A program made the translations under genes and the position numbers. 64,000 nt of DNA from an uncultured Pelagibacteraceae bacterium (GTDB lineage Bacteria > Pseudomonadota > Alphaproteobacteria > Pelagibacterales > Pelagibacteraceae), in NCBI GenBank assembly GCA_902594235.1, contig CACJLJ010000002.1, forward strand, positions 124,001-188,000. The letters are read 5' to 3'. This document shows, piece by piece, positions 1 to 64,000 of the stretch. Positions within the stretch are counted from its first letter, which is position 1; every line of letters begins with the position of its first letter. The notes under the pieces were generated by a model that saw nothing but the letters and a program-made list of their open reading frames with translations, made no database searches and was not told the DNA's origin.

Positions 1-732
1 TGCTTCATATTCAATAGCCATTTGCATAAATTTGATAGAATTTACATTCTTAATTTCACATCTTGTCCCAAATTCTTTTGAACCTTTTGCTCTGACAGAA
101 ACATTGACATCAGCTCTTAAAGATCCCTCTTGCATATTTCCATCACATGTACCTAGATATCGCATAATTGATCTTAATTTCTTAATATACGCACTAACTT
201 CATCTGGAGATCTAAGGTCTGGTTTACTTACAATTTCCATCAAAGCAACTCCTGATCTATTTAAATCAACAAATGTATTTTGAGGATCTAGATCATGAAT
301 GCTTTTACCTGCATCTTGCTCTAAATGTAATCTTTCAATACCTACTTCTTTCTGTCCATCGGGCATATCTAAAATTACTTTACCCTCACCTACTATTGGG
401 TCTTTAAATTGAGAAATTTGATATCCTTGTGGTAAGTCTGCATAAAAATAATTTTTTCTATCAAATACTGAACGTTTATTAATCTTTGCATTAAGGCCAA
501 TACCAGTTTTGATTGCTTGTTTAACACAAAATTCATTAATTACAGGTAGCATTCCTGGAAATGCTGCATCAACTAAACTTACTTGTGTATTTGGTTCAGC
601 TCCAAATTTAGTAGCTGAAGTAGAAAATAATTTAGACTCAGACAATACTTGGGCATGAACTTCTAAACCAATTACTACTTCATATTGATTATCTTTTCGA
701 TTGATTAAATATTCTGAATTCTTTTTGCTCAC
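1..732 (-). CDS. gatB: Asp-tRNA(Asn)/Glu-tRNA(Gln) amidotransferase subunit B, partial (runs off window start)
   Basis: Reverse-strand translation from GTG at 732 reads [66 protein letters not shown]..., a typical GatB N-terminus; adjacent to gatA/gatC. Confidence 0.95.
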
Positions 733-2186
733 TTAATCCACCAATCAGTAATCTTATTTTTGAAATTAATTTTCTCTTCCAATGCAAAGGCAATATTAAG
801 TATATTTTGTTCATCAAAAGCTTTACCAATAATTTGTAAACCTAATGGGTAACCCTTTGAATCATGGCCTGCTGGAATAGAAATGCCTGGTAAACCTGCA
901 AGGTTAACTGGCACTGTAAATATATCATTAAGATACATTGAAACTGGATCATTTGTTTTTTCACCTATTTTAAATGCTGAACTAGGAGTAGACGGGGTTA
1001 AAATCGCATCAACTTTTTTATATGCCTCATCAAAATCATTCTTAATAAGTTTTCTTACTTTTTGAGCTTTTAAATAATACGCATCATAATAACCGGATGA
1101 TAAAACATAAGTTCCAATCATAATTCTTCTTTGAACTTCGGCACCAAAACCTTCGGATCTGGTTTTTTCGTACATATCGATTAAATTTTCACCTTCAGCT
1201 CTAAATCCATACTTAACACCGTCATATCTTGCTAGGTTCGAAGATGCTTCAGCAGGAGCAACAATATAATAAGTTGGTAAAGCATAACTTGTATGTGGAA
1301 GAGAAATATCAATTGTTTGAGCACCACAATCTTTAATATATTGAATCCCTTTTTGCCAGAGATCTTCAATTTCTTTTGGCATTCCATCAACTCTATATTC
1401 TTTTGGTATCCCAATTTTTTTTCCTTTTATGTTGTTAGTAAGTTCTTTGCTGTATTGATTTCTTTTAAAATCTATTGAAGTAGAATCTTTTGAGTCATAA
1501 GTGCTAATTACTTCTTGAAGTAAAGCACAGTCTTTAACATTTTGCGCCATTGGTCCAGCTTGATCTAATGATGATGCGAATGCAACAATACCATATCGTG
1601 AACAACTTCCATATGTAGGTTTTAAACCAACAGTTCCTGTAAATGAGGCTGGTTGTCTAATTGATCCCCCAGTATCGGTACCAATCGTAATTGGTGTTAA
1701 TTGTCCAGCAACTGCCGAAGCTGATCCACCAGATGAACCACCGGGAACTAAGTCTTTATCAATTGGATTTTGCACGTTACCAAAAAAACTTGTTTCGTTT
1801 GATGAGCCCATTGCAAACTCATCACAATTTAATTTACCCAATAGTATTGCACCTTCTTTCCAAATATTTTCAGTTACTGTTGATTCATATGTTGGTACAA
1901 AATTGTTTAAAATTTTACTACCAGCAGTTGTTTTAACATCTTTTGTACAAAATAAATCTTTTACTGCCATAGGAATACCTGGCAATTTTAAATCTAAATT
2001 TGGTTTTTGATCAAATTTTTTTGCTTTATCTAAAGCTGATGTAAAATCCTCAGTAATATATGTATTTAATTCTTTAGATTGTTCAGCTCTTTCTATAAAT
2101 GCTTTAGTTACATCTGTTGAAGACAGTTTTTTATTTTTAATATTTTCAACTAATTCTGTTAAAGATTGTTTTGTTATATCTGACAT
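729..2186 (-). CDS. gatA: Asp/Glu-tRNA amidotransferase subunit A
   Basis: Amidase signature [14 protein letters not shown]...[25 protein letters not shown]; operon with gatC/gatB. Confidence 0.97.
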
Positions 2187-2473
2187 TATTCTATTACCTT
2201 TGGTACAACAAAATAATCTTCATTATCTTGAGGAGAATTTTTAATAATTTGTTCTCTGATATTTTTACTTTTAACCTCGTCAGGTCTTAGTTTTAATGTT
2301 GTTTCAGCAACAGAAGTTAATGGTCCAACATTGTCTGTTTTTAATTCGTTAAGTTTTTCAATGAAGTCAAAAATAGAATTTAGGTCCCCAGCTAATTTTT
2401 CGGCTTTTTTCTCATCAACTGAAATCCTTGATAATTTAGAAATATGTTTTATTGTTTTAAGATCTATACTCAT
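2186..2473 (-). CDS. gatC: Asp/Glu-tRNA amidotransferase subunit C
   Basis: 95 aa GatC-like (IKHISKLSRISVDEKKAEKLAGDLNSIFDFIEKL), overlaps gatA start. Confidence 0.95.
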   Translation of the reverse strand: MSIDLKTIKHISKLSRISVDEKKAEKLAGDLNSIFDFIEKLNELKTDNVGPLTSVAETTLKLRPDEVKSKNIREQIIKNSPQDNEDYFVVPKVIE

Positions 2474-2523
2474 ATGCTATTTAAATAAGACGCAAACTAT
2501 CATTTAAGTTTAGAATATACAAT

Positions 2524-2979
2524 ATGATCACTTTGGAACAATTTAAAAAAAAACAGTCGGATAAGTGTAGATTGATAGGTCTTGACCTTGGTTCTAAAAG
2601 AATCGGTGTGTCTATTTGCGATGAAAAGCAATTAATTGCTACTCCATTAAAAACGATAAATAGAAATTCCTTAGAAGATTTAATTAATGAGCTTAAAATT
2701 ATTATTGATGAGAATGATATAAAAGGAATCATTATTGGAAATCCTCTTAATATGGACGGTTCGTCAGGTAGTTCTGCTCAATCAGTTAAAGATACTTCCC
2801 AAAATATAGAAAAAAACATTAATATTCCAATTTGCTTGTGGGATGAGAGATTATCAACAGTTGGTGCATTCAATCTATCTAGCCAATTAGATATCAATGT
2901 AAGTAAAAGAGAAAAGAAAATAGATGAAAATGCTGCCGCTTTTATATTACAAGGGGCAATAGATTTTTTAAACAATTAA
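2524..2979 (+). CDS. ruvX: Putative pre-16S rRNA nuclease / Holliday junction resolvase-like YqgF
   Basis: GLDLGSKRIGVSICDE and WDERLSTVGA motifs. Confidence 0.93.
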   Translation: MITLEQFKKKQSDKCRLIGLDLGSKRIGVSICDEKQLIATPLKTINRNSLEDLINELKIIIDENDIKGIIIGNPLNMDGSSGSSAQSVKDTSQNIEKNINIPICLWDERLSTVGAFNLSSQLDINVSKREKKIDENAAAFILQGAIDFLNN

Positions 2980-3021
2980 TACTTGCTATTATAGTCGTTT
3001 ATAGCTATAGAGTTGGTTTTA

Positions 3022-3963
3022 ATGGCAATTAAAACAAATAAAGCTATTAAAATTTCCCAAAAACATTTGTTAGGTATTCAAGATTTATCAATTAATGATG
3101 TTAATTTAATACTTGATGAAGCACACACATTTATAAAAGTTAATCAAAGCAAAAATAAAAAAATAGATGTTTTGAGAGGAAAGACTCAAATTAATTTATT
3201 CTTCGAGCCTTCTACTAGAACTCAGAGTTCATTTGAACTGGCTGGTAAGAGACTAGGAGCAGACGTTATGTCTATGAATATAAGTAATTCTGCAATTAAA
3301 AAGGGTGAAACATTAATTGACACAGCCATGACTTTAAATGCGATGCATCCAGACATTATTGTAGTTAGACATCAAGACTCTGGAGCTTGTAACTTACTTT
3401 CGCAAAAAGTAAATTGTGCAGTATTAAATGCTGGAGATGGGAGAAGAGAGCACCCTACTCAAGCTCTTTTAGATGCTCTAACAATAATAACTCGAAAAAA
3501 TAAAATCGAAGGTTTAAAAATTGCAATATGTGGTGACATACTTCATTCAAGAGTAGCAAGATCGAATATATATTTACTCAACATGTTAGGAGCTGAAGTA
3601 AATATAGTTGCACCAACAAATTTAATGCCAAAGGAAATTGAGAAATTTGGTGTCAACACTTTTACTGATATGAAAAAAGGTTTGAAAGATTGTGATATTG
3701 TGATGATGTTGAGATTACAGAATGAAAGAATGACAAGTTCATATCTTTCGTCAAATAGAGAATATTATGAATATTATGGATTAACTCCTGACAAATTAGA
3801 ACTTGCTAAATCCGATGCATTAATTATGCACCCAGGACCAATGAACAGAGGCATTGAAATAGATACAATCTTGGCAGACGATATAAATAAAAGCGTAATT
3901 AAAGAACAAGTTGAACTTGGTGTGGCCATTAGAATGGCTTGTTTAAAGATATTTTGTAAATAA
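3022..3963 (+). CDS. pyrB: Aspartate carbamoyltransferase catalytic subunit
   Basis: [43 protein letters not shown] at 3022 preferred over TTG at 3013. Confidence 0.97.
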
Positions 3964-5250
3964 ATGAAAAAACAATATTTTATAAATGCAAATATAATCG
4001 ACCCTCATAATTCAATAAATGAAACTGGAGGTTTGATTATAAGTGAAGAAGGTACAATTGAGGCGATAGGAAAAAAAGTTAATACCAATAATTTACCAAG
4101 CAGAGAAAAGCTAATAGATTTAAAAGGAAAATATATTTTTCCAGGATTAGTAGATATGCGAGTTTTTGTTGGTGAGCCAGGATATGAATATAAAGAAAAT
4201 TTTAGAACCTTAAGTAATGCAGCATTATCTGGTGGGGTTACCTCAGTAGTTACAATGCCTAATACAGATCCGATTATAGATAATGTATCTATAGTCGATT
4301 TTTTAAAAAGAAGAGGAAGAGATAAATCAAAAATAAATATATTTCCATGCGCTTCTCTTACGAAAAATATTGAAGGTACAAACATGACAGAATTTGGTCT
4401 TTTGCAAAGTAAAGGGATAATTGCTTTCACTGATGGAATAAAAACAATTCAAAATCCCAGATTAATGTCAAGAATTATGAACTCAGCTAAAGATTTAAAT
4501 TGTCTAATTATGCAACATGCGGAGGACTACGAACTTGCAAAGAATGGTATGATAAATTCAGGAATAATTGCTTCCAAATTAGGATTATCAGGTATACCAG
4601 AAATAGCAGAAAGAATTTTAATTGAAAGAGATTTAACATTATTAGAAAAAGTTAAATGTAGATATCATATATCTCAATTGTCATCACAAAAATCAGTTGA
4701 AGTTATAAAATATAGAAAAGAAATTATTAAATTTACCTCAGGAGTTTCAATTAATAACCTTTCATTAAATGAAAATGACATTGGAGATTTTAGAACTTTT
4801 TTAAAATTATCCCCTCCATTAAGAAGAGAGGAAGATAGATTGGCATTGGTTCAAGGATTGAAAGATGGTTTAATTGATGTAATTGTTTCAGATCATAAAC
4901 CTGAAGATGAAGAATCAAAAAGATTAACTTTTGCACAAGCAGCCACAGGTGCTTCAGGAATAGAGACACTACTATCTTTGAGCTTAGAATTATATCATAA
5001 TGGATCTCTTAAACTTGATACAATTATAAGGGCTCTCACATCAAATCCAGCAAAAATTCTTAGAATAAACAAAGGAAATTTATCAATTGGAAACGATGCT
5101 GACTTATGTATTGTTGATATCGATAAACCCTGGATTGTAAAAAAAGAAAAACTGGTATCAAAATCAAAAAATACTTCAATAGAAGATAAAAAACTCCAAG
5201 GAAAAGTTACAAATACATTTGTAAAAGGTAAAGAATTATTTAAGCTATAG
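3964..5250 (+). CDS. pyrC: Dihydroorotase
   Basis: Amidohydrolase fold, VSDHKPEDEESKRLTFAQAATGASGIETLL; directly follows pyrB. Confidence 0.94.
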   Translation: MKKQYFINANIIDPHNSINETGGLIISEEGTIEAIGKKVNTNNLPSREKLIDLKGKYIFPGLVDMRVFVGEPGYEYKENFRTLSNAALSGGVTSVVTMPNTDPIIDNVSIVDFLKRRGRDKSKINIFPCASLTKNIEGTNMTEFGLLQSKGIIAFTDGIKTIQNPRLMSRIMNSAKDLNCLIMQHAEDYELAKNGMINSGIIASKLGLSGIPEIAERILIERDLTLLEKVKCRYHISQLSSQKSVEVIKYRKEIIKFTSGVSINNLSLNENDIGDFRTFLKLSPPLRREEDRLALVQGLKDGLIDVIVSDHKPEDEESKRLTFAQAATGASGIETLLSLSLELYHNGSLKLDTIIRALTSNPAKILRINKGNLSIGNDADLCIVDIDKPWIVKKEKLVSKSKNTSIEDKKLQGKVTNTFVKGKELFKL

Positions 5251-5251
5251 T

Positions 5252-5830
5252 ATGGATTTTTTAATCATTGGTATAATTTCCTATTTAATGGGATCAATTC
5301 CATTTGGGTTTATATTAACAAAAATTTTTTTAAAAAAAGATATCAGAGATGTTGGTTCAGGAAACATTGGAGCAACAAATACACTAAGAGCTGGAAATAA
5401 ACTAATTGGTTATTCAACACTATCACTTGATATTATTAAGGCAATTATTCCAGTAATTTACACAAAAATTTATTTTCCAGATTTTATATATTTAGCTTCA
5501 TTGTGTGCTTTTTTAGGTCATGTGTTTCCAGTTTGGCTTAAGTTTAAGGGTGGTAAAGGTGTTGCAACTTATGTTGGAATTTTATTTTCAATTAACATTT
5601 ATTTTGGAATTATTTTTATAATAGTTTGGTTAATAACATTTGGGATTTCAAAGTTTTCATCTTTATCATCATTAATAGCTTCTGTATCAATACCCATATA
5701 TCTATTAATTTTAACTCAATTTGATCAATTAATTTTTTTTACAATAATGTTCGTATTAATATTTTTTACCCATAGAGAAAATATTAAAAGATTGAAAAAT
5801 AAAGAAGAAACCAAGACAAAAATTTATTAA
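5252..5830 (+). CDS. plsY: Glycerol-3-phosphate acyltransferase PlsY
   Basis: GSIPFGFILTK, DVGSGNIGATNTLRAG, GHVFPVWLKFKGGKGVAT motifs. Confidence 0.96.
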   Translation: MDFLIIGIISYLMGSIPFGFILTKIFLKKDIRDVGSGNIGATNTLRAGNKLIGYSTLSLDIIKAIIPVIYTKIYFPDFIYLASLCAFLGHVFPVWLKFKGGKGVATYVGILFSINIYFGIIFIIVWLITFGISKFSSLSSLIASVSIPIYLLILTQFDQLIFFTIMFVLIFFTHRENIKRLKNKEETKTKIY

Positions 5831-5866
5831 TTTGACTATCTAAAGCTTTTGAGTAGTTTGTAGTCT

Positions 5867-8443
5867 ATGAATTTGGTCATTGTAGAAAGTCCAGCTAAAG
5901 CAAAAACTATAAATAAATATTTGGGTGATAAATATAAAGTTTTAGCAAGTTACGGACATATAAGAGATCTTCCATCAAAAAATGGATCGGTAGATCCAGA
6001 CCAAGATTTTAAAATGGAATGGGAGGTTGATAGTTTTTCTAAAAAATATTTAAAAGAAATTACTGACGCAGCAAAAGAGTCCTCAAAAATAATTTTGGCT
6101 ACTGACCCAGATCGTGAAGGTGAAGCTATTGCTTGGCATGTTAAAGAGTATTTAAATGAAAAAAAACTTTTAAAAGATAAAGAAATTGAAAGAGTTGTCT
6201 TTAATGAAATTACCAAAAAGGCTGTAATACATGGAATTGAAAATCCAAGACAAATAGAACCACTGCTAGTAGATGCCTATATGGCAAGAAGAGCTTTAGA
6301 TTATTTAGTTGGGTTTAATATTTCTCCAATACTTTGGACAAAGTTACCAGGCTCAAAGTCTGCAGGAAGAGTTCAATCTGTAGCACTGAAGTTAATTACA
6401 GAGAGAGAGCATGAAATTGAGTCTTTTAAACCAGAAGAATTTTGGACGTTAAGTGTAAAATTTATTGATGAAAAAAAACAAAACATAACTGCTAGTATCA
6501 CTCAATTAGATAATAATAAAATTGAAAAGTTTTCTTTTAAAAATAGAGAGGCAATAAATATAGCTATATCAAATATAAAAAATAAAAAATTTCAAATTTC
6601 TGATATTTCAAGTAAAGTTGTCAATCGTAATCCTTCAGGTCCATTCACTACATCAACTCTTCAGCAAACTGCATCAAGTAGATTAGGATTTGGGGCTTCT
6701 CGAACAATGCAAATTGCCCAAAAACTTTATCAGGGAATTGATATAGAGGGTGAAACAATAGGATTAATAACCTATATGAGAACAGATGGCACCAACTTAT
6801 CAGCTGATGCTGTTACATCTTTTAGAAATTATATTCAAAATGATTTAGGTAAAGAATATTTACCTCAAAATCCATTGAATTATTCTGGAAAAAAAGCAAA
6901 GAATGCTCAAGAGGCTCATGAAGCCATTCGACCAACTGATATTACAAGAACTCCAGAATTAATAAAAAAATATTTAAGTCCAGACCAAAATAAATTATAC
7001 GATTTGATTTGGAGTAGAGCTTTATCTTCACAGATGGAGTCTGCTAAATTTGACCGAAATACAATTACTATAACTTCTGAGAATAATGACACTATTTGTA
7101 AAGCTAGTGGATCTGTTTTAAAATTTGATGGCTTTTTAAAAATTTATAAGAATATTAATAAAGACGATGATGAAAGCATTCTTCCCGAAATGTCTAGAGG
7201 ACCAATTAATATTGAAGCTTTATTAGATGAACAGCACTATACCCAACCTCCACCTAGGTACTCCGAGGCAAGTCTAGTAAAAAAACTTGAAGAATTAGGT
7301 ATTGGAAGACCCTCTACCTATGCAAGTATTATTTCCACTATAGCTAATAGAGGATACGCAGAAATTTTAAATAAAAGGTTCTTTCCTACAGATAGAGGAA
7401 AATTAATTTCAGCTTTTTTAGAAAAATTATTTTCAAAATATGTAGATTATAACTTTACGGCTGGATTAGAAGATCAATTAGATGAGATTACATCTGGGAA
7501 AGAAAGTTGGATAAAAGTGTTAGAACTTTTTTGGAAAGATTTCAATCACAATGTCTCTGAGGTTAAAGAAAAAAGAACAAGAGAAGTTCTAGATTTACTT
7601 AATGAAAGTTTGGGTAGTTTAGTTTTTGATAAAGATAAAGAAGGAAATATAGTAAGAAAATGTCAATTGTGCGATACTGGAACACTTAGCTTGAAAAACA
7701 GTTTCAGAGGTGGTGCTTTTATAGGTTGCTCAAATTACCCTGAATGTAAGTTTACTAGACCATTATCAAAAGCAAAAGCTGCAGCTCAAGCACAACTAGC
7801 TGAACCAAAATTAATTGGAAAACATGAAAATGGAAATGATATATATTTGAAAAATGGAAGATTTGGTCCATATCTTCAATATGAAATAAATCCAGATGAT
7901 CTGAAAATTGAAAAAACTCCAAAAAAAAAGAAAAAAACTAAAAAATCTAAATCAGATGTTAATGAACTTTTGAAAAATGTTTCAATACCAAAAGGCTTAG
8001 AATTAGAGAATATCGATTTAGAAAAAGCTCAATTCCTATGCTCATTGCCTAAATCTTTAGGGATAAATCCCGACAATCAAAAAGAGATAACATTAAATAC
8101 AGGTAGATTTGGTCCTTACCTTAAATGTGAAAATAAATCTGCGCGTTTAGAAAACATAGAAGAGATATTTTCAATAGGTTTAAATAGAGCAATAACAATG
8201 ATTGCTGAAGCTAAACCAGGAAGAATATCTTCTTCAATAATAAAAGATTTAGGAGAACATCCAGAAGATAAAAAACCTGTTAGAATTATGAAAGGTCAAT
8301 ACGGACCATACATAAAATATAAATCTTTGAATGCTACTATCCCAGAAGAAAAAGATCCTGTAGAACTAACAATGGAAGAAGCTTTAATTTTAATTGAGAA
8401 AAGAAGAGAATACGATAGAAATAAAAGAAAAAGTAAAAAATGA
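5867..8443 (+). CDS. topA: DNA topoisomerase I
   Basis: VESPAKAKTINKYLG, LATDPDREGEAIAWH, LITYMRTDGTNLS; C-terminal zinc-finger CQLCDTGTL...CSNYPEC. Confidence 0.97.
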   Translation: MNLVIVESPAKAKTINKYLGDKYKVLASYGHIRDLPSKNGSVDPDQDFKMEWEVDSFSKKYLKEITDAAKESSKIILATDPDREGEAIAWHVKEYLNEKKLLKDKEIERVVFNEITKKAVIHGIENPRQIEPLLVDAYMARRALDYLVGFNISPILWTKLPGSKSAGRVQSVALKLITEREHEIESFKPEEFWTLSVKFIDEKKQNITASITQLDNNKIEKFSFKNREAINIAISNIKNKKFQISDISSKVVNRNPSGPFTTSTLQQTASSRLGFGASRTMQIAQKLYQGIDIEGETIGLITYMRTDGTNLSADAVTSFRNYIQNDLGKEYLPQNPLNYSGKKAKNAQEAHEAIRPTDITRTPELIKKYLSPDQNKLYDLIWSRALSSQMESAKFDRNTITITSENNDTICKASGSVLKFDGFLKIYKNINKDDDESILPEMSRGPINIEALLDEQHYTQPPPRYSEASLVKKLEELGIGRPSTYASIISTIANRGYAEILNKRFFPTDRGKLISAFLEKLFSKYVDYNFTAGLEDQLDEITSGKESWIKVLELFWKDFNHNVSEVKEKRTREVLDLLNESLGSLVFDKDKEGNIVRKCQLCDTGTLSLKNSFRGGAFIGCSNYPECKFTRPLSKAKAAAQAQLAEPKLIGKHENGNDIYLKNGRFGPYLQYEINPDDLKIEKTPKKKKKTKKSKSDVNELLKNVSIPKGLELENIDLEKAQFLCSLPKSLGINPDNQKEITLNTGRFGPYLKCENKSARLENIEEIFSIGLNRAITMIAEAKPGRISSSIIKDLGEHPEDKKPVRIMKGQYGPYIKYKSLNATIPEEKDPVELTMEEALILIEKRREYDRNKRKSKK

Positions 8444-8676
8444 AATTTAAATTATTAATAAAGATACTGATATTCTTATTATTTTTTCCAATTGTTCATG
8501 CTAATGAAAATGAATGTGAACAATTTGAAAAATTAAGTGCTAAATATATTGAATGTAATGCAAAAAAATTAAAGAATAAGACATCAAATAAAATTAAAGA
8601 GAGTAAAGAAAATTTTGAAAAATCTGGAATTAAAGGAAAATTTGATAAATTTAAAAGTAAAAAAACTTTGTTTTAA
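8440..8676 (+). CDS. Small secreted/hypothetical Lys-rich protein with signal peptide
   Basis: 78 aa ORF, hydrophobic N-terminus ending VHA, ATGA overlap with topA stop. Confidence 0.7.
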   Translation: MKFKLLIKILIFLLFFPIVHANENECEQFEKLSAKYIECNAKKLKNKTSNKIKESKENFEKSGIKGKFDKFKSKKTLF

Positions 8677-8687
8677 TAAAATTAATT

Positions 8688-9149
8688 ATGTCTTTTGAAA
8701 ATAAAATAAAAGAATTAAATATTAAATTACCAAAAGCAGCTGATCCAGTTGGATCTTATGTTGCTACCAAAATTATAGGAAATTTATTATTTATATCTGG
8801 TCAAATCTCGATAAATGAAAACGGTGAATTAATTAAAGGTAAAGTGGGTAAAGATTTAGATACTGAAGCAGGGTATAATGCAGCAAAACGTTGCGCACTA
8901 AGTATTGTTGCTCAAGTTAAAAAAGCTTGTAATGATGATTTATCAAAAATTAGAACATGCGTAAAACTCACTGGCTTTGTAAATTCAACAGATGATTTTA
9001 CAGATCAACCAAAAGTAATAAATGGTGCTTCTGATTTAATTGCTTCTATATTTGGTGACGCTGGAATGCATACAAGAGCAGCTGTTAGCACAAATAGCCT
9101 ACCATTAGGAGTTTCAGTTGAAGTTGATGCCATTTTTGAGTTAAAGTAA
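8688..9149 (+). CDS. RidA family protein
   Basis: LPKAADPVGSYVATKIIGNLLFISGQ...GMHTRAAVSTNSLPLGVSVEVDAIFEL typical YjgF/RidA family. Confidence 0.92.
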   Translation: MSFENKIKELNIKLPKAADPVGSYVATKIIGNLLFISGQISINENGELIKGKVGKDLDTEAGYNAAKRCALSIVAQVKKACNDDLSKIRTCVKLTGFVNSTDDFTDQPKVINGASDLIASIFGDAGMHTRAAVSTNSLPLGVSVEVDAIFELK

Positions 9150-9155
9150 TCTATC

Positions 9156-10454
9156 TTATCTTCCAATGGCAAAATATTTTATTTTCAATTCTCGCATTTT
9201 TTCTGGAGAATAAATATTTCTAAGATCATAAACAATAAAATTATTTCTTTTAACCAATTTTTTGAAGTTTAGTAATTTGAATTCATTCCATTCCGTATGT
9301 ATGATAATAAGATCAGTTTTAAAACATGCTGATGCAATGTTTTTAAAATATTTAACATTTTTAAGCGGTTTAAACTCTTTTTTTTCACCCGAAGGATCAT
9401 AATATCTAATTTCACAATTTTTTTTATTCAAATATCTGATCATTGGTATACTTGCTGCTTCTCTCATATCATCTGTATTTGGTTTAAAAGTTACACCTAA
9501 AAAAGTTATCTTTTTATTTTTGACTTTTTTATCTAAAATTTTTTCAATTTTTTTTGTTAATTGAATTTTTCTTAAATTATTCGATTTAACTGTACTTTTT
9601 ACAATTGATAAATCTATTTTATATTTATTAGCTGTATCGATTAAAGCTCTGGTATCTTTTGGAAAACATGATCCTCCATATGCAGGTCCTGCTCTTAAAA
9701 AACGATCTCCTATACGTTGATCTAAACCCATTCCGTTTGAAATATCTTTAATATCTACATTCGTTTTTTCACATAAGTTGGCTAGCTCATTTATAAAAGA
9801 AATTTTTGTTGCTAAGAAAGAATTAGACGCATATTTAATTAATTCTGCTCCTCTTCTCGAAGTTTGGAGATATCGACTACTTTTTTTAATTATAGGTAAA
9901 TATAAATTTTTAAGTATTCTGTTAGCTTTTTTACTATTGGTTCCAATTACAACTCTATCTGGATAAACAAAATCTCTAATTGCCTCACCCTCTCTCAAAA
10001 ATTCAGGATTAGAGACTATGTCAACTAATTTTTTTCTTTTAAGTTTAATTAAAATTTTTTCAATTTTATCGCCAGTTGTAACTGGTACAGTAGATTTTGT
10101 AACTATAATTTTATATTTTTTAATAATTTTTTTTAGTTCATTTGCTACTTGAAATACATACTTTAGGTTTGCTGAATCACTATTTTTTTTTGTTGGAGTA
10201 CCAACACATATAAAAATAATATCTGACTTTTGTACAGCATGTTTCAAATCAGTTGTAAAAAATAATCTTTTTTGCTTAAAATTTTTTTTTATTAATTCAT
10301 CTAGTCCAGGTTCGTAAATAGGTACCTTACCTTTATTAAGAAAATCTATTTTATCTTTATCTTTATCTACACAATAAACTGAATTACCTAAATCAGAAAA
10401 ACAAACTCCGCTTACCAAACCAACATATCCTGTTCCGATCATACAAATTCTCAT
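9156..10454 (-). CDS. ugd: UDP-glucose 6-dehydrogenase
   Basis: MRICMIGTGYVGLVSGVCFSDLG; GPAYGGSCFPKDTRAL catalytic Cys motif. Confidence 0.95.
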   Translation of the reverse strand: MRICMIGTGYVGLVSGVCFSDLGNSVYCVDKDKDKIDFLNKGKVPIYEPGLDELIKKNFKQKRLFFTTDLKHAVQKSDIIFICVGTPTKKNSDSANLKYVFQVANELKKIIKKYKIIVTKSTVPVTTGDKIEKILIKLKRKKLVDIVSNPEFLREGEAIRDFVYPDRVVIGTNSKKANRILKNLYLPIIKKSSRYLQTSRRGAELIKYASNSFLATKISFINELANLCEKTNVDIKDISNGMGLDQRIGDRFLRAGPAYGGSCFPKDTRALIDTANKYKIDLSIVKSTVKSNNLRKIQLTKKIEKILDKKVKNKKITFLGVTFKPNTDDMREAASIPMIRYLNKKNCEIRYYDPSGEKKEFKPLKNVKYFKNIASACFKTDLIIIHTEWNEFKLLNFKKLVKRNNFIVYDLRNIYSPEKMRELKIKYFAIGR

Positions 10455-11266
10455 AATTTAGAAATCTCCTTAGATGAATTTATGTATCCTTTCATAGATC
10501 CACAATCTAAATACTTACCCGAAAAATTATGTGCTATAAATTTTTCATTATCATAAATTAAAGATTGAATAGCATCAGTGATATGTATTTCTCCACCTTT
10601 TCCTGGTTTTTGTTTAACTAATTTAGAAAAAATTTTTTTTGGAAGAATATATCTTCCGATTACTGCTCGATTAGATGGAGCCTTTTTTAAAGATGGTTTT
10701 TCAATAACATCATCAATAAAAAAATTTTTTTTATCAATTTTTTTTTTAAATTTGTAGATACCCCATCTGGTAACATCAGATTTCTTAACCTTCAAACTGG
10801 CCATGACTGATGAGTGATATCTTTTATTTAATTGAATCATAGACTTTGAGCAATTTTTTTTAATTATCAAATCATCTGGTAATAACATCAAAAAAAATTT
10901 ATCCTTTATTAAATTTTTTGTTTTTAATACAGCATGACCAGTGCCTAATGGTTTGTTTTGATAGACAAATTTAATTAATTTTCTATATCTTAAGATTTTC
11001 TTATATTCTTGTTTAATTCTGGGGTCTTTTTTCTTTTTTATAATTTTGTTATAAAATTTATCATTAAAGAAATAATTTTTGATCATAATTTTTTTTTTTG
11101 AGATTATAAGAATAATTTCTTTTATCCCTGCATCAATACATTCATCTAGGATATACTGAATACCAGGTTTACCATTAATTGGTAATAGTTCTTTTGGAAT
11201 AACACTTGAAAGAGGAAGCAAACGTGTTCCTAGTCCAGCTAGAGGAATTATTGCTTGTTTAATCAT
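10451..11266 (-). CDS. galU: UTP-glucose-1-phosphate uridylyltransferase
   Basis: AIIPLAGLGTRLLPLSSVIPKELLPI; EIHITDAI; overlaps ugd. Confidence 0.94.
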   Translation of the reverse strand: MIKQAIIPLAGLGTRLLPLSSVIPKELLPINGKPGIQYILDECIDAGIKEIILIISKKKIMIKNYFFNDKFYNKIIKKKKDPRIKQEYKKILRYRKLIKFVYQNKPLGTGHAVLKTKNLIKDKFFLMLLPDDLIIKKNCSKSMIQLNKRYHSSVMASLKVKKSDVTRWGIYKFKKKIDKKNFFIDDVIEKPSLKKAPSNRAVIGRYILPKKIFSKLVKQKPGKGGEIHITDAIQSLIYDNEKFIAHNFSGKYLDCGSMKGYINSSKEISKL

Positions 11267-11300
11267 TTAAATGTTTTACTTATTAAATTATTTTATACAA

Positions 11301-12113
11301 ATGAAAATTTTATTAAATAATAATGATTTAAATGAGGCATTATCTAAAGTACGTAATTTAGGTTTTGTACCTACGATGGGAAGTCTACATAAAGGTCATA
11401 TATCATTAATTAAAAGATCAAAAAAAGAGTGCAACAAAACAATTGTAAGTATATTTGTTAATCCTAGGCAATTTAATAATAAAAATGATTTTAAAAGATA
11501 CCCAAGAGATCATAAAAAAGATTTAATTATACTTAAAAAATTGAATGTAAATTTTGTTTTTATACCCAAAATTGATCAAATATATAATTCAAAAAAAATA
11601 ACTAAAATTAAGATTGGGAAAAAAAATCAAATATTATGTGCAAAATTTCGCGAGGGTCATTTTGAAGGTGTGATTGACGTAATGGATAGGTTGACAGCTT
11701 TAATAAAGCCTAAAAAAATTTTTATGGGTGAAAAAGATTATCAACAATTATATTTAGTAAAGAAATACTTAAATAAAAAATATTCATCAAAAGTAATTAA
11801 ATGTAAGACAATAAGAGACCAAAATGGAATTGCACTATCTTCAAGAAACTTACTTTTAGACAAAAAAAACTTATTAAAAGCAGGAAAATTTGTTAAAGAT
11901 CTAATGAGCCTAAGAAATAAATATAGTAATAACAATAATTTTAATAAGATACTTAATTTAAAAAAAAAAGAATTCAGTAAATTTTACAAAATTAAAATTG
12001 AATATCTTGAATTAAGAAATCTGAACAATCTCAAATTATCAAAAAAAATAAAAAACTCAAAAATTTTTGTAGCTTTCTATTTAAATAAAGTAAGATTAAT
12101 TGATAATATTTAA
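11301..12113 (+). CDS. panC: Pantothenate synthetase
   Basis: GFVPTMGSLHKGHISLI, SIFVNPRQFN, GEKDYQQL, SSRN; start at ATG 11301. Confidence 0.95.
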   Translation: MKILLNNNDLNEALSKVRNLGFVPTMGSLHKGHISLIKRSKKECNKTIVSIFVNPRQFNNKNDFKRYPRDHKKDLIILKKLNVNFVFIPKIDQIYNSKKITKIKIGKKNQILCAKFREGHFEGVIDVMDRLTALIKPKKIFMGEKDYQQLYLVKKYLNKKYSSKVIKCKTIRDQNGIALSSRNLLLDKKNLLKAGKFVKDLMSLRNKYSNNNNFNKILNLKKKEFSKFYKIKIEYLELRNLNNLKLSKKIKNSKIFVAFYLNKVRLIDNI

Positions 12114-12117
12114 TATC

Positions 12118-13491
12118 TTATAAAAAATACGCACCAACACCCAAAAAAGATACAAAACCAATTACATCAGTAATTGTTGTTACAAATACACTAGATGCAA
12201 TTGCAGGATCGATATTCATTTTTTTTAATGTTACAGGAACAAGAATACCAAACAAGCCAGCTACCACCATAGTTAAAATCATTGATATAGATATGATTAA
12301 TGAAAGTTGATAATCTTGAAACCAAATTTGTACTATAAAAGAACTTATAATTGCAAAAATAAAGCCGTTAAGAATGCCAATATTAAATTCCTTCAAAATA
12401 TTTTGATTAAAGTTATTTTTAGTTAAATCATTTGTTGCGAGTGTTCTTACCGTAACTGCTAAAGTTTGCATTCCTGCGTTACCACCCATTGAAGCTACTA
12501 TTGGCATTAAAAATGCTAAAACAACCATTTGTTCGATGGTTGCACCAAATAAACTTATACAATAAGTTGCTAGAAAAGCTGTAAATAAATTTAATAATAA
12601 CCAATTAAATCTTCTTTTAGTTTTTGTTATTACACCATCAGTTATTTCTTCATCTCCAACTCCAGCTAATCTTAAAGCATCTTCTTCCGCTTCTTCTTTC
12701 AAAACTGTAAGAACATCATCGGATGTTATCATTCCAACTAATTTATTATTTTTATCAACTACACAAGCTGAATTTAAATTATAATTTTCAAATGAATTTC
12801 CAACTTCCTCTTTATCCATATCTACAGGTATTAAAAAAATAGAGTCATCCATTATCGATGACATTTTTGACTCTCTAGGTGTTCTTAAAACTTTTGATGA
12901 TGGAACTGCACCAATAGGTTTAAAATTTTCATCAACAATATAAATTTCCAAGAATTGTTCGGGTAAATCTTTGTTTTCTCTTAAATAATCAATTGTTTGT
13001 CCCACTGACCAATTACTTGGAATAGCAGTGAATTCTCTCTGCATAATTCTAGCTGCACTATCTTCTGGATAACTTAAGCCTTCCAAGAGAGCGAAACGAT
13101 CTTTTGGTGGTAACAAGCTTAATATTGAATTCTTATCTTTTTCATCAACATTTTCTAAAATAGCTATCGCATCATCAGACTCAAGATTTTTCAGTATTCT
13201 TACAATCGCATCAGAAGATAAAAATTTTATAATTTCAGTTTGAACAGATTCATTAAGTTCAACAAACACCTCCGGATCTACTTTAAAATTGTTAAGTTTA
13301 ATTAAATTTTCTCTATCACTTTCACTTAGATGTTCAATAATGTCTGCAGCATCAGCTGGATGCATTTCTTTAAATGAATTTGTTATAAATGAAGCATCGT
13401 TATTTGATATTTTGTCTGTAACAACTTTTATATACTCTTTATTAAATTCAAAATTGACTTTTTTATCTTTGATTTTTTTTATTAAAGTCAT
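12118..13491 (-). CDS. mgtE: Magnesium transporter MgtE
   Basis: MgtE N domain, CBS domains, C-terminal PIVASMGGNAGMQTLAVTVR. Confidence 0.95.
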   Translation of the reverse strand: MTLIKKIKDKKVNFEFNKEYIKVVTDKISNNDASFITNSFKEMHPADAADIIEHLSESDRENLIKLNNFKVDPEVFVELNESVQTEIIKFLSSDAIVRILKNLESDDAIAILENVDEKDKNSILSLLPPKDRFALLEGLSYPEDSAARIMQREFTAIPSNWSVGQTIDYLRENKDLPEQFLEIYIVDENFKPIGAVPSSKVLRTPRESKMSSIMDDSIFLIPVDMDKEEVGNSFENYNLNSACVVDKNNKLVGMITSDDVLTVLKEEAEEDALRLAGVGDEEITDGVITKTKRRFNWLLLNLFTAFLATYCISLFGATIEQMVVLAFLMPIVASMGGNAGMQTLAVTVRTLATNDLTKNNFNQNILKEFNIGILNGFIFAIISSFIVQIWFQDYQLSLIISISMILTMVVAGLFGILVPVTLKKMNIDPAIASSVFVTTITDVIGFVSFLGVGAYFL

Positions 13492-13551
13492 AAATATACC
13501 TATTATTCTGACGGATCTTTTAATACATAATAAAAAGAATACAATTTATAA

Positions 13552-14181
13552 ATGAAAATAGAAATTAAAAAGTCACAAAAACCAGTAAAATATGAAGATG
13601 CGTTAACATTAATGGAGAAGCGACTTCATGAAATAAATAAAAATGATTCTAATGATTTAATATGGATTTTAGAACATGAGGAACTTTATACAGCTGGGAC
13701 AAGCTTTAAAGAAAAAGAAATTTTAGATAAATCAATAAAGATAATTAAAACAAATAGAGGTGGAAAAATTACTTACCATGGCCCTGGTCAATTAATTTGT
13801 TATTTCGTAATTAATTTAAAAAAAAGAAAAAAAGACATAAGAAAATTAATTTCTGTTATCGAAAAAACAATAATTGATACAATTAAATTTTACAAAATTG
13901 ATACATTTGCAGATAAGAAAAATATAGGAATATGGTATAAGAATAATAATGAAGTTAAAAAAGTAGCTGCTATTGGAGTGAGGGTTAGTAAATGGATAGC
14001 TTATCACGGCTTTTCAATAAATATAAACAATGATTTAAATAAATATGATGCAATAATTCCTTGCGGTATAGATGATAAGGGAGTTACAAGTTTAAAAAAA
14101 ATTAAGAATCAAAATTATAAAAACTTAGATAAAAAATTAGTCGAAAACTTTATCTCTAATTTGAAAAATTTAACCTTTTAA
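13552..14181 (+). CDS. lipB: Lipoyl(octanoyl) transferase
   Basis: [42 protein letters not shown]. Confidence 0.95.
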
Positions 14182-15064
14182 TTTTTAATAATTTCTGGAA
14201 ATAATAAGGGAGTAAAGCTTTATATGTATGTTTCTTGTCATTTATCATAAATTTTATTTGATAGGAATGAAGCATAAGATCTTTATTTATACCTTTGATC
14301 GAAGAAGATTTATATTTCTTATCACCATAAATTGAATGTCCAATATTAAATAATTGTTTCCTTAATTGATGTTTTCTACCTGTGATGGGTTTCATTTCTA
14401 CTAAACTAGAATTTGAATTTTTATCAATAACTTTAAAAATAGTTTTTGCTTTTTCTACAATCTTTTTACCATTATCATATCTGATCAATTCATCATTCCA
14501 TTCACCAGAATTTTTTTCTATTTCACCATGACATATTGCTAAATAAGTTTTATGAACCTTTCTTAATCTAAATAATGAAGTTAATAATTGAGCTGTTTTT
14601 CTATTTTTTGCCATTATAAAAACTCCTGAAGTATCTTTATCTAATCTGTGAACAGAATATGGTTTAGTATCTTGAAAAATTTTACTTTTTGCGAAAATAT
14701 CTACTAAGTTTTTTTTGGATTTTGTTCCTCCTTGAACTGATATACCTGAACTTTTATTTAAAACTATAAAATCTTCATTATTGTCGATTATTAAATCTTC
14801 GTTAGATTTAATTATCTCATTAGATGGATTGAATACCTTTTTGTTATGTTGAATATTTTCCTTAAATTTAAAATTGAAAATATCAATCTTATCATTTGTT
14901 CTTACTTTAAAAGAACTTTTTACTTTTTTTTTGTTTATCTTAATTTTACCTAATCGTAAATTTTTTTCGATTAAACTTTGTGGTATTTTTCCTAGTTTAT
15001 TTCGTAACCACCTATCAAGACGCATATCGTTACACGTTGATTCAACGACAAATTTTTTAATCAT
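14156..15064 (-). CDS. RluA-family 23S rRNA pseudouridine synthase (RluC/RluD-like)
   Basis: N-terminal S4-like domain; [18 protein letters not shown] catalytic motif; [11 protein letters not shown]. Confidence 0.93.
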
Positions 15065-15082
15065 GAAATATATTGATTAAAT

Positions 15083-15529
15083 CTATTTAGAAGTGGCTGT
15101 TTTTTTTTCTTCTTTTTTTTCAACTTCTTTAACTGGTTCTTTTTTTTTTCTATCAACCTTTTTTGCTTCAATATCCCTATCAACAAATTCAATTATTGCC
15201 ATAGGTGCATTATCGCCATATCTAAAACCAGCCTTAATTATTCGTGTATAGCCACCGTTTCTTTTTTCATATCTTTTAGATAGTTTTTTCTTAACTTTAT
15301 TAGCTGATTTTATGTCTTGTAGTTTAGAAACTAACATCTTAGTTGTATGCAAATCATCTTTTTTTCCCAAAGTAATAATTTTATCTGCCTGTGGTTTTAA
15401 AAATTTAGCTTTTGGTAAGGTGGTTTTTATTTGCTCATATTTAATTAAGGAATTTAACATATTTTTTAATAACGCTTTTCTGTGTTCAGATGTCCTATTT
15501 AGTTTTTTATTAGCAAATCCGTGCCTCAT
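15083..15529 (-). CDS. rplQ: 50S ribosomal protein L17
   Basis: [25 protein letters not shown]; charged C-terminal tail. Confidence 0.97.
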
Positions 15530-16557
15530 TAAATCGCTTCCTCTAATTTTTTAGACATTTCAGCAATATTATCTGGTGGCCAGTTAGGAATTTCCATACC
15601 TAAATATAAAGACATTCCAGTTAAAACTTCTTTAATTTCATTAAGGGATTTTCGGCCAAAATTTGGTGTTCTTAACATTTCACCCTCAGATTTTTGAACA
15701 AGGTCGCCTATGTATATAATATTGTCATTTTTTAAACAATTCATAGATCTTACAGAAAGTTCAAGTTCATCGACTTTTCGTAATAAATTCTTATTAAACT
15801 CTGGTTCTGTAGAAACTTCCTTAACTGGAACATCAACTGGCTCATCAAAATTAACAAACATTTTAAGTTGATCTTGAAAAATTCTTGCTGAGTAAGCTAC
15901 AGCATCTTCTGCAGAGATAGATCCATTGGTTTCAACTTCCATAGTAAGTTTATCGTAATCTAAAGCTTTACCTTCTCTAGCTGTACTTACAGAATATGAA
16001 ACTTTTTTAACAGGACTATAAAGCGAGTCTATTGCTATTAAACCTAATGGTGGCTCTTCAGGTTTATTTAATTCAGCTGGAACATAACCTTTGCCAGTAT
16101 TTACATTCATCTCCATATGAAAATTAGTATTTTCATCCAAATTACATATGACTAAATCTGGATTTAAAATTTCAATATCGTTAACTTGAGCTATATCAGA
16201 AGCTTTAATTTCACCAGGACCTTTTGCATCCAAAACTAATTTTTTAGTTCCCTCTGATGCACACTTAAGAGCTAAAGACTTTACATTTAAAACAATATCT
16301 GTAACATCTTCTCTAACACCTTTTATTGATGTAAATTCATGTAAAACACCATCGATTTGAATTGAGGTCACTGCTGCACCTCGTATTGATGATAATAATA
16401 TTCTTCTTAGAGAATTTCCCAAAGTTAATCCATATCCTTTTTCCAAAGGTTCGGCTATAATTTTTGCGTGTGTTAAGTCATCACTAATCTTTACATCTAG
16501 TTTTGCTGGTTTTATAAGTGATTTCCAGTTTTTAACATTTACATTTTCTGTCTCCAT
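15529..16557 (-). CDS. rpoA: RNA polymerase alpha subunit
   Basis: [22 protein letters not shown]; alpha-CTD. Confidence 0.98.
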
Positions 16558-17006
16558 TAAACTCTCCTTTTTTTTGGGGGTCTTGTACCGTTATGTGGCA
16601 TAGGTGTTGTATCTTTAATTGAAATAATCTTAAATCCTCTTGCTTGAAGTGCTCTTAATGCTGTTTCTCTACCTGAACCTGGTCCCTTAATCTCAACAGA
16701 TAAAGTTTTCATTCCATATTCCAATGCCTTGGAAGCAGCTGCATCAGCTGCAATTTGTGCAGCATAAGGAGTAGATTTTCTAGATCCCTTAAAACCTTTT
16801 TGTCCAGCAGACGCCCAAGAAATTACATTTCCGCTATTATCAGCAATTGAAATTATAGTATTATTAAAAGTAGATTGAACATAAGCTATTCCATTTAAAA
16901 TATTTTTTTTAGTTTTTTTCTTTTTTGAATAAGAGCTTTTATTTATTTTTTTAGACGATTTCTCAACCTGTTGATCCTTTTTTTCTATTTTATCAGATTT
17001 TGCCAT
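16557..17006 (-). CDS. rpsK: 30S ribosomal protein S11 (Lys-rich N-terminal extension)
   Basis: [18 protein letters not shown]...[18 protein letters not shown]. Confidence 0.98.
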
Positions 17007-17008
17007 AA

Positions 17009-17392
17009 TTATTTTTTAAGTGGTGTTAGTTTTTTTCCAGCTATTGCAATTGCTTTACCTTTTCTAGTTCTAGCATTACATCTTGTTCTCTGACCTCTTA
17101 CTGGAAGTTTTTTTCTGTGTCTTGAACCTCTATAACATGCTAAATCAATTAATCTTTTAATACTTAAAGAATAATCTCTTCTTAAATCACCCTCTACTTT
17201 AAAATTTTGATCAATATATTCTCTAATCTTTAAAATTTCTTCATCAGTAAGCTGGTTGACTCTTTTTTCTTTTGGAATTGATAAAGAAGAACATATTTTC
17301 TCAGAAAATTTATCTCCAATTCCATAAATATAAGTTAAACCTACACGAACTAATTTATTTTGTGGGATATTAATACCTGCAATACGAGCCAT
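17009..17392 (-). CDS. rpsM: 30S ribosomal protein S13
   Basis: [15 protein letters not shown]...[14 protein letters not shown]. Confidence 0.98.
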
Positions 17393-17448
17393 AAATTTTG
17401 TGATAAATTTTAGCCTTTTATATAAGAAGTTCTTTCAAAGTCAACGGC

Positions 17449-18012
17449 TTAAACATTAAGAAAAGCCTCAATTTTACTGGTAATTTGACTGATTTCAAGG
17501 GATCCATCGATTTCGTGAAAATTAGAGTTTTTAGAATAGAATTCCAAAGTTGGCTTAGTCGTTTCCATGTACGTATCGTATCTTTTTAAAATAGTATCTG
17601 AGTCATCGTCCAATCTTTTTTCTAAGATTTTCCTTTTTTCAATTCTTTTTACAATTATATCTTTATTGACATTAAGAAAAAAAATAAAATCAATTTTTTG
17701 ATTTGTGTCTTTTAATAATAAATCCAAATTTTTTGCTTGATTTAAAGATCTAGGATAACCATCAAATATAAGTCTATCTTTATTTTTTGGATTAGAAATT
17801 ACATCTTTTATAAGTGAATTAACTACTTCATCGCTTACAAATTTTCCATCATTCATATCATTTATTATCTTATTTCCAATTTCAGAATTTTTTTTTATCT
17901 CATCTCTCAACATATCGCCAGTTGATATTTGTATACCGTTTAGTTTTTTTACTAAGTATTTAGACTGAGTACCTTTTCCAGCTCCAGGAGGACCAAATAA
18001 GATAATGTTCAC
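17449..18012 (-). CDS. adk: Adenylate kinase
   Basis: MNIILFGPPGAGKGTQSKYL; DGYPRSLNQA. Confidence 0.97.
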   Translation of the reverse strand: MNIILFGPPGAGKGTQSKYLVKKLNGIQISTGDMLRDEIKKNSEIGNKIINDMNDGKFVSDEVVNSLIKDVISNPKNKDRLIFDGYPRSLNQAKNLDLLLKDTNQKIDFIFFLNVNKDIIVKRIEKRKILEKRLDDDSDTILKRYDTYMETTKPTLEFYSKNSNFHEIDGSLEISQITSKIEAFLNV

Positions 18013-19296
18013 TTACGATCTACCAAATTTTGTTTTCTTAATAAGTTGTTCATACTGTGAACTCATTAATCTTGTTTGAATTTGTGTGACAGTATCAATT
18101 GCAACGACTACTACAATTAGAATAGACGTCCCACCTAAATAGAAAGGTATTGGATAATTAGCAATTAGAAATTCTGGCATCAAACAAACTAAAGTTAAAT
18201 AAAGAGCACCTATTGTGGTAAGTTTAGTTAAAATATTTTCTATGTAAAGAGCAGTACTTTCACCAGGTCTAATACCTGGAATAAAACCTCCATACTTTCT
18301 TAAGTTTTCTGCAGTTTCATTTGGATTAAATGTTATTGAAGTATAAAAAAAAGTAAAAAAAATTATCCCTGATGCATAGAGAAGCATATAAAGAGGTTGG
18401 CCTTGAGTAAAATAAGAGCTTAAATTTAAAAAAGTATCACTTTCAGAAAAATTAAAATTTGAAAATGTAACAGGTAACAATAAAAGAGCTGAAGCAAAAA
18501 TTGCAGGTATAACACCAGCCTGATTAATCTTTAAAGGTAAGTGAGAGGACTCACCTCCATACATCTTATTCCCCATTTGTCTTTTTGGATAATTTATTAA
18601 TATTTTTCTTAAAGCTCTTTCCATAAAAACTATAAATAAAATAGTTAAAATTAGTAAAATAAAAATTGCCAAAATCATTACTGTTGACACAGCTCCAGTT
18701 CTTCCTAATTCGAAAGTTGTAACTAAAGCTCTAGGTATTTCAGCTACTATTCCTGCAAAAATGATAAGAGATATTCCATTACCAATACCTCTTTGGGTAA
18801 TTTGTTCACCAAGCCACATTAAAAAAATAGTTCCAGCCACTATTGTTGTTACCGTAGATATCTTAAAAAAAATTCCTGGATTTATTACTAAATTTGCTGA
18901 AGATTCTAAACCCATAGCTAACCCATATCCTTGGACTGTTGCCAATAAAACTGTTCCGTATCTTGTTATTTGAGTAATTTTTGCTCTTCCAGTTTCACCT
19001 TGAGCTTTTAAATTTTTGAAATAATCAGAAACACCCGTTAGAAGCTGAACAATAATTGATGAAGAAATATAAGGCATTATTCCAAGTGCAAAAATAGCCA
19101 TTCTACTCACAGCTCCGCCAGCAAAAACATTAAACATGCCTAACAGCCCTTTTTGATTGCCTTCCATCAAAATTTTTAATTGTTCTGGATCTATTCCAGG
19201 CAGAGGCACAAATGTACCAAATCTATAAACTGCTAAAATTCCTATAGTAAATATAATCCTATTTCTCAAATCAACAGAAGATGACGATGTGCTCAT
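18013..19296 (-). CDS. secY: Protein translocase subunit SecY
   Basis: LGIMPYISSSIIVQLL; typical SecY, spc operon position. Confidence 0.98.
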   Translation of the reverse strand: MSTSSSSVDLRNRIIFTIGILAVYRFGTFVPLPGIDPEQLKILMEGNQKGLLGMFNVFAGGAVSRMAIFALGIMPYISSSIIVQLLTGVSDYFKNLKAQGETGRAKITQITRYGTVLLATVQGYGLAMGLESSANLVINPGIFFKISTVTTIVAGTIFLMWLGEQITQRGIGNGISLIIFAGIVAEIPRALVTTFELGRTGAVSTVMILAIFILLILTILFIVFMERALRKILINYPKRQMGNKMYGGESSHLPLKINQAGVIPAIFASALLLLPVTFSNFNFSESDTFLNLSSYFTQGQPLYMLLYASGIIFFTFFYTSITFNPNETAENLRKYGGFIPGIRPGESTALYIENILTKLTTIGALYLTLVCLMPEFLIANYPIPFYLGGTSILIVVVVAIDTVTQIQTRLMSSQYEQLIKKTKFGRS

Positions 19297-19302
19297 ATTA
19301 AA

Positions 19303-19755
19303 TTATTTTTTTAATTGAATTGATCCACCAATTTTTTCTAATTTTTCAATTGCCGATTTAGAGGCTAAATCTGCTTCTATATTAATTTTGTCTTTAATTA
19401 TACCAGTTCCCAAAATTTTTAATTTTTTAGAGTTTTTATTGATTAGTTTAGATTTAATTAATGTGTCAGTGTTTATAATTTCAGAAGTTTTAATATTTTT
19501 TTTATCTATATATAATTGTATCTTCTCTAGATTTAATATTGCGATATTTTTTTTTGAGATTGAGTTAAATCCCCTTTTGGGTAACCTTCTATATAAAGGC
19601 ATTTGACCGCCTTCAAAACTTTTAATAGCAACACCAGATCTTGATTTTTGTCCTTTAACTCCTCTACCAGAAGTTTTTCCTTTTCCAGAGCCTATTCCGC
19701 GTCCAACTCTAATTTTAGGTTTATTTATTTTTAATCTATTGTTTAATTTAATCAT
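19303..19755 (-). CDS. rplO: 50S ribosomal protein L15
   Basis: [26 protein letters not shown]. Confidence 0.98.
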
Positions 19756-20270
19756 TACCCTCTCTTTTCAATGATTTCTGATATTTTTTTATTTCTAATA
19801 TTAGATATTTGTTTAGGTGAATTTTGTTTCAACAAAGCTTTCATAGTCGCTCTTATCACATTATGCGCATTAGATGTTCCCATAGATTTTGCAACTATAT
19901 CTTTTACACCCAAGACCTCACACACAGCTCTAATAGGCCCACCAGCAATTATTCCTGTACCTTTTGAGGCAGATCGAAGAACTATTTTTCCAGATCCATC
20001 TTTAGCTTTGACATCGTGATGAATGGTACGACCTTCCCTTAATGGAATATGTGTTAATTTTCTTCTAGCCATTTCATTGGCTTTTTTGATAGCATCTGGA
20101 ACCTGTTTGGCCTTAGCGTGCGCTATACCAATTTTTCCAGCTTGATTACCTACGACTACAAGTGCTGAGAAACCAAATCTTCTACCACCTTTTACTACTT
20201 TAGTAATTCGATTTATGTGAACTAATTTCTCTAAAATATCATCAGACTTTTTTTCTTTATTATTATCCAT
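19755..20270 (-). CDS. rpsE: 30S ribosomal protein S5
   Basis: [25 protein letters not shown]. Confidence 0.98.
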
Positions 20271-20272
20271 AT

Positions 20273-20629
20273 TTAAAATTCCATTCCATTTTTCCTAAGT
20301 GTTTCTGCAAAAACTTTGATTCTTCCATGGTATTTATAAACACCTCTGTCAAAGAAAATCTTTTTTATTTTTTTTTCTATTGCTTTTTTTGCAAGCTTTT
20401 CAGCCACAATTTTAGATAATTCAGTCTTATTCATTTTTGTTTCTTTTTTCATATCTTTTTCAACAGAAGAAGCTGACAAAAGTGTAATTTTTTTTGAATC
20501 ATCAATAATTTGTGCAGAAATATTTTTTAAAGATCTTGTAATGCTTAGTCTAAATCTATCATTCGAAGCAAATTTTTTAAGCTTATTACTAACTCTGTAT
20601 TTTTTTCTTTTATCTCTATCTAATTTCAT
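20273..20629 (-). CDS. rplR: 50S ribosomal protein L18
   Basis: [18 protein letters not shown]...[26 protein letters not shown]. Confidence 0.97.
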
Positions 20630-21168
20630 TATTTTTTCTTACCTTCTTTTTTTAAAATATATTGCCCTTTTTCTCTTACTCCTTTTCCTTTATATGGTTC
20701 AATTTTTCGAAGTGTTTTAAGTTTTGAAACTACAGCGCCAACTTGTTGTTTGTCATGTCCATTAATTTTAATTGTTGTTTGTTTTTCTACATTTATTTTA
20801 ATACCTTGAGGTATATCAAAATTTATATCATGACTATATCCAAGTTGAAGATTTAACTGACTTCCTTTTAATGATGCCCTATATCCCACGCCCACTAATT
20901 CAAGAATTTTTTCATATCCAGTGCTTGATCCAATAACAGCGTTATTAATTAAACTTCTATTCATTCCCCACAATCTTTTAGTATCTTGATTTATTTTTTT
21001 TGGTTTTATTGAAATTTCCTTGCCCTCTTTAATATCAAGATTAAATAATTCTAAATCAATATTAATTGATTTTTTACCTTGAGGTCCCTCAATATTCAAA
21101 ATATTTCCAGCCAAAGCAACTTTTACTTTTTCTGGAATAGAAATATTTATTTTACCAATTTTAGACAT
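20629..21168 (-). CDS. rplF: 50S ribosomal protein L6
   Basis: [17 protein letters not shown]...[23 protein letters not shown]. Confidence 0.98.
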
Positions 21169-21563
21169 TAAAATACCTTACAAATTATTTCGCCACCAAC
21201 TCTTTGTTTTCTTGCATCAATATCTGTCATTACACCTTTGGGCGTTGATACTATTGCAATACCTAAACCATTATTTATTTTTGGTAGACTATCTGCACTT
21301 GAGAATATTCTTCTTCCAGGTTTTGAGACTCTTTCAAATGCACTTATAACAGGGTTTCCAGAGTGATATTTTAATTCTAAAGATAAAATATTTTTATTAT
21401 TTTCTGAACTAATTTTAAAATCTTTTATAAATCCCTCATTTTTCAAAATATCTGCGATTTTTGACTTAAAATTTGAGGATGGCAATTCTACTTTCTTATG
21501 ATTTCTTGATTGAGCATTTTTAACTCTTGCTATCATATCTCCAATAGGGTCACTTAAACTCAT
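21168..21563 (-). CDS. rpsH: 30S ribosomal protein S8
   Basis: SDPIGDMIARVKNAQ...GIAIVSTPKGVMTD. Confidence 0.98.
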   Translation of the reverse strand: MSLSDPIGDMIARVKNAQSRNHKKVELPSSNFKSKIADILKNEGFIKDFKISSENNKNILSLELKYHSGNPVISAFERVSKPGRRIFSSADSLPKINNGLGIAIVSTPKGVMTDIDARKQRVGGEIICKVF

Positions 21564-21573
21564 ATTTTCCTTT

Positions 21574-21879
21574 CTACCAACTTGATTTTACTAATCCAGG
21601 TATTTTTCCTTGAAGACCTAATTGTCTCAAAGCAATCCTGGATATTTTTAATTTTCTATAAACTCCATGCGGTCTTCCAGTAATTTGACATCTATTCATT
21701 ACTCTATTTTTTGCAGAATTCCGTGGTAGTTTTGATAATTTTTGTTGTGCTTTAAATCTTTCCTCTAAAGGCAGTTTTTTGTTCATTATAATTTTTTTTA
21801 AGTTTTGTCTTTTTTTAAAAAATCTGTTTGAAAGTTTCATTCTTTTATTATTTTTATTAATTGAACTTAGTTTAGCCAT
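21574..21879 (-). CDS. rpsN: 30S ribosomal protein S14 (Zn-independent type)
   Basis: NRCQITGRPHGVYRKLKISRIALRQLGLQGKIPGLVKSSW. Confidence 0.98.
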   Translation of the reverse strand: MAKLSSINKNNKRMKLSNRFFKKRQNLKKIIMNKKLPLEERFKAQQKLSKLPRNSAKNRVMNRCQITGRPHGVYRKLKISRIALRQLGLQGKIPGLVKSSW

Positions 21880-21881
21880 TT

Positions 21882-22436
21882 TTAATTATCTCCTTTTTTT
21901 ATAAACGGAAAGTTTAATTTTTCTAATAGAGCATAACTGTGATCTTTATTTTTTGAGGAAATGACTATAATTATATCAAGTCCTCTAACTTTATCAGCTC
22001 TATCAAAACTTACTTCAGGGAATATAATATGTTCTTTTATTCCAAATGAATAATTTCCAAATTTATCAAAACCATTGGGAGACAGTCCTCTAAAATCTTT
22101 AATTCTTGGTAATGCTATATTCACTAATCTATCTAAAAATTCATACATTTTATTTTTTCTTAAAGTGACTTTTAATCCTGCTTTAGATCCTTTTCTTGTC
22201 TTAAAGTTTGCAACTGATTTTTTAAATTTAGTAGTTACGGGCTTTTGACCAGTTATTTTAGCTAAGTCCTCTTCACATGATTTCAAAATTTTACTATCAT
22301 TGCCATCAAGACCTAAGCCCATATTCAATACTATTTTTTCAATTTTAGGACCCATAAAAAGATTTTTGAAACCAAATTGATTCTTTAAAGAAGTTTGTAT
22401 TTCTTTATAATAAAGTTCTTTTAATCTTGGTGTCAT
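21882..22436 (-). CDS. rplE: 50S ribosomal protein L5
   Basis: KIVLNMGLG...TGQKPVTTKFKKSVANFKTRKG. Confidence 0.98.
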   Translation of the reverse strand: MTPRLKELYYKEIQTSLKNQFGFKNLFMGPKIEKIVLNMGLGLDGNDSKILKSCEEDLAKITGQKPVTTKFKKSVANFKTRKGSKAGLKVTLRKNKMYEFLDRLVNIALPRIKDFRGLSPNGFDKFGNYSFGIKEHIIFPEVSFDRADKVRGLDIIIVISSKNKDHSYALLEKLNFPFIKKGDN

Positions 22437-22684
22437 TATTTTTTAGCCTCAATCTTTTTAGTTTTTGTTTTTTTATCAATTAATTTTAGATTTGAAATAT
22501 GAACAAAACTCTCTTTAGAAAAAATTCCACCTTTTTTTTCTTTAGTAGTTTTCACGTGTTTTTTTACCATATTGATATCTTTTACTTTTGCTCTATTATT
22601 AGATCTATCAATCTCTATTACTTCACCCTCTTTTTTTTTGTCTTTTCCTGTCAAAACTATAACTTTTAAACCTTTCTTAATCAT
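22436..22684 (-). CDS. rplX: 50S ribosomal protein L24
   Basis: [24 protein letters not shown]; order. Confidence 0.96.
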
Positions 22685-23052
22685 TACAGCACCTCTGGAG
22701 CTAAAGAAATTATTTTCATTTGACCTCTATTTCTTAACTCTCTTGTAACTGGGCCAAAAATTCTTGTTCCTACAGGCTCACCTTTGTCATCAACTAGTAC
22801 CGCAGCATTATTATCAAATTTCACTTTAGATCCATCATCTCGATGAATACCTTTTTTTACTCTCACCACTACAGCCTTATGAACGGATCCTTTTTTAACT
22901 TTGCCTTTCGGAATAGCCTCTTTTACAGCAATAACTATAGTATCTCCTATACTTGCATATCTTCTTTTAGAGCCGCCTAGCACTTTTATACACTCAATTT
23001 TTTTAGCACCAGTGTTGTCAGCAACTTGCAATTCTGTTTGAACCTGTATCAT
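22684..23052 (-). CDS. rplN: 50S ribosomal protein L14
   Basis: [27 protein letters not shown]. Confidence 0.98.
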
Positions 23053-23288
23053 TATTTTGAACCTTCCATAACTTGAAATTTTTTACTTTTTGAAAATGGT
23101 TTACTTTCAATAATAGAAACTTTATCACCATTTTTAAATTTATTATTTTCATCATGAACACTATATTTTTTTCTGACTTTAATAACTTTTTTTAAGAGTG
23201 GATGAGAATATTTTCTTTCCACCATTACAGTTATAGTCTTATTTGGTTTGTCACTTACAACAATACCAGTCAAAATTTTTTTAGGCAT
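23052..23288 (-). CDS. rpsQ: 30S ribosomal protein S17
   Basis: [29 protein letters not shown]. Confidence 0.97.
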
Positions 23289-23472
23289 TTAATTTTCCTT
23301 TTAATATCGTTTTTAATCTTGCAATTGTTTTTTTAGTTTCTCCAATTTTAGCTGGATTTGTAATTTGAGAATTAATCTTTTGAAATCTAAAATTAAAGAG
23401 ATCTTTTTTAAGTTTATCAATATTTTTTAATATTTGGTCTTTAGTTTGTTTTTTTATCTCTTGTTTTTTCAT
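23281..23472 (-). CDS. rpmC: 50S ribosomal protein L29
   Basis: Start at internal ATG 23472 ([32 protein letters not shown]); the longer listed ORF reads back into rplP. Confidence 0.9.
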
Positions 23473-23473
23473 G

Positions 23474-23884
23474 TTAAGCGAATCTTTTAATTGTTTTAGT
23501 TTTAATAGGTAATTTTGCTGAAGCTTTGTATAATGCCTCTTTAGCAATTTCTTCAGACACACCATCAACCTCAAATAAAATTCTTCCTGGTTTTACTCTA
23601 CAAGCATAATATTCTGGAGAGCCTTTACCTTTTCCCATACGAACTTCAATCGGTTTTTTTGATACGGGTATATTTGGAAAAATTCTTGTCCAAACTCTGC
23701 CTTGTCTCTTCATGTGTCTAGTTAAAGCTACTCTAGCAGCCTCAATCTGTTTACCAGTAACCCTTTCAGGAGATAGTGCTTTAAGAGCATAGGAGCCATA
23801 ATTAATTAAATTAGCTCTTGAAGCTGTCCCATGTATTCTCCCTTTGTGGGCTTTTCTCCATTTTGTTCTTACTGGTTGAAGCAT
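23474..23884 (-). CDS. rplP: 50S ribosomal protein L16
   Basis: [21 protein letters not shown]. Confidence 0.98.
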
Positions 23885-23885
23885 T

Positions 23886-24566
23886 TTATCCTTTCACCTC
23901 TTTTGGAGTTATTTTGTTTGTTTCTTGACTAAATTCTTTTGCGAAAACTTCTCCTTTATAAATCCAAACTTTAATACCAATTATACCATACGTGGTCAAA
24001 GCCTCAGCCTCTGCATAATCAATATCAGCTCTTAAAGTATGAGATGGAATACTTCCATCTCTTAACCACTCAGTTCTTGCAATTTCATTTCCACCCAATC
24101 TTCCACTAATTGAAACTTTTATTCCTTTTGCTCCAAGTCTTAAGCATGATTGCATAGCTCTTTTCATTGCTCTTCTATAAGAAATTCTTTTTACTAATTG
24201 TTGAGCAATATTTTCTGCAACTAAATATGCATTTGTCTCAGGTTTTTTAACCTCTTTGATATTTAAGGCAACTTCGTTAGAAGTAAATTTTGATAAATTG
24301 TTTTTAATCTTATCTATATCACTACCTTTTTTGCCAATTACAAAGCCTGGTCTCGAGGTATAAATAGTAACATAACATTTATTAGATGTTCGCTCTATCA
24401 TTACTTTGGATACCCCTGAATTAATGACATTTTCTTTAATGTATTTTCTTATTTTAAAATCTTCTATTAAAAAATTACCAAAGTCTTTTTTTTTAGCATA
24501 CCAAACAGAGTCCCATCCTCTATTTACACCAAGTCTAAAACCAACTGGATTAACTTTTTGTCCCAT
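23886..24566 (-). CDS. rpsC: 30S ribosomal protein S3
   Basis: [26 protein letters not shown] domain. Confidence 0.98.
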
Positions 24567-24948
24567 GACTCTCCATCTTTTTTGTTTCTGATAAAATAAT
24601 CGTTACACTCGAATATGGTTTTAAAATTGGTGCTGCTCTACCCTTGGCTCTTGCTCTAAATCTTTTCATCATAATTTTTTTTCCACAATAAGCCTCCTTA
24701 ACAATTAGTTTATCAATATCATATTGGAAATTATTTTCTGCATTTGCTACTGCAGAACTAATTGTTTTTCGAATATCTCTTGTTATTCTTTTTTCTGAAA
24801 ACTCTAAATCTCTAATTGCTACATCAACTTTTTTTCCAACAATGGCTCTTAAAATTGGATTTAATTTTCTAACACTAGATCTAATATTATTATTAATAGA
24901 TTTAACTATTTTTTCTTTTTTTACTTTATCTTTTGCTTTTTTACTCAT
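24550..24948 (-). CDS. rplV: 50S ribosomal protein L22
   Basis: [30 protein letters not shown]...[14 protein letters not shown]. Confidence 0.96.
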
Positions 24949-24951
24949 AAT

Positions 24952-25254
24952 CTATTTTTTTACCTCTGCCTCAGCTGGTTTAGCTGCTTTTTTATCTGCT
25001 GGAGTATGCCCAAAAAATTGTCTTGTTGGTGCAAACTCACCTAACTTATGACCAACCATATCTTCGGAAATGGTGATCGGAATAAACTTTTTTCCATTAT
25101 AAATCAAAAAACTTACTCCAACAAAATCAGGAATTATAGTTGATTTCCTTGACCAAGTTTTTATAGGTATTTTTTTTGGATCTGTTTTATACTTATCAAC
25201 TTTTTTCATTAAACTTTCCTCTACAAAAGGACCTTTCCATACTGCTCTAGCCAT
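24952..25254 (-). CDS. rpsS: 30S ribosomal protein S19
   Basis: [14 protein letters not shown]...[24 protein letters not shown]. Confidence 0.98.
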
Positions 25255-26093
25255 TATTTAGTGTCCTTTCTTTTATTTCTTCTTCTTACAATGTACTTGT
25301 CAGTCCGTTTGTTATCTCTGGTTTTTAATCCTTTTGCTGATTGACCTGTTGGAGAAACTGGATGTCTACCCCCTGCAGTTTTTCCTTCACCTCCTCCGTG
25401 AGGGTGGTCTACTGGATTTTTAACTACACCTCTGGTATGTGGTCTTCTACCTAACCATCTTGATCTTCCTGCTTTCCCAATTTTAATATTTTTTTGATCA
25501 GGATTACTTAAAACACCAATTGTGGCCATCGAACGGGAATCTATTTTTCTAACTTCACCTGAGGATAGTTTTATTAAAGTGTAATTTCCATCTATTCCAC
25601 TTATTGTTACAGAGGCTCCTGCTGATCTTGCTATTTTACCTCCAGCTCCAGGCTGAATTTCAACGTTATGAATTTCTATACCCACTGGAATATCTTGAAG
25701 AGGCATACAATTACCCACTTTAATTTCCTTCTTTGAACCATTTTCGATTTTATCGCCTACTTTAATTTTTTGAGGGGCCAGATAATATGCGTGAGTATTA
25801 TCTTCAAATTTGACTAACATAATGTAACATGACCTATTAGGATCATACTCAATTCTTTCTACAATAGCGGTCATATCAAATTTTCTTCTGTAGAAATCTA
25901 TGTGCCTATACATTTTTTTATGCCCACCTGCTCTATTAATCGATGTTATATGACCATTGTTATTTCTTCCTTTCATAGCTTTCTTAGGTGAAACTAAAGA
26001 TTTAAAAGGTTTTCCTTTCCATAATCCTTCTCTATTAACAAGAATTGTTCCTCTTGTTGATTTAGTATAAGGTTTAAAAGTTTTTAAAGCCAT
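25254..26093 (-). CDS. rplB: 50S ribosomal protein L2
   Basis: [27 protein letters not shown]. Confidence 0.98.
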
Positions 26094-26096
26094 TTT

Positions 26097-26390
26097 TTAA
26101 ATTCCGGTTGTTAGATCAATACTCTGACCTTTTTTTAATGTTATGATCGCTTTTTTAAAACCAGAGACCTTTATTTTTTTTCCTCTTGTGAGTTTAGTTC
26201 TAGTTTTTTTATTAATAATATTGATTTTTGTTACATTTACTTTAAAAATTTTTTCAATATTTATTTTTAAGTTCTTTTTATTTGCAGTTGATGGAACTTT
26301 GAAAACAATCTTATTCTGTTCAGAAATGTTTGTCGATTTCTCAGTTACAATTGGTGCTAAAATTTTATCGTATAGATGTATCTTGTTCAT
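26097..26390 (-). CDS. rplW: 50S ribosomal protein L23
   Basis: LYDKILAPIVTEKSTNISEQNKIVFKV. Confidence 0.97.
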   Translation of the reverse strand: MNKIHLYDKILAPIVTEKSTNISEQNKIVFKVPSTANKKNLKINIEKIFKVNVTKINIINKKTRTKLTRGKKIKVSGFKKAIITLKKGQSIDLTTGI

Positions 26391-27013
26391 TAGGAATATC
26401 TCTTTTCTAGTTCTTTTACGGAACTTTCTGTAAAAACAATTTTTTTATATTTAACCAAATCAAAAGCGCTAAAATGATTAATATCTGTAACTTTTATATT
26501 GGGAATATTTCTTATAGATTTTTCGATCTTATCTTTAGAAGATTTATCTAATATGATTAACGAATTTGATATTTCAAATTTCTTAAGAATACCAAACATC
26601 TCTTTAGTCTTTTTTATTTCTGATGCAAAATCATTAAATACAACAAGATTATTATTTATCTTTTTATCACTAATTAATGAAGCAATACTTAATTTTTTCT
26701 CACTTTTATTTAACTTTCTTTTTTTATAAGCCAATTCACCTTTTGGACCATGAGCAATACCACCTCCAACAAATATAGGAGCTTTTCTACTAGCATGTCG
26801 TGCATTACCAGTTCCTTTTTGAGCATAAATTTTTGAAGTAGGTCCAGAAACCTCATTTTGTTGTTTAGTTTTAGCATGACGTCCTTTATAATTAGCATTA
26901 GTTTTGTAAAGAACACTACTAATAAGTTTTTTATTTACTTTAACAGAAAAAATTTTATCTAAAACTTCTATAGTTTCTTTTTTTCCGTTTATATTTAATT
27001 TATCGATTTTCAT
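26390..27013 (-). CDS. rplD: 50S ribosomal protein L4
   Basis: AKTKQQNEVSGPTSKIYAQKGTGNARHASRKAPIFVGGGIAHGP. Confidence 0.97.
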   Translation of the reverse strand: MKIDKLNINGKKETIEVLDKIFSVKVNKKLISSVLYKTNANYKGRHAKTKQQNEVSGPTSKIYAQKGTGNARHASRKAPIFVGGGIAHGPKGELAYKKRKLNKSEKKLSIASLISDKKINNNLVVFNDFASEIKKTKEMFGILKKFEISNSLIILDKSSKDKIEKSIRNIPNIKVTDINHFSAFDLVKYKKIVFTESSVKELEKRYS

Positions 27014-27723
27014 TATTTCTTTTTCTTTTCTGGTGTTTTCTTAGCTTCCTCTATTAATTTATTTTTTTCATCTATAGTTTTTTTACTAATATTTTTGACA
27101 GACTTTTTAACTAAAACTTCTGAATTTTTTGATCCGGGTATTGATCCTTTTAAATAAAGTAATTCATTTTCAACATCAGCTTTGACAATTTCTATATTTT
27201 GCATTGTTCTTAATTTATCACCCATATGTCCGGCCATTTTTTTTCCTTTAAATACTTTACCTGGATCTTGTCTTTGTCCAGTAGAACCGTGAGATCTATG
27301 AGATATAGAAACACCATGTGTAGCTCTTAAACCTCCAAAATTATGTCTCTTCATAGCTCCGGCAAATCCCTTACCAATAGTTTTTGATCTTGTATCAACA
27401 AACTTAACATCCTTAAAAATTTCAAGCCCGAATTCGTTGCCCTCTTTAAATTTTGTTGTATCGGTCACCCTATACTCTTTAAGGATTTTTTTTGCTTCTG
27501 TATTTCTTTTTGAAAAATAACCTTTCATTGATTTAGTGAGTTTAGAATTCTTTATTTTTCCGTAACCAAGCTGGATTGCTTTATATCCTCTTTTTTCTTC
27601 CTCGATTATTTGAATAATTCTAGCCTTTTCCATTTTAAGAACAGTGACAGGAACTAGTTGGCCAGTTTTATAAAACTCTCTGGTCATTCCTATTTTCTTT
27701 CCTATAAGCGCTATTTCGTTCAT
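27013..27723 (-). CDS. rplC: 50S ribosomal protein L3
   Basis: LIGKKIGMTREF...THGVSISHRSHGSTGQRQDPGKVFKGKKMAGHMG. Confidence 0.98.
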   Translation of the reverse strand: MNEIALIGKKIGMTREFYKTGQLVPVTVLKMEKARIIQIIEEEKRGYKAIQLGYGKIKNSKLTKSMKGYFSKRNTEAKKILKEYRVTDTTKFKEGNEFGLEIFKDVKFVDTRSKTIGKGFAGAMKRHNFGGLRATHGVSISHRSHGSTGQRQDPGKVFKGKKMAGHMGDKLRTMQNIEIVKADVENELLYLKGSIPGSKNSEVLVKKSVKNISKKTIDEKNKLIEEAKKTPEKKKK

Positions 27724-27726
27724 AAT

Positions 27727-28035
27727 TTAAATTTTTATCTCCACATCTACGCCTGATGCCAAATCAAGCTTCATTAATGCTTCTACAGTTTGCGGTGTCG
27801 GTTCAATTATATCAATCAATCTTTTATGAGTTCTTGACTCAAATTGCTCTCTACTTTTTTTATCAATATGTGGTGATCTTAAGACTGTATATCTTTCTAT
27901 TCTTGTTGGAAGAGGTATAGGACCTTTTATAGTAGCACCAGTTCTTTTTACAGTGTTTACAATCTCTTCAGTAGAAGCGTCTAATATTTTATTGTCATAA
28001 GCTCTTAGTTTTATTCTAATATTCTGCTTTTCCAT
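27727..28035 (-). CDS. rpsJ: 30S ribosomal protein S10
   Basis: [29 protein letters not shown]. Confidence 0.98.
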
Positions 28036-28036
28036 T

Positions 28037-30115
28037 TTAACCTGCCACCTTTTTTGTTACTTCATCCTGAACATTTTGTGGTACTTTAGAATAATGATCA
28101 AAAAACATTGAATATTGAGCTCTGCCTTGAGACATTGATCGTAAAGAATTGATGTAACCAAACATATTAGCAAGTGGAACCATTGCGGTAATTACTGTTG
28201 CATTACCTCTTTGCTCTTGAGTGTTTATCTGACCTCTTCGACTATTCAAATCCCCTATTACATCACCCATGTAATCTTCTGGAGTTACCACCTCAACTCT
28301 CATAATTGGTTCTAATAATTTTAAACCACCTTGAGTGCAAGCTTCTTTAAAACAAGCTCTACTTGCTAGTTCGAAAGCTAAAACACTCGAGTCTACATCG
28401 TGGTGTAAACCATCTACAATTGTTACCTTATAATCAATCAGTGGAAAACCAGCTAAAATACCACTATCAGAAACTGTTTCTATACCTTTCTCTACTCCGG
28501 GAATAAACTCTTTCGGAATTGCACCACCTTTTATTGCACTTTCAACCAATCTTCCTTTACCTGGTTCCTGAGGCTCAACATTAAGTTTTACTTTTGCAAA
28601 TTGTCCTGCTCCACCACTTTGTTTTTTGTGAATATATTCGAACAGTGCAGATTTTTCGATTGTTTCTCTATACGCTACCTGAGGTGCTCCAACATTTGCT
28701 TCAACTTTAAACTCTCTTTTCATCCTATCAACAATGATATCTAAATGTAATTCACCCATACCTTTTATGATGGTCTGACCTGACTCTTCATCTGAAGATA
28801 CACGAAAAGATGGATCTTCTTTTGCTAATCTTGCTAAAGCTTCACCCATTTTTTCTTGATCACCTTTTGTTTTAGGTTCAACTGCAATTTCAATAACAGG
28901 GTCCGGGAACTCCATAGGTTCGAGTAAAACTGGATTATCTTTGTTACATAATGTGTGACCAGTCATTGTATTTTTTAGACCAGCTAATGAAATTATATCT
29001 CCTGCATTTGCCTCTTTAATATCTTCTCTCGAATTTGCGTGCATTAACAACATTCTTCCAACTCTTTCCTCTTTATCGGTAGATGAATTATAAATTGCAG
29101 TTCCTGATTTAATTGTACCTGAATAAACTCTTATAAAAGTCAATGAACCAACAAATGGATCATTAGCTACTTTAAATGCTAAAGCAGAAAATGAAGCGTT
29201 GTCTTCAAATTTCATCTCAACTACATCCTCTGAGCCAACTTTTGTTCCCTTTATTGAACCAATATCTAAAGGACTAGGTAAATAATTTACAACTGCATCT
29301 AAAAGAGGTTGCACGCCTTTATTCTTGAATGCTGAGCCAGTTAAAACTGGTACAAAATCAAAATTTAAAGTTCCTTTTCTAATACATTTAACTAAGTCTT
29401 CTTCTTTAATTTCATCACCATTTAAGTAACTTTCCATTAATTTTTCATCTTGTTCTACTGCTAATTCAACAAGTTCTGTTCTATACTTATTTGAAATTTC
29501 TTTTAAATCTTCTGGAATATCTTTGTATTCCCACTCTGCACCTAAAGCTTCATTTTTCCAAATTTGTGCTTTCATTTTAACTAGGTCTACAACTCCTGTT
29601 AAAGATGACTCTATACCAACTGGAACCTGCAAGACCAAAGGTTTTGCTCCTAATCTATCTTTAATCATTTCAACACATCTAAAAAAATCTGCGCCAGTTC
29701 TATCCAATTTATTTACAAAACAAATTCTTGGAACTTTATATTTATCTGCTTGTCTCCAAACTGTTTCGGATTGAGGTTCTACTCCAGCTACACCATCAAA
29801 CACTGCAACTGCTCCATCTAATACTTTAAGAGATCTCTCAACTTCAATTGTAAAATCAACATGGCCAGGTGTATCAATAATATTTATTCTATGATCTTGC
29901 CAAAAACATGTTGTAGCTGCAGATGTAATTGTGATTCCTCTCTCTTGTTCTTGCTCCATCCAATCCATTGTTGCTGCTCCATCGTGGACTTCACCAATTT
30001 TATGACTTTTTCCTGTATAATATAAGATTCTTTCAGTAGTCGTAGTTTTTCCAGCATCAATATGAGCCATGATCCCGATATTTCTGTATTTATTAAGCTG
30101 ATGTGATCTACTCAT
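28037..30115 (-). CDS. fusA: Elongation factor G
   Basis: [41 protein letters not shown]. Confidence 0.98.
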
Positions 30116-30121
30116 AATAAA

Positions 30122-30592
30122 TTACCATCTAAAATGTGCGAAAGCTTTATTTGACTCAGCCATTTTGTGCACATCCTCTCTTTTTTTAACTGCCGCTCCT
30201 TTTTTTTCATACGCATCATAAAGTTCATTAAAAATCTTATCTGACATATGTTTATCTTTTCTTTTTCTTGCAGACTCAACCAGCCATCTTATAGCTAGCG
30301 CTTGTGCTCTTTTACTTTTAACTTCAACAGGAACTTGGTAGGTGGCTCCTCCAACTCTTCTAGATCTTACTTCTACAGTTGGTTTAATATTGTTTATTGC
30401 CTCATTAAAAATATTTATTGGCTCATCTTTTGATTTTGTTTTAATTTTCTCGATTGCATCATAAACTATTTTAGCAGCAATACCCCTTTTACCATCATAC
30501 ATTATATTATTAATTAATTTTGGAATTATTGTTGATTTAAATTTTGGATCTGGAATAATATTTTTTTTTGGCTGAGTTTTTTTTCTAGACAT
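30122..30592 (-). CDS. rpsG: 30S ribosomal protein S7
   Basis: KPTVEVRSRRVGGATYQVPVEV. Confidence 0.98.
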   Translation of the reverse strand: MSRKKTQPKKNIIPDPKFKSTIIPKLINNIMYDGKRGIAAKIVYDAIEKIKTKSKDEPINIFNEAINNIKPTVEVRSRRVGGATYQVPVEVKSKRAQALAIRWLVESARKRKDKHMSDKIFNELYDAYEKKGAAVKKREDVHKMAESNKAFAHFRW

Positions 30593-30595
30593 AAC

Positions 30596-30967
30596 TTATT
30601 TACCTTTTTTTGTACCGTATAGTGATCTTCTTTGTTTTCTATTAGCAACACCTTGGGTATCTAAGTTTCCTCTAAGAATATGATATCTTACACCTGGTAA
30701 ATCTTTTACTCTTCCACCCCTAATCAATACTACCGAGTGTTCTTGTAAATTATGTCCTTCACCAGGAATGTATGCAGTAACCTCAAAACCATTAGATAAT
30801 CTTACTCTTGCAACTTTTCTTAACGCTGAATTTGGTTTTTTTGGTGTAGTCGTATAAACCTTAACACAAACACCTCTTTTAAGAGGTTGTTTTTGTAGAG
30901 CAGGAACTTTGTTCCTTGTAACTTGCTTTACACGTTTCTTTTTCAATAATTGGTTTATAGTCGGCAT
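30596..30967 (-). CDS. rpsL: 30S ribosomal protein S12
   Basis: [21 protein letters not shown]. Confidence 0.98.
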
Positions 30968-31074
30968 AATTTAAACTTTAATTTTAGTTAGTTTTTGAGA
31001 GAAATAACTGACAGGTTATTTATGGCAGCGTTTAGTGTTAAGATGAGCACTACATTCCAACCAAAAACATCGCC

Positions 31075-31102
31075 AAAATACTTATTAATCTGATTTTGTC
31101 AA
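31075..31102 (-). promoter_or_regulatory. Putative sigma70-type promoter for rpsL/str operon
   Basis: On the minus strand TTGACA (31102-31097), 16-nt spacer, TATTTT (31080-31075), in the rpoC-rpsL gap upstream of rpsL. Confidence 0.55.
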
Positions 31103-31131
31103 ACTAAAACGACAAAGAATATAGTCTATTT

Positions 31132-34100
31132 TTATTGATTTACTTGAGTTTCTGATGACTCAATTTTTTCTTGTTCTGATAAAAATTTGTTATCATCCTC
31201 TAATGCTTTTTTATTCCATTTATTCTTAATATTTCCTGTACCAGCTGGCACTAACCTACCTACAATAACATTTTCCTTTAAGCCCCGTAATGGGTCAATT
31301 TTTCCTTTAATTGCTGCATCAGTTAGAACTCTAGTTGTTTCTTGGAATGAGGCAGCCGAAATAAATGACTCGGTTTGCAATGAAGCTTTTGTAATACCCA
31401 TCAAAACTCTCTCTCCTGTTGCGGGTTTTTTACTTTCAGATTTTAGTTTTTCATTCATATTTTCAAATTTAATTCTATCAACTATTTCACCAGGCAAGTA
31501 AGTTGAATCACCAGAGTTTTTTACTTCAACCTTTTTTAACATCTGTCTTAAAATGGTCTCAATATGTTTGTCATTTATGATTACTCCTTGTAATCTATAA
31601 ACTTCTTGCACTTGATTTACAAAATATTCAGTTAGATCTTTTATACCCATAATTCTTAAAATATCGTGTGGTAAAGGCTGACCATCTAATAAATATTCAC
31701 CTTTTTTTATTTTTTCTCCTTGGTTAAAATTGATGTGTTTTCCTTTTGGAATTAGGTAATTCGATGGCTCTGTTCCATCCTCAGGTACAATTGAAACTCT
31801 TTGTTTACCTCTAACTTCTTTACCAAATATAACTTGACCATCATTTTCGGCAATTATTGCGCTATCTTTCGCTTTTCTTGCTTCAAAGAGTTCAGCAACT
31901 CTTGGTAAACCTCCTGTTATATCTTTTGTTTTAGTGGTCTCTTTGGGAAGTCTAGCGATAACATCACCAGCAGAAACTTTTTGGCCATCTTTAACTGATA
32001 AAATTGAGTCAGGTACTAAGTAATATCTAGCTTCGTTATCATCTGCTTTTTTAATTACATTCCCTTTTTCATCTCTAAGTGTAATTCTTGGTTTAAGGTC
32101 AGTGCTTTTTGATTGTGCTCTCCAATCAACAACTGATTTTGATGAAATACCTGTTGCATCATCTGTAGTCTCTTGAATTGAAACACCATCAATTAAATCC
32201 ACATAACTTGCAATACCACTTTTTTCAGCAATTACGGGAGTAGTATATGGATCCCATTCACAAATTTTAGTATTAGATTTTATTTTATCACCGTTTTTGA
32301 AAAATAATTTTGATCCATATGCAACTTTATATATTGCAACTTGTACTCCATTACCATCTTCAATTGATAATTGAGTATTTCTTCCCATTACAATTAAGTT
32401 TTTCTTTGAGTCCTCTAAAATATTAGAATTAATAATTTTTAATGTTCCATCATTTTTAGTCACTATTTGTGAATCTTGTTTAACAGATGCTGTACCACCA
32501 ACATGAAATGTTCTCATTGTTAATTGTGTACCTGGTTCACCAATTGATTGGGCTGAAATCATTCCAATGGCTTCACCGACATGAACCATCTTACCTCTAG
32601 ATAAATCTCTTCCATAGCACGTAGCACAAACGCCGTCTTTGGAGCTACATGTCATTACAGAAAATACTTTTAAAGATTTTATACCTGCGGCATCAATTTT
32701 ATCACATGCAGCTTCATCTATCATTGAAGATTTATTAATGATTACTTCGCCAGTTATAGGATTTTTTACATCAGCAGCTGTAACTCTTCCTAGTGCTCTT
32801 TCCGATAAACTTACTACAACATTTCCACCCTCTAAAATTTCTGATAATTCTATAAATCCAGGTTTTTCACAATTTACCTTAGTTACAGTTAGATCTTGTG
32901 CTACATCACAAAGTCTTCTAGTTAAATATCCAGAGCTTGCTGTCTTTAAGGCTGTATCTGCAAGACCTTTTCTAGCTCCATGAGTAGAATTAAAATACTC
33001 TAATGCAGTAAGACCTTCTTTGAAATTAGATGTAATTGGACTTTCAATAATTTCTCCTGATGGTTTAGCAATAAGACCTCTCATTCCTGCTAATTGTTTC
33101 ATCTGAGCTGCTGAGCCTCTTGCTCCACTATCAGCCATCATAAATACTGAATTTATTTTTAATCCCTCAGTTGTTTTCTCAGTAGCTGAAATTCCTTTCA
33201 TCATCTCGCCCGCAACACGATCTGTACATTTTGACCAAGCATCTACTACTTTATTATATTTTTCACCTCTAGTAATTAATCCCTCCGCATATTGAGTTTC
33301 ATAATCTGCAATTAACTTTTTCGTATCATCAATTAATTGAGTTTTACTCTGAGGTATAACTAAATCGTCTTTACCAAATGAAATACCAGCTTTAAAAGCA
33401 TGCTTAAAACCAAGATCTTTTAATTTATCACAGAAAATAACTGTAGTTTTTTGACCACAAAATCTAAATACAATGTCAATTACTTCTGAGACTACTTTTT
33501 TAGGTAATAACCTATCTACTAAAGAAAAGTTTATATCTTTATTTTTTGGCAAAAGATTTGCTAACAAAAACCTCCCAGCTGTAGATGTATATTTTTCAAA
33601 TTTTTTATTTCCTTTTTCATCTACTGTTTCAAATCTTGAAATAATGGTGCTGTGAACTTTTATTTGTCCTGAGGATAAAGCAAATTCAATTTGATCTGCG
33701 TCAGTAAAGTAGCCTGCGGATTTATCTGTTAGCGGTTCTTGTGATAGATAGTAAATTCCTAAAATCATATCTTGGCTAGGAACAATTATTGGTTTTCCGT
33801 TTGATGGAGATAGAATGTTATTAGTTGATAGCATCAATATCCTTGCCTCTAATTGAGCCTCTAAACTCAAAGGTACATGGACTGCCATCTGATCACCGTC
33901 AAAATCTGCATTAAATGCTGCACAAGTAAGTGGGTGTAATTCAATAGCATCTCCTTCAATTAATTTAGGTTCAAAAGCTTGAACACCCAATCTATGTAAT
34001 GTTGGAGCTCTGTTTAATAATACCGGGTGTTCTCTTACAATTAATTCAAGTGCATCCCAAACTGCGTTTGTCTCTTTCTCAACTAATTTTTTTGCTTGTT

Positions 34101-35295
34101 TGATTGTTGAGGCTAAACCAAGTTTATTTAATCTTGCATATAAGAAAGGCTTAAATAATTCTAATGCCATCTTTTTTGGTAGTCCGCACTCATGTAATTT
34201 TAAGTCAGGTCCTACAACAATCACAGATCTCCCTGAATAGTCGACTCTTTTTCCTAATAAATTCTGTCTAAATCTACCTTGTTTACCTTTCAGCATCTCT
34301 GCAAGAGATTTAAGAGGTCTCTTACCTGTTCCTGTAATTACTCTTCCACGTCTACCATTATCAAATAATGCATCAACAGACTCTTGAAGCATTCTTTTTT
34401 CATTTCTTACAATAATGTCTGGAGCTTTTAGATCCATTAGTCTTTTTAATCTATTGTTTCTGTTTATTACTCTTCTATAAAGATCGTTCAAATCAGAAGT
34501 GGCAAATCTTCCACCATCTAGAGGAACCAAGGGTCTTAACTCAGGCGGTATCACAGGTACCACTGTTAAGATCATCCACTCGGGTTTCTGACCAGTTTCT
34601 ATAAAAGATTCTATTAACTTTAATCTTTTAATCGCTCTCTCTTCATTAACTTTTGATTTAGTCTCTTTAATATAATCAACTAATAATTTTCTTTCGTTTT
34701 CTAAATTAAGATTCTTTAACATTTCAAGAACAGCTTCAGCACCGATCCCAGCTGTGAAAGCTTCTTCTCCAAATTCATCTTGATACTTAGCTAATTCTTC
34801 TTCATTCAAAAGTTGATTTTTACTCAAACCTGTTAAACCAGGTTCAATGACTATAAAATTTTCAAAATATAAAACTCTCTCAATTTCTTTTAATTTCATA
34901 TCAACAGCTAATGCAATTCTACTAGGCAGAGATTTTAAAAACCAAATATGTGCAACTGGGGTTGCTAAATTAATATGTCCCATTCTTTCTCTACGAACAT
35001 TCGACTTAGTGACTTCAACTCCACATTTTTCACATATTATGCCTCGAAATTTCATTCTTTTATATTTACCACATAAACATTCATAATCTTTTATAGGGCC
35101 AAATATTCTTGCGCAAAATAACCCATCTTTTTCAGGTCTGAAAGTTCTGTAATTTATTGTTTCGGGTTTCTTAATTTCTCCATAAGTCCAAGATTTAATT
35201 TTCTCAGGACTTGCTAAAGAAATTTTAATACTGTTAAAATTTTGAGCTTCAGATATTTCCGAGTTTTTAAATAGGTCTGTAAGTTCTTTTTTCAT
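31132..35295 (-). CDS. rpoC: RNA polymerase beta' subunit
   Basis: [18 protein letters not shown]. Confidence 0.99.
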
Positions 35296-35299
35296 ATTC

Positions 35300-38200
35300 T
35301 TAATTTAGCTCCACATTTAAAGCTAATGATTTTATCTCTTTAACTAAAACGTTAAATGACTCTGGAATACCAGATTCAAAATTTTCCTCTCCTTTAACAA
35401 TTGTCTCATATACTTTAACCCTACCAGCGACATCATCAGACTTAACAGTAAGAATTTCTTGTAAAGTGTAAGATGCACCATAGGCCTCTAGAGCCCAAAC
35501 TTCCATTTCACCAAATCTTTGGCCACCTAATTGCGCTTTACCACCTAAAGGTTGTTGAGTAACTAAACTATATGGACCAGTTGATCTTGCATGTATTTTA
35601 TCTTCCACTAAATGATGAAGTTTTAGCATGTAAATTATTCCAACAGTCACTGGTCTATCAAATTTTTCACCTGTTCTGCCATCCCATAAATATGTTTGCC
35701 CTGAGTCAGGTAGTTTTGCTAGCTCCAACATTTCAGTAACATTTTTTTCTTTTGCTCCATCAAAAACTGGAGTTGAAATTGCTATTCCATTTTGTAAATT
35801 TTCACAAAGATCTTTAAATTCAGATTTGTTTAATTTATCGACTTTTTCTTGAAAAATTTCTTTACCATAAACTGATTTTAAAAAATTTGAAATCTTTTCA
35901 GTTTTTTCAATTCTTTTATTATTTTCATTTATCAAATTTTTAACTTGTTCCCCAAATTCCTTACAAGCCCAGCCTAGATGAGTTTCAAGTATTTGGCCAA
36001 CATTCATTCTACTCGGAACTCCAAGTGGATTTAGTACAATATCTACTGGACTACCATCTTCTCTATATGGCATGTCCTCAACAGGAACAATTTTACTCAC
36101 CACTCCTTTGTTACCATGTCTCCCTGACATCTTATCGCCTGGTCTTAATCTTCTTTTAATTGCCACAAAAACCTTTACCATCTTCATTACGCTTGGCAGT
36201 AAGTCATCTCCACTTCTAATCTTTAAAACTTTATCTTCAAATCTTTCAACTATATCTTGTTTAGCTTTATCAAATTGCTCTTTGAGTTTAGCAATTGCAT
36301 CTTCAATCTTAGGATTCCCAAAATTAATTTTGAATAAATCATTTATACTTAATTTATCTATTGTTTCAAAATCTAATTTGGAACCAGCCTCTATATCTTT
36401 AACTTTTTTTTGAAGTGAAAATCCAGATAAAATTTGGGCTGCTCTCTGTTTAATACTTCTTTCTAAAATTTCCTCCTCAACTATTTTATCTTGTTGAACT
36501 TGCTCAATTTCTGCTCTTTCAATTGTTATAGATCTTTCATCTTTTTCTATTCCGTGACGATTAAAAACTCTAACATCTACAACAGTTCCACTGCTTCCTC
36601 TTGACATTCGTAAAGAGGTGTCTGTCACATCAATAGCCTTTTCACCAAAAATTGATCTTAATAATTTTTCCTCTGGTCCAGATGCAGAGTCTCCTTTTGG
36701 AGTAACTTTTCCTACTAAAATGTCTCCTGCATTTACTTCTGCTCCAATATAAACTATCCCTGACTCGTCTAAATTTTTTAATGCTTCTTCACTTACATTT
36801 GGAATATCTCTTGTAATTTCTTCCTCTCCTAATTTAGTATCTCTAGCCATTATTTCATATTCCACAATATGAACTGATGTAAAAACATCGTCTGTTACAC
36901 ATCGTTCAGATACAAGTATAGAGTCCTCAAAATTATAGCCTTGCCACGGCATGAACGCGACTGTCACATTTTTACCTAAAGCCAATTCTCCAAGTTTAGT
37001 AGATGGTCCATCAGCTATTATATCACCTGTTTTTACTTTATCTCCAACTCTTACTAATGGTCTTTGGTTAATACATGTATTTTGATTAGACCTTTTAAAT
37101 TTTTGTAAGTTGTAAATATCAACACCGGATTTTGTAAAATCTGTTTCTTCTGTAACTTTAATTACAATTCTTTTACCATCAATTTTATCAACTATTCCAT
37201 CCCTTTTAGCAACAATTGTAACACCAGAGTCTAGAGCAACATCACTTTCGATACCAGTTCCCACTAAAGGAGACTCGGGCTTAAGTAATGGTACAGCCTG
37301 CCTCATCATATTTGAACCCATTAGAGCTCTATTAGCATCATCATTTTCTAAAAAAGGAATTAAAGATGCAGCTACGGATACAAGTTGTTTTGGAGATACA
37401 TCTATATAGTCAATAGTTTCTGGTTTCGCCAATAAGAAATTCAAATTTTCTCTACATGAAACGAGTTCTTCCAATATTTTCCCATTTTTATCTATTTTAG
37501 TATTAGCTTGAGCAATAGTAAATTTAGTCTCTTCCATTGCCGAAAGATATTCCACTTTGTCTTGAACAACACCATCTTTTACTCTTTTATAAGGGCTCTC
37601 TATAAATCCATATTTATTAATTTTTGCGTAAGTAGACAAACTATTAATTAAACCAATATTTGGACCTTCAGGAGTTTCGATAGGACAAATTCTGCCATAA
37701 TGAGTTGGATGAACATCACGAACTTCAAATCCAGCTCTTTCTCTTGTCAAACCTCCAGGTCCTAAAGCTGAAACTCTTCTTTTGTGAGTAATTTCAGATA
37801 ACGGATTTGTTTGATCCATAAATTGAGATAATTGTGAACTTGCAAAAAAATCTTTTAGAGAAACAGTTAATGGTTTTGCGTTTATTAAATCTTGTGGCAT
37901 TGCAGACTCTACATCTAATGTTGTCATTTTTTCCTTGATTGCTCTTTCCATTCTATAAACGCCAATTCTAGCTTGATTTTCAACTAGCTCTCCAACTGAT
38001 CTTACTCTTCTATTACCTAAATGATCAATATCATCAACATCATCTTTACCATCTCTTAAATCTAACATTTTACGAATTATTGCAATGATGTCATCATTTC
38101 TTAAAATTGTAATTTTATCCGAACATTCAAGACTCAATCTTGAATTCATTTTAACTCTACCAACATCAGATAAATCATATCTATCAGAACTAAAAAAAAG

Positions 38201-39388
38201 ATTATTGAATATTTGAGTCGCAATCTCGATTGTAGGTGGTTCACCTGGTCTTAACATTTTATAAATTTCGGTTATTGCCTCATCCTTAGAATTATTTTTA
38301 TCATTTAAGACTGTTGTTAATAAATAAGGACCTTTATTTATTGAGTTTGTAATAGATATTTCTAATGAAGTAATATTAGAATCTATAATTTTTTGAATAA
38401 TAGTATCATTTAATTCTGTACCAATTTTTAAAGTACCATCTTCATCATCATTTAGCTTAACATCTTTATATAAAAATTTTCCATACAAAGAGTCTTTGGA
38501 AACTAATATGTCTTTTAAACCATCATTTGATAACTTTTTAGCATTCAAATAATTAATCTTTTCACCAAGTTTTATTACAACTTTTTCAGTTTTTGCATCA
38601 ACTACTTCCTCGGAAAAGTTTTTTGTTTTATAATTTTCAGGATTAAACTTTGTTTTCCACTTTTGAGTTTTAGAGTCGAAATTGTAAATTTCACTTTCAT
38701 AAAACTCTTTTACTATTTCTGGTTTAGAAAAGCCCAAGGCTAGTAATAAAGTTGAAGCCAAAATTTTTTTCTTTCTATCAATTTTAAAATATAATAGGTC
38801 CTTAACATCATATTCAAAATCCAACCAAGAACCTCTGTTGGGAATTACTCTGCAATTAAATAACAATTTTCCACTTGCATGTGTTTTACCTTTATCATGA
38901 TCAAAAAAAACACCAGGACTTCTATGCATTTGATTAACGACTACTCTTTGAACTCCATTTGTAATGAAAGTTCCACTATTAGTCATCATAGGGACTTCTC
39001 CCATATAAACCTCTTGTTCTTTAGCGGAAAGAATATCTTTTGTGTTATTCTCCTGGTTTATTTCATAAACTACTAATCTCAAAGTACATTTGAGTGCTGA
39101 TGAATAAGTTAAACCTCTAGCAATACATTCTTCGACATCAAATTTTGGTTTTTCTAATCTGTAAGAAACGTATTCTAAAGTCGCTTTGTCATTTAAGTCT
39201 TCAATTGGGAAAATACTTTTAAAAACTCTATCAAAGCCTTTAGCAAACTCTCCAGCATCAGGATTAAAATGTGTTAATTCATTATAGGAGTTTTTTTGTA
39301 CTTCAATAAGATTTGGTATAGATAAACTTTCCTTAAGTTTACCAAAACTTTTTCTAATATTTTTCTTTTCAGTAAAAGATATTTGCAT
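35300..39388 (-). CDS. rpoB: RNA polymerase beta subunit
   Basis: [41 protein letters not shown]. Confidence 0.99.
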
Positions 39389-39445
39389 CTAACTATAAAT
39401 ACTGATTGATAAAATAACCAGTATCTAAAAAAAATCCTTATTAAA

Positions 39446-39811
39446 TTATTTAAGTTCTACTTTTGCGCCTGCAGCTTCTAGTTTGGCTTTAATTTCCTCA
39501 GCTTCTTTTTTAGGTACACCGGCTTTCACTTCTTTAGGTGCTCCTTCAACTAAATCTTTTGCTTCTTTTAAACCAAGTGATGTTGCTGCTCTTACTTCTT
39601 TGATAACGTTAATTTTTTTATCACCAGCAGATACAAGCATGATTGAAAAATCATCTTTATCCTCTGCTGCTGCTGCACCTCCAGCTGCTGCTGGTGCTGC
39701 TGCTGCCATTGGGGTAACACCCCATTTTTCTTCTAATTGTTTTGAAAGCTCTGCAGCCTCCGCGACTGTCAAGCTTGATAAATCTTCTATAATTTTGTTC
39801 AGGTCAGGCAT
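39446..39811 (-). CDS. rplL: 50S ribosomal protein L7/L12
   Basis: Ala-rich hinge; [30 protein letters not shown]. Confidence 0.98.
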
Positions 39812-39816
39812 ATGTT

Positions 39817-40338
39817 TTACTCTTTGGGTTGTGTTTCAGAATTTTCTGCCGGTAAATTACTCATTTTTTCCGATCGTGCAAGTAAAATACTGACTAATTT
39901 TGATGCAGAAGCGTTCAAAATTCCCACTATTTTAGCTCTCGCTTCATCTAAAGTAGGTAAATTAGCTACATTCATGACTCCTGCTTGGTCTAAAACCTCG
40001 TCATTCATCATTCCACCAATTAATTTAAGATTCGCATTATCTTTAGCAAACTTAGAAAGAATTCTAGCTGACATAATTGCATCTTCTCCAAAAGCAACTG
40101 CTGTAGGTCCTGTAAACAAATTTGACAAATCTTTACATTTTGTTTTTTCTAGTGCTAATTTTGTAATTCTATTTTTTGTGATCTTGAAAATTATACCGTG
40201 TTCTCTCATTTTAGATCTTAAATCATCAAGTTGTGTCATTGTTAAACCCTGATAATGAGTTACCATTATAGCTTTACTATTTTCAAACTGACTAGTCATT
40301 TCAGCTATATAATTTTTTTTTTGATCTTTATTCATCAT
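39817..40338 (-). CDS. rplJ: 50S ribosomal protein L10
   Basis: [33 protein letters not shown]. Confidence 0.97.
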
Positions 40339-40343
40339 AATGA

Positions 40344-41033
40344 TTATATATTTTTCCCTAATTTAATTTTATAAGAAACTCCCATCGTTGATGTAACAAA
40401 AGCTGATTTAATAAGATCTCCTTTAACTGTGTTATTAGACTTTTCTTTTTCTAAGGTATCTATTATTGCATTAAAATTTTTTAGCAATTTTTCATCACTG
40501 AAAGATTTTTTTCCTATACTTACACCAATATTTCCATCTTTATCATTTCTAATTTCTGCTTGTCCAGATTTTGCATCTGTTATAGCTGTTTTTAAATTTT
40601 CGGTAACTGTACCTAATTTTGGATTGGGCATTAAGCCTTTTGGACCTAAAACTTTTCCAAGCTTAGATAATTTAATCATCATTGTGGGAGTACAAATCAA
40701 TTTTTCAAAATCCATTTTTCCATTTTTTATATCTTCAATAAATTCATCACCTCCAACCATATCAGCTCCAGCACTTTTAGCCTCTGTAGTTTTTGACTCC
40801 TCACAAACAACTGCAACTTTAACTTTTTTCCCTGTCCCGCCTGGAAGATTCACAACAGTTCTTATATTAATCTCACTTTTTTTTTGTTTATTGTTAATTT
40901 GAAAACTCAAATCAACAGATTCATCAAATCTTGTCGTACAATTTTTTTTAATTACAGGTAATAATTTTTCAATCATTTCAGATTGTAATTCTGATGTTTT
41001 TTCTGGAAGCTTTTTAAATCTTTTTGAAATCAT
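40344..41033 (-). CDS. rplA: 50S ribosomal protein L1
   Basis: TPTMMIKLSKLGKVLGPKGLMPNPKLGTVT. Confidence 0.98.
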   Translation of the reverse strand: MISKRFKKLPEKTSELQSEMIEKLLPVIKKNCTTRFDESVDLSFQINNKQKKSEINIRTVVNLPGGTGKKVKVAVVCEESKTTEAKSAGADMVGGDEFIEDIKNGKMDFEKLICTPTMMIKLSKLGKVLGPKGLMPNPKLGTVTENLKTAITDAKSGQAEIRNDKDGNIGVSIGKKSFSDEKLLKNFNAIIDTLEKEKSNNTVKGDLIKSAFVTSTMGVSYKIKLGKNI

Positions 41034-41035
41034 AA

Positions 41036-41467
41036 CTAATCTTTTACCTCGATACCCATTGATCTTGCTGAACCTGAAATAATTTTTACTGCTTGTTCTA
41101 AATCTAAGGCATTTAAATCATTCATTTTTTGTTTTGCAATCTCTTCGGCTTGTTTTTTAGTTATTGAAGCAACAATATTTCTTCCTGGTTCTTGAGACCC
41201 ACTTTTTAATTTAGCAGCTTCTCTTATAAAAAATGATGCTGGAGGTGATTTAATTTTAAAATCAAATTTTTTGTCTTTATAAACGGTAATTTCCACTGGC
41301 ACAGGTTTACCCGCTAATGATTTTGTCTTATCGTTAAACGCTTTACAAAATTCCATTATGTTCACTCCTCGTTGTCCTAAAGCTGGGCCTACAGGTGGAG
41401 CAGGGTTTGCTTGACCGCCTTTGATCTGTAACTTTATAAAACCACTTATTTCTTTTTTAGCTGCCAT
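41036..41467 (-). CDS. rplK: 50S ribosomal protein L11
   Basis: [33 protein letters not shown]. Confidence 0.98.
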
Positions 41468-41997
41468 TAACTTACTTTCTCAACTTGGTTATATTCTAAA
41501 TCAACTGGTGTTGGTCTTCCAAAAATTGAAACCGAAACTTTAAGTCTTGATTTTTCCTCATCAATACCCTCAACCAATCCGCTAAATGATGCAAATGGTC
41601 CATCGACTACCTGCACTTTTTCTCCAACACTATACTCTATACCAGATTTTGGTTGTGCAACACCATCTTTTATTTGTCCTAGTATTTTTTCAATTTCTTT
41701 ATCTGAAACTGGTACAGGCATCCCTTTTGTACCTAAAAAACCACTTACTCTTTTAATGTTTTTTATCATATGATAAATATTGTTGTCCATTTCACTTTTA
41801 ATTAACACGTATCCTGGAAAATATTTTTTTTTTCTTTGAATTCTTTTTCCTCTTTTAACCTCAGTTACATCATGTGTTGGTACTATAATTTCTTCAAATT
41901 TTTCAGAAATTTTTGCTTTATCAGCCTCTTCTTTAATTAATCCAGCAACTTTATTTTCAAAGCTAGAATGAGATTGAACAATATACCAGTTTTTCAT
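41467..41997 (-). CDS. nusG: Transcription termination/antitermination protein NusG
   Basis: [18 protein letters not shown] motif [16 protein letters not shown]. Confidence 0.97.
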
Positions 41998-42188
41998 TAA
42001 ATACTCACTTTAAGTAGTAGTTCCAAAAAAAACTTTAAAACTTGATCTAATAGTAAAAAAAATAATGACATGACTACAGCCATTGCAAAAACCATTAAAG
42101 AACCCTGAAGTGTTTCTTTCCAAGTAGGCCATGTAACTTTAAAAGCTTCTTGTTTTACCTCTTGTATAAATTTAATAGGATTCTTCAT
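41997..42188 (-). CDS. secE: Protein translocase subunit SecE
   Basis: 63 aa, FIQEVKQEAFKVTWPTWKETLQ + single TM; precedes nusG. Confidence 0.96.
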   Translation of the reverse strand: MKNPIKFIQEVKQEAFKVTWPTWKETLQGSLMVFAMAVVMSLFFLLLDQVLKFFLELLLKVSI

Positions 42189-42214
42189 AATTTAATTTTT
42201 TATATTACTTTTAT

Positions 42215-42290
42215 TGGCAGGAGCGGAGGGACTCGAACCCTCAGCCTCCGGTTTTGGAGACCGGCGCTCTACCAATTGAGCTACACTCCT
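42215..42290 (-). tRNA. tRNA-Trp (anticodon CCA), 3' CCA encoded
   Basis: AGGAGTGTAGCTCAATTGGTAGAGCGCCGGTCTCCAAAACCGGAGGCTGAGGGTTCGAGTCCCTCCGCTCCTGCCA cloverleaf. Confidence 0.97.
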
Positions 42291-42299
42291 ATAGAGAGC

Positions 42300-43490
42300 T
42301 TACTCTATAATTTTTGTTACTACTCCCGCTCCTACAGTTCTTCCCCCTTCTCTAATTGCAAAATTCAATTTTTCAGACATCGCAATTGGGGTAATTAATT
42401 TAACAGTAAATTTGGCATCATCACCTGGCATAACCATTTCTGTACCAGAAGGTAATTCCACTTCTCCAGTCACATCTGTTGTTCTAAAATAGAATTGAGG
42501 TCTATATTTAGTAAAGAAAGGAGTGTGTCTTCCACCCTCTTCTTTTTTTAATACATATGCTTGGGCTTCAAATTTCGTATGTGGAGTCACTGATGCTGGT
42601 TTACAAAGAACTTGTCCTCTCTCAACATCTGTTCTTTCAACACCTCTTAATAATACTCCAATATTATCTCCAGCTTCACCTGAGTCTAATAGTTTCCTAA
42701 ACATTTCAACACCCGTACATACTGATTTTTGAGTTGCTCTTATACCTACAATTTCTATTTCATCACCAGTTTTAATAACTCCAGATTCTACTCTCCCAGT
42801 TACTACAGTACCTCTTCCTGAAATTGAAAAAACATCCTCAACTGGCATCAAAAATTCTTTGTCTTTTGGCCTATCAGGTTGTGGAATAAAATCATCAACA
42901 TTTTTCATTAATTCTAAAATTGAATTTTTTCCAATTTCATCATCTCTTCCCTCTACAGCTGCTAAAGCTGAACCCTTTGCAATTGGAGTTTTGTCACCAG
43001 GAAATTTATATGATGTTAATAATTCTTTTATTTCTTCCTCAACTAGATCAATCATTTCTTTATCATCAACTTGATCAACTTTATTTAAGTATACAACTAT
43101 TGCTGGGACACCAACTTGTCTCGCTAAAAGTATATGTTCTCTAGTCTGTGGCATTGGACCGTCAGCTGCATTTACTACTAAAATTGCACCATCCATTTGA
43201 GCTGCGCCAGTTATCATGTTTTTAACATAATCAGCGTGTCCAGGACAATCCACGTGTGCATAGTGTCTTTTTTCTGTTTCATATTCAACATGCGCAGTAG
43301 AAATCGTTATTCCTCTTTCTTTTTCCTCGGGAGCTTTATCAATTTGATCATATGCAATTGCTGTTGCACCACCAGTTTCAGCTAAAACTTTAGTTATAGC
43401 TGCTGTTAAAGTAGTTTTACCATGATCGACATGTCCAATTGTACCAATGTTACAATGTGGTTTATTTCTTACAAATTTTTCTTTCGACAT
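42300..43490 (-). CDS. tuf: Elongation factor Tu
   Basis: [47 protein letters not shown]. Confidence 0.99.
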
Positions 43491-43524
43491 TACTTTATTC
43501 CTCTGTTTTTTTTTATTTTAATCT

Positions 43525-43598
43525 TGGAGCGGGTAAAGGGAATCGAACCCTTACATCCAGCTTGGAAGGCTAGCGTTCTACCATTGAACTACACCCGC
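43525..43598 (-). tRNA. tRNA-Gly (anticodon TCC), CCA encoded
   Basis: GCGGGTGTAGTTCAATGGTAGAACGCTAGCCTTCCAAGCTGGATGTAAGGGTTCGATTCCCTTTACCCGCTCCA. Confidence 0.97.
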
Positions 43599-43644
43599 AC
43601 AACCCCAAGAGTAACACTCCAGTATCATTTTAAGACTCATTGAA

Positions 43645-43730
43645 TGGTGGAGGGGGAAAGATTCGAACTTTCGAAGACCGAAGTCAACGGGTTTACAGCC
43701 CGCCCCATTTGACCGCTCTGGAACCCCTCC
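43645..43730 (-). tRNA. tRNA-Tyr (anticodon GTA), class II long variable arm, CCA encoded
   Basis: Minus strand GGAGGGGTTCCAGAGCGGTC...GGCTGTAAACCC...CCCCTCCACCA. Confidence 0.96.
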
Positions 43731-43860
43731 CTTAGGGGAAGTGTCCCCTTGTTCAATAAAGCTTCAAACAACAAGCGTTTTATATATTTTATTTATGCAA
43801 ATGCAACACGTGATTTAATGAGAAAAAGTGCAAAAAAACGTGTAAAAATAAGTAAATTTT

Positions 43861-44604
43861 ATGAATAAATCGTCATTTTTTATAATTGGACAGCATGCTG
43901 TTATAGAAGCTTTAAAAAATCCAAAAAGAAAGGTTTTGAGAGTTTTTTTAACTGAAGAAAGTAAAAAAAATATACATAGAAAAAATCCAAATAAAAATCT
44001 TTTAGAAGATGTAAAAATTTATTTTAAAACTAAAAAAGAGCTAGATAAATATAGCAATAAAGAAAATTTATTGCATCAAGGATATGTTGCTGAGATAGAA
44101 CATTTAGAAAAACCAATCCTTAAAGAGTTTATAAAAAACAAAAAAGACATAAATCTACTTTGTTTAGATGGAGTAACAGATCCTAGAAATATTGGATCAG
44201 TAATTAGAAGTGCAACATCTTTTAATATTAATGGAATTATTATTAAAGAAAGACATTTTCCAAGTGAAAGTAAACTTATGTATAAGGCTGCAAGTGGCAC
44301 TATTGAATATATGAATATCTTTGAGGTATCTAATATAAATTCTACTCTTAAAAATTTAAAAGATAAAAACTTTTGGGTTTATGGTTTTGATAGTGATGGC
44401 GATAAAGACTTTACCGATATAGAATGGAAAGGAAATAATATTCTTTTATTTGGCTCTGAAGGATTTGGAATGCATCAACATACCTCAAAATATGCTGATT
44501 TTTTAGTAAAGATAGATATTAATAGCAAAGTAGAAAGTTTAAATATCTCTAATAGTGCTGCTATTGTATTTCATCATTTGAGCTATTTAAAAAAAAAGAG
44601 TTGA
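43861..44604 (+). CDS. rlmB: 23S rRNA 2'-O-ribose methyltransferase (SpoU/TrmH family, RlmB-like)
   Basis: IIGQHAVIEALKNPKRKV; LDGVTDPRNIGSVIRSATSF; LLFGSEGFGMH; SLNISNSAAIVFHHL. Confidence 0.92.
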   Translation: MNKSSFFIIGQHAVIEALKNPKRKVLRVFLTEESKKNIHRKNPNKNLLEDVKIYFKTKKELDKYSNKENLLHQGYVAEIEHLEKPILKEFIKNKKDINLLCLDGVTDPRNIGSVIRSATSFNINGIIIKERHFPSESKLMYKAASGTIEYMNIFEVSNINSTLKNLKDKNFWVYGFDSDGDKDFTDIEWKGNNILLFGSEGFGMHQHTSKYADFLVKIDINSKVESLNISNSAAIVFHHLSYLKKKS

Positions 44605-44637
44605 TTAATATAAGAATTATTAATAATTATTGCGCAT

Positions 44638-44713
44638 GCCCTTGTAGCTCAGCTGGTAGAGCAATTGATTTGTAATCAATAGGTCCGCGGTTCGAATCCG
44701 TGCGGGGGCACCA
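44638..44713 (+). tRNA. tRNA-Thr (anticodon TGT), CCA encoded
   Basis: GCCCTTGTAGCTCAGCTGGTAGAGCAATTGATTTGTAATCAATAGGTCCGCGGTTCGAATCCGTGCGGGGGCACCA. Confidence 0.97.
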
Positions 44714-44736
44714 TCTCTCAATAAATTCAATACAAA

Positions 44737-45621
44737 TTATTTTTGATTTTCAATTTCTTTACACGAATAACCTAAATCTTTTAATTTAAGTTTTTTGCAT
44801 GACTTAGCATAACGTAATTCATCAAAATAAACTATTTGAGTAGGATCAGCTCCCGGAAATCTTGATCCAAAGGATCTATATATACCTAACTGATATTCTA
44901 TTTCGTCTCCTTTCAAATGTGTTTTTCCTTTATGCTCATAAGTTAACTTTCCATTTATCCAAATTTTAAAAAACCCATCTTCTTTATGAGTCCATTTTGT
45001 ATTGACTAAAATATCATTCCATTTACCCAACATATCTTCTTGCTCTAAAAGTTTTTTTGATACATGATCACTTATACTTTCAGCAGGAGTAACCCAATAA
45101 CCCCCAGACTTTGATTTTGAATATTTATCAAATTGATTTTGAAACATAAATTCAGGAGGATTATCTCCTGAATTATGAAATTGTCCTAAAGCAACTTTTG
45201 TAGGAAAAATTACTTGAAAATCATTGGGAAAATATATCGACCACATACTCCAGTGAGTTTTTTTTTCAAAACAACATATTATAAGCTCTACTCTCTCACG
45301 ATCATTTTTTTTATCCCATCCCCATGTATCTCCATCTCTAACTTCAAATTTTAACGATTGGTTTCCAAATCTTACTGGATATCCATCACTTTTATCTACA
45401 ATTTTAAGAATATGTTTCCTCGATGTTTTATCTGACTTTAATATTTGTTTTGGGTTTATTCTCCAATTATTTCTTTTATCGTATTCTTTAACTTTATTAT
45501 AACCTTGAGCTATATCTTTATTTTTCTTTATATCTTTAAGAATCTTCTCAACATCTGCAAAACCAAAACTACTCCACAATAAACCCAGAACCACGATCCC
45601 TAAAAGTTTTTTCATCATCAA
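44737..45621 (-). CDS. Secreted polysaccharide lyase-like (heparin lyase I / alginate-lyase-type beta-jelly-roll) protein
   Basis: Signal peptide (LLGIVVLGLLWSSFGFA); RFEVRDGD-type region NQSLKFEVRDGDTWGWDKKNDRERVEL, YFPNDFQVIFPTKVALGQFHNSGDNPPEFMFQ, WNDILVNTKWTHKEDGFFKIWINGKLTYEHKG. Confidence 0.65.
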   Translation of the reverse strand: MMMKKLLGIVVLGLLWSSFGFADVEKILKDIKKNKDIAQGYNKVKEYDKRNNWRINPKQILKSDKTSRKHILKIVDKSDGYPVRFGNQSLKFEVRDGDTWGWDKKNDRERVELIICCFEKKTHWSMWSIYFPNDFQVIFPTKVALGQFHNSGDNPPEFMFQNQFDKYSKSKSGGYWVTPAESISDHVSKKLLEQEDMLGKWNDILVNTKWTHKEDGFFKIWINGKLTYEHKGKTHLKGDEIEYQLGIYRSFGSRFPGADPTQIVYFDELRYAKSCKKLKLKDLGYSCKEIENQK

Positions 45622-45639
45622 AACTTTATCACTAAAAAA

Positions 45640-46740
45640 TTATCTTGCGATTACCATCTTTACACTATCCCTATATTTTTTAACCCAAGCTGAAAATTCT
45701 TTTTTTGAATTAGATTTATTTTCAGAAGTTATATTTTCTAGCACAGGAAAAATATAGTCAGATTTAACTGCAAAGTTTACATTTTGTGGAAGCACTCCTT
45801 TTTTGTATAATGTTACAATTGAATCAAGTGTTGCAGTGACAATGCCAATAACTTCACCTTTAGAATTAATTAAGGGTCCACCAGAATTACCTGGTTGAAT
45901 TGGAACATCTATTTGCATAAGTCTAACATCATCCTCAAGTCCAGACATTGCATTTATTCTGCCAAACGTAGCTTTTAATTCCTTACCCTGAACATCAACG
46001 AGAGGATATCCTAAGGTGAACACTTCTTCACCTACATCTGAATTTTTTGCTTTAATAATTGGTAATGCAGAAATATTTTTTACATCATCGATTTTTATAA
46101 TAGCAATATCGTTAACTTTGTCTTGAGCAATTACTTTAGCGATCAATTCTTTATCATCCACTGATACTGTTATTTTTTTTGCATTTCTAATTACGTGATA
46201 ATTAGTTATCATATGACCTTCGGTAGAAATGAAGAAACCTGTGCCAGTGCTAAATCCTTTTTCTTTTCTAACTTTTTCAGGTTCATATATTGGTAGATCT
46301 GGTTTATTTTTTACTTCAGCCATCAATCTATCAATTTCAATTTTTGCTTCTTCTTCTTTAAAACCAAACGTGAATGCAAACATCCTCCCTTCTTTATCAA
46401 AACCAGTACCATAACCTTTGGTGCAAGATTTTGCGGTAAATGTTGCATCAACTCGACCTGTTAGAGAACACATTAAAGTTGCAACTCCCTTTTGACCTCC
46501 GCAGTATCCTGGAATCAAATAATTCGAAGCTGGAATAAAAGTAATTCTAGAGTTTCCATTGCATTTCATTTTTGATGGAACAGTTTCAACTTCAATTACA
46601 GAAGTTCCTGACATTAAATCGCTATTCACAGTGCCTATAAAAACTTCATTAAACTCTTCGTACTTGCCAACAACTTTATATTTAACTGTGCAATTTGATA
46701 ATATTAATCCAAAAAATATTATTAGAAGAATTTGTTTCAT
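45640..46740 (-). CDS. Trypsin-like (S1C/DegP-like) serine protease lipoprotein, no PDZ domain apparent
   Basis: Lipobox-like LILSNC; catalytic motifs TNYHVI, NDIAIIKI, QPGNSGGPLINSKGEVIGIV; extra ~130 aa N-terminal region. Confidence 0.85.
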   Translation of the reverse strand: MKQILLIIFFGLILSNCTVKYKVVGKYEEFNEVFIGTVNSDLMSGTSVIEVETVPSKMKCNGNSRITFIPASNYLIPGYCGGQKGVATLMCSLTGRVDATFTAKSCTKGYGTGFDKEGRMFAFTFGFKEEEAKIEIDRLMAEVKNKPDLPIYEPEKVRKEKGFSTGTGFFISTEGHMITNYHVIRNAKKITVSVDDKELIAKVIAQDKVNDIAIIKIDDVKNISALPIIKAKNSDVGEEVFTLGYPLVDVQGKELKATFGRINAMSGLEDDVRLMQIDVPIQPGNSGGPLINSKGEVIGIVTATLDSIVTLYKKGVLPQNVNFAVKSDYIFPVLENITSENKSNSKKEFSAWVKKYRDSVKMVIAR

Positions 46741-46832
46741 TAAAAAATCCTATCATTTTTGCAGGATTGTTGCCAAGATAAAATATTTTTGAATTATTGT
46801 TGCTAACAAATATTTATTCGAAGTTTTATAGA

Positions 46833-46856
46833 TGATTTGTAATCAATAGGTCCGCG
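46833..46856 (+). repeat. 24-nt direct repeat of tRNA-Thr (copy of 44666-44689); candidate att-like remnant
   Basis: TGATTTGTAATCAATAGGTCCGCG is identical at both sites, same orientation; flanks diverge. Confidence 0.85.
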
Positions 46857-46882
46857 ATAAAAACTATGTTTCCCTAAAAAAT

Positions 46883-47167
46883 TTAAAATAAACCACACGA
46901 TTGTAATTTATTTTTTGCAACTAATTTATCATTCTCGTATCCGGATCTAATTGCACATCTACATTTTTTACTAAAAAACATCTCATTACCGACAATAGAA
47001 TCTATTTCAAGTCCTGGATCTTCTTTTGCACAAAAATCTTGAATAGCTTTTTTTGAGATATCTGTCTTAGCTTTATATTTGAAAATATTCAACTTTTCGT
47101 TATTCATTCCAAAACTGATTTTTTGAGTAAAAAAAATGACTATCAAAAAGATTAATAATTTTTTCAT
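46883..47167 (-). CDS. Small secreted hypothetical protein with Cys residues
   Basis: 94 aa, signal peptide MKKLLIFLIVIFFTQKISFG; ...FCAKEDPG...KKCRCAIRSGYENDKLVAKNKLQSCGLF. Confidence 0.7.
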   Translation of the reverse strand: MKKLLIFLIVIFFTQKISFGMNNEKLNIFKYKAKTDISKKAIQDFCAKEDPGLEIDSIVGNEMFFSKKCRCAIRSGYENDKLVAKNKLQSCGLF

Positions 47168-47186
47168 AAATAATCATATCATAAGA

Positions 47187-48632
47187 TTAAAATTGAAAAT
47201 AGATAAATTGATTAATTGGTCTTAAAAATACAAAAACAAAATAAAATAAAAGTGAAACCATAAATGTATCTAGTGTCATTATAATAATATTCTTAGAAAT
47301 TTTATAACTTATAATTTTTTGTTTTATGAAATATGTAATTAATATACTCAAAGTAAGAACTAAAGTAATGATATAAACATTCTCCTGAAGTCCTAAATTT
47401 CTATAATTATATGGATTGATAACTTTTAACCACATCTTTAAAGCTATTTTTAATGAATCTGCTCTAAAAGGTATCCAAGATAACATTATAATAGGCAAAG
47501 TTAAAAACCATCCAATAAAAATTATATTTCTTTTTTTGAAGTTTTTAACAAAAGGTTTAAGAATTCTGTAAATATAAATTACGACCGCATGATATAATCC
47601 CCATATTAAAAATGTCCAATTTGCACCGTGCCACAATCCCATCAATCCCCAAGTAATAAATAAAGATTTTTGATCATTTTTATTTTCTATTGCATTGCCT
47701 AAACCCCCTTTTGAGGAATTTGATAATTTCAAATTTAATAAAGGGAGATAAATATAATCTCTAACCCAGCTTGATAAAGATATGTGCCATTTTTTCCAAA
47801 AATCTTTTGGAGAACTTGCTAAATAAGGGAAGTTAAAATTTTCAGGAAAAATTATTCCTATCATTTTAGCACTTCCTAAAGCTATATGTGAATATCCACA
47901 AAAATCAAAATAAATTTGAAAACCAAATAAAAAAGATAAAGTCCAAACATCGAAAGCTGAAAGTTCACTCACAGGTAAACTAAAACCACTATTTACTAAT
48001 GGGGCTAAATTATCTGCTATAACTACTTTTAGAAATAAACCATATAAAACTCTTCTTAATCCGCCAGAAATATAATCCCACCTAAAAACATTTTGTTTTT
48101 TAAATTGTGTAATAACTTCTTTAGCTCTCAAAATGGGTCCAGCAATTAGCTGCGGGAAAAAAGTAACATAACAAGCATAAACAATGAAATTGTTTTCAGG
48201 TTTTATAGTTCCTCTGTAAACATCAACGGTATAACTAATGGTTTGAAATGTATAAAAACTTATACCTAATGGAAGAATTATTTTTAATATTATTGGATCA
48301 ATTTTAGCATTAAAAAGATTTAACAAACCTATTGAATTTTCAGTAAAAAAAATAAGATATTTAAAAATAAATAAAATACCTAAATTAATAATTAAGCTTA
48401 TAAGTAAAAATATTTTCTTTTTTTTATTTTTTGAATTAACTATTTTAAGAGCAACCCACCAATCTAAAATAGTTGAAAAAAGTAATAAAGGTATAAATTC
48501 AATTTTCCAGAAACCATAAAAAATTAAACTAGATAAAAAAATTAAATAAAATCTTAAATTATATGAAATACACCAAAATAAAGTAACCACCGATGTAAGT
48601 AATATGAGGTAAGTTAAAGAATTAAAAACCAT
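47187..48632 (-). CDS. MBOAT-family O-acyltransferase (AlgI-like)
   Basis: Multi-TM; ILPLGISFYTFQTISYTVDVYRG, FPQLIAGPILRA, FDFCGYSHIALG, FPYLASSPKDFWKKWHISLSSWVRDYIYLPL, GLMGLWHGANWTFLIWGLYH. Confidence 0.95.
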   Translation of the reverse strand: MVFNSLTYLILLTSVVTLFWCISYNLRFYLIFLSSLIFYGFWKIEFIPLLLFSTILDWWVALKIVNSKNKKKKIFLLISLIINLGILFIFKYLIFFTENSIGLLNLFNAKIDPIILKIILPLGISFYTFQTISYTVDVYRGTIKPENNFIVYACYVTFFPQLIAGPILRAKEVITQFKKQNVFRWDYISGGLRRVLYGLFLKVVIADNLAPLVNSGFSLPVSELSAFDVWTLSFLFGFQIYFDFCGYSHIALGSAKMIGIIFPENFNFPYLASSPKDFWKKWHISLSSWVRDYIYLPLLNLKLSNSSKGGLGNAIENKNDQKSLFITWGLMGLWHGANWTFLIWGLYHAVVIYIYRILKPFVKNFKKRNIIFIGWFLTLPIIMLSWIPFRADSLKIALKMWLKVINPYNYRNLGLQENVYIITLVLTLSILITYFIKQKIISYKISKNIIIMTLDTFMVSLLFYFVFVFLRPINQFIYFQF

Positions 48633-48633
48633 G

Positions 48634-49767
48634 CTAATTAGTGATCCAAATCTTATTCATTTCTATAAAAATTTTTTCCGCTAATAATCTATGACCATCA
48701 GACTTGAAATGCATAAAATCTATTTCATTTTTGTTTTTAACAGTTGTTGAACCCTTTTTTCCCCACATATTATTAGGGATAAGATTTTCTAAATTCTTAA
48801 AGCTAATGTTCTTACTTGATGCAATTTGATCCACTTCATTTTTAAATTTCATATACTCATCTATGTCATAAGGTATTTTAATGTCATTTCTGATTGGAAC
48901 TATATAAATTAAAGTTTTTATATTATTTTTATTGGTTAATTCTAATAAGGCCTTAAGAGCATTCAAATTCTTAGAATATTGACCAGGTAACATTTTCCTT
49001 ATTGTTGTTGGATCAATTTGGAAAATATAGTTTCTTAATCTATAAAGAGAATTATATATATCTCCTCTTAAGTCAGAACGTTTATTCCATAAAGACCACA
49101 TTTCTTCTAACCTATTATTTAAAATGCTTTCAGACTTATCTTGAATTGATAGATTTGATTTCTGCACATTATTTCCTGAGTTATCATTCTTTATGTTATT
49201 AGAAATAATATTTTTTCCTATCTTGCTTGACTTTATCAATTTTAATGCATCTTGATCTTCTAGTATCCCCTTAAGATTTTCCCTTATTCCATCTTCTCGT
49301 AAATCATCAAAAACTATTGGAAGAATAAGATATTCTATTGGTAATTTCTCAACAAGATGTGCGGTCAAAATTAAATGTTCCTGTAAATTTGCATTTGGCT
49401 GTGAGAGTGAAAGAACATATTGTTTTTGTTTCTTTGCCTTTTTAAAAAAAATCATTGGAGACGTTTTTTGTCCGTCTCTATAATCATTAATAGCGTGTAA
49501 TTGAGAGTTTCCTAACCACAAAGTAATCTTTTCATTATCTCCATAATTTGAATAATCGATTAAACAATCCTCATAATCTGTTAAATTATGACAATGAATT
49601 TTAATGCCATCAACTTTTCCAATAACATTTTTTGTATCTTCTCCAAGTGCTAAATCTTCAAATTTTTGATTTGAATTATTAAGTGGAGCAGTAAAATATA
49701 AAATAATTATAGCTATGAAAATACCAACAACTAGAGATAAAGAGCTATTACTTAATTCTTTTTTCAT
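48634..49767 (-). CDS. SGNH-like membrane-anchored protein, probable partner of MBOAT acyltransferase
   Basis: N-terminal TM, LWLGNSQLHAIND and C-terminal DFMHFKSDGHRLLAEKIF resembling SGNH blocks; adjacent to MBOAT. Confidence 0.6.
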   Translation of the reverse strand: MKKELSNSSLSLVVGIFIAIIILYFTAPLNNSNQKFEDLALGEDTKNVIGKVDGIKIHCHNLTDYEDCLIDYSNYGDNEKITLWLGNSQLHAINDYRDGQKTSPMIFFKKAKKQKQYVLSLSQPNANLQEHLILTAHLVEKLPIEYLILPIVFDDLREDGIRENLKGILEDQDALKLIKSSKIGKNIISNNIKNDNSGNNVQKSNLSIQDKSESILNNRLEEMWSLWNKRSDLRGDIYNSLYRLRNYIFQIDPTTIRKMLPGQYSKNLNALKALLELTNKNNIKTLIYIVPIRNDIKIPYDIDEYMKFKNEVDQIASSKNISFKNLENLIPNNMWGKKGSTTVKNKNEIDFMHFKSDGHRLLAEKIFIEMNKIWITN

Positions 49768-49776
49768 ATTTGATTT

Positions 49777-51462
49777 TTAATCTACATTGGAAACAAAAAT
49801 TTTGTAGCCAAATTTTTTTTTTAATAATAAATCTTTCTTGAAATGATTGCATGGAGATTTTGAGTAACCACACATTTCTCCATTTTTGGTCACATAATGA
49901 ATAAATTCGTTATTTTTATCAAATACTTTAATATTGTCTTTATTTTGGTCTATCGAAGAATGAATTTCAGGTATTATTGATGAATTATAATTTTCCGTAA
50001 TTCTTACAGTATTTTTTATCAAAATTAAAAAAACTGTTAAAATTAAAAAACTATTTAAAGTTTTAAAAATAAAATTATTCTTAGTTAATTTTATATTTTT
50101 TATGAAAATAAAATAAAACAAAAAAATCATCACTAAATTAATCTGCGATATTCCCAACCGATAAACTGGAAATTTGATAAACCATAAAACAAGAAAAAAT
50201 ATGCTAAATAAAAAAAAGTTTATCAAGTTTTTATCTGGATTATTTTTTTTTAAATTTTTTGTAAAATAAAATAATAAAAAATTTAAAATTAGAAACATTA
50301 ATACAGGAAAAATTTTTTTTAAAATAAATAAGAAATGATTTTGCGACCATGTTTCTAACCAAATAAAATTCTTAACAAAATCAGATTTTTCTATATTTTT
50401 ATCATTGCCTAAATCAGGCCAACCTTTTGACCATGCTTCATTTACCAATATATTTTCATCCAGTGAGTTTGTTTTCCAACTAATATCATTAAAACAAGAG
50501 ATCTTTAGAGGATAAATTATGCATCCACTTGTCAAAAAATTCTTTAATAACCATGCCGTTAAAAACATACAGTAAAAGACAAATGCAGTTGATTTAATTA
50601 ATCTTTTTTTTCTTTTGATAAAAAAGAATAGAAATAAAGAAATTAATGAAACAAAAATGAATGTTGGTTTTATTAAAAAGAGAAATAAACTAATTATTGA
50701 AAGCTCTTTAAAAAAATTATGATCATTTTTATTTTGTAGAAATTTAAATAGACTTACTAAGAAAATAAAATAATAAAGATGAACTTGAGCATCATTACCA
50801 TACTCACTATATCTATTGAATGCATAAAGTGAAATAATTAAAATTAAATAAATTATATATGAGTAAATTAATTTATTTTTAATATTAAAATTATTTTTAA
50901 ACTCGTAATACATTAAAAAAAATGAAAAAATTGCAACAAGAGAAATGGGAATTAATAATCCATTTTCATTGAATATAAAATTATTAGAAAAACTTGATAT
51001 ATATTGAAAAATTGAAATGTGAGAAAATCTAGAATGAATATTTGAAACACCAATTATGATTTCATGCTCATTTAAAATTTTTGAATATGGAAGATGATAA
51101 AGCCAAGCATCAGGTCTGTTGACCGTAGAAAATATAATTAAAATCAAAGCTAAAAAGGATATCAATATAGATTTTTTAAGATAAATTTTTTTATCCTGAT
51201 TAAAAAAACCTGAGTTAATACTTAATAATAAAATTAATATAAAAAATACTGAGTTTACAACATCATCCAAAGCTACAAAAAAATTTAAAAATAAGGAAAC
51301 AAAACCAATTAAGATAAACCCAAATAATCCATCATATTCTATATGTGGTTTATAATTTTTATTGATTAATAGTTTTCTAAAATAAAAACCACCTGAAGTT
51401 ATAAAAATAGTAAAAATTAGTAACTGAATAAAAAGAATTATCAAATTTTCAAAATTAGACAT
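49777..51462 (-). CDS. Large polytopic membrane protein (candidate GT-C-like glycosyltransferase/polymerase)
   Basis: Many TM segments; NRPDAWLYHLPYSKIL resembles DADSLDYHLGSVLEI in the 53068 ORF. Confidence 0.6.
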   Translation of the reverse strand: MSNFENLIILFIQLLIFTIFITSGGFYFRKLLINKNYKPHIEYDGLFGFILIGFVSLFLNFFVALDDVVNSVFFILILLLSINSGFFNQDKKIYLKKSILISFLALILIIFSTVNRPDAWLYHLPYSKILNEHEIIIGVSNIHSRFSHISIFQYISSFSNNFIFNENGLLIPISLVAIFSFFLMYYEFKNNFNIKNKLIYSYIIYLILIISLYAFNRYSEYGNDAQVHLYYFIFLVSLFKFLQNKNDHNFFKELSIISLFLFLIKPTFIFVSLISLFLFFFIKRKKRLIKSTAFVFYCMFLTAWLLKNFLTSGCIIYPLKISCFNDISWKTNSLDENILVNEAWSKGWPDLGNDKNIEKSDFVKNFIWLETWSQNHFLFILKKIFPVLMFLILNFLLFYFTKNLKKNNPDKNLINFFLFSIFFLVLWFIKFPVYRLGISQINLVMIFLFYFIFIKNIKLTKNNFIFKTLNSFLILTVFLILIKNTVRITENYNSSIIPEIHSSIDQNKDNIKVFDKNNEFIHYVTKNGEMCGYSKSPCNHFKKDLLLKKKFGYKIFVSNVD

Positions 51463-51498
51463 ATCAATTATATTTGTTCAAAAATATTACTAAATTTT

Positions 51499-52188
51499 TT
51501 ATTTAAAAAAATTATAATAAAAAATACATCGCAAAGCACTGAAACCATCTTTCCATGTAATTTTTTTTCCATCTAAGTAAGTTCTACCAAAATACTTAAC
51601 ACCAACCTCAAAAATTCTGATATTCATCTTGGCTATTTTTGCAGTTACTTCAGGTTCAAAGCCAAATCTATCCTCTTTCAAATCAATCTTTTTTATTATT
51701 TCAGATTTAAATACTTTGTAACAGACTTCCATATCTGTAAGATTTAAATTTGTAAACATATTCGACAAAAGTGTTAGGATCTTATTTCCTATCATGTGCC
51801 AAAAATATAAAACTCTTTTTTCCTCAGAACCAATAAATCTTGAGCCATAAACGACGTCTGCAAAGCCATTTTTAATTGGTTTAATTAGTTTATCATAATC
51901 ACTTGGATCATATTCTAAATCAGCGTCTTGTATAAGAATAATCTCACCTGTCGCTTTTTTTATTCCCTCTCTAATCGAAAAACCTTTTCCATAATTTTTT
52001 TCATTAAAAATAATTTTATGTACTTTATCTTTTAGATTTTCATTTAATAATTTTCTGGTTTGATCTGTAGAAAAATCATCAATAACTATAATTTCAAAAT
52101 TTTCGATTTTTTGTCCAATTATTTTATCTATAATTTTTTCTATAGTTTTCTCCTCATTATAACATGGTATGATGATACTTATTTTCAT
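51499..52188 (-). CDS. GT2 family glycosyltransferase (dolichyl-phosphate mannosyltransferase-like)
   Basis: ISIIIPCYNEEKTIEKIIDKI, IVIDDFSTDQT, GKGFSIREGIKKATGEIILIQDADLEYDP. Confidence 0.92.
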   Translation of the reverse strand: MKISIIIPCYNEEKTIEKIIDKIIGQKIENFEIIVIDDFSTDQTRKLLNENLKDKVHKIIFNEKNYGKGFSIREGIKKATGEIILIQDADLEYDPSDYDKLIKPIKNGFADVVYGSRFIGSEEKRVLYFWHMIGNKILTLLSNMFTNLNLTDMEVCYKVFKSEIIKKIDLKEDRFGFEPEVTAKIAKMNIRIFEVGVKYFGRTYLDGKKITWKDGFSALRCIFYYNFFK

Positions 52189-52196
52189 TTTTATAA

Positions 52197-53066
52197 TTAA
52201 TTTTTTTTATTAATTCTTATAATTTCTCCTATCAATCCAAAAAATATAAAATTAATTCCAGATATAAATAATATTAAAAATGATAGGTCTAAAATATTTT
52301 CTAAAAATAAAAAACTAAAAATTAAAGTGGCGAATGATAATAGAATAAAAAATACACCTATATATCCGAAAAATTTCATTGGGGAAAAAATTAAAAATAT
52401 CTTAAAAATTAGATAAAAAAATTTAAACGGATCAACTATTACGCTTATCTTAGATTTTCCTTCTCTTTTTAAATAATCTGTATCAATATATTCAATTATC
52501 TTATTTCTTGAAATCGTACACAATGTTTGAGTAGAGGATAAGGAAAATTGATCAGGAAAAATTTCAATATCTTTTTCGAAGTCTTTTTTATAAAAAACTC
52601 TTAATCCTGAATTTATATCTTTAATCTTATAATCAAATATTAAAGAAGATAAGCTATTTATCATCTTTCTAAATATAACTTTTAAAAAAAAGTCTTTATA
52701 TTTAAAGTTTCTTTTTCCAACAATTAAATCAAATTTATTATTTTCAAATTCCTTCATTAAATCAATCAATTGATCAATATTATAAGAGTTATCAGCATCA
52801 ATGATTGCAACTATTTCAGAAGAAGTTTTCATTACACCCTTTTTTATTGAAGCCCCATATCCAAGATTTTTTTGATTATCAATCAGATGAAACTTGTTGT
52901 TGTCCCAATTTGTAATGTCTTTGAAATCATAGCTATTTCCATCATTTACAATTATTATTTCAAAATTATCGTTATCACTTATCAATTTTTTTGCTTTTTC
53001 AAAAAAATTTAAGAAAACTTCTTTTTTTTCATAAACTGGTACTACGATACAATATTTATTTGTCAT
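52197..53066 (-). CDS. GT2 family glycosyltransferase with C-terminal TM helices
   Basis: CIVVPVYEKKEVFLNFFEKA, IIIVNDGNS, NLGYGASIKKGVMKTSSEIVAIIDADNSY; two C-terminal TMs. Confidence 0.9.
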   Translation of the reverse strand: MTNKYCIVVPVYEKKEVFLNFFEKAKKLISDNDNFEIIIVNDGNSYDFKDITNWDNNKFHLIDNQKNLGYGASIKKGVMKTSSEIVAIIDADNSYNIDQLIDLMKEFENNKFDLIVGKRNFKYKDFFLKVIFRKMINSLSSLIFDYKIKDINSGLRVFYKKDFEKDIEIFPDQFSLSSTQTLCTISRNKIIEYIDTDYLKREGKSKISVIVDPFKFFYLIFKIFLIFSPMKFFGYIGVFFILLSFATLIFSFLFLENILDLSFLILFISGINFIFFGLIGEIIRINKKN

Positions 53067-53067
53067 G

Positions 53068-54832
53068 TTATAAGCATCTAGTATCTAATAAATAGATATT
53101 AGCAATACTTCTCCTTGTATTTATTGGATTTCGGGTTGCATGATTTAGAGTATTCATGTCTATATCCTTACATTTATAAAAAGGTTTAAATTTTTTTTCG
53201 TAATTTTCTTTTGAAATAACTAATTTTGTAATCTTTTTATCATCTACAATTTTTATTAATTCTGAATATGATTTATTAGCAACACTATAGTAATAAAAAT
53301 TACTTTTTTGATGTGATTTCGATCTTATTGTGGTGTCAAACATTAATATATCATTATAACTTGTTTTGTTGTTTATCCATTCAATTATTTCGTAATTGTG
53401 AGCTTTTTGATGCATACTTTTTTGAAAAGCTTTTTGATTAAATGACGGAAATGATAAAGTTAGTATGGTGTATAGAATCATACCTAAAGTTAAGATTGAA
53501 TATGGGATTATTGGAATTATGATTAATTTTAAAAACCTTTTTTCTTTTATCAAATTAAAATTTTGCAACAAAAATAATATTACTAAAAAATAAAGATCTA
53601 AAAAGTATCTTGAAGGTGATTTTTCTGAGAAAAATAATAAAGTATAAACAATTAAAAGAAAAAAAATCAAAATTTTATCTGTCTTAAATAAAAATAAGAG
53701 ATAACAAAAAATTACGATTGGACTTGCCAGTAATGTAATGTTGCTTAGACTAATTGGAAAAGAATGAAGTATCGGTATAAATAAAAATTCAAAATAATTA
53801 AAAATTTTTTCACTATGTCTTAAATCTTCACCAAAGTTAATTAATTCATTATTTGGTATAGCTTTTAAAAATTCAAAATATGGAGTGATAGGATCTCCGT
53901 AATGGAGAAAATTTTTTAAATAAAAAAAACTTGGAAATATCAAAAAAATAATAACTGAAAAAAATATAAATTTGGCTAATTGTATTTCTTTTTTAAATTT
54001 AAAAATTAATACAAACCATAACGGAATACTGTAAATTAAATAAGTATATTTAAAACCAATTGGAATTATAGTTAAAAATAATAAAACAAGTAATGAATAT
54101 TTTAATGGTTTTTCTTTTAATAAAATAAATGAAAAAACTAACAAATAACAATTACTTAAAATCAATATTTGTTTAGCAGAAAGTAACAAGGTAATGATTA
54201 TTGGAAAGGATAAAACAATTAGATAATTAATTTTTTTATCTTTATTAAATAAATACAAAATTAAAAAAATATTCATTAAAGGTAAAACTTGAAAAATCTG
54301 ACCAAAATTTAATGAATAAAAAAATAGACCATAAAAATTTATCATTTCTCCTAATCCAATTAGCCTGAAATGAAACCATTCATCTTTTCTTATTTCCAAT
54401 TGATTTGATCTTATGATTTCTAAAACACTTCCTAAATGATAATCAAGGGAGTCTGCATCGGTAATTTGTGAAAATGTAAATAATATTAATATAAACAAAA
54501 ATATATAGTCTAACTTTTGAAAAAAAATAAATTTGTTTAATTTAAGTAAATTAAAATTTTTAAGAGAATAAATTATTTGTACTATGGTGATAAAGTAAAT
54601 TAGATATTTAATTAAAAATATTTCAATTTTGAATAAAATTAAAAAAAAGTAATATTGAAGAAATAAAAAAATATATAGATATATTAAAAAAAATAAAATT
54701 TAAAGTTGAGTTATTGAATAATTTAAATCTCAAACTTAAAATATAAGTAAATATAAAATTAAGAAATAATACCAACAAACCATTTAAAGAACTAATTACT
54801 GGATTGATTTCAATTAAGTTTGCAAAATTCAT
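53068..54832 (-). pseudogene. Polytopic membrane protein split by an apparent frameshift (N-terminal ORF 54623-54832; main ORF 53068-54498, open in frame up to 54699)
   Basis: ATG at 54832 lies next to the upstream stop at 54834; the frames overlap at 54623-54699 and join in-frame if one T is removed from the T8 tract (forward A8, 54641-54648). Confidence 0.6.
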
Positions 54833-54833
54833 T

Positions 54834-55613
54834 TTAAATTTTTCTTAAAATATAGGTATGTCTTAAAAATAATTTTTCTTTAATAAGTTTTGGAGTAACA
54901 TGATTAAGAAATTCATCTAATTTAATTGATAACTTTATGTTAAATGGTAAGAAAATTGTTGTATTATATTTCAAAACCTCAATGTTATTTGCTTCAATCA
55001 AATCATCAATCTGTTTTTTTTTTAGAAAAGTATGGGGTCCTTCACTGTGATTTATATTAAAAATTGCTGCTAAAAAATGAACAATTTCCCAAGAAATATT
55101 TGGACATGTGAGTATTATAATTCCATCTTTTTTTACAATTCTTATTAATTCATTAAAGAACTCTTTGTACTCTGAGATATGCTCAATAGTCTCATAACTA
55201 ATTACAAAATCAAATTGATCATTATCAAACGGTAGAGGAAAAGCGTCTATGAAATAATCTTTAAAAAGTATTTTTTTTTCTTTTAAATTATTTTTGCTTT
55301 TATCTAAAAAACTTTTACTAAAATCAGCTATTGAAAACTCTGCATTTGGAAATTTTTTAGACCAAAAAATTGATCCATTTCCAGTCCTCGTTTGTATATC
55401 CAAACAATTATTAGGATTAAAATTATCTAAATTTATTTCATCAATTAATTTTTTTGAATTTAAAAAACGCATTTGATAAGGATAGATTTTTGAATTTATA
55501 TCATCATACTCTTTTAAATTGTCCCAAAATTTACCCATTTCAGAGAGCGTCCAGTTTTTATTTCTTAGATAGGATATTTCGTCTTTTAATCTTTTAAAAA
55601 AACCACTTATCAT
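54834..55613 (-). CDS. SAM-dependent class I methyltransferase
   Basis: CLDIQTRTGNGSIFWSKKFPNAEFSIADFS...FPLPFDNDQFDFVISYETIEHISEYKEFFNELIRIVKKDGIIILTCPN. Confidence 0.88.
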   Translation of the reverse strand: MISGFFKRLKDEISYLRNKNWTLSEMGKFWDNLKEYDDINSKIYPYQMRFLNSKKLIDEINLDNFNPNNCLDIQTRTGNGSIFWSKKFPNAEFSIADFSKSFLDKSKNNLKEKKILFKDYFIDAFPLPFDNDQFDFVISYETIEHISEYKEFFNELIRIVKKDGIIILTCPNISWEIVHFLAAIFNINHSEGPHTFLKKKQIDDLIEANNIEVLKYNTTIFLPFNIKLSIKLDEFLNHVTPKLIKEKLFLRHTYILRKI

Positions 55614-55619
55614 TTTAAT

Positions 55620-57002
55620 CTAAATTTTTAAAAATTCCTCTAACCTTTTATTTTTAACTTTTATTATCTTAATTTTATTTAAACCTTTTCTTTTTGTAGG
55701 TTTTGTAACTGATTTCCATACTTGTCTTATTATCTTAAATATTAATCCCAATACATTTGAATTAACAAAAGAAAATATATTTTTAATAATTCTATTTGAG
55801 GCTATCGAAATAATTGCACCGATAACCAACTCTATGAATTTTCTTGTAAATGAAATATTTATAGGCTCTAAATCATACAAAGGAACAGGTCCCTTTTTTT
55901 TTAATTTTTCAATTCTTAAATACGAGCCTACTTTTTTAAATTCTATCATATGCGCATGCATTTTAATTGCATCTTTAAAATTAATCTTTTTAACATTTAA
56001 GGTATCATTAGTTTTTAATTTTAATAAAATTTGATCAAATATTCTTGATCTTGTTATTACTGCAGAATATCCATGTCCTTTTTTTTCTAATTTTGGTGAC
56101 CATGCGTCTCCAATAGAAATATCAGACAACTCTCCAGTAAAATCAGGAGTAATAAGACAATTTTTTGAGATAAAAAAAGGAATTAAATAATTATAGTAAA
56201 ATTTCTTTAAACTTAAAACTTTTTTGTTTCTAGTTATAATTCTTAACATTCCAGGCCATTCACCATATCTCCAATTTAATTGTTTGACATTTTTAATATC
56301 ATTTATCCCATTTCCTTTTAAATAAAATTCTATAGCTCCAGGATACATATTCGTCCCCGCATATAAACTTATTAAAAATTTTATATGACTAAACTTTTTT
56401 GGATATTTTGTTTTAAGGATTCTTAACGACGCAATGTGTTCTGGTAAACCAACAAAAACATATCTTTTATTTGGTTTTAATTCTTTTAATTTATGTAATA
56501 GTGGTGTTGTTTGATATATACTTTGAGATGTATTCAGTATTTTTTCAATAGACTTCGTTACTAAAATATCAAAATTCAATATTTTTTTTTCTTTTTCATC
56601 TAGAATACAAACGTAATCAGCTTTTTTTGATTTTATTAATTCAATTAATAATGATCTTATGATTCCACCTGAGCTAGCATTTTGTCTAACTAAATTTGAA
56701 TTAGAACTTGCTATATATAATGAGTTGTAACCACCAATAATTTTATTTTTTTTTGAAGTAATCAATTTTTTTGATAAATGATTGTAAGGAATTCCCCTAC
56801 CTGGACAGGCGTGAACTATTTTTTTTAAATCAGGAATATCTTTTTTATTTGGTTTACGAACCAGTTTTGGTATTGGACCTTTGCTTGTATTGATCATTCT
56901 AAAGAGATTATTAGATAATCCTTCACACAAACCACAATGAAAACAATTTCCTGGATTAATTACTTCTGTGTATATTTGTTTAATTAAATTTTTTTGTTCC
57001 AC
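55620..57002 (-). CDS. FrhB/coenzyme F420 hydrogenase beta-subunit family Fe-S protein in polysaccharide locus
   Basis: GNCFHCGLCEGL...CPG cluster motif; NASSGGIIRSLLIELIKSKKADYV; GELSDISIGDAWSPKLEKKGHGYSAVITRS; GTG start. Confidence 0.82.
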   Translation of the reverse strand: MEQKNLIKQIYTEVINPGNCFHCGLCEGLSNNLFRMINTSKGPIPKLVRKPNKKDIPDLKKIVHACPGRGIPYNHLSKKLITSKKNKIIGGYNSLYIASSNSNLVRQNASSGGIIRSLLIELIKSKKADYVCILDEKEKKILNFDILVTKSIEKILNTSQSIYQTTPLLHKLKELKPNKRYVFVGLPEHIASLRILKTKYPKKFSHIKFLISLYAGTNMYPGAIEFYLKGNGINDIKNVKQLNWRYGEWPGMLRIITRNKKVLSLKKFYYNYLIPFFISKNCLITPDFTGELSDISIGDAWSPKLEKKGHGYSAVITRSRIFDQILLKLKTNDTLNVKKINFKDAIKMHAHMIEFKKVGSYLRIEKLKKKGPVPLYDLEPINISFTRKFIELVIGAIISIASNRIIKNIFSFVNSNVLGLIFKIIRQVWKSVTKPTKRKGLNKIKIIKVKNKRLEEFLKI

Positions 57003-57066
57003 AAATTAGTTTTTAATTTTTTTTAAAGTATCTTCAAGAAAAAATAAATAATTAGAAAATCTAATA

Positions 57067-57930
57067 TCATTTTTGCTCATTTTGAAAATTTAAGATTGAA
57101 AATATAAAACTAACAACTACTGGCAATAAATACCTTAAATTAAAGAGAATAAGAATTAAAAAAATATTCGCCTCTATATTTAAATCTGTAAAAAGAAAAA
57201 ATATAATATAATCCCTTACTCCGAATCCCCCTATAGAAATTGGAATTAAACCAGCTAAAATAGAAATTCCAAAAATAAAAACTGTCTGATAAATACTTAA
57301 ATCAATATTAAGAACATTTATTATCAAAAAAATTTGAAAAAACTGTAAAGACCAAATCAATATATCAAATAATAAAAAATTAAATATTTTTGAGTTTAAA
57401 TAATTTTCTTTTTGAATAAATTTTCTAACCAGATAAAAATTAAATATCATAACTAAAATAAATACTAAACATGTACTCAATTTACTCAAATGAGTTATTT
57501 TACTAATGTCGGTATCCATTATCAAAAAACTTAAAAAAACTAATGTGAGCAAAACAAATAATGAAATTAATTTTTCTATAATATTAATTCTAAAAAACTT
57601 GTTAAAAGTTATATCCAAATCTAAATACTTGTGTCTAAAAAAGTCACCAGATTTTGCAGGCAAAAATAAATTGTAAGTGTAGGCAATTATTGTGGCTTGA
57701 AATGCCTGATTAAATTTTATCTTTTTTAAATTATTTACTAGGTATATTAATTTAAGTACAAGAAAATAAAAGATTGGTATAAAAATGAATAAAATTAAAA
57801 TCAATAGATTAATTTGGTCTTTTAATACTTTTAACTCAGAAAAATTTACATAAATTTCTTTACTAAGATTATTAATTAAAAAAATTGAGACTATTATTGA
57901 AATTACATATTTTATATTTTTAAATAACAT
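57067..57930 (-). CDS. Lysylphosphatidylglycerol synthase TM/UPF0104 family (flippase-like) membrane protein
   Basis: Polytopic; YNLFLPAKSGDFFRHKYL and GLIPISIGGFGVRDYIIFFLF motifs. Confidence 0.8.
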   Translation of the reverse strand: MLFKNIKYVISIIVSIFLINNLSKEIYVNFSELKVLKDQINLLILILFIFIPIFYFLVLKLIYLVNNLKKIKFNQAFQATIIAYTYNLFLPAKSGDFFRHKYLDLDITFNKFFRINIIEKLISLFVLLTLVFLSFLIMDTDISKITHLSKLSTCLVFILVMIFNFYLVRKFIQKENYLNSKIFNFLLFDILIWSLQFFQIFLIINVLNIDLSIYQTVFIFGISILAGLIPISIGGFGVRDYIIFFLFTDLNIEANIFLILILFNLRYLLPVVVSFIFSILNFQNEQK

Positions 57931-57967
57931 TTAAAGTACCAATCATACTAGTTATTTAACCTATTAA

Positions 57968-58372
57968 CTATTTATTTGTTAAAGCTTTTTTAAGAAAATT
58001 ATATTCTAATTTACAATCCTTATATCCTCTTTTCACAACATTAATATATCTTTCAGTGGGATATCTAAATTGAGTTTTGTTTACCATTGTATATGTCATT
58101 ACTTTTTTTCCGTAATAATAAAAATAATATTTTTCATATAAAACTGGATAATCTTCATAAATATCTAATTTTCTTTCATCGCTTTTAGATATTTCAAATA
58201 ATCCACCTGGGACTATTGAATTTTTTTTTGGTTCGATATCTGCAGCTCTATATTTGCTCCTAAATGTTAATTTAAAATTTCTTAATTTTATTTTTTTAAT
58301 AAAAATACTGTCTTTACATCTTCTTTTCATTTGAAAATGATGAAGATTACTACCATAGGCAAAGTAAAGCAT
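57968..58372 (-). CDS. Gamma-glutamylcyclotransferase-like (AIG2 family) protein
   Basis: MLYFAYGSNLHHFQMKRRC ... VPGGLFEISKSDERKLDIYEDYP. Confidence 0.85.
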   Translation of the reverse strand: MLYFAYGSNLHHFQMKRRCKDSIFIKKIKLRNFKLTFRSKYRAADIEPKKNSIVPGGLFEISKSDERKLDIYEDYPVLYEKYYFYYYGKKVMTYTMVNKTQFRYPTERYINVVKRGYKDCKLEYNFLKKALTNK

Positions 58373-59121
58373 TATCTATCAACTACTTCTATTTTTTTTT
58401 TATTTACAAATTCTAAAATTTGAGAACTACAGGAATCAATTTTAGACTGACTTTCTGAACGCACAACTATTGATACACCGAGTTTCCCTGCATGAAAAAA
58501 AGGATAACTTCCTATTTCAACATCTTTATTTTTTTTTTGTACTTCAGTTAAAGAGTTTGCTATTTCACTTTCCACTGTTCTTAAACTTATAGTTTGACTC
58601 AATATTGGCTCACCCCCAATTATCTTATTTTTTAGACCACCTAACATTGATTTTAAAATTGAAGGAACACCAGGTAAACAAAAAACATTTTCAATACTAA
58701 AACCTGGAGCGCCACTTGTTGGGTTTAGTATCAATTCAGCACCTTCAGGCATCCACACCATTTTTTGTCTACCCTCATTAAACTCACCAGGTTTATAATA
58801 AGACTCCAAAATTTTAAATGCCTCATTATGTATTTGATATTTTTTTTCAAAAGCTTTGGAAACAGACGCGGCAGTTATATCATCATGAGTTGGGCCGATA
58901 CCTCCTGTGGTAAAAACATAATCATATTTTTTTCTTAAAATATTTAAAGTATCAACTATAACTTTTTCTTCATCAGGCACTACCCTGACTTCAGAAAGTT
59001 TTACACCTAAAGAATTTAACCAATTAGCTAGTGTGCTAGTATTAGTATCTTGCGTTCTTCCTGAAAGAATTTCGTTTCCAATAATTAAAATAGAGGCATT
59101 TACTTTTGTGTTTTTGTTCAT
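58372..59121 (-). CDS. CinA N-terminal/molybdopterin-binding domain protein
   Basis: ASILIIGNEILSGRTQDTNTSTLANWLNSLGVKLSEVRVVPDEE...FTTGGIGPTHDDITAASVSKAF; lacks the C-terminal amidohydrolase domain. Confidence 0.9.
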   Translation of the reverse strand: MNKNTKVNASILIIGNEILSGRTQDTNTSTLANWLNSLGVKLSEVRVVPDEEKVIVDTLNILRKKYDYVFTTGGIGPTHDDITAASVSKAFEKKYQIHNEAFKILESYYKPGEFNEGRQKMVWMPEGAELILNPTSGAPGFSIENVFCLPGVPSILKSMLGGLKNKIIGGEPILSQTISLRTVESEIANSLTEVQKKNKDVEIGSYPFFHAGKLGVSIVVRSESQSKIDSCSSQILEFVNKKKIEVVDR

Positions 59122-59141
59122 TTTATATGTATAATTTGAAT

Positions 59142-59840
59142 ATGGAATTTACCAAGTCTTTAATAAAAGGCAAATTAATCAAAAGATATAAACGTTTTTT
59201 TGTTGATGTAAAATTAAATAAAACAATTGTTACAGCTCATTGTCCAAATACAGGTTCTATGAAAGGACTTTTGAATGAAGGAAATGAAGTTTATTTATTG
59301 AAGTATGATGATCCTAAAAGAAAACTAAAGTATAGCCTAGAAATCATTAAAGCAAAAAATAACTTAATTGGAGTGAATACCCATATTGCAAATAAAATTG
59401 TATACCATGGTCTAATCAATAATCTAATAAAAGAATTAAAAAATATTGATAAAATCAAACCAGAAGTATTTTACAATAAAGAAACAAGATTTGATTTTCT
59501 TATAGAAAAAAATAATGAAAAAAGTTTTATCGAAGTTAAGAATGTGACTCTTTGTAGAGAAAAAAAAATTGCCGAATTTCCTGATGCAATTACTGCAAGA
59601 GGCTCGAAGCACCTTCTCACACTTATTGATGCCACTAAAAAAGGTTATAAAACTTACTTAATATTTCTAGTACAAATTAAAAATATGGAGCATTTCAAGA
59701 TTGCTAAAGATATAGATGTTGAATATTACAATAATTATATTAAAGCTAAAAAAGCAGGAGTAAAATTTTTAGCTTATAGATGTGATGTAAGTACAAAAAA
59801 AATTTATATAGATAAGAAGATTAATATTATAGATGGATGA
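59142..59840 (+). CDS. sfsA: Sugar fermentation stimulation protein homolog SfsA
   Basis: KLIKRYKRFFVDVKLNKTIVTAHCPNTGSMKGLL; FIEVKNVTLCRE...FPDAITARGSKHL; start at ATG 59142 preferred. Confidence 0.94.
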   Translation: MEFTKSLIKGKLIKRYKRFFVDVKLNKTIVTAHCPNTGSMKGLLNEGNEVYLLKYDDPKRKLKYSLEIIKAKNNLIGVNTHIANKIVYHGLINNLIKELKNIDKIKPEVFYNKETRFDFLIEKNNEKSFIEVKNVTLCREKKIAEFPDAITARGSKHLLTLIDATKKGYKTYLIFLVQIKNMEHFKIAKDIDVEYYNNYIKAKKAGVKFLAYRCDVSTKKIYIDKKINIIDG

Positions 59841-60606
59841 TTATTTAGAAAAATTTGAGAAGATGAGAGTAGCAGGAAAACTTGCTGCAAAAACTTTAGA
59901 TATGCTGACTGATAATATTAAAGAGGGTGTTTCAACAGATTATATCGACAAACTTGGATACGAATTTATAAGAGATAATGGTGGATATTCAGCTCCATTA
60001 TATTATAGAGGTTTTAAAAAATCTTTATGTACATCACTAAATCATGTTGTTTGTCATGGTATTCCAGCTGAGGATAGAATTTTACAGGAAGGTGATGCTT
60101 TAAATGTTGATGTTACTGCGATTGTTGATGGACACTATGGAGATACTAGTCGAATGTTTAGCGTTGGAAAAATTTCGGTTAAATTAGATAATCTAATTAA
60201 TGCAACTTACGAGTCTATGATGAGGGCAATTAAAATTTTAAAACCTGGCATTACGCTCGGAGATATAGGTTATGAAATCCAATCTTATGTTGAGAAAAAA
60301 GGTTTCTCAGTTGTAAGAGATTTTTGTGGACATGGTATTAGTACTACATTTCATGAGCCACCAAACATTTTGCATTATGGTAAAAAAAATACTGGGTTAA
60401 AAATAACACCAGGTATGACTTTTACTGTTGAGCCGATGATAAATGCTGGAAAATTTGATGTAAAAATGCTTAATGACGGTTGGACTGCAGTAACAAAAGA
60501 TAAATCTTTTTCTGCACAATTTGAACATACAGTAGGAATTACAGAAAATGGTTATGAAATTTTTACAGAATCTGCTAAAGGATACTCAAAACCACCTTAC
60601 AATTAA
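59833..60606 (+). CDS. map: Methionine aminopeptidase
   Basis: SLNHVVCHGIPAEDRILQEGDALNVDVTAIVDGHYGDTSRMF; GHGISTTFHEPPNI. Confidence 0.97.
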   Translation: MDDYLEKFEKMRVAGKLAAKTLDMLTDNIKEGVSTDYIDKLGYEFIRDNGGYSAPLYYRGFKKSLCTSLNHVVCHGIPAEDRILQEGDALNVDVTAIVDGHYGDTSRMFSVGKISVKLDNLINATYESMMRAIKILKPGITLGDIGYEIQSYVEKKGFSVVRDFCGHGISTTFHEPPNILHYGKKNTGLKITPGMTFTVEPMINAGKFDVKMLNDGWTAVTKDKSFSAQFEHTVGITENGYEIFTESAKGYSKPPYN

Positions 60607-61898
60607 TGATAAAAAGATATTCTCGTAAAGCACTCACTGATATTTGGTCAGAGGAAAATAAATATAAGATTTGGCTTGATATTGAAATAGCAGCAGCTCA
60701 AGCGATGGAAAAACTTGGTCAAATACCTAAAGGTGTTTCATCTACTGTAAAAAAGAAAGCAAAGATTAATGTAAAAAGAATCCATCAAATCGAAAATCAA
60801 GTTAAACATGATGTGATTGCTTTTTTAACTTCTGTTACTGAGAAAGCTGGTATTAAAGCAAGATACTTGCATCAAGGCATGACATCTTCAGATGTTTTAG
60901 ATACCAGTTTTAATATTCAATTGGTTCAATCAGGAAAAATACTACTTAAAGATATTGATGAGATTCTTAAAGTTTTAAAAAAACAAGCTAAGAAATATAA
61001 ATTTACCCCGTGTATGGGTAGAAGTCATGGAATTCACGCTGAACCAATCACATTTGGTTTAAAGTTAGCTTCCTTTTACGAGGAATTTAAAAGAAATAGA
61101 GAAAGATTAATTGATGCAATAGATGAGGTGGCTACTTGTGCTATATCCGGTGCAGTTGGAACTTATGCAAATATTAATCCAAATGTTGAAAAAATTGTCG
61201 CAAAAAAACTTGGTCTTAAAATTGAACCAATCTCAACTCAAGTTATACCACGAGACCGTCATGCTTTTTATTTCTCAGTATTGGGAATAATAGCTGGTTC
61301 AATAGAAAGAGCTGCTATTGAAATTAGACATTTACAAAGAACAGAAGTTTATGAGCTTCAGGAATATTTTTCGAAAAATCAAAAAGGATCATCAGCGATG
61401 CCTCATAAAAAAAATCCTATACTTAGTGAAAACCTTACTGGTCTTGCAAGAATGGTAAGGAGCACAGTAATCCCGGCTCTTGAAAATATTGCTTTATGGC
61501 ATGAGAGAGACATTTCACATTCAAGTGTAGAGAGAAATATAGGGCCAGATACTAACATTACTTTAGATTTTGCGTTAGTTAGACTTGCAAATATTTTAGA
61601 TAATATGATTGTTTATCCCAAAAAAATGTTAGAAAATTTAAATTTAACTAAAGGACTAATTTTTTCACAAGAACTTATGCTAGAATTAACTAAAACAGGT
61701 TTAAGTCGAGAGAAATCTTATAAAATGGTTCAAACTTATGCAAAAAAATGTTTTACAGAAAACTTAAATTTATTTGATGTTATCCATTCTGATAAATTTA
61801 TAATGAGTAAAATTTCACCGAAAAAATTAAAAAGTATTTTTAGTTATTCTAAGCATTTTAAAAATGTAAATTTAATTTTTAGAAGAGTATTTAAATAA
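60606..61898 (+). CDS. purB: Adenylosuccinate lyase
   Basis: HQGMTSSDVLDT; KGSSAMPHKKNPILSENL. Confidence 0.97.
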   Translation: MIKRYSRKALTDIWSEENKYKIWLDIEIAAAQAMEKLGQIPKGVSSTVKKKAKINVKRIHQIENQVKHDVIAFLTSVTEKAGIKARYLHQGMTSSDVLDTSFNIQLVQSGKILLKDIDEILKVLKKQAKKYKFTPCMGRSHGIHAEPITFGLKLASFYEEFKRNRERLIDAIDEVATCAISGAVGTYANINPNVEKIVAKKLGLKIEPISTQVIPRDRHAFYFSVLGIIAGSIERAAIEIRHLQRTEVYELQEYFSKNQKGSSAMPHKKNPILSENLTGLARMVRSTVIPALENIALWHERDISHSSVERNIGPDTNITLDFALVRLANILDNMIVYPKKMLENLNLTKGLIFSQELMLELTKTGLSREKSYKMVQTYAKKCFTENLNLFDVIHSDKFIMSKISPKKLKSIFSYSKHFKNVNLIFRRVFK

Positions 61899-62683
61899 TG
61901 AAAAAAGGTAAAAAAATTTATGAGGGTAAGGCTAAGATTATTTATGCGACCTCAGATAAAAATCTAGTCATTCAATATTTCAAGGATGATGCGACTGCTT
62001 TTAACAATCAAAAGAAAAGTACAATTGAAGGAAAAGGAGTTTTAAATAATAGAATATCTGAACATATACTCTCTAATCTTTCAGAAGTTGGAATAAAAAA
62101 TCATTTAGTGAAAAGAATTAATATGAGAGAACAGCTTGTTAAACTCGTTGATATAATTCCAATAGAATTTGTTATAAGAAATATTGCGACTGGATCATTA
62201 ACTAAACGATTGGGTATTGAAGATGGAACAGTTTTAGAGCGCCCATTAATAGAGTATTGCTTGAAAGATGACAAACTTGGTGATCCACTGATAAGTCGTG
62301 ATCATATTTTGAATTTTAATTGGCTTAATATTGCGCAGCTGGATTTGATAAATGAAAATTTAACTCGTCTTAATGATTTTTTATTAGGAATGTTTAGGGC
62401 AGTTGGAATAAAATTGGTTGATTTCAAAGTGGAATTTGGTTTTACCCATGAAAGTGGAAAAAATGAAATTGTTTTAGCGGATGAAATTAGTCCAGACACC
62501 TGTAGATTGTGGGATACCATTACAGATAAAAAATTAGATAAAGACAGATTTAGAAAAGATTTAGGTGATTTAATACCAGCTTATACTGAAGTTGCTAAAC
62601 GATTGGGTATTCTTCATGAACAATCAAATGTATCTGCAGTAAATGTCACAAAGTTATCTTCTGTTAAAAAGAAAACAAAATGA
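61898..62683 (+). CDS. purC: Phosphoribosylaminoimidazole-succinocarboxamide synthase
   Basis: IYEGKAKIIYATSDKNLVIQYFKDDATAFN; EISPDTCRLWD. Confidence 0.97.
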   Translation: MKKGKKIYEGKAKIIYATSDKNLVIQYFKDDATAFNNQKKSTIEGKGVLNNRISEHILSNLSEVGIKNHLVKRINMREQLVKLVDIIPIEFVIRNIATGSLTKRLGIEDGTVLERPLIEYCLKDDKLGDPLISRDHILNFNWLNIAQLDLINENLTRLNDFLLGMFRAVGIKLVDFKVEFGFTHESGKNEIVLADEISPDTCRLWDTITDKKLDKDRFRKDLGDLIPAYTEVAKRLGILHEQSNVSAVNVTKLSSVKKKTK

Positions 62684-62922
62684 AAATTTCTGCAATAATT
62701 ACTCTTAAGAAAGATGTTTTAGATCCACAGGGTAAAGTAATTCACCAAGCTTTGGACGGAATGGGTTTTAATAATGTTAATGAAGTTAGACAAGGAAAAT
62801 ATTTTGAAATAGATGTAAAAGAAAATGATCCCAAAAAAGCTAAAGAAATTGTAGAAAATATGTGCTCTAAACTTTTAGCTAATCTTGTAATTGAAAATTA
62901 TAAAATTATTGAGACACAATAA
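62680..62922 (+). CDS. purS: Phosphoribosylformylglycinamidine synthase subunit PurS
   Basis: LKKDVLDPQGKVIHQALDGMGFNNVNEVRQGKYFEID. Confidence 0.96.
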   Translation: MKISAIITLKKDVLDPQGKVIHQALDGMGFNNVNEVRQGKYFEIDVKENDPKKAKEIVENMCSKLLANLVIENYKIIETQ

Positions 62923-62925
62923 TTG

Positions 62926-63609
62926 ATGAAATCATCTGTAATTACTTTTCCTGGCTCAAATTGCGATAGAGACATGCATGTTGCTCTTAAAAAATTTGGA
63001 TTTAATAATAAAATGGTTTGGCATAATGATGTGGAACTTCCCAAAAGTGATTTAATTGTTTTGCCAGGGGGTTTTTCATATGGTGATTATTTAAGATGCG
63101 GAAGTATGGCCTCTAAGTCAAAAATAATGAAATCAGTTGTAAATTTTGCAAAATCTGGGGGTCTAGTAATGGGTATTTGTAATGGTTTTCAAATTTTAGT
63201 AGAAACTGGATTAGTACCAGGTGTTTTACTAAGAAACAAATATTTACAATTTATTTGTAAAAATGTTTATGTAAAATTAGATAATAAAGAAAACACCTAT
63301 TTTAAAAATCTTGATAAAGAAATTTTAAAACTTCATATAGCTCATAATGAAGGGAATTATTTTTGTACTAAGGATCAATTAAAAGAAATTGAAGATAATA
63401 ATCAAATAGCAATTTATTATTGCAACGATAGAGGATCAACTGAAGAAGAGTTTAATCCAAATGGATCAATAAGAAATATTGCTGGTATATTCAATAAAGA
63501 TAAAAATGTTTTAGGAATGATGCCTCATCCAGAGAGAATGATAGATGAAAGCTTGTCTGGAGAGGATGGATCTTTATTTTTTAAAAATTTAATAAATAAT
63601 ATTAAATAA
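62926..63609 (+). CDS. purQ: Phosphoribosylformylglycinamidine synthase subunit PurQ
   Basis: [45 protein letters not shown]. Confidence 0.97.
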
Positions 63610-64000
63610 TGGAAGTTAACGAAAAAATTGCAATTGAACATGGTCTTAAAGCAGATGAGTACAAGAAGATATGTGATCTATTAAAAAGAACTCCAAATAT
63701 TACTGAACTAGGAATTTTTTCTGCAATGTGGAATGAACATTGCTCATATAAATCATCAAGACTCCATTTAAAAAATCTGCCAACTAAGGGACAAAAAGTT
63801 ATTCAAGGACCAGGTGAAAATGCAGGTGTAATTGATATAGAAGATGGTGATGCAATAGTTTTTAAAATTGAAAGTCACAACCATCCATCATTTATCGAAC
63901 CTTACCAGGGAGCAGCCACTGGTGTTGGAGGGATTATGAGAGATGTTTTCACTATGGGGGCGAGACCTATAGCTAATTTGAACTCCATTCACTTTGGCTC
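63609..64000 (+). CDS. purL: Phosphoribosylformylglycinamidine synthase subunit PurL, partial (runs off window end)
   Basis: ATG at 63609 overlapping purQ stop; [55 protein letters not shown]...[46 protein letters not shown]. Confidence 0.97.

Follow-up and report, generated by a model that had tools for sequence, protein, structure and literature searches.

SAR11 bacteria, the ocean's most abundant heterotrophs, combine streamlined genomes and few recognised mobile elements with a large flexible gene pool. In the window analysed here, a stretch of 64,000 nucleotides from a Pelagibacteraceae genome, a tRNA-Thr gene (anticodon TGT/UGU; 44638-44713, + strand, detected with ARAGORN) is followed downstream by an exact copy of part of itself, which raises the question of whether the DNA enclosed by the two is a mobile element and what could have moved it.

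The repeated 24-mer, TGATTTGTAATCAATAGGTCCGCG, corresponds to nt 29-52 of tRNA-Thr (44666-44689) and recurs at 46833-46856, both on the + strand, as the initial annotation of this DNA had reported; a search allowing up to three mismatches found no third copy in the whole genome. The 24-mer includes the anticodon stem-loop, as might be noted in favour of a tRNA-like regulatory RNA mimic at 46833, but zero occurrences of the repeat are expected in shuffled sequence and in dozens of genomes the copy is found at the same place with the same motif beside it, so that such a mimic, or chance, is an exceedingly improbable origin.

The tRNA-Thr locus of the window

Between tRNA-Thr and the copy lie a secreted polysaccharide lyase gene (44737-45621, PF14099) and a trypsin-like lipoprotein protease gene (45640-46740, PF13365), both on the - strand, i.e. 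pointing toward tRNA-Thr. The ORFs and Pfam matches of this interval include no integrase, in agreement with its first description. The tRNA serves as attachment site and left boundary, and is followed by TCTCTCAATAAATTCAATACAAATTATTTTTG (44714-44745, + strand), the remnant of a conserved cassette left end. In other cassettes this motif runs on into repeats (e.g. AGTGTGTTAGG); in the window the left end is typical just after the CCA and then passes directly into the 3' end of the lyase gene, which occupies the position of the P' arm repeats, so these are missing. The P' arm is also lost in genome G073.

The right end is typical, with a right (P) arm (46756-46777, +) of two repeats, TTTTGCAGG and TTGTTGCCA, ~11 bp apart and belonging to the TGTTGC arm family, a core-proximal motif, ATTATTGTTGCTAACAAATATTTATTCGAAGTTTTATAGA (46793-46832, +), which is common to many cassettes (ATTATTGTTGCAAACAAATGTTTATTTAAACTTTAGCAAT), and a spacing of 93 bp between the protease start and the right core. 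This core (attR; 46833-46856, +) holds 24 nt of tRNA-Thr and is truncated, since the match stops after nt 52, as had been noted earlier; the sequence from 46857 reads ATAAAAACTATG, and the remaining tRNA 3' end, GTTCGAATCCGTGCGGGGGCACCA, is lost. Outside the cassette follows a variable island (46857-57975) with a 94-aa ORF, an MBOAT acyltransferase, a glycosyltransferase and other genes, which occupies the position of the NAD-kinase gene in other genomes; synteny with the backbone is regained at ~57976. The arrangement suggests, as the order of events, that the right tRNA tail was removed when this island came in.

In our view, the interval 44714-46856 is likely one of the non-autonomous integrative cassettes that form a family behind the Pelagibacter tRNA-Thr(UGU) gene, and a decayed one. 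Both att sites are damaged and the right arm is the only arm kept; because the left (P') arm and the displaced tRNA 3' end are lost, the cassette is probably frozen, fixed by the loss of one arm, in line with the decayed element that the initial annotation had offered as one option. Since the lyase and the protease are found in separate cassettes elsewhere (L073, L062), the window cassette may also be a fusion of the two.

Arrays, empty sites and cargo in related genomes

A search for the 24-mer, with up to three mismatches, in 151 genomes of the same genus gave at least one match in 114 and at least two in 53 of these, where one to five further copies follow tRNA-Thr downstream in direct orientation at distances of 0.6-7.7 kb, with a maximum of six cores in G106. 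Reading 60 multi-copy stretches, we found that a copy is normally the whole 47-nt tRNA 3' half up to the CCA, GATTTGTAATCAATAGGTCCGCGGTTCGAATCCGTGCGGGGGCACCA, which corresponds to 44667-44713 in the window, and that truncated right copies such as the window's are a minority. A special crossover at GGTCC marked by the truncated copies was considered and dropped, since the search pattern itself finds just copies keeping ~20 nt. At nine loci (L071, L107, L111, L112, L113, L115, L119, L121 and L122) the site is empty, with the NAD-kinase gene directly after tRNA-Thr, and at others different cargo is bounded by the same core. The initial annotation had proposed an att-flanked micro-island, to be judged by comparison with relatives, and had named the lyase and protease lying beside tRNA-Thr in all of them as the contrary outcome; because relatives have an empty site or other cargo bounded by the same core, the comparison supports the proposal.

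The arrays are present in named single-cell genomes, in the single-contig (closed) genome G185 (L329) and, less often, in genera of the family other than this one, and for this reason assembly error is not their cause. The features of a tRNA-targeted genomic island are found in part: a tRNA with a direct 3' repeat (24 of 47 nt in the window, full in most relatives) and an empty site in relatives are both present, and an integrase on the element is missing in the window and occurs in one of 81 cassettes overall.

These 81 non-redundant cassettes were taken from 141 loci and have a median length of 1637 bp (range 630-7742), about 86% of it coding. Among ORFs of at least 80 aa, 173 of 187 (93%) are directed toward the tRNA, and 74 cassettes are entirely one-way. 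The median distance from the right core to the start of the first ORF is 94 bp (IQR 93-104), and 114 bp separate the stop of the last ORF from the CCA. The single cassette with an integrase, L072 (7.7 kb), also encodes a primase-helicase-like protein; absence from the others was judged by searching with 13 SAR11 proteins already known, most of them recombinases, and by the 25 commonest families listed in a Pfam scan of representatives. Cargo proteins of at least 100 aa number 177 and fall into 108 clusters, the largest of which consists of 36 pilin-like N_methyl proteins; type IIG restriction-modification enzymes, Mrr and methyl-directed restriction enzymes, proteases and a globin are also found. 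The N_methyl paralogues form long runs (L059, L067, L076 and other arrays), both inside cassettes and behind the array.

A second class of elements at tRNA-Thr (L074, L075, L069, L084, L094, L333 and L341) is 3.5-7.6 kb long and has no recognised integrase; the left ends and arms (TGAAGTC, GTGAAT, TGTAGTC) are unlike those of the small cassettes, and some of these elements carry very long coiled-coil-like proteins. Separately, an M23-type peptidase gene terminates in a tRNA-Thr core in two genomes (L063, G071:C6:70720; L105, G113:C2:157499), where the core has changed the gene ending from MSVLN* (and similar) to ...SVLPDL*. In G071, whose own tRNA-Thr is a variant without cassettes (L328), cassettes follow the M23 core; in G113 there is just a scar-like core of 20-21 nt.

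The window and the tRNA-Thr locus of G073 share 99.1% identity across the 980 bp from the tRNA start to the lyase start (44636-45615), and their versions of the trmH-like gene immediately upstream of the tRNA share 77.4%. This comparison indicates that a near-identical cassette half was transferred recently between diverged genomes, presumably by some route between cells. Decay is greater in the most distal copies than in internal ones (p=0.009), which fits entry at the tRNA end. We also considered an origin and spread of the repeats in which tRNA fragments exchanged sequence by homologous recombination or gene conversion and site-specific recombination played no part. Repeats of 47 bp can recombine, partial homologies among cassettes suggest some reshuffling, and the scar behind the M23 gene of G113 fits a loss between two cores, but such a process gives no account of the first copy, of the paired arms described below or of the exact tRNA boundary of the 99% identical block, and we find it improbable.

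Paired arm repeats and integrases sharing them

Each cassette has GC-containing repeats at its ends, about three at the left and about two at the right, with a spacing of ~11 bp (in some cases 13); examples are AGTGTTGCCAG-ATTGTTGCAGG-ATTGTTGC for the left arm and CATTGTTGCGAG-ATTGTTGCC for the right. The repeat sequence varies among cassettes and agrees between both ends of the same one: the mean arm match was 21.6 within and 13.5 between cassettes in a set of 57, and in all 81 the mean local score was 22.2 within versus 13.5 between, with 11.9 for an interior control. In 20,000 permutations, which ignore shared ancestry, the maximum was 15.7 and none reached 22.2; shared arm families do not inflate the contrast, since they raise the between-cassette score and so work against it. 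Letter agreement in the left arms peaks at lag 11 (0.202, versus 0.06-0.15 at other lags). The sequence TGTTGCNNGATTGTTGC occurs 14 times in the 151 whole genomes, always on contigs with a tRNA-Thr array or att copy and nearly always at cassette ends. The left arms are followed by the motif ATCAANYNNTC, which would resemble an IHF site, at 56 of 236 left ends and in none of 97 controls. The attP of lambda Int has two P and three P' arm sites. Matching arm repeats on both sides of the core are found in the cassette family, of which the window keeps the right arm only, and judged by sequence the layout of the cassette ends is that of a lambda-type attP.

The same arms are found next to integrase genes. 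The 8.9-kb viral contig L024 is satellite-like, with genes for a small terminase subunit (TerS), a primase-like ATPase and an integrase, and with no structural protein among the proteins scanned. Its attP comprises the SAR11 tRNA-Thr 3' half with GCGGACA arms on both sides, and its integrase gene starts 102 bp from the core, about where cargo begins in the cassettes (~94 bp), on the same strand as cassette cargo. When 236 left and 104 right cassette ends were compared with the L024 arms, the top match at the left and that at the right belonged to a single cassette, L059-1. A search of 399 genomes for relatives of this integrase found two close ones, L347 and L346, and one shorter fragment. The L347 integrase, 73% identical to that of L024, adjoins a full tRNA-Thr core, behind which comes the NAD-kinase flank; its arms are TGTTGCAGTAGTGTTGCAG (TGTTGC), the best left-end matches to them are TGTTGC cassettes, and the window right end is the second-best right-end match to the L347 P arm. 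The L346 integrase (76% identical to that of L024) lies beside tRNA-Asn and has different arms. In L360/L362, the cargo of a tRNA-Thr cassette with TGTGGTC arms is separated from the P arm (TTGTGGTCATAGTGTAGACGG) by a 78-aa integrase N-terminal remnant, an arrangement that appears to represent an intermediate between an integrase element and a cassette. The four integrase N-termini have a variable first strand (IRTKNGNWHVEI, FYKRMGKWGVWI, FTRKRGKWLVSI, IRKKREKWCVEI) followed by a conserved stretch, a pattern that, in these four sequences, would be expected if arm recognition diversifies. The identity between integrase-linked and cassette arms makes the integrases candidates for recognising the cassette arms.

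Integrase-bearing elements at the tRNA-Thr site are rare, and integrase partners were found for three arm families only (GCGGACA, TGTTGC and TGTGGTC), with none for GTGTAC, GTGACG or GTGTCG. The 30-mers of cassette ends have no exact match in the viral contig collection, and public phage records gave no comparable attP, the matches being mostly tRNA-Thr genes and distant integrases. Two viral contigs returned by a search with three TGTTGC arms, L282 and L283, are unrelated phage contigs that carry primase, terminase and portal-like genes and have no integrase, tRNA or att core near the repeats. A 551-aa integrase ~11 kb downstream of tRNA-Thr in G120 was set aside, with no tRNA-Thr core nearby in the examined stretch.

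Proposed mechanism and relation to known systems

The reading that we consider best, with a probability of roughly 0.8, is that these are non-autonomous cassettes moved in trans. They probably borrow satellite-type integrases, because they have no recombinase of their own but the same recognition sites at their ends. An intact cassette, as a circle, would form a lambda-type attP with the tRNA-Thr 3' half as core and arm repeats on both sides. A tyrosine integrase from a satellite or phage with matching arm specificity would act on it in trans and recombine it with the anticodon-loop region of tRNA-Thr. The cassette would thereby supply the tRNA with a new 3' half and displace the previous one downstream as the right copy, and later cassettes entering at the tRNA again would build the array. 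Because the cargo holds the position and orientation of the integrase gene beside the P arm, the cassettes probably descend from integrase-bearing elements in which this gene was lost or replaced by cargo. Going beyond what was initially annotated, the window cassette would belong to a cassette system that extends across the genus, with paired attP arms and integrases that can be identified as partners.

The enzyme might instead be a resident chromosomal tyrosine recombinase working the array as IntI does an integron. One of ~317 aa is encoded in the window's genome (L081, G000:C2:79916-80455), and PF00589 matches, mostly of that length class, are present in 110 of the 151 same-genus genomes. 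Its Pfam architecture is a SAM-like N-terminal domain and a catalytic domain, with no arm-binding domain, one enzyme does not account for many arm families, and the arms match satellite-family integrases instead, so that we give this idea little credence. Less remote, though still unlikely, is that separate prophages or satellites each inserted at tRNA-Thr and lost most of their genes, the copies being what their independent decay has left, no longer mobile units and comparable to the debris of CIMEs. Such islands, att-flanked and without integrase, are established, as is their tandem accretion (ICESt1-type; PMC5704250), and the full integrase-bearing element L072 at the site, the integrase remnant in G584 and the damage to the window cassette itself would suit that history. 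Decay would not, however, keep matched arms, one orientation, ~86% coding content and a fixed 94-bp spacing in 81 cassettes, nor yield 99% identical cassette pieces in diverged genomes.

Within the preferred reading of cassettes moved in trans, we lean, by a small measure, towards an integron-like system derived from satellite attachment modules. Each member of one integrase family with diversified arm-binding N-termini would serve a matching class of integrase-less cassettes, all at one single tRNA; in these cassettes cargo under the P-arm promoter would have replaced the integrase gene, the arms acting as an 'address code' between cassettes and helpers.

The cassettes resemble CIMEs in being att-flanked, in having no integrase or transfer genes and in being stacked at one target with repeated target 3' ends. 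As in CIMEs, attL and attR are kept and integration and transfer genes are lost, with both sites damaged in the window. They differ in being mostly 1-2 kb long and of a single orientation, with matched attP arms and a kinship to satellite integrases rather than to conjugative elements; no conjugation genes were seen in them. With integrons and CALINs (PMC11389934) they share one-orientation cassettes of a few genes, polar growth from an anchor and an enzyme that would act in trans. Here, in contrast, the site is a tRNA-Thr fragment with lambda-type arms; no attC was found at the cassette ends and no IntI linked to the array, and the cargo probably carries its own promoter. Tycheposons, PICI and VEIME (named in PMC11389934) also have tRNA targets and marine hosts, and L024 resembles such a satellite in having genes of three types, for an integrase, for replication and for packaging. 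In contrast to these, genes of all three types are missing from the window cassette and were not seen in the small cassettes; a tyrosine recombinase of its own at the tRNA, typical of tycheposons, is found in L072.

Small cassettes behind tRNAs have been described in 'Ca. Actinomarinales' (PMC7771536) and, as the additive fGI-2 at tRNA-Lys, in 'Ca. Methylopumilus' (PMC10872708), likewise streamlined aquatic bacteria with direct repeats of part of a tRNA (20 bp in Methylopumilus). They concern other tRNAs and lineages, and the accessible parts of these reports describe no arm structure, orientation rule, integrase partner or origin. The ssrA islands of Dehalococcoides are also tandem, with repeats of the RNA gene 3' end, and 15 are without an integration module; they differ in the serine recombinase DsiB, carried by 16 islands, and in the T-loop site, and no paired tyrosine-integrase arms are described in the portion of that report available (PMC3146451). 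In the Pelagibacterales, tyrosine recombinases and tRNA genes have been found beside a transferred phn operon (PMC12416821). The literature outside subscription journals and preprints yielded no description of a tRNA-Thr array in SAR11, nor of paired arms, integrase-replacement geometry or helper matching for such cassettes.

If true, a trans-mobilised tRNA-Thr array would be a concrete route for the gain and loss of small genes in SAR11, among them restriction and other defence candidates, surface enzymes and pilin-like proteins, and integrase-less islands can then be more than debris. Given the arm pairing, the helper of a given cassette would be predictable from sequence and the entry of flexible genes into SAR11 directly testable.

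Other SAR11 integrases (L346, L348-L361 and L126-L128) adjoin the 3' ends of tRNA-Asn, tRNA-Met, tmRNA and other tRNA genes in a similar geometry, with the RNA gene end followed by paired repeats, an RBS and the integrase gene, and cassette arrays may exist at these sites too. The window's own genome also encodes a 425-aa integrase and a serine recombinase next to tRNA-Leu(CAA) (L082, G000:C3, ~148165-148761), probably marking another integrated element.
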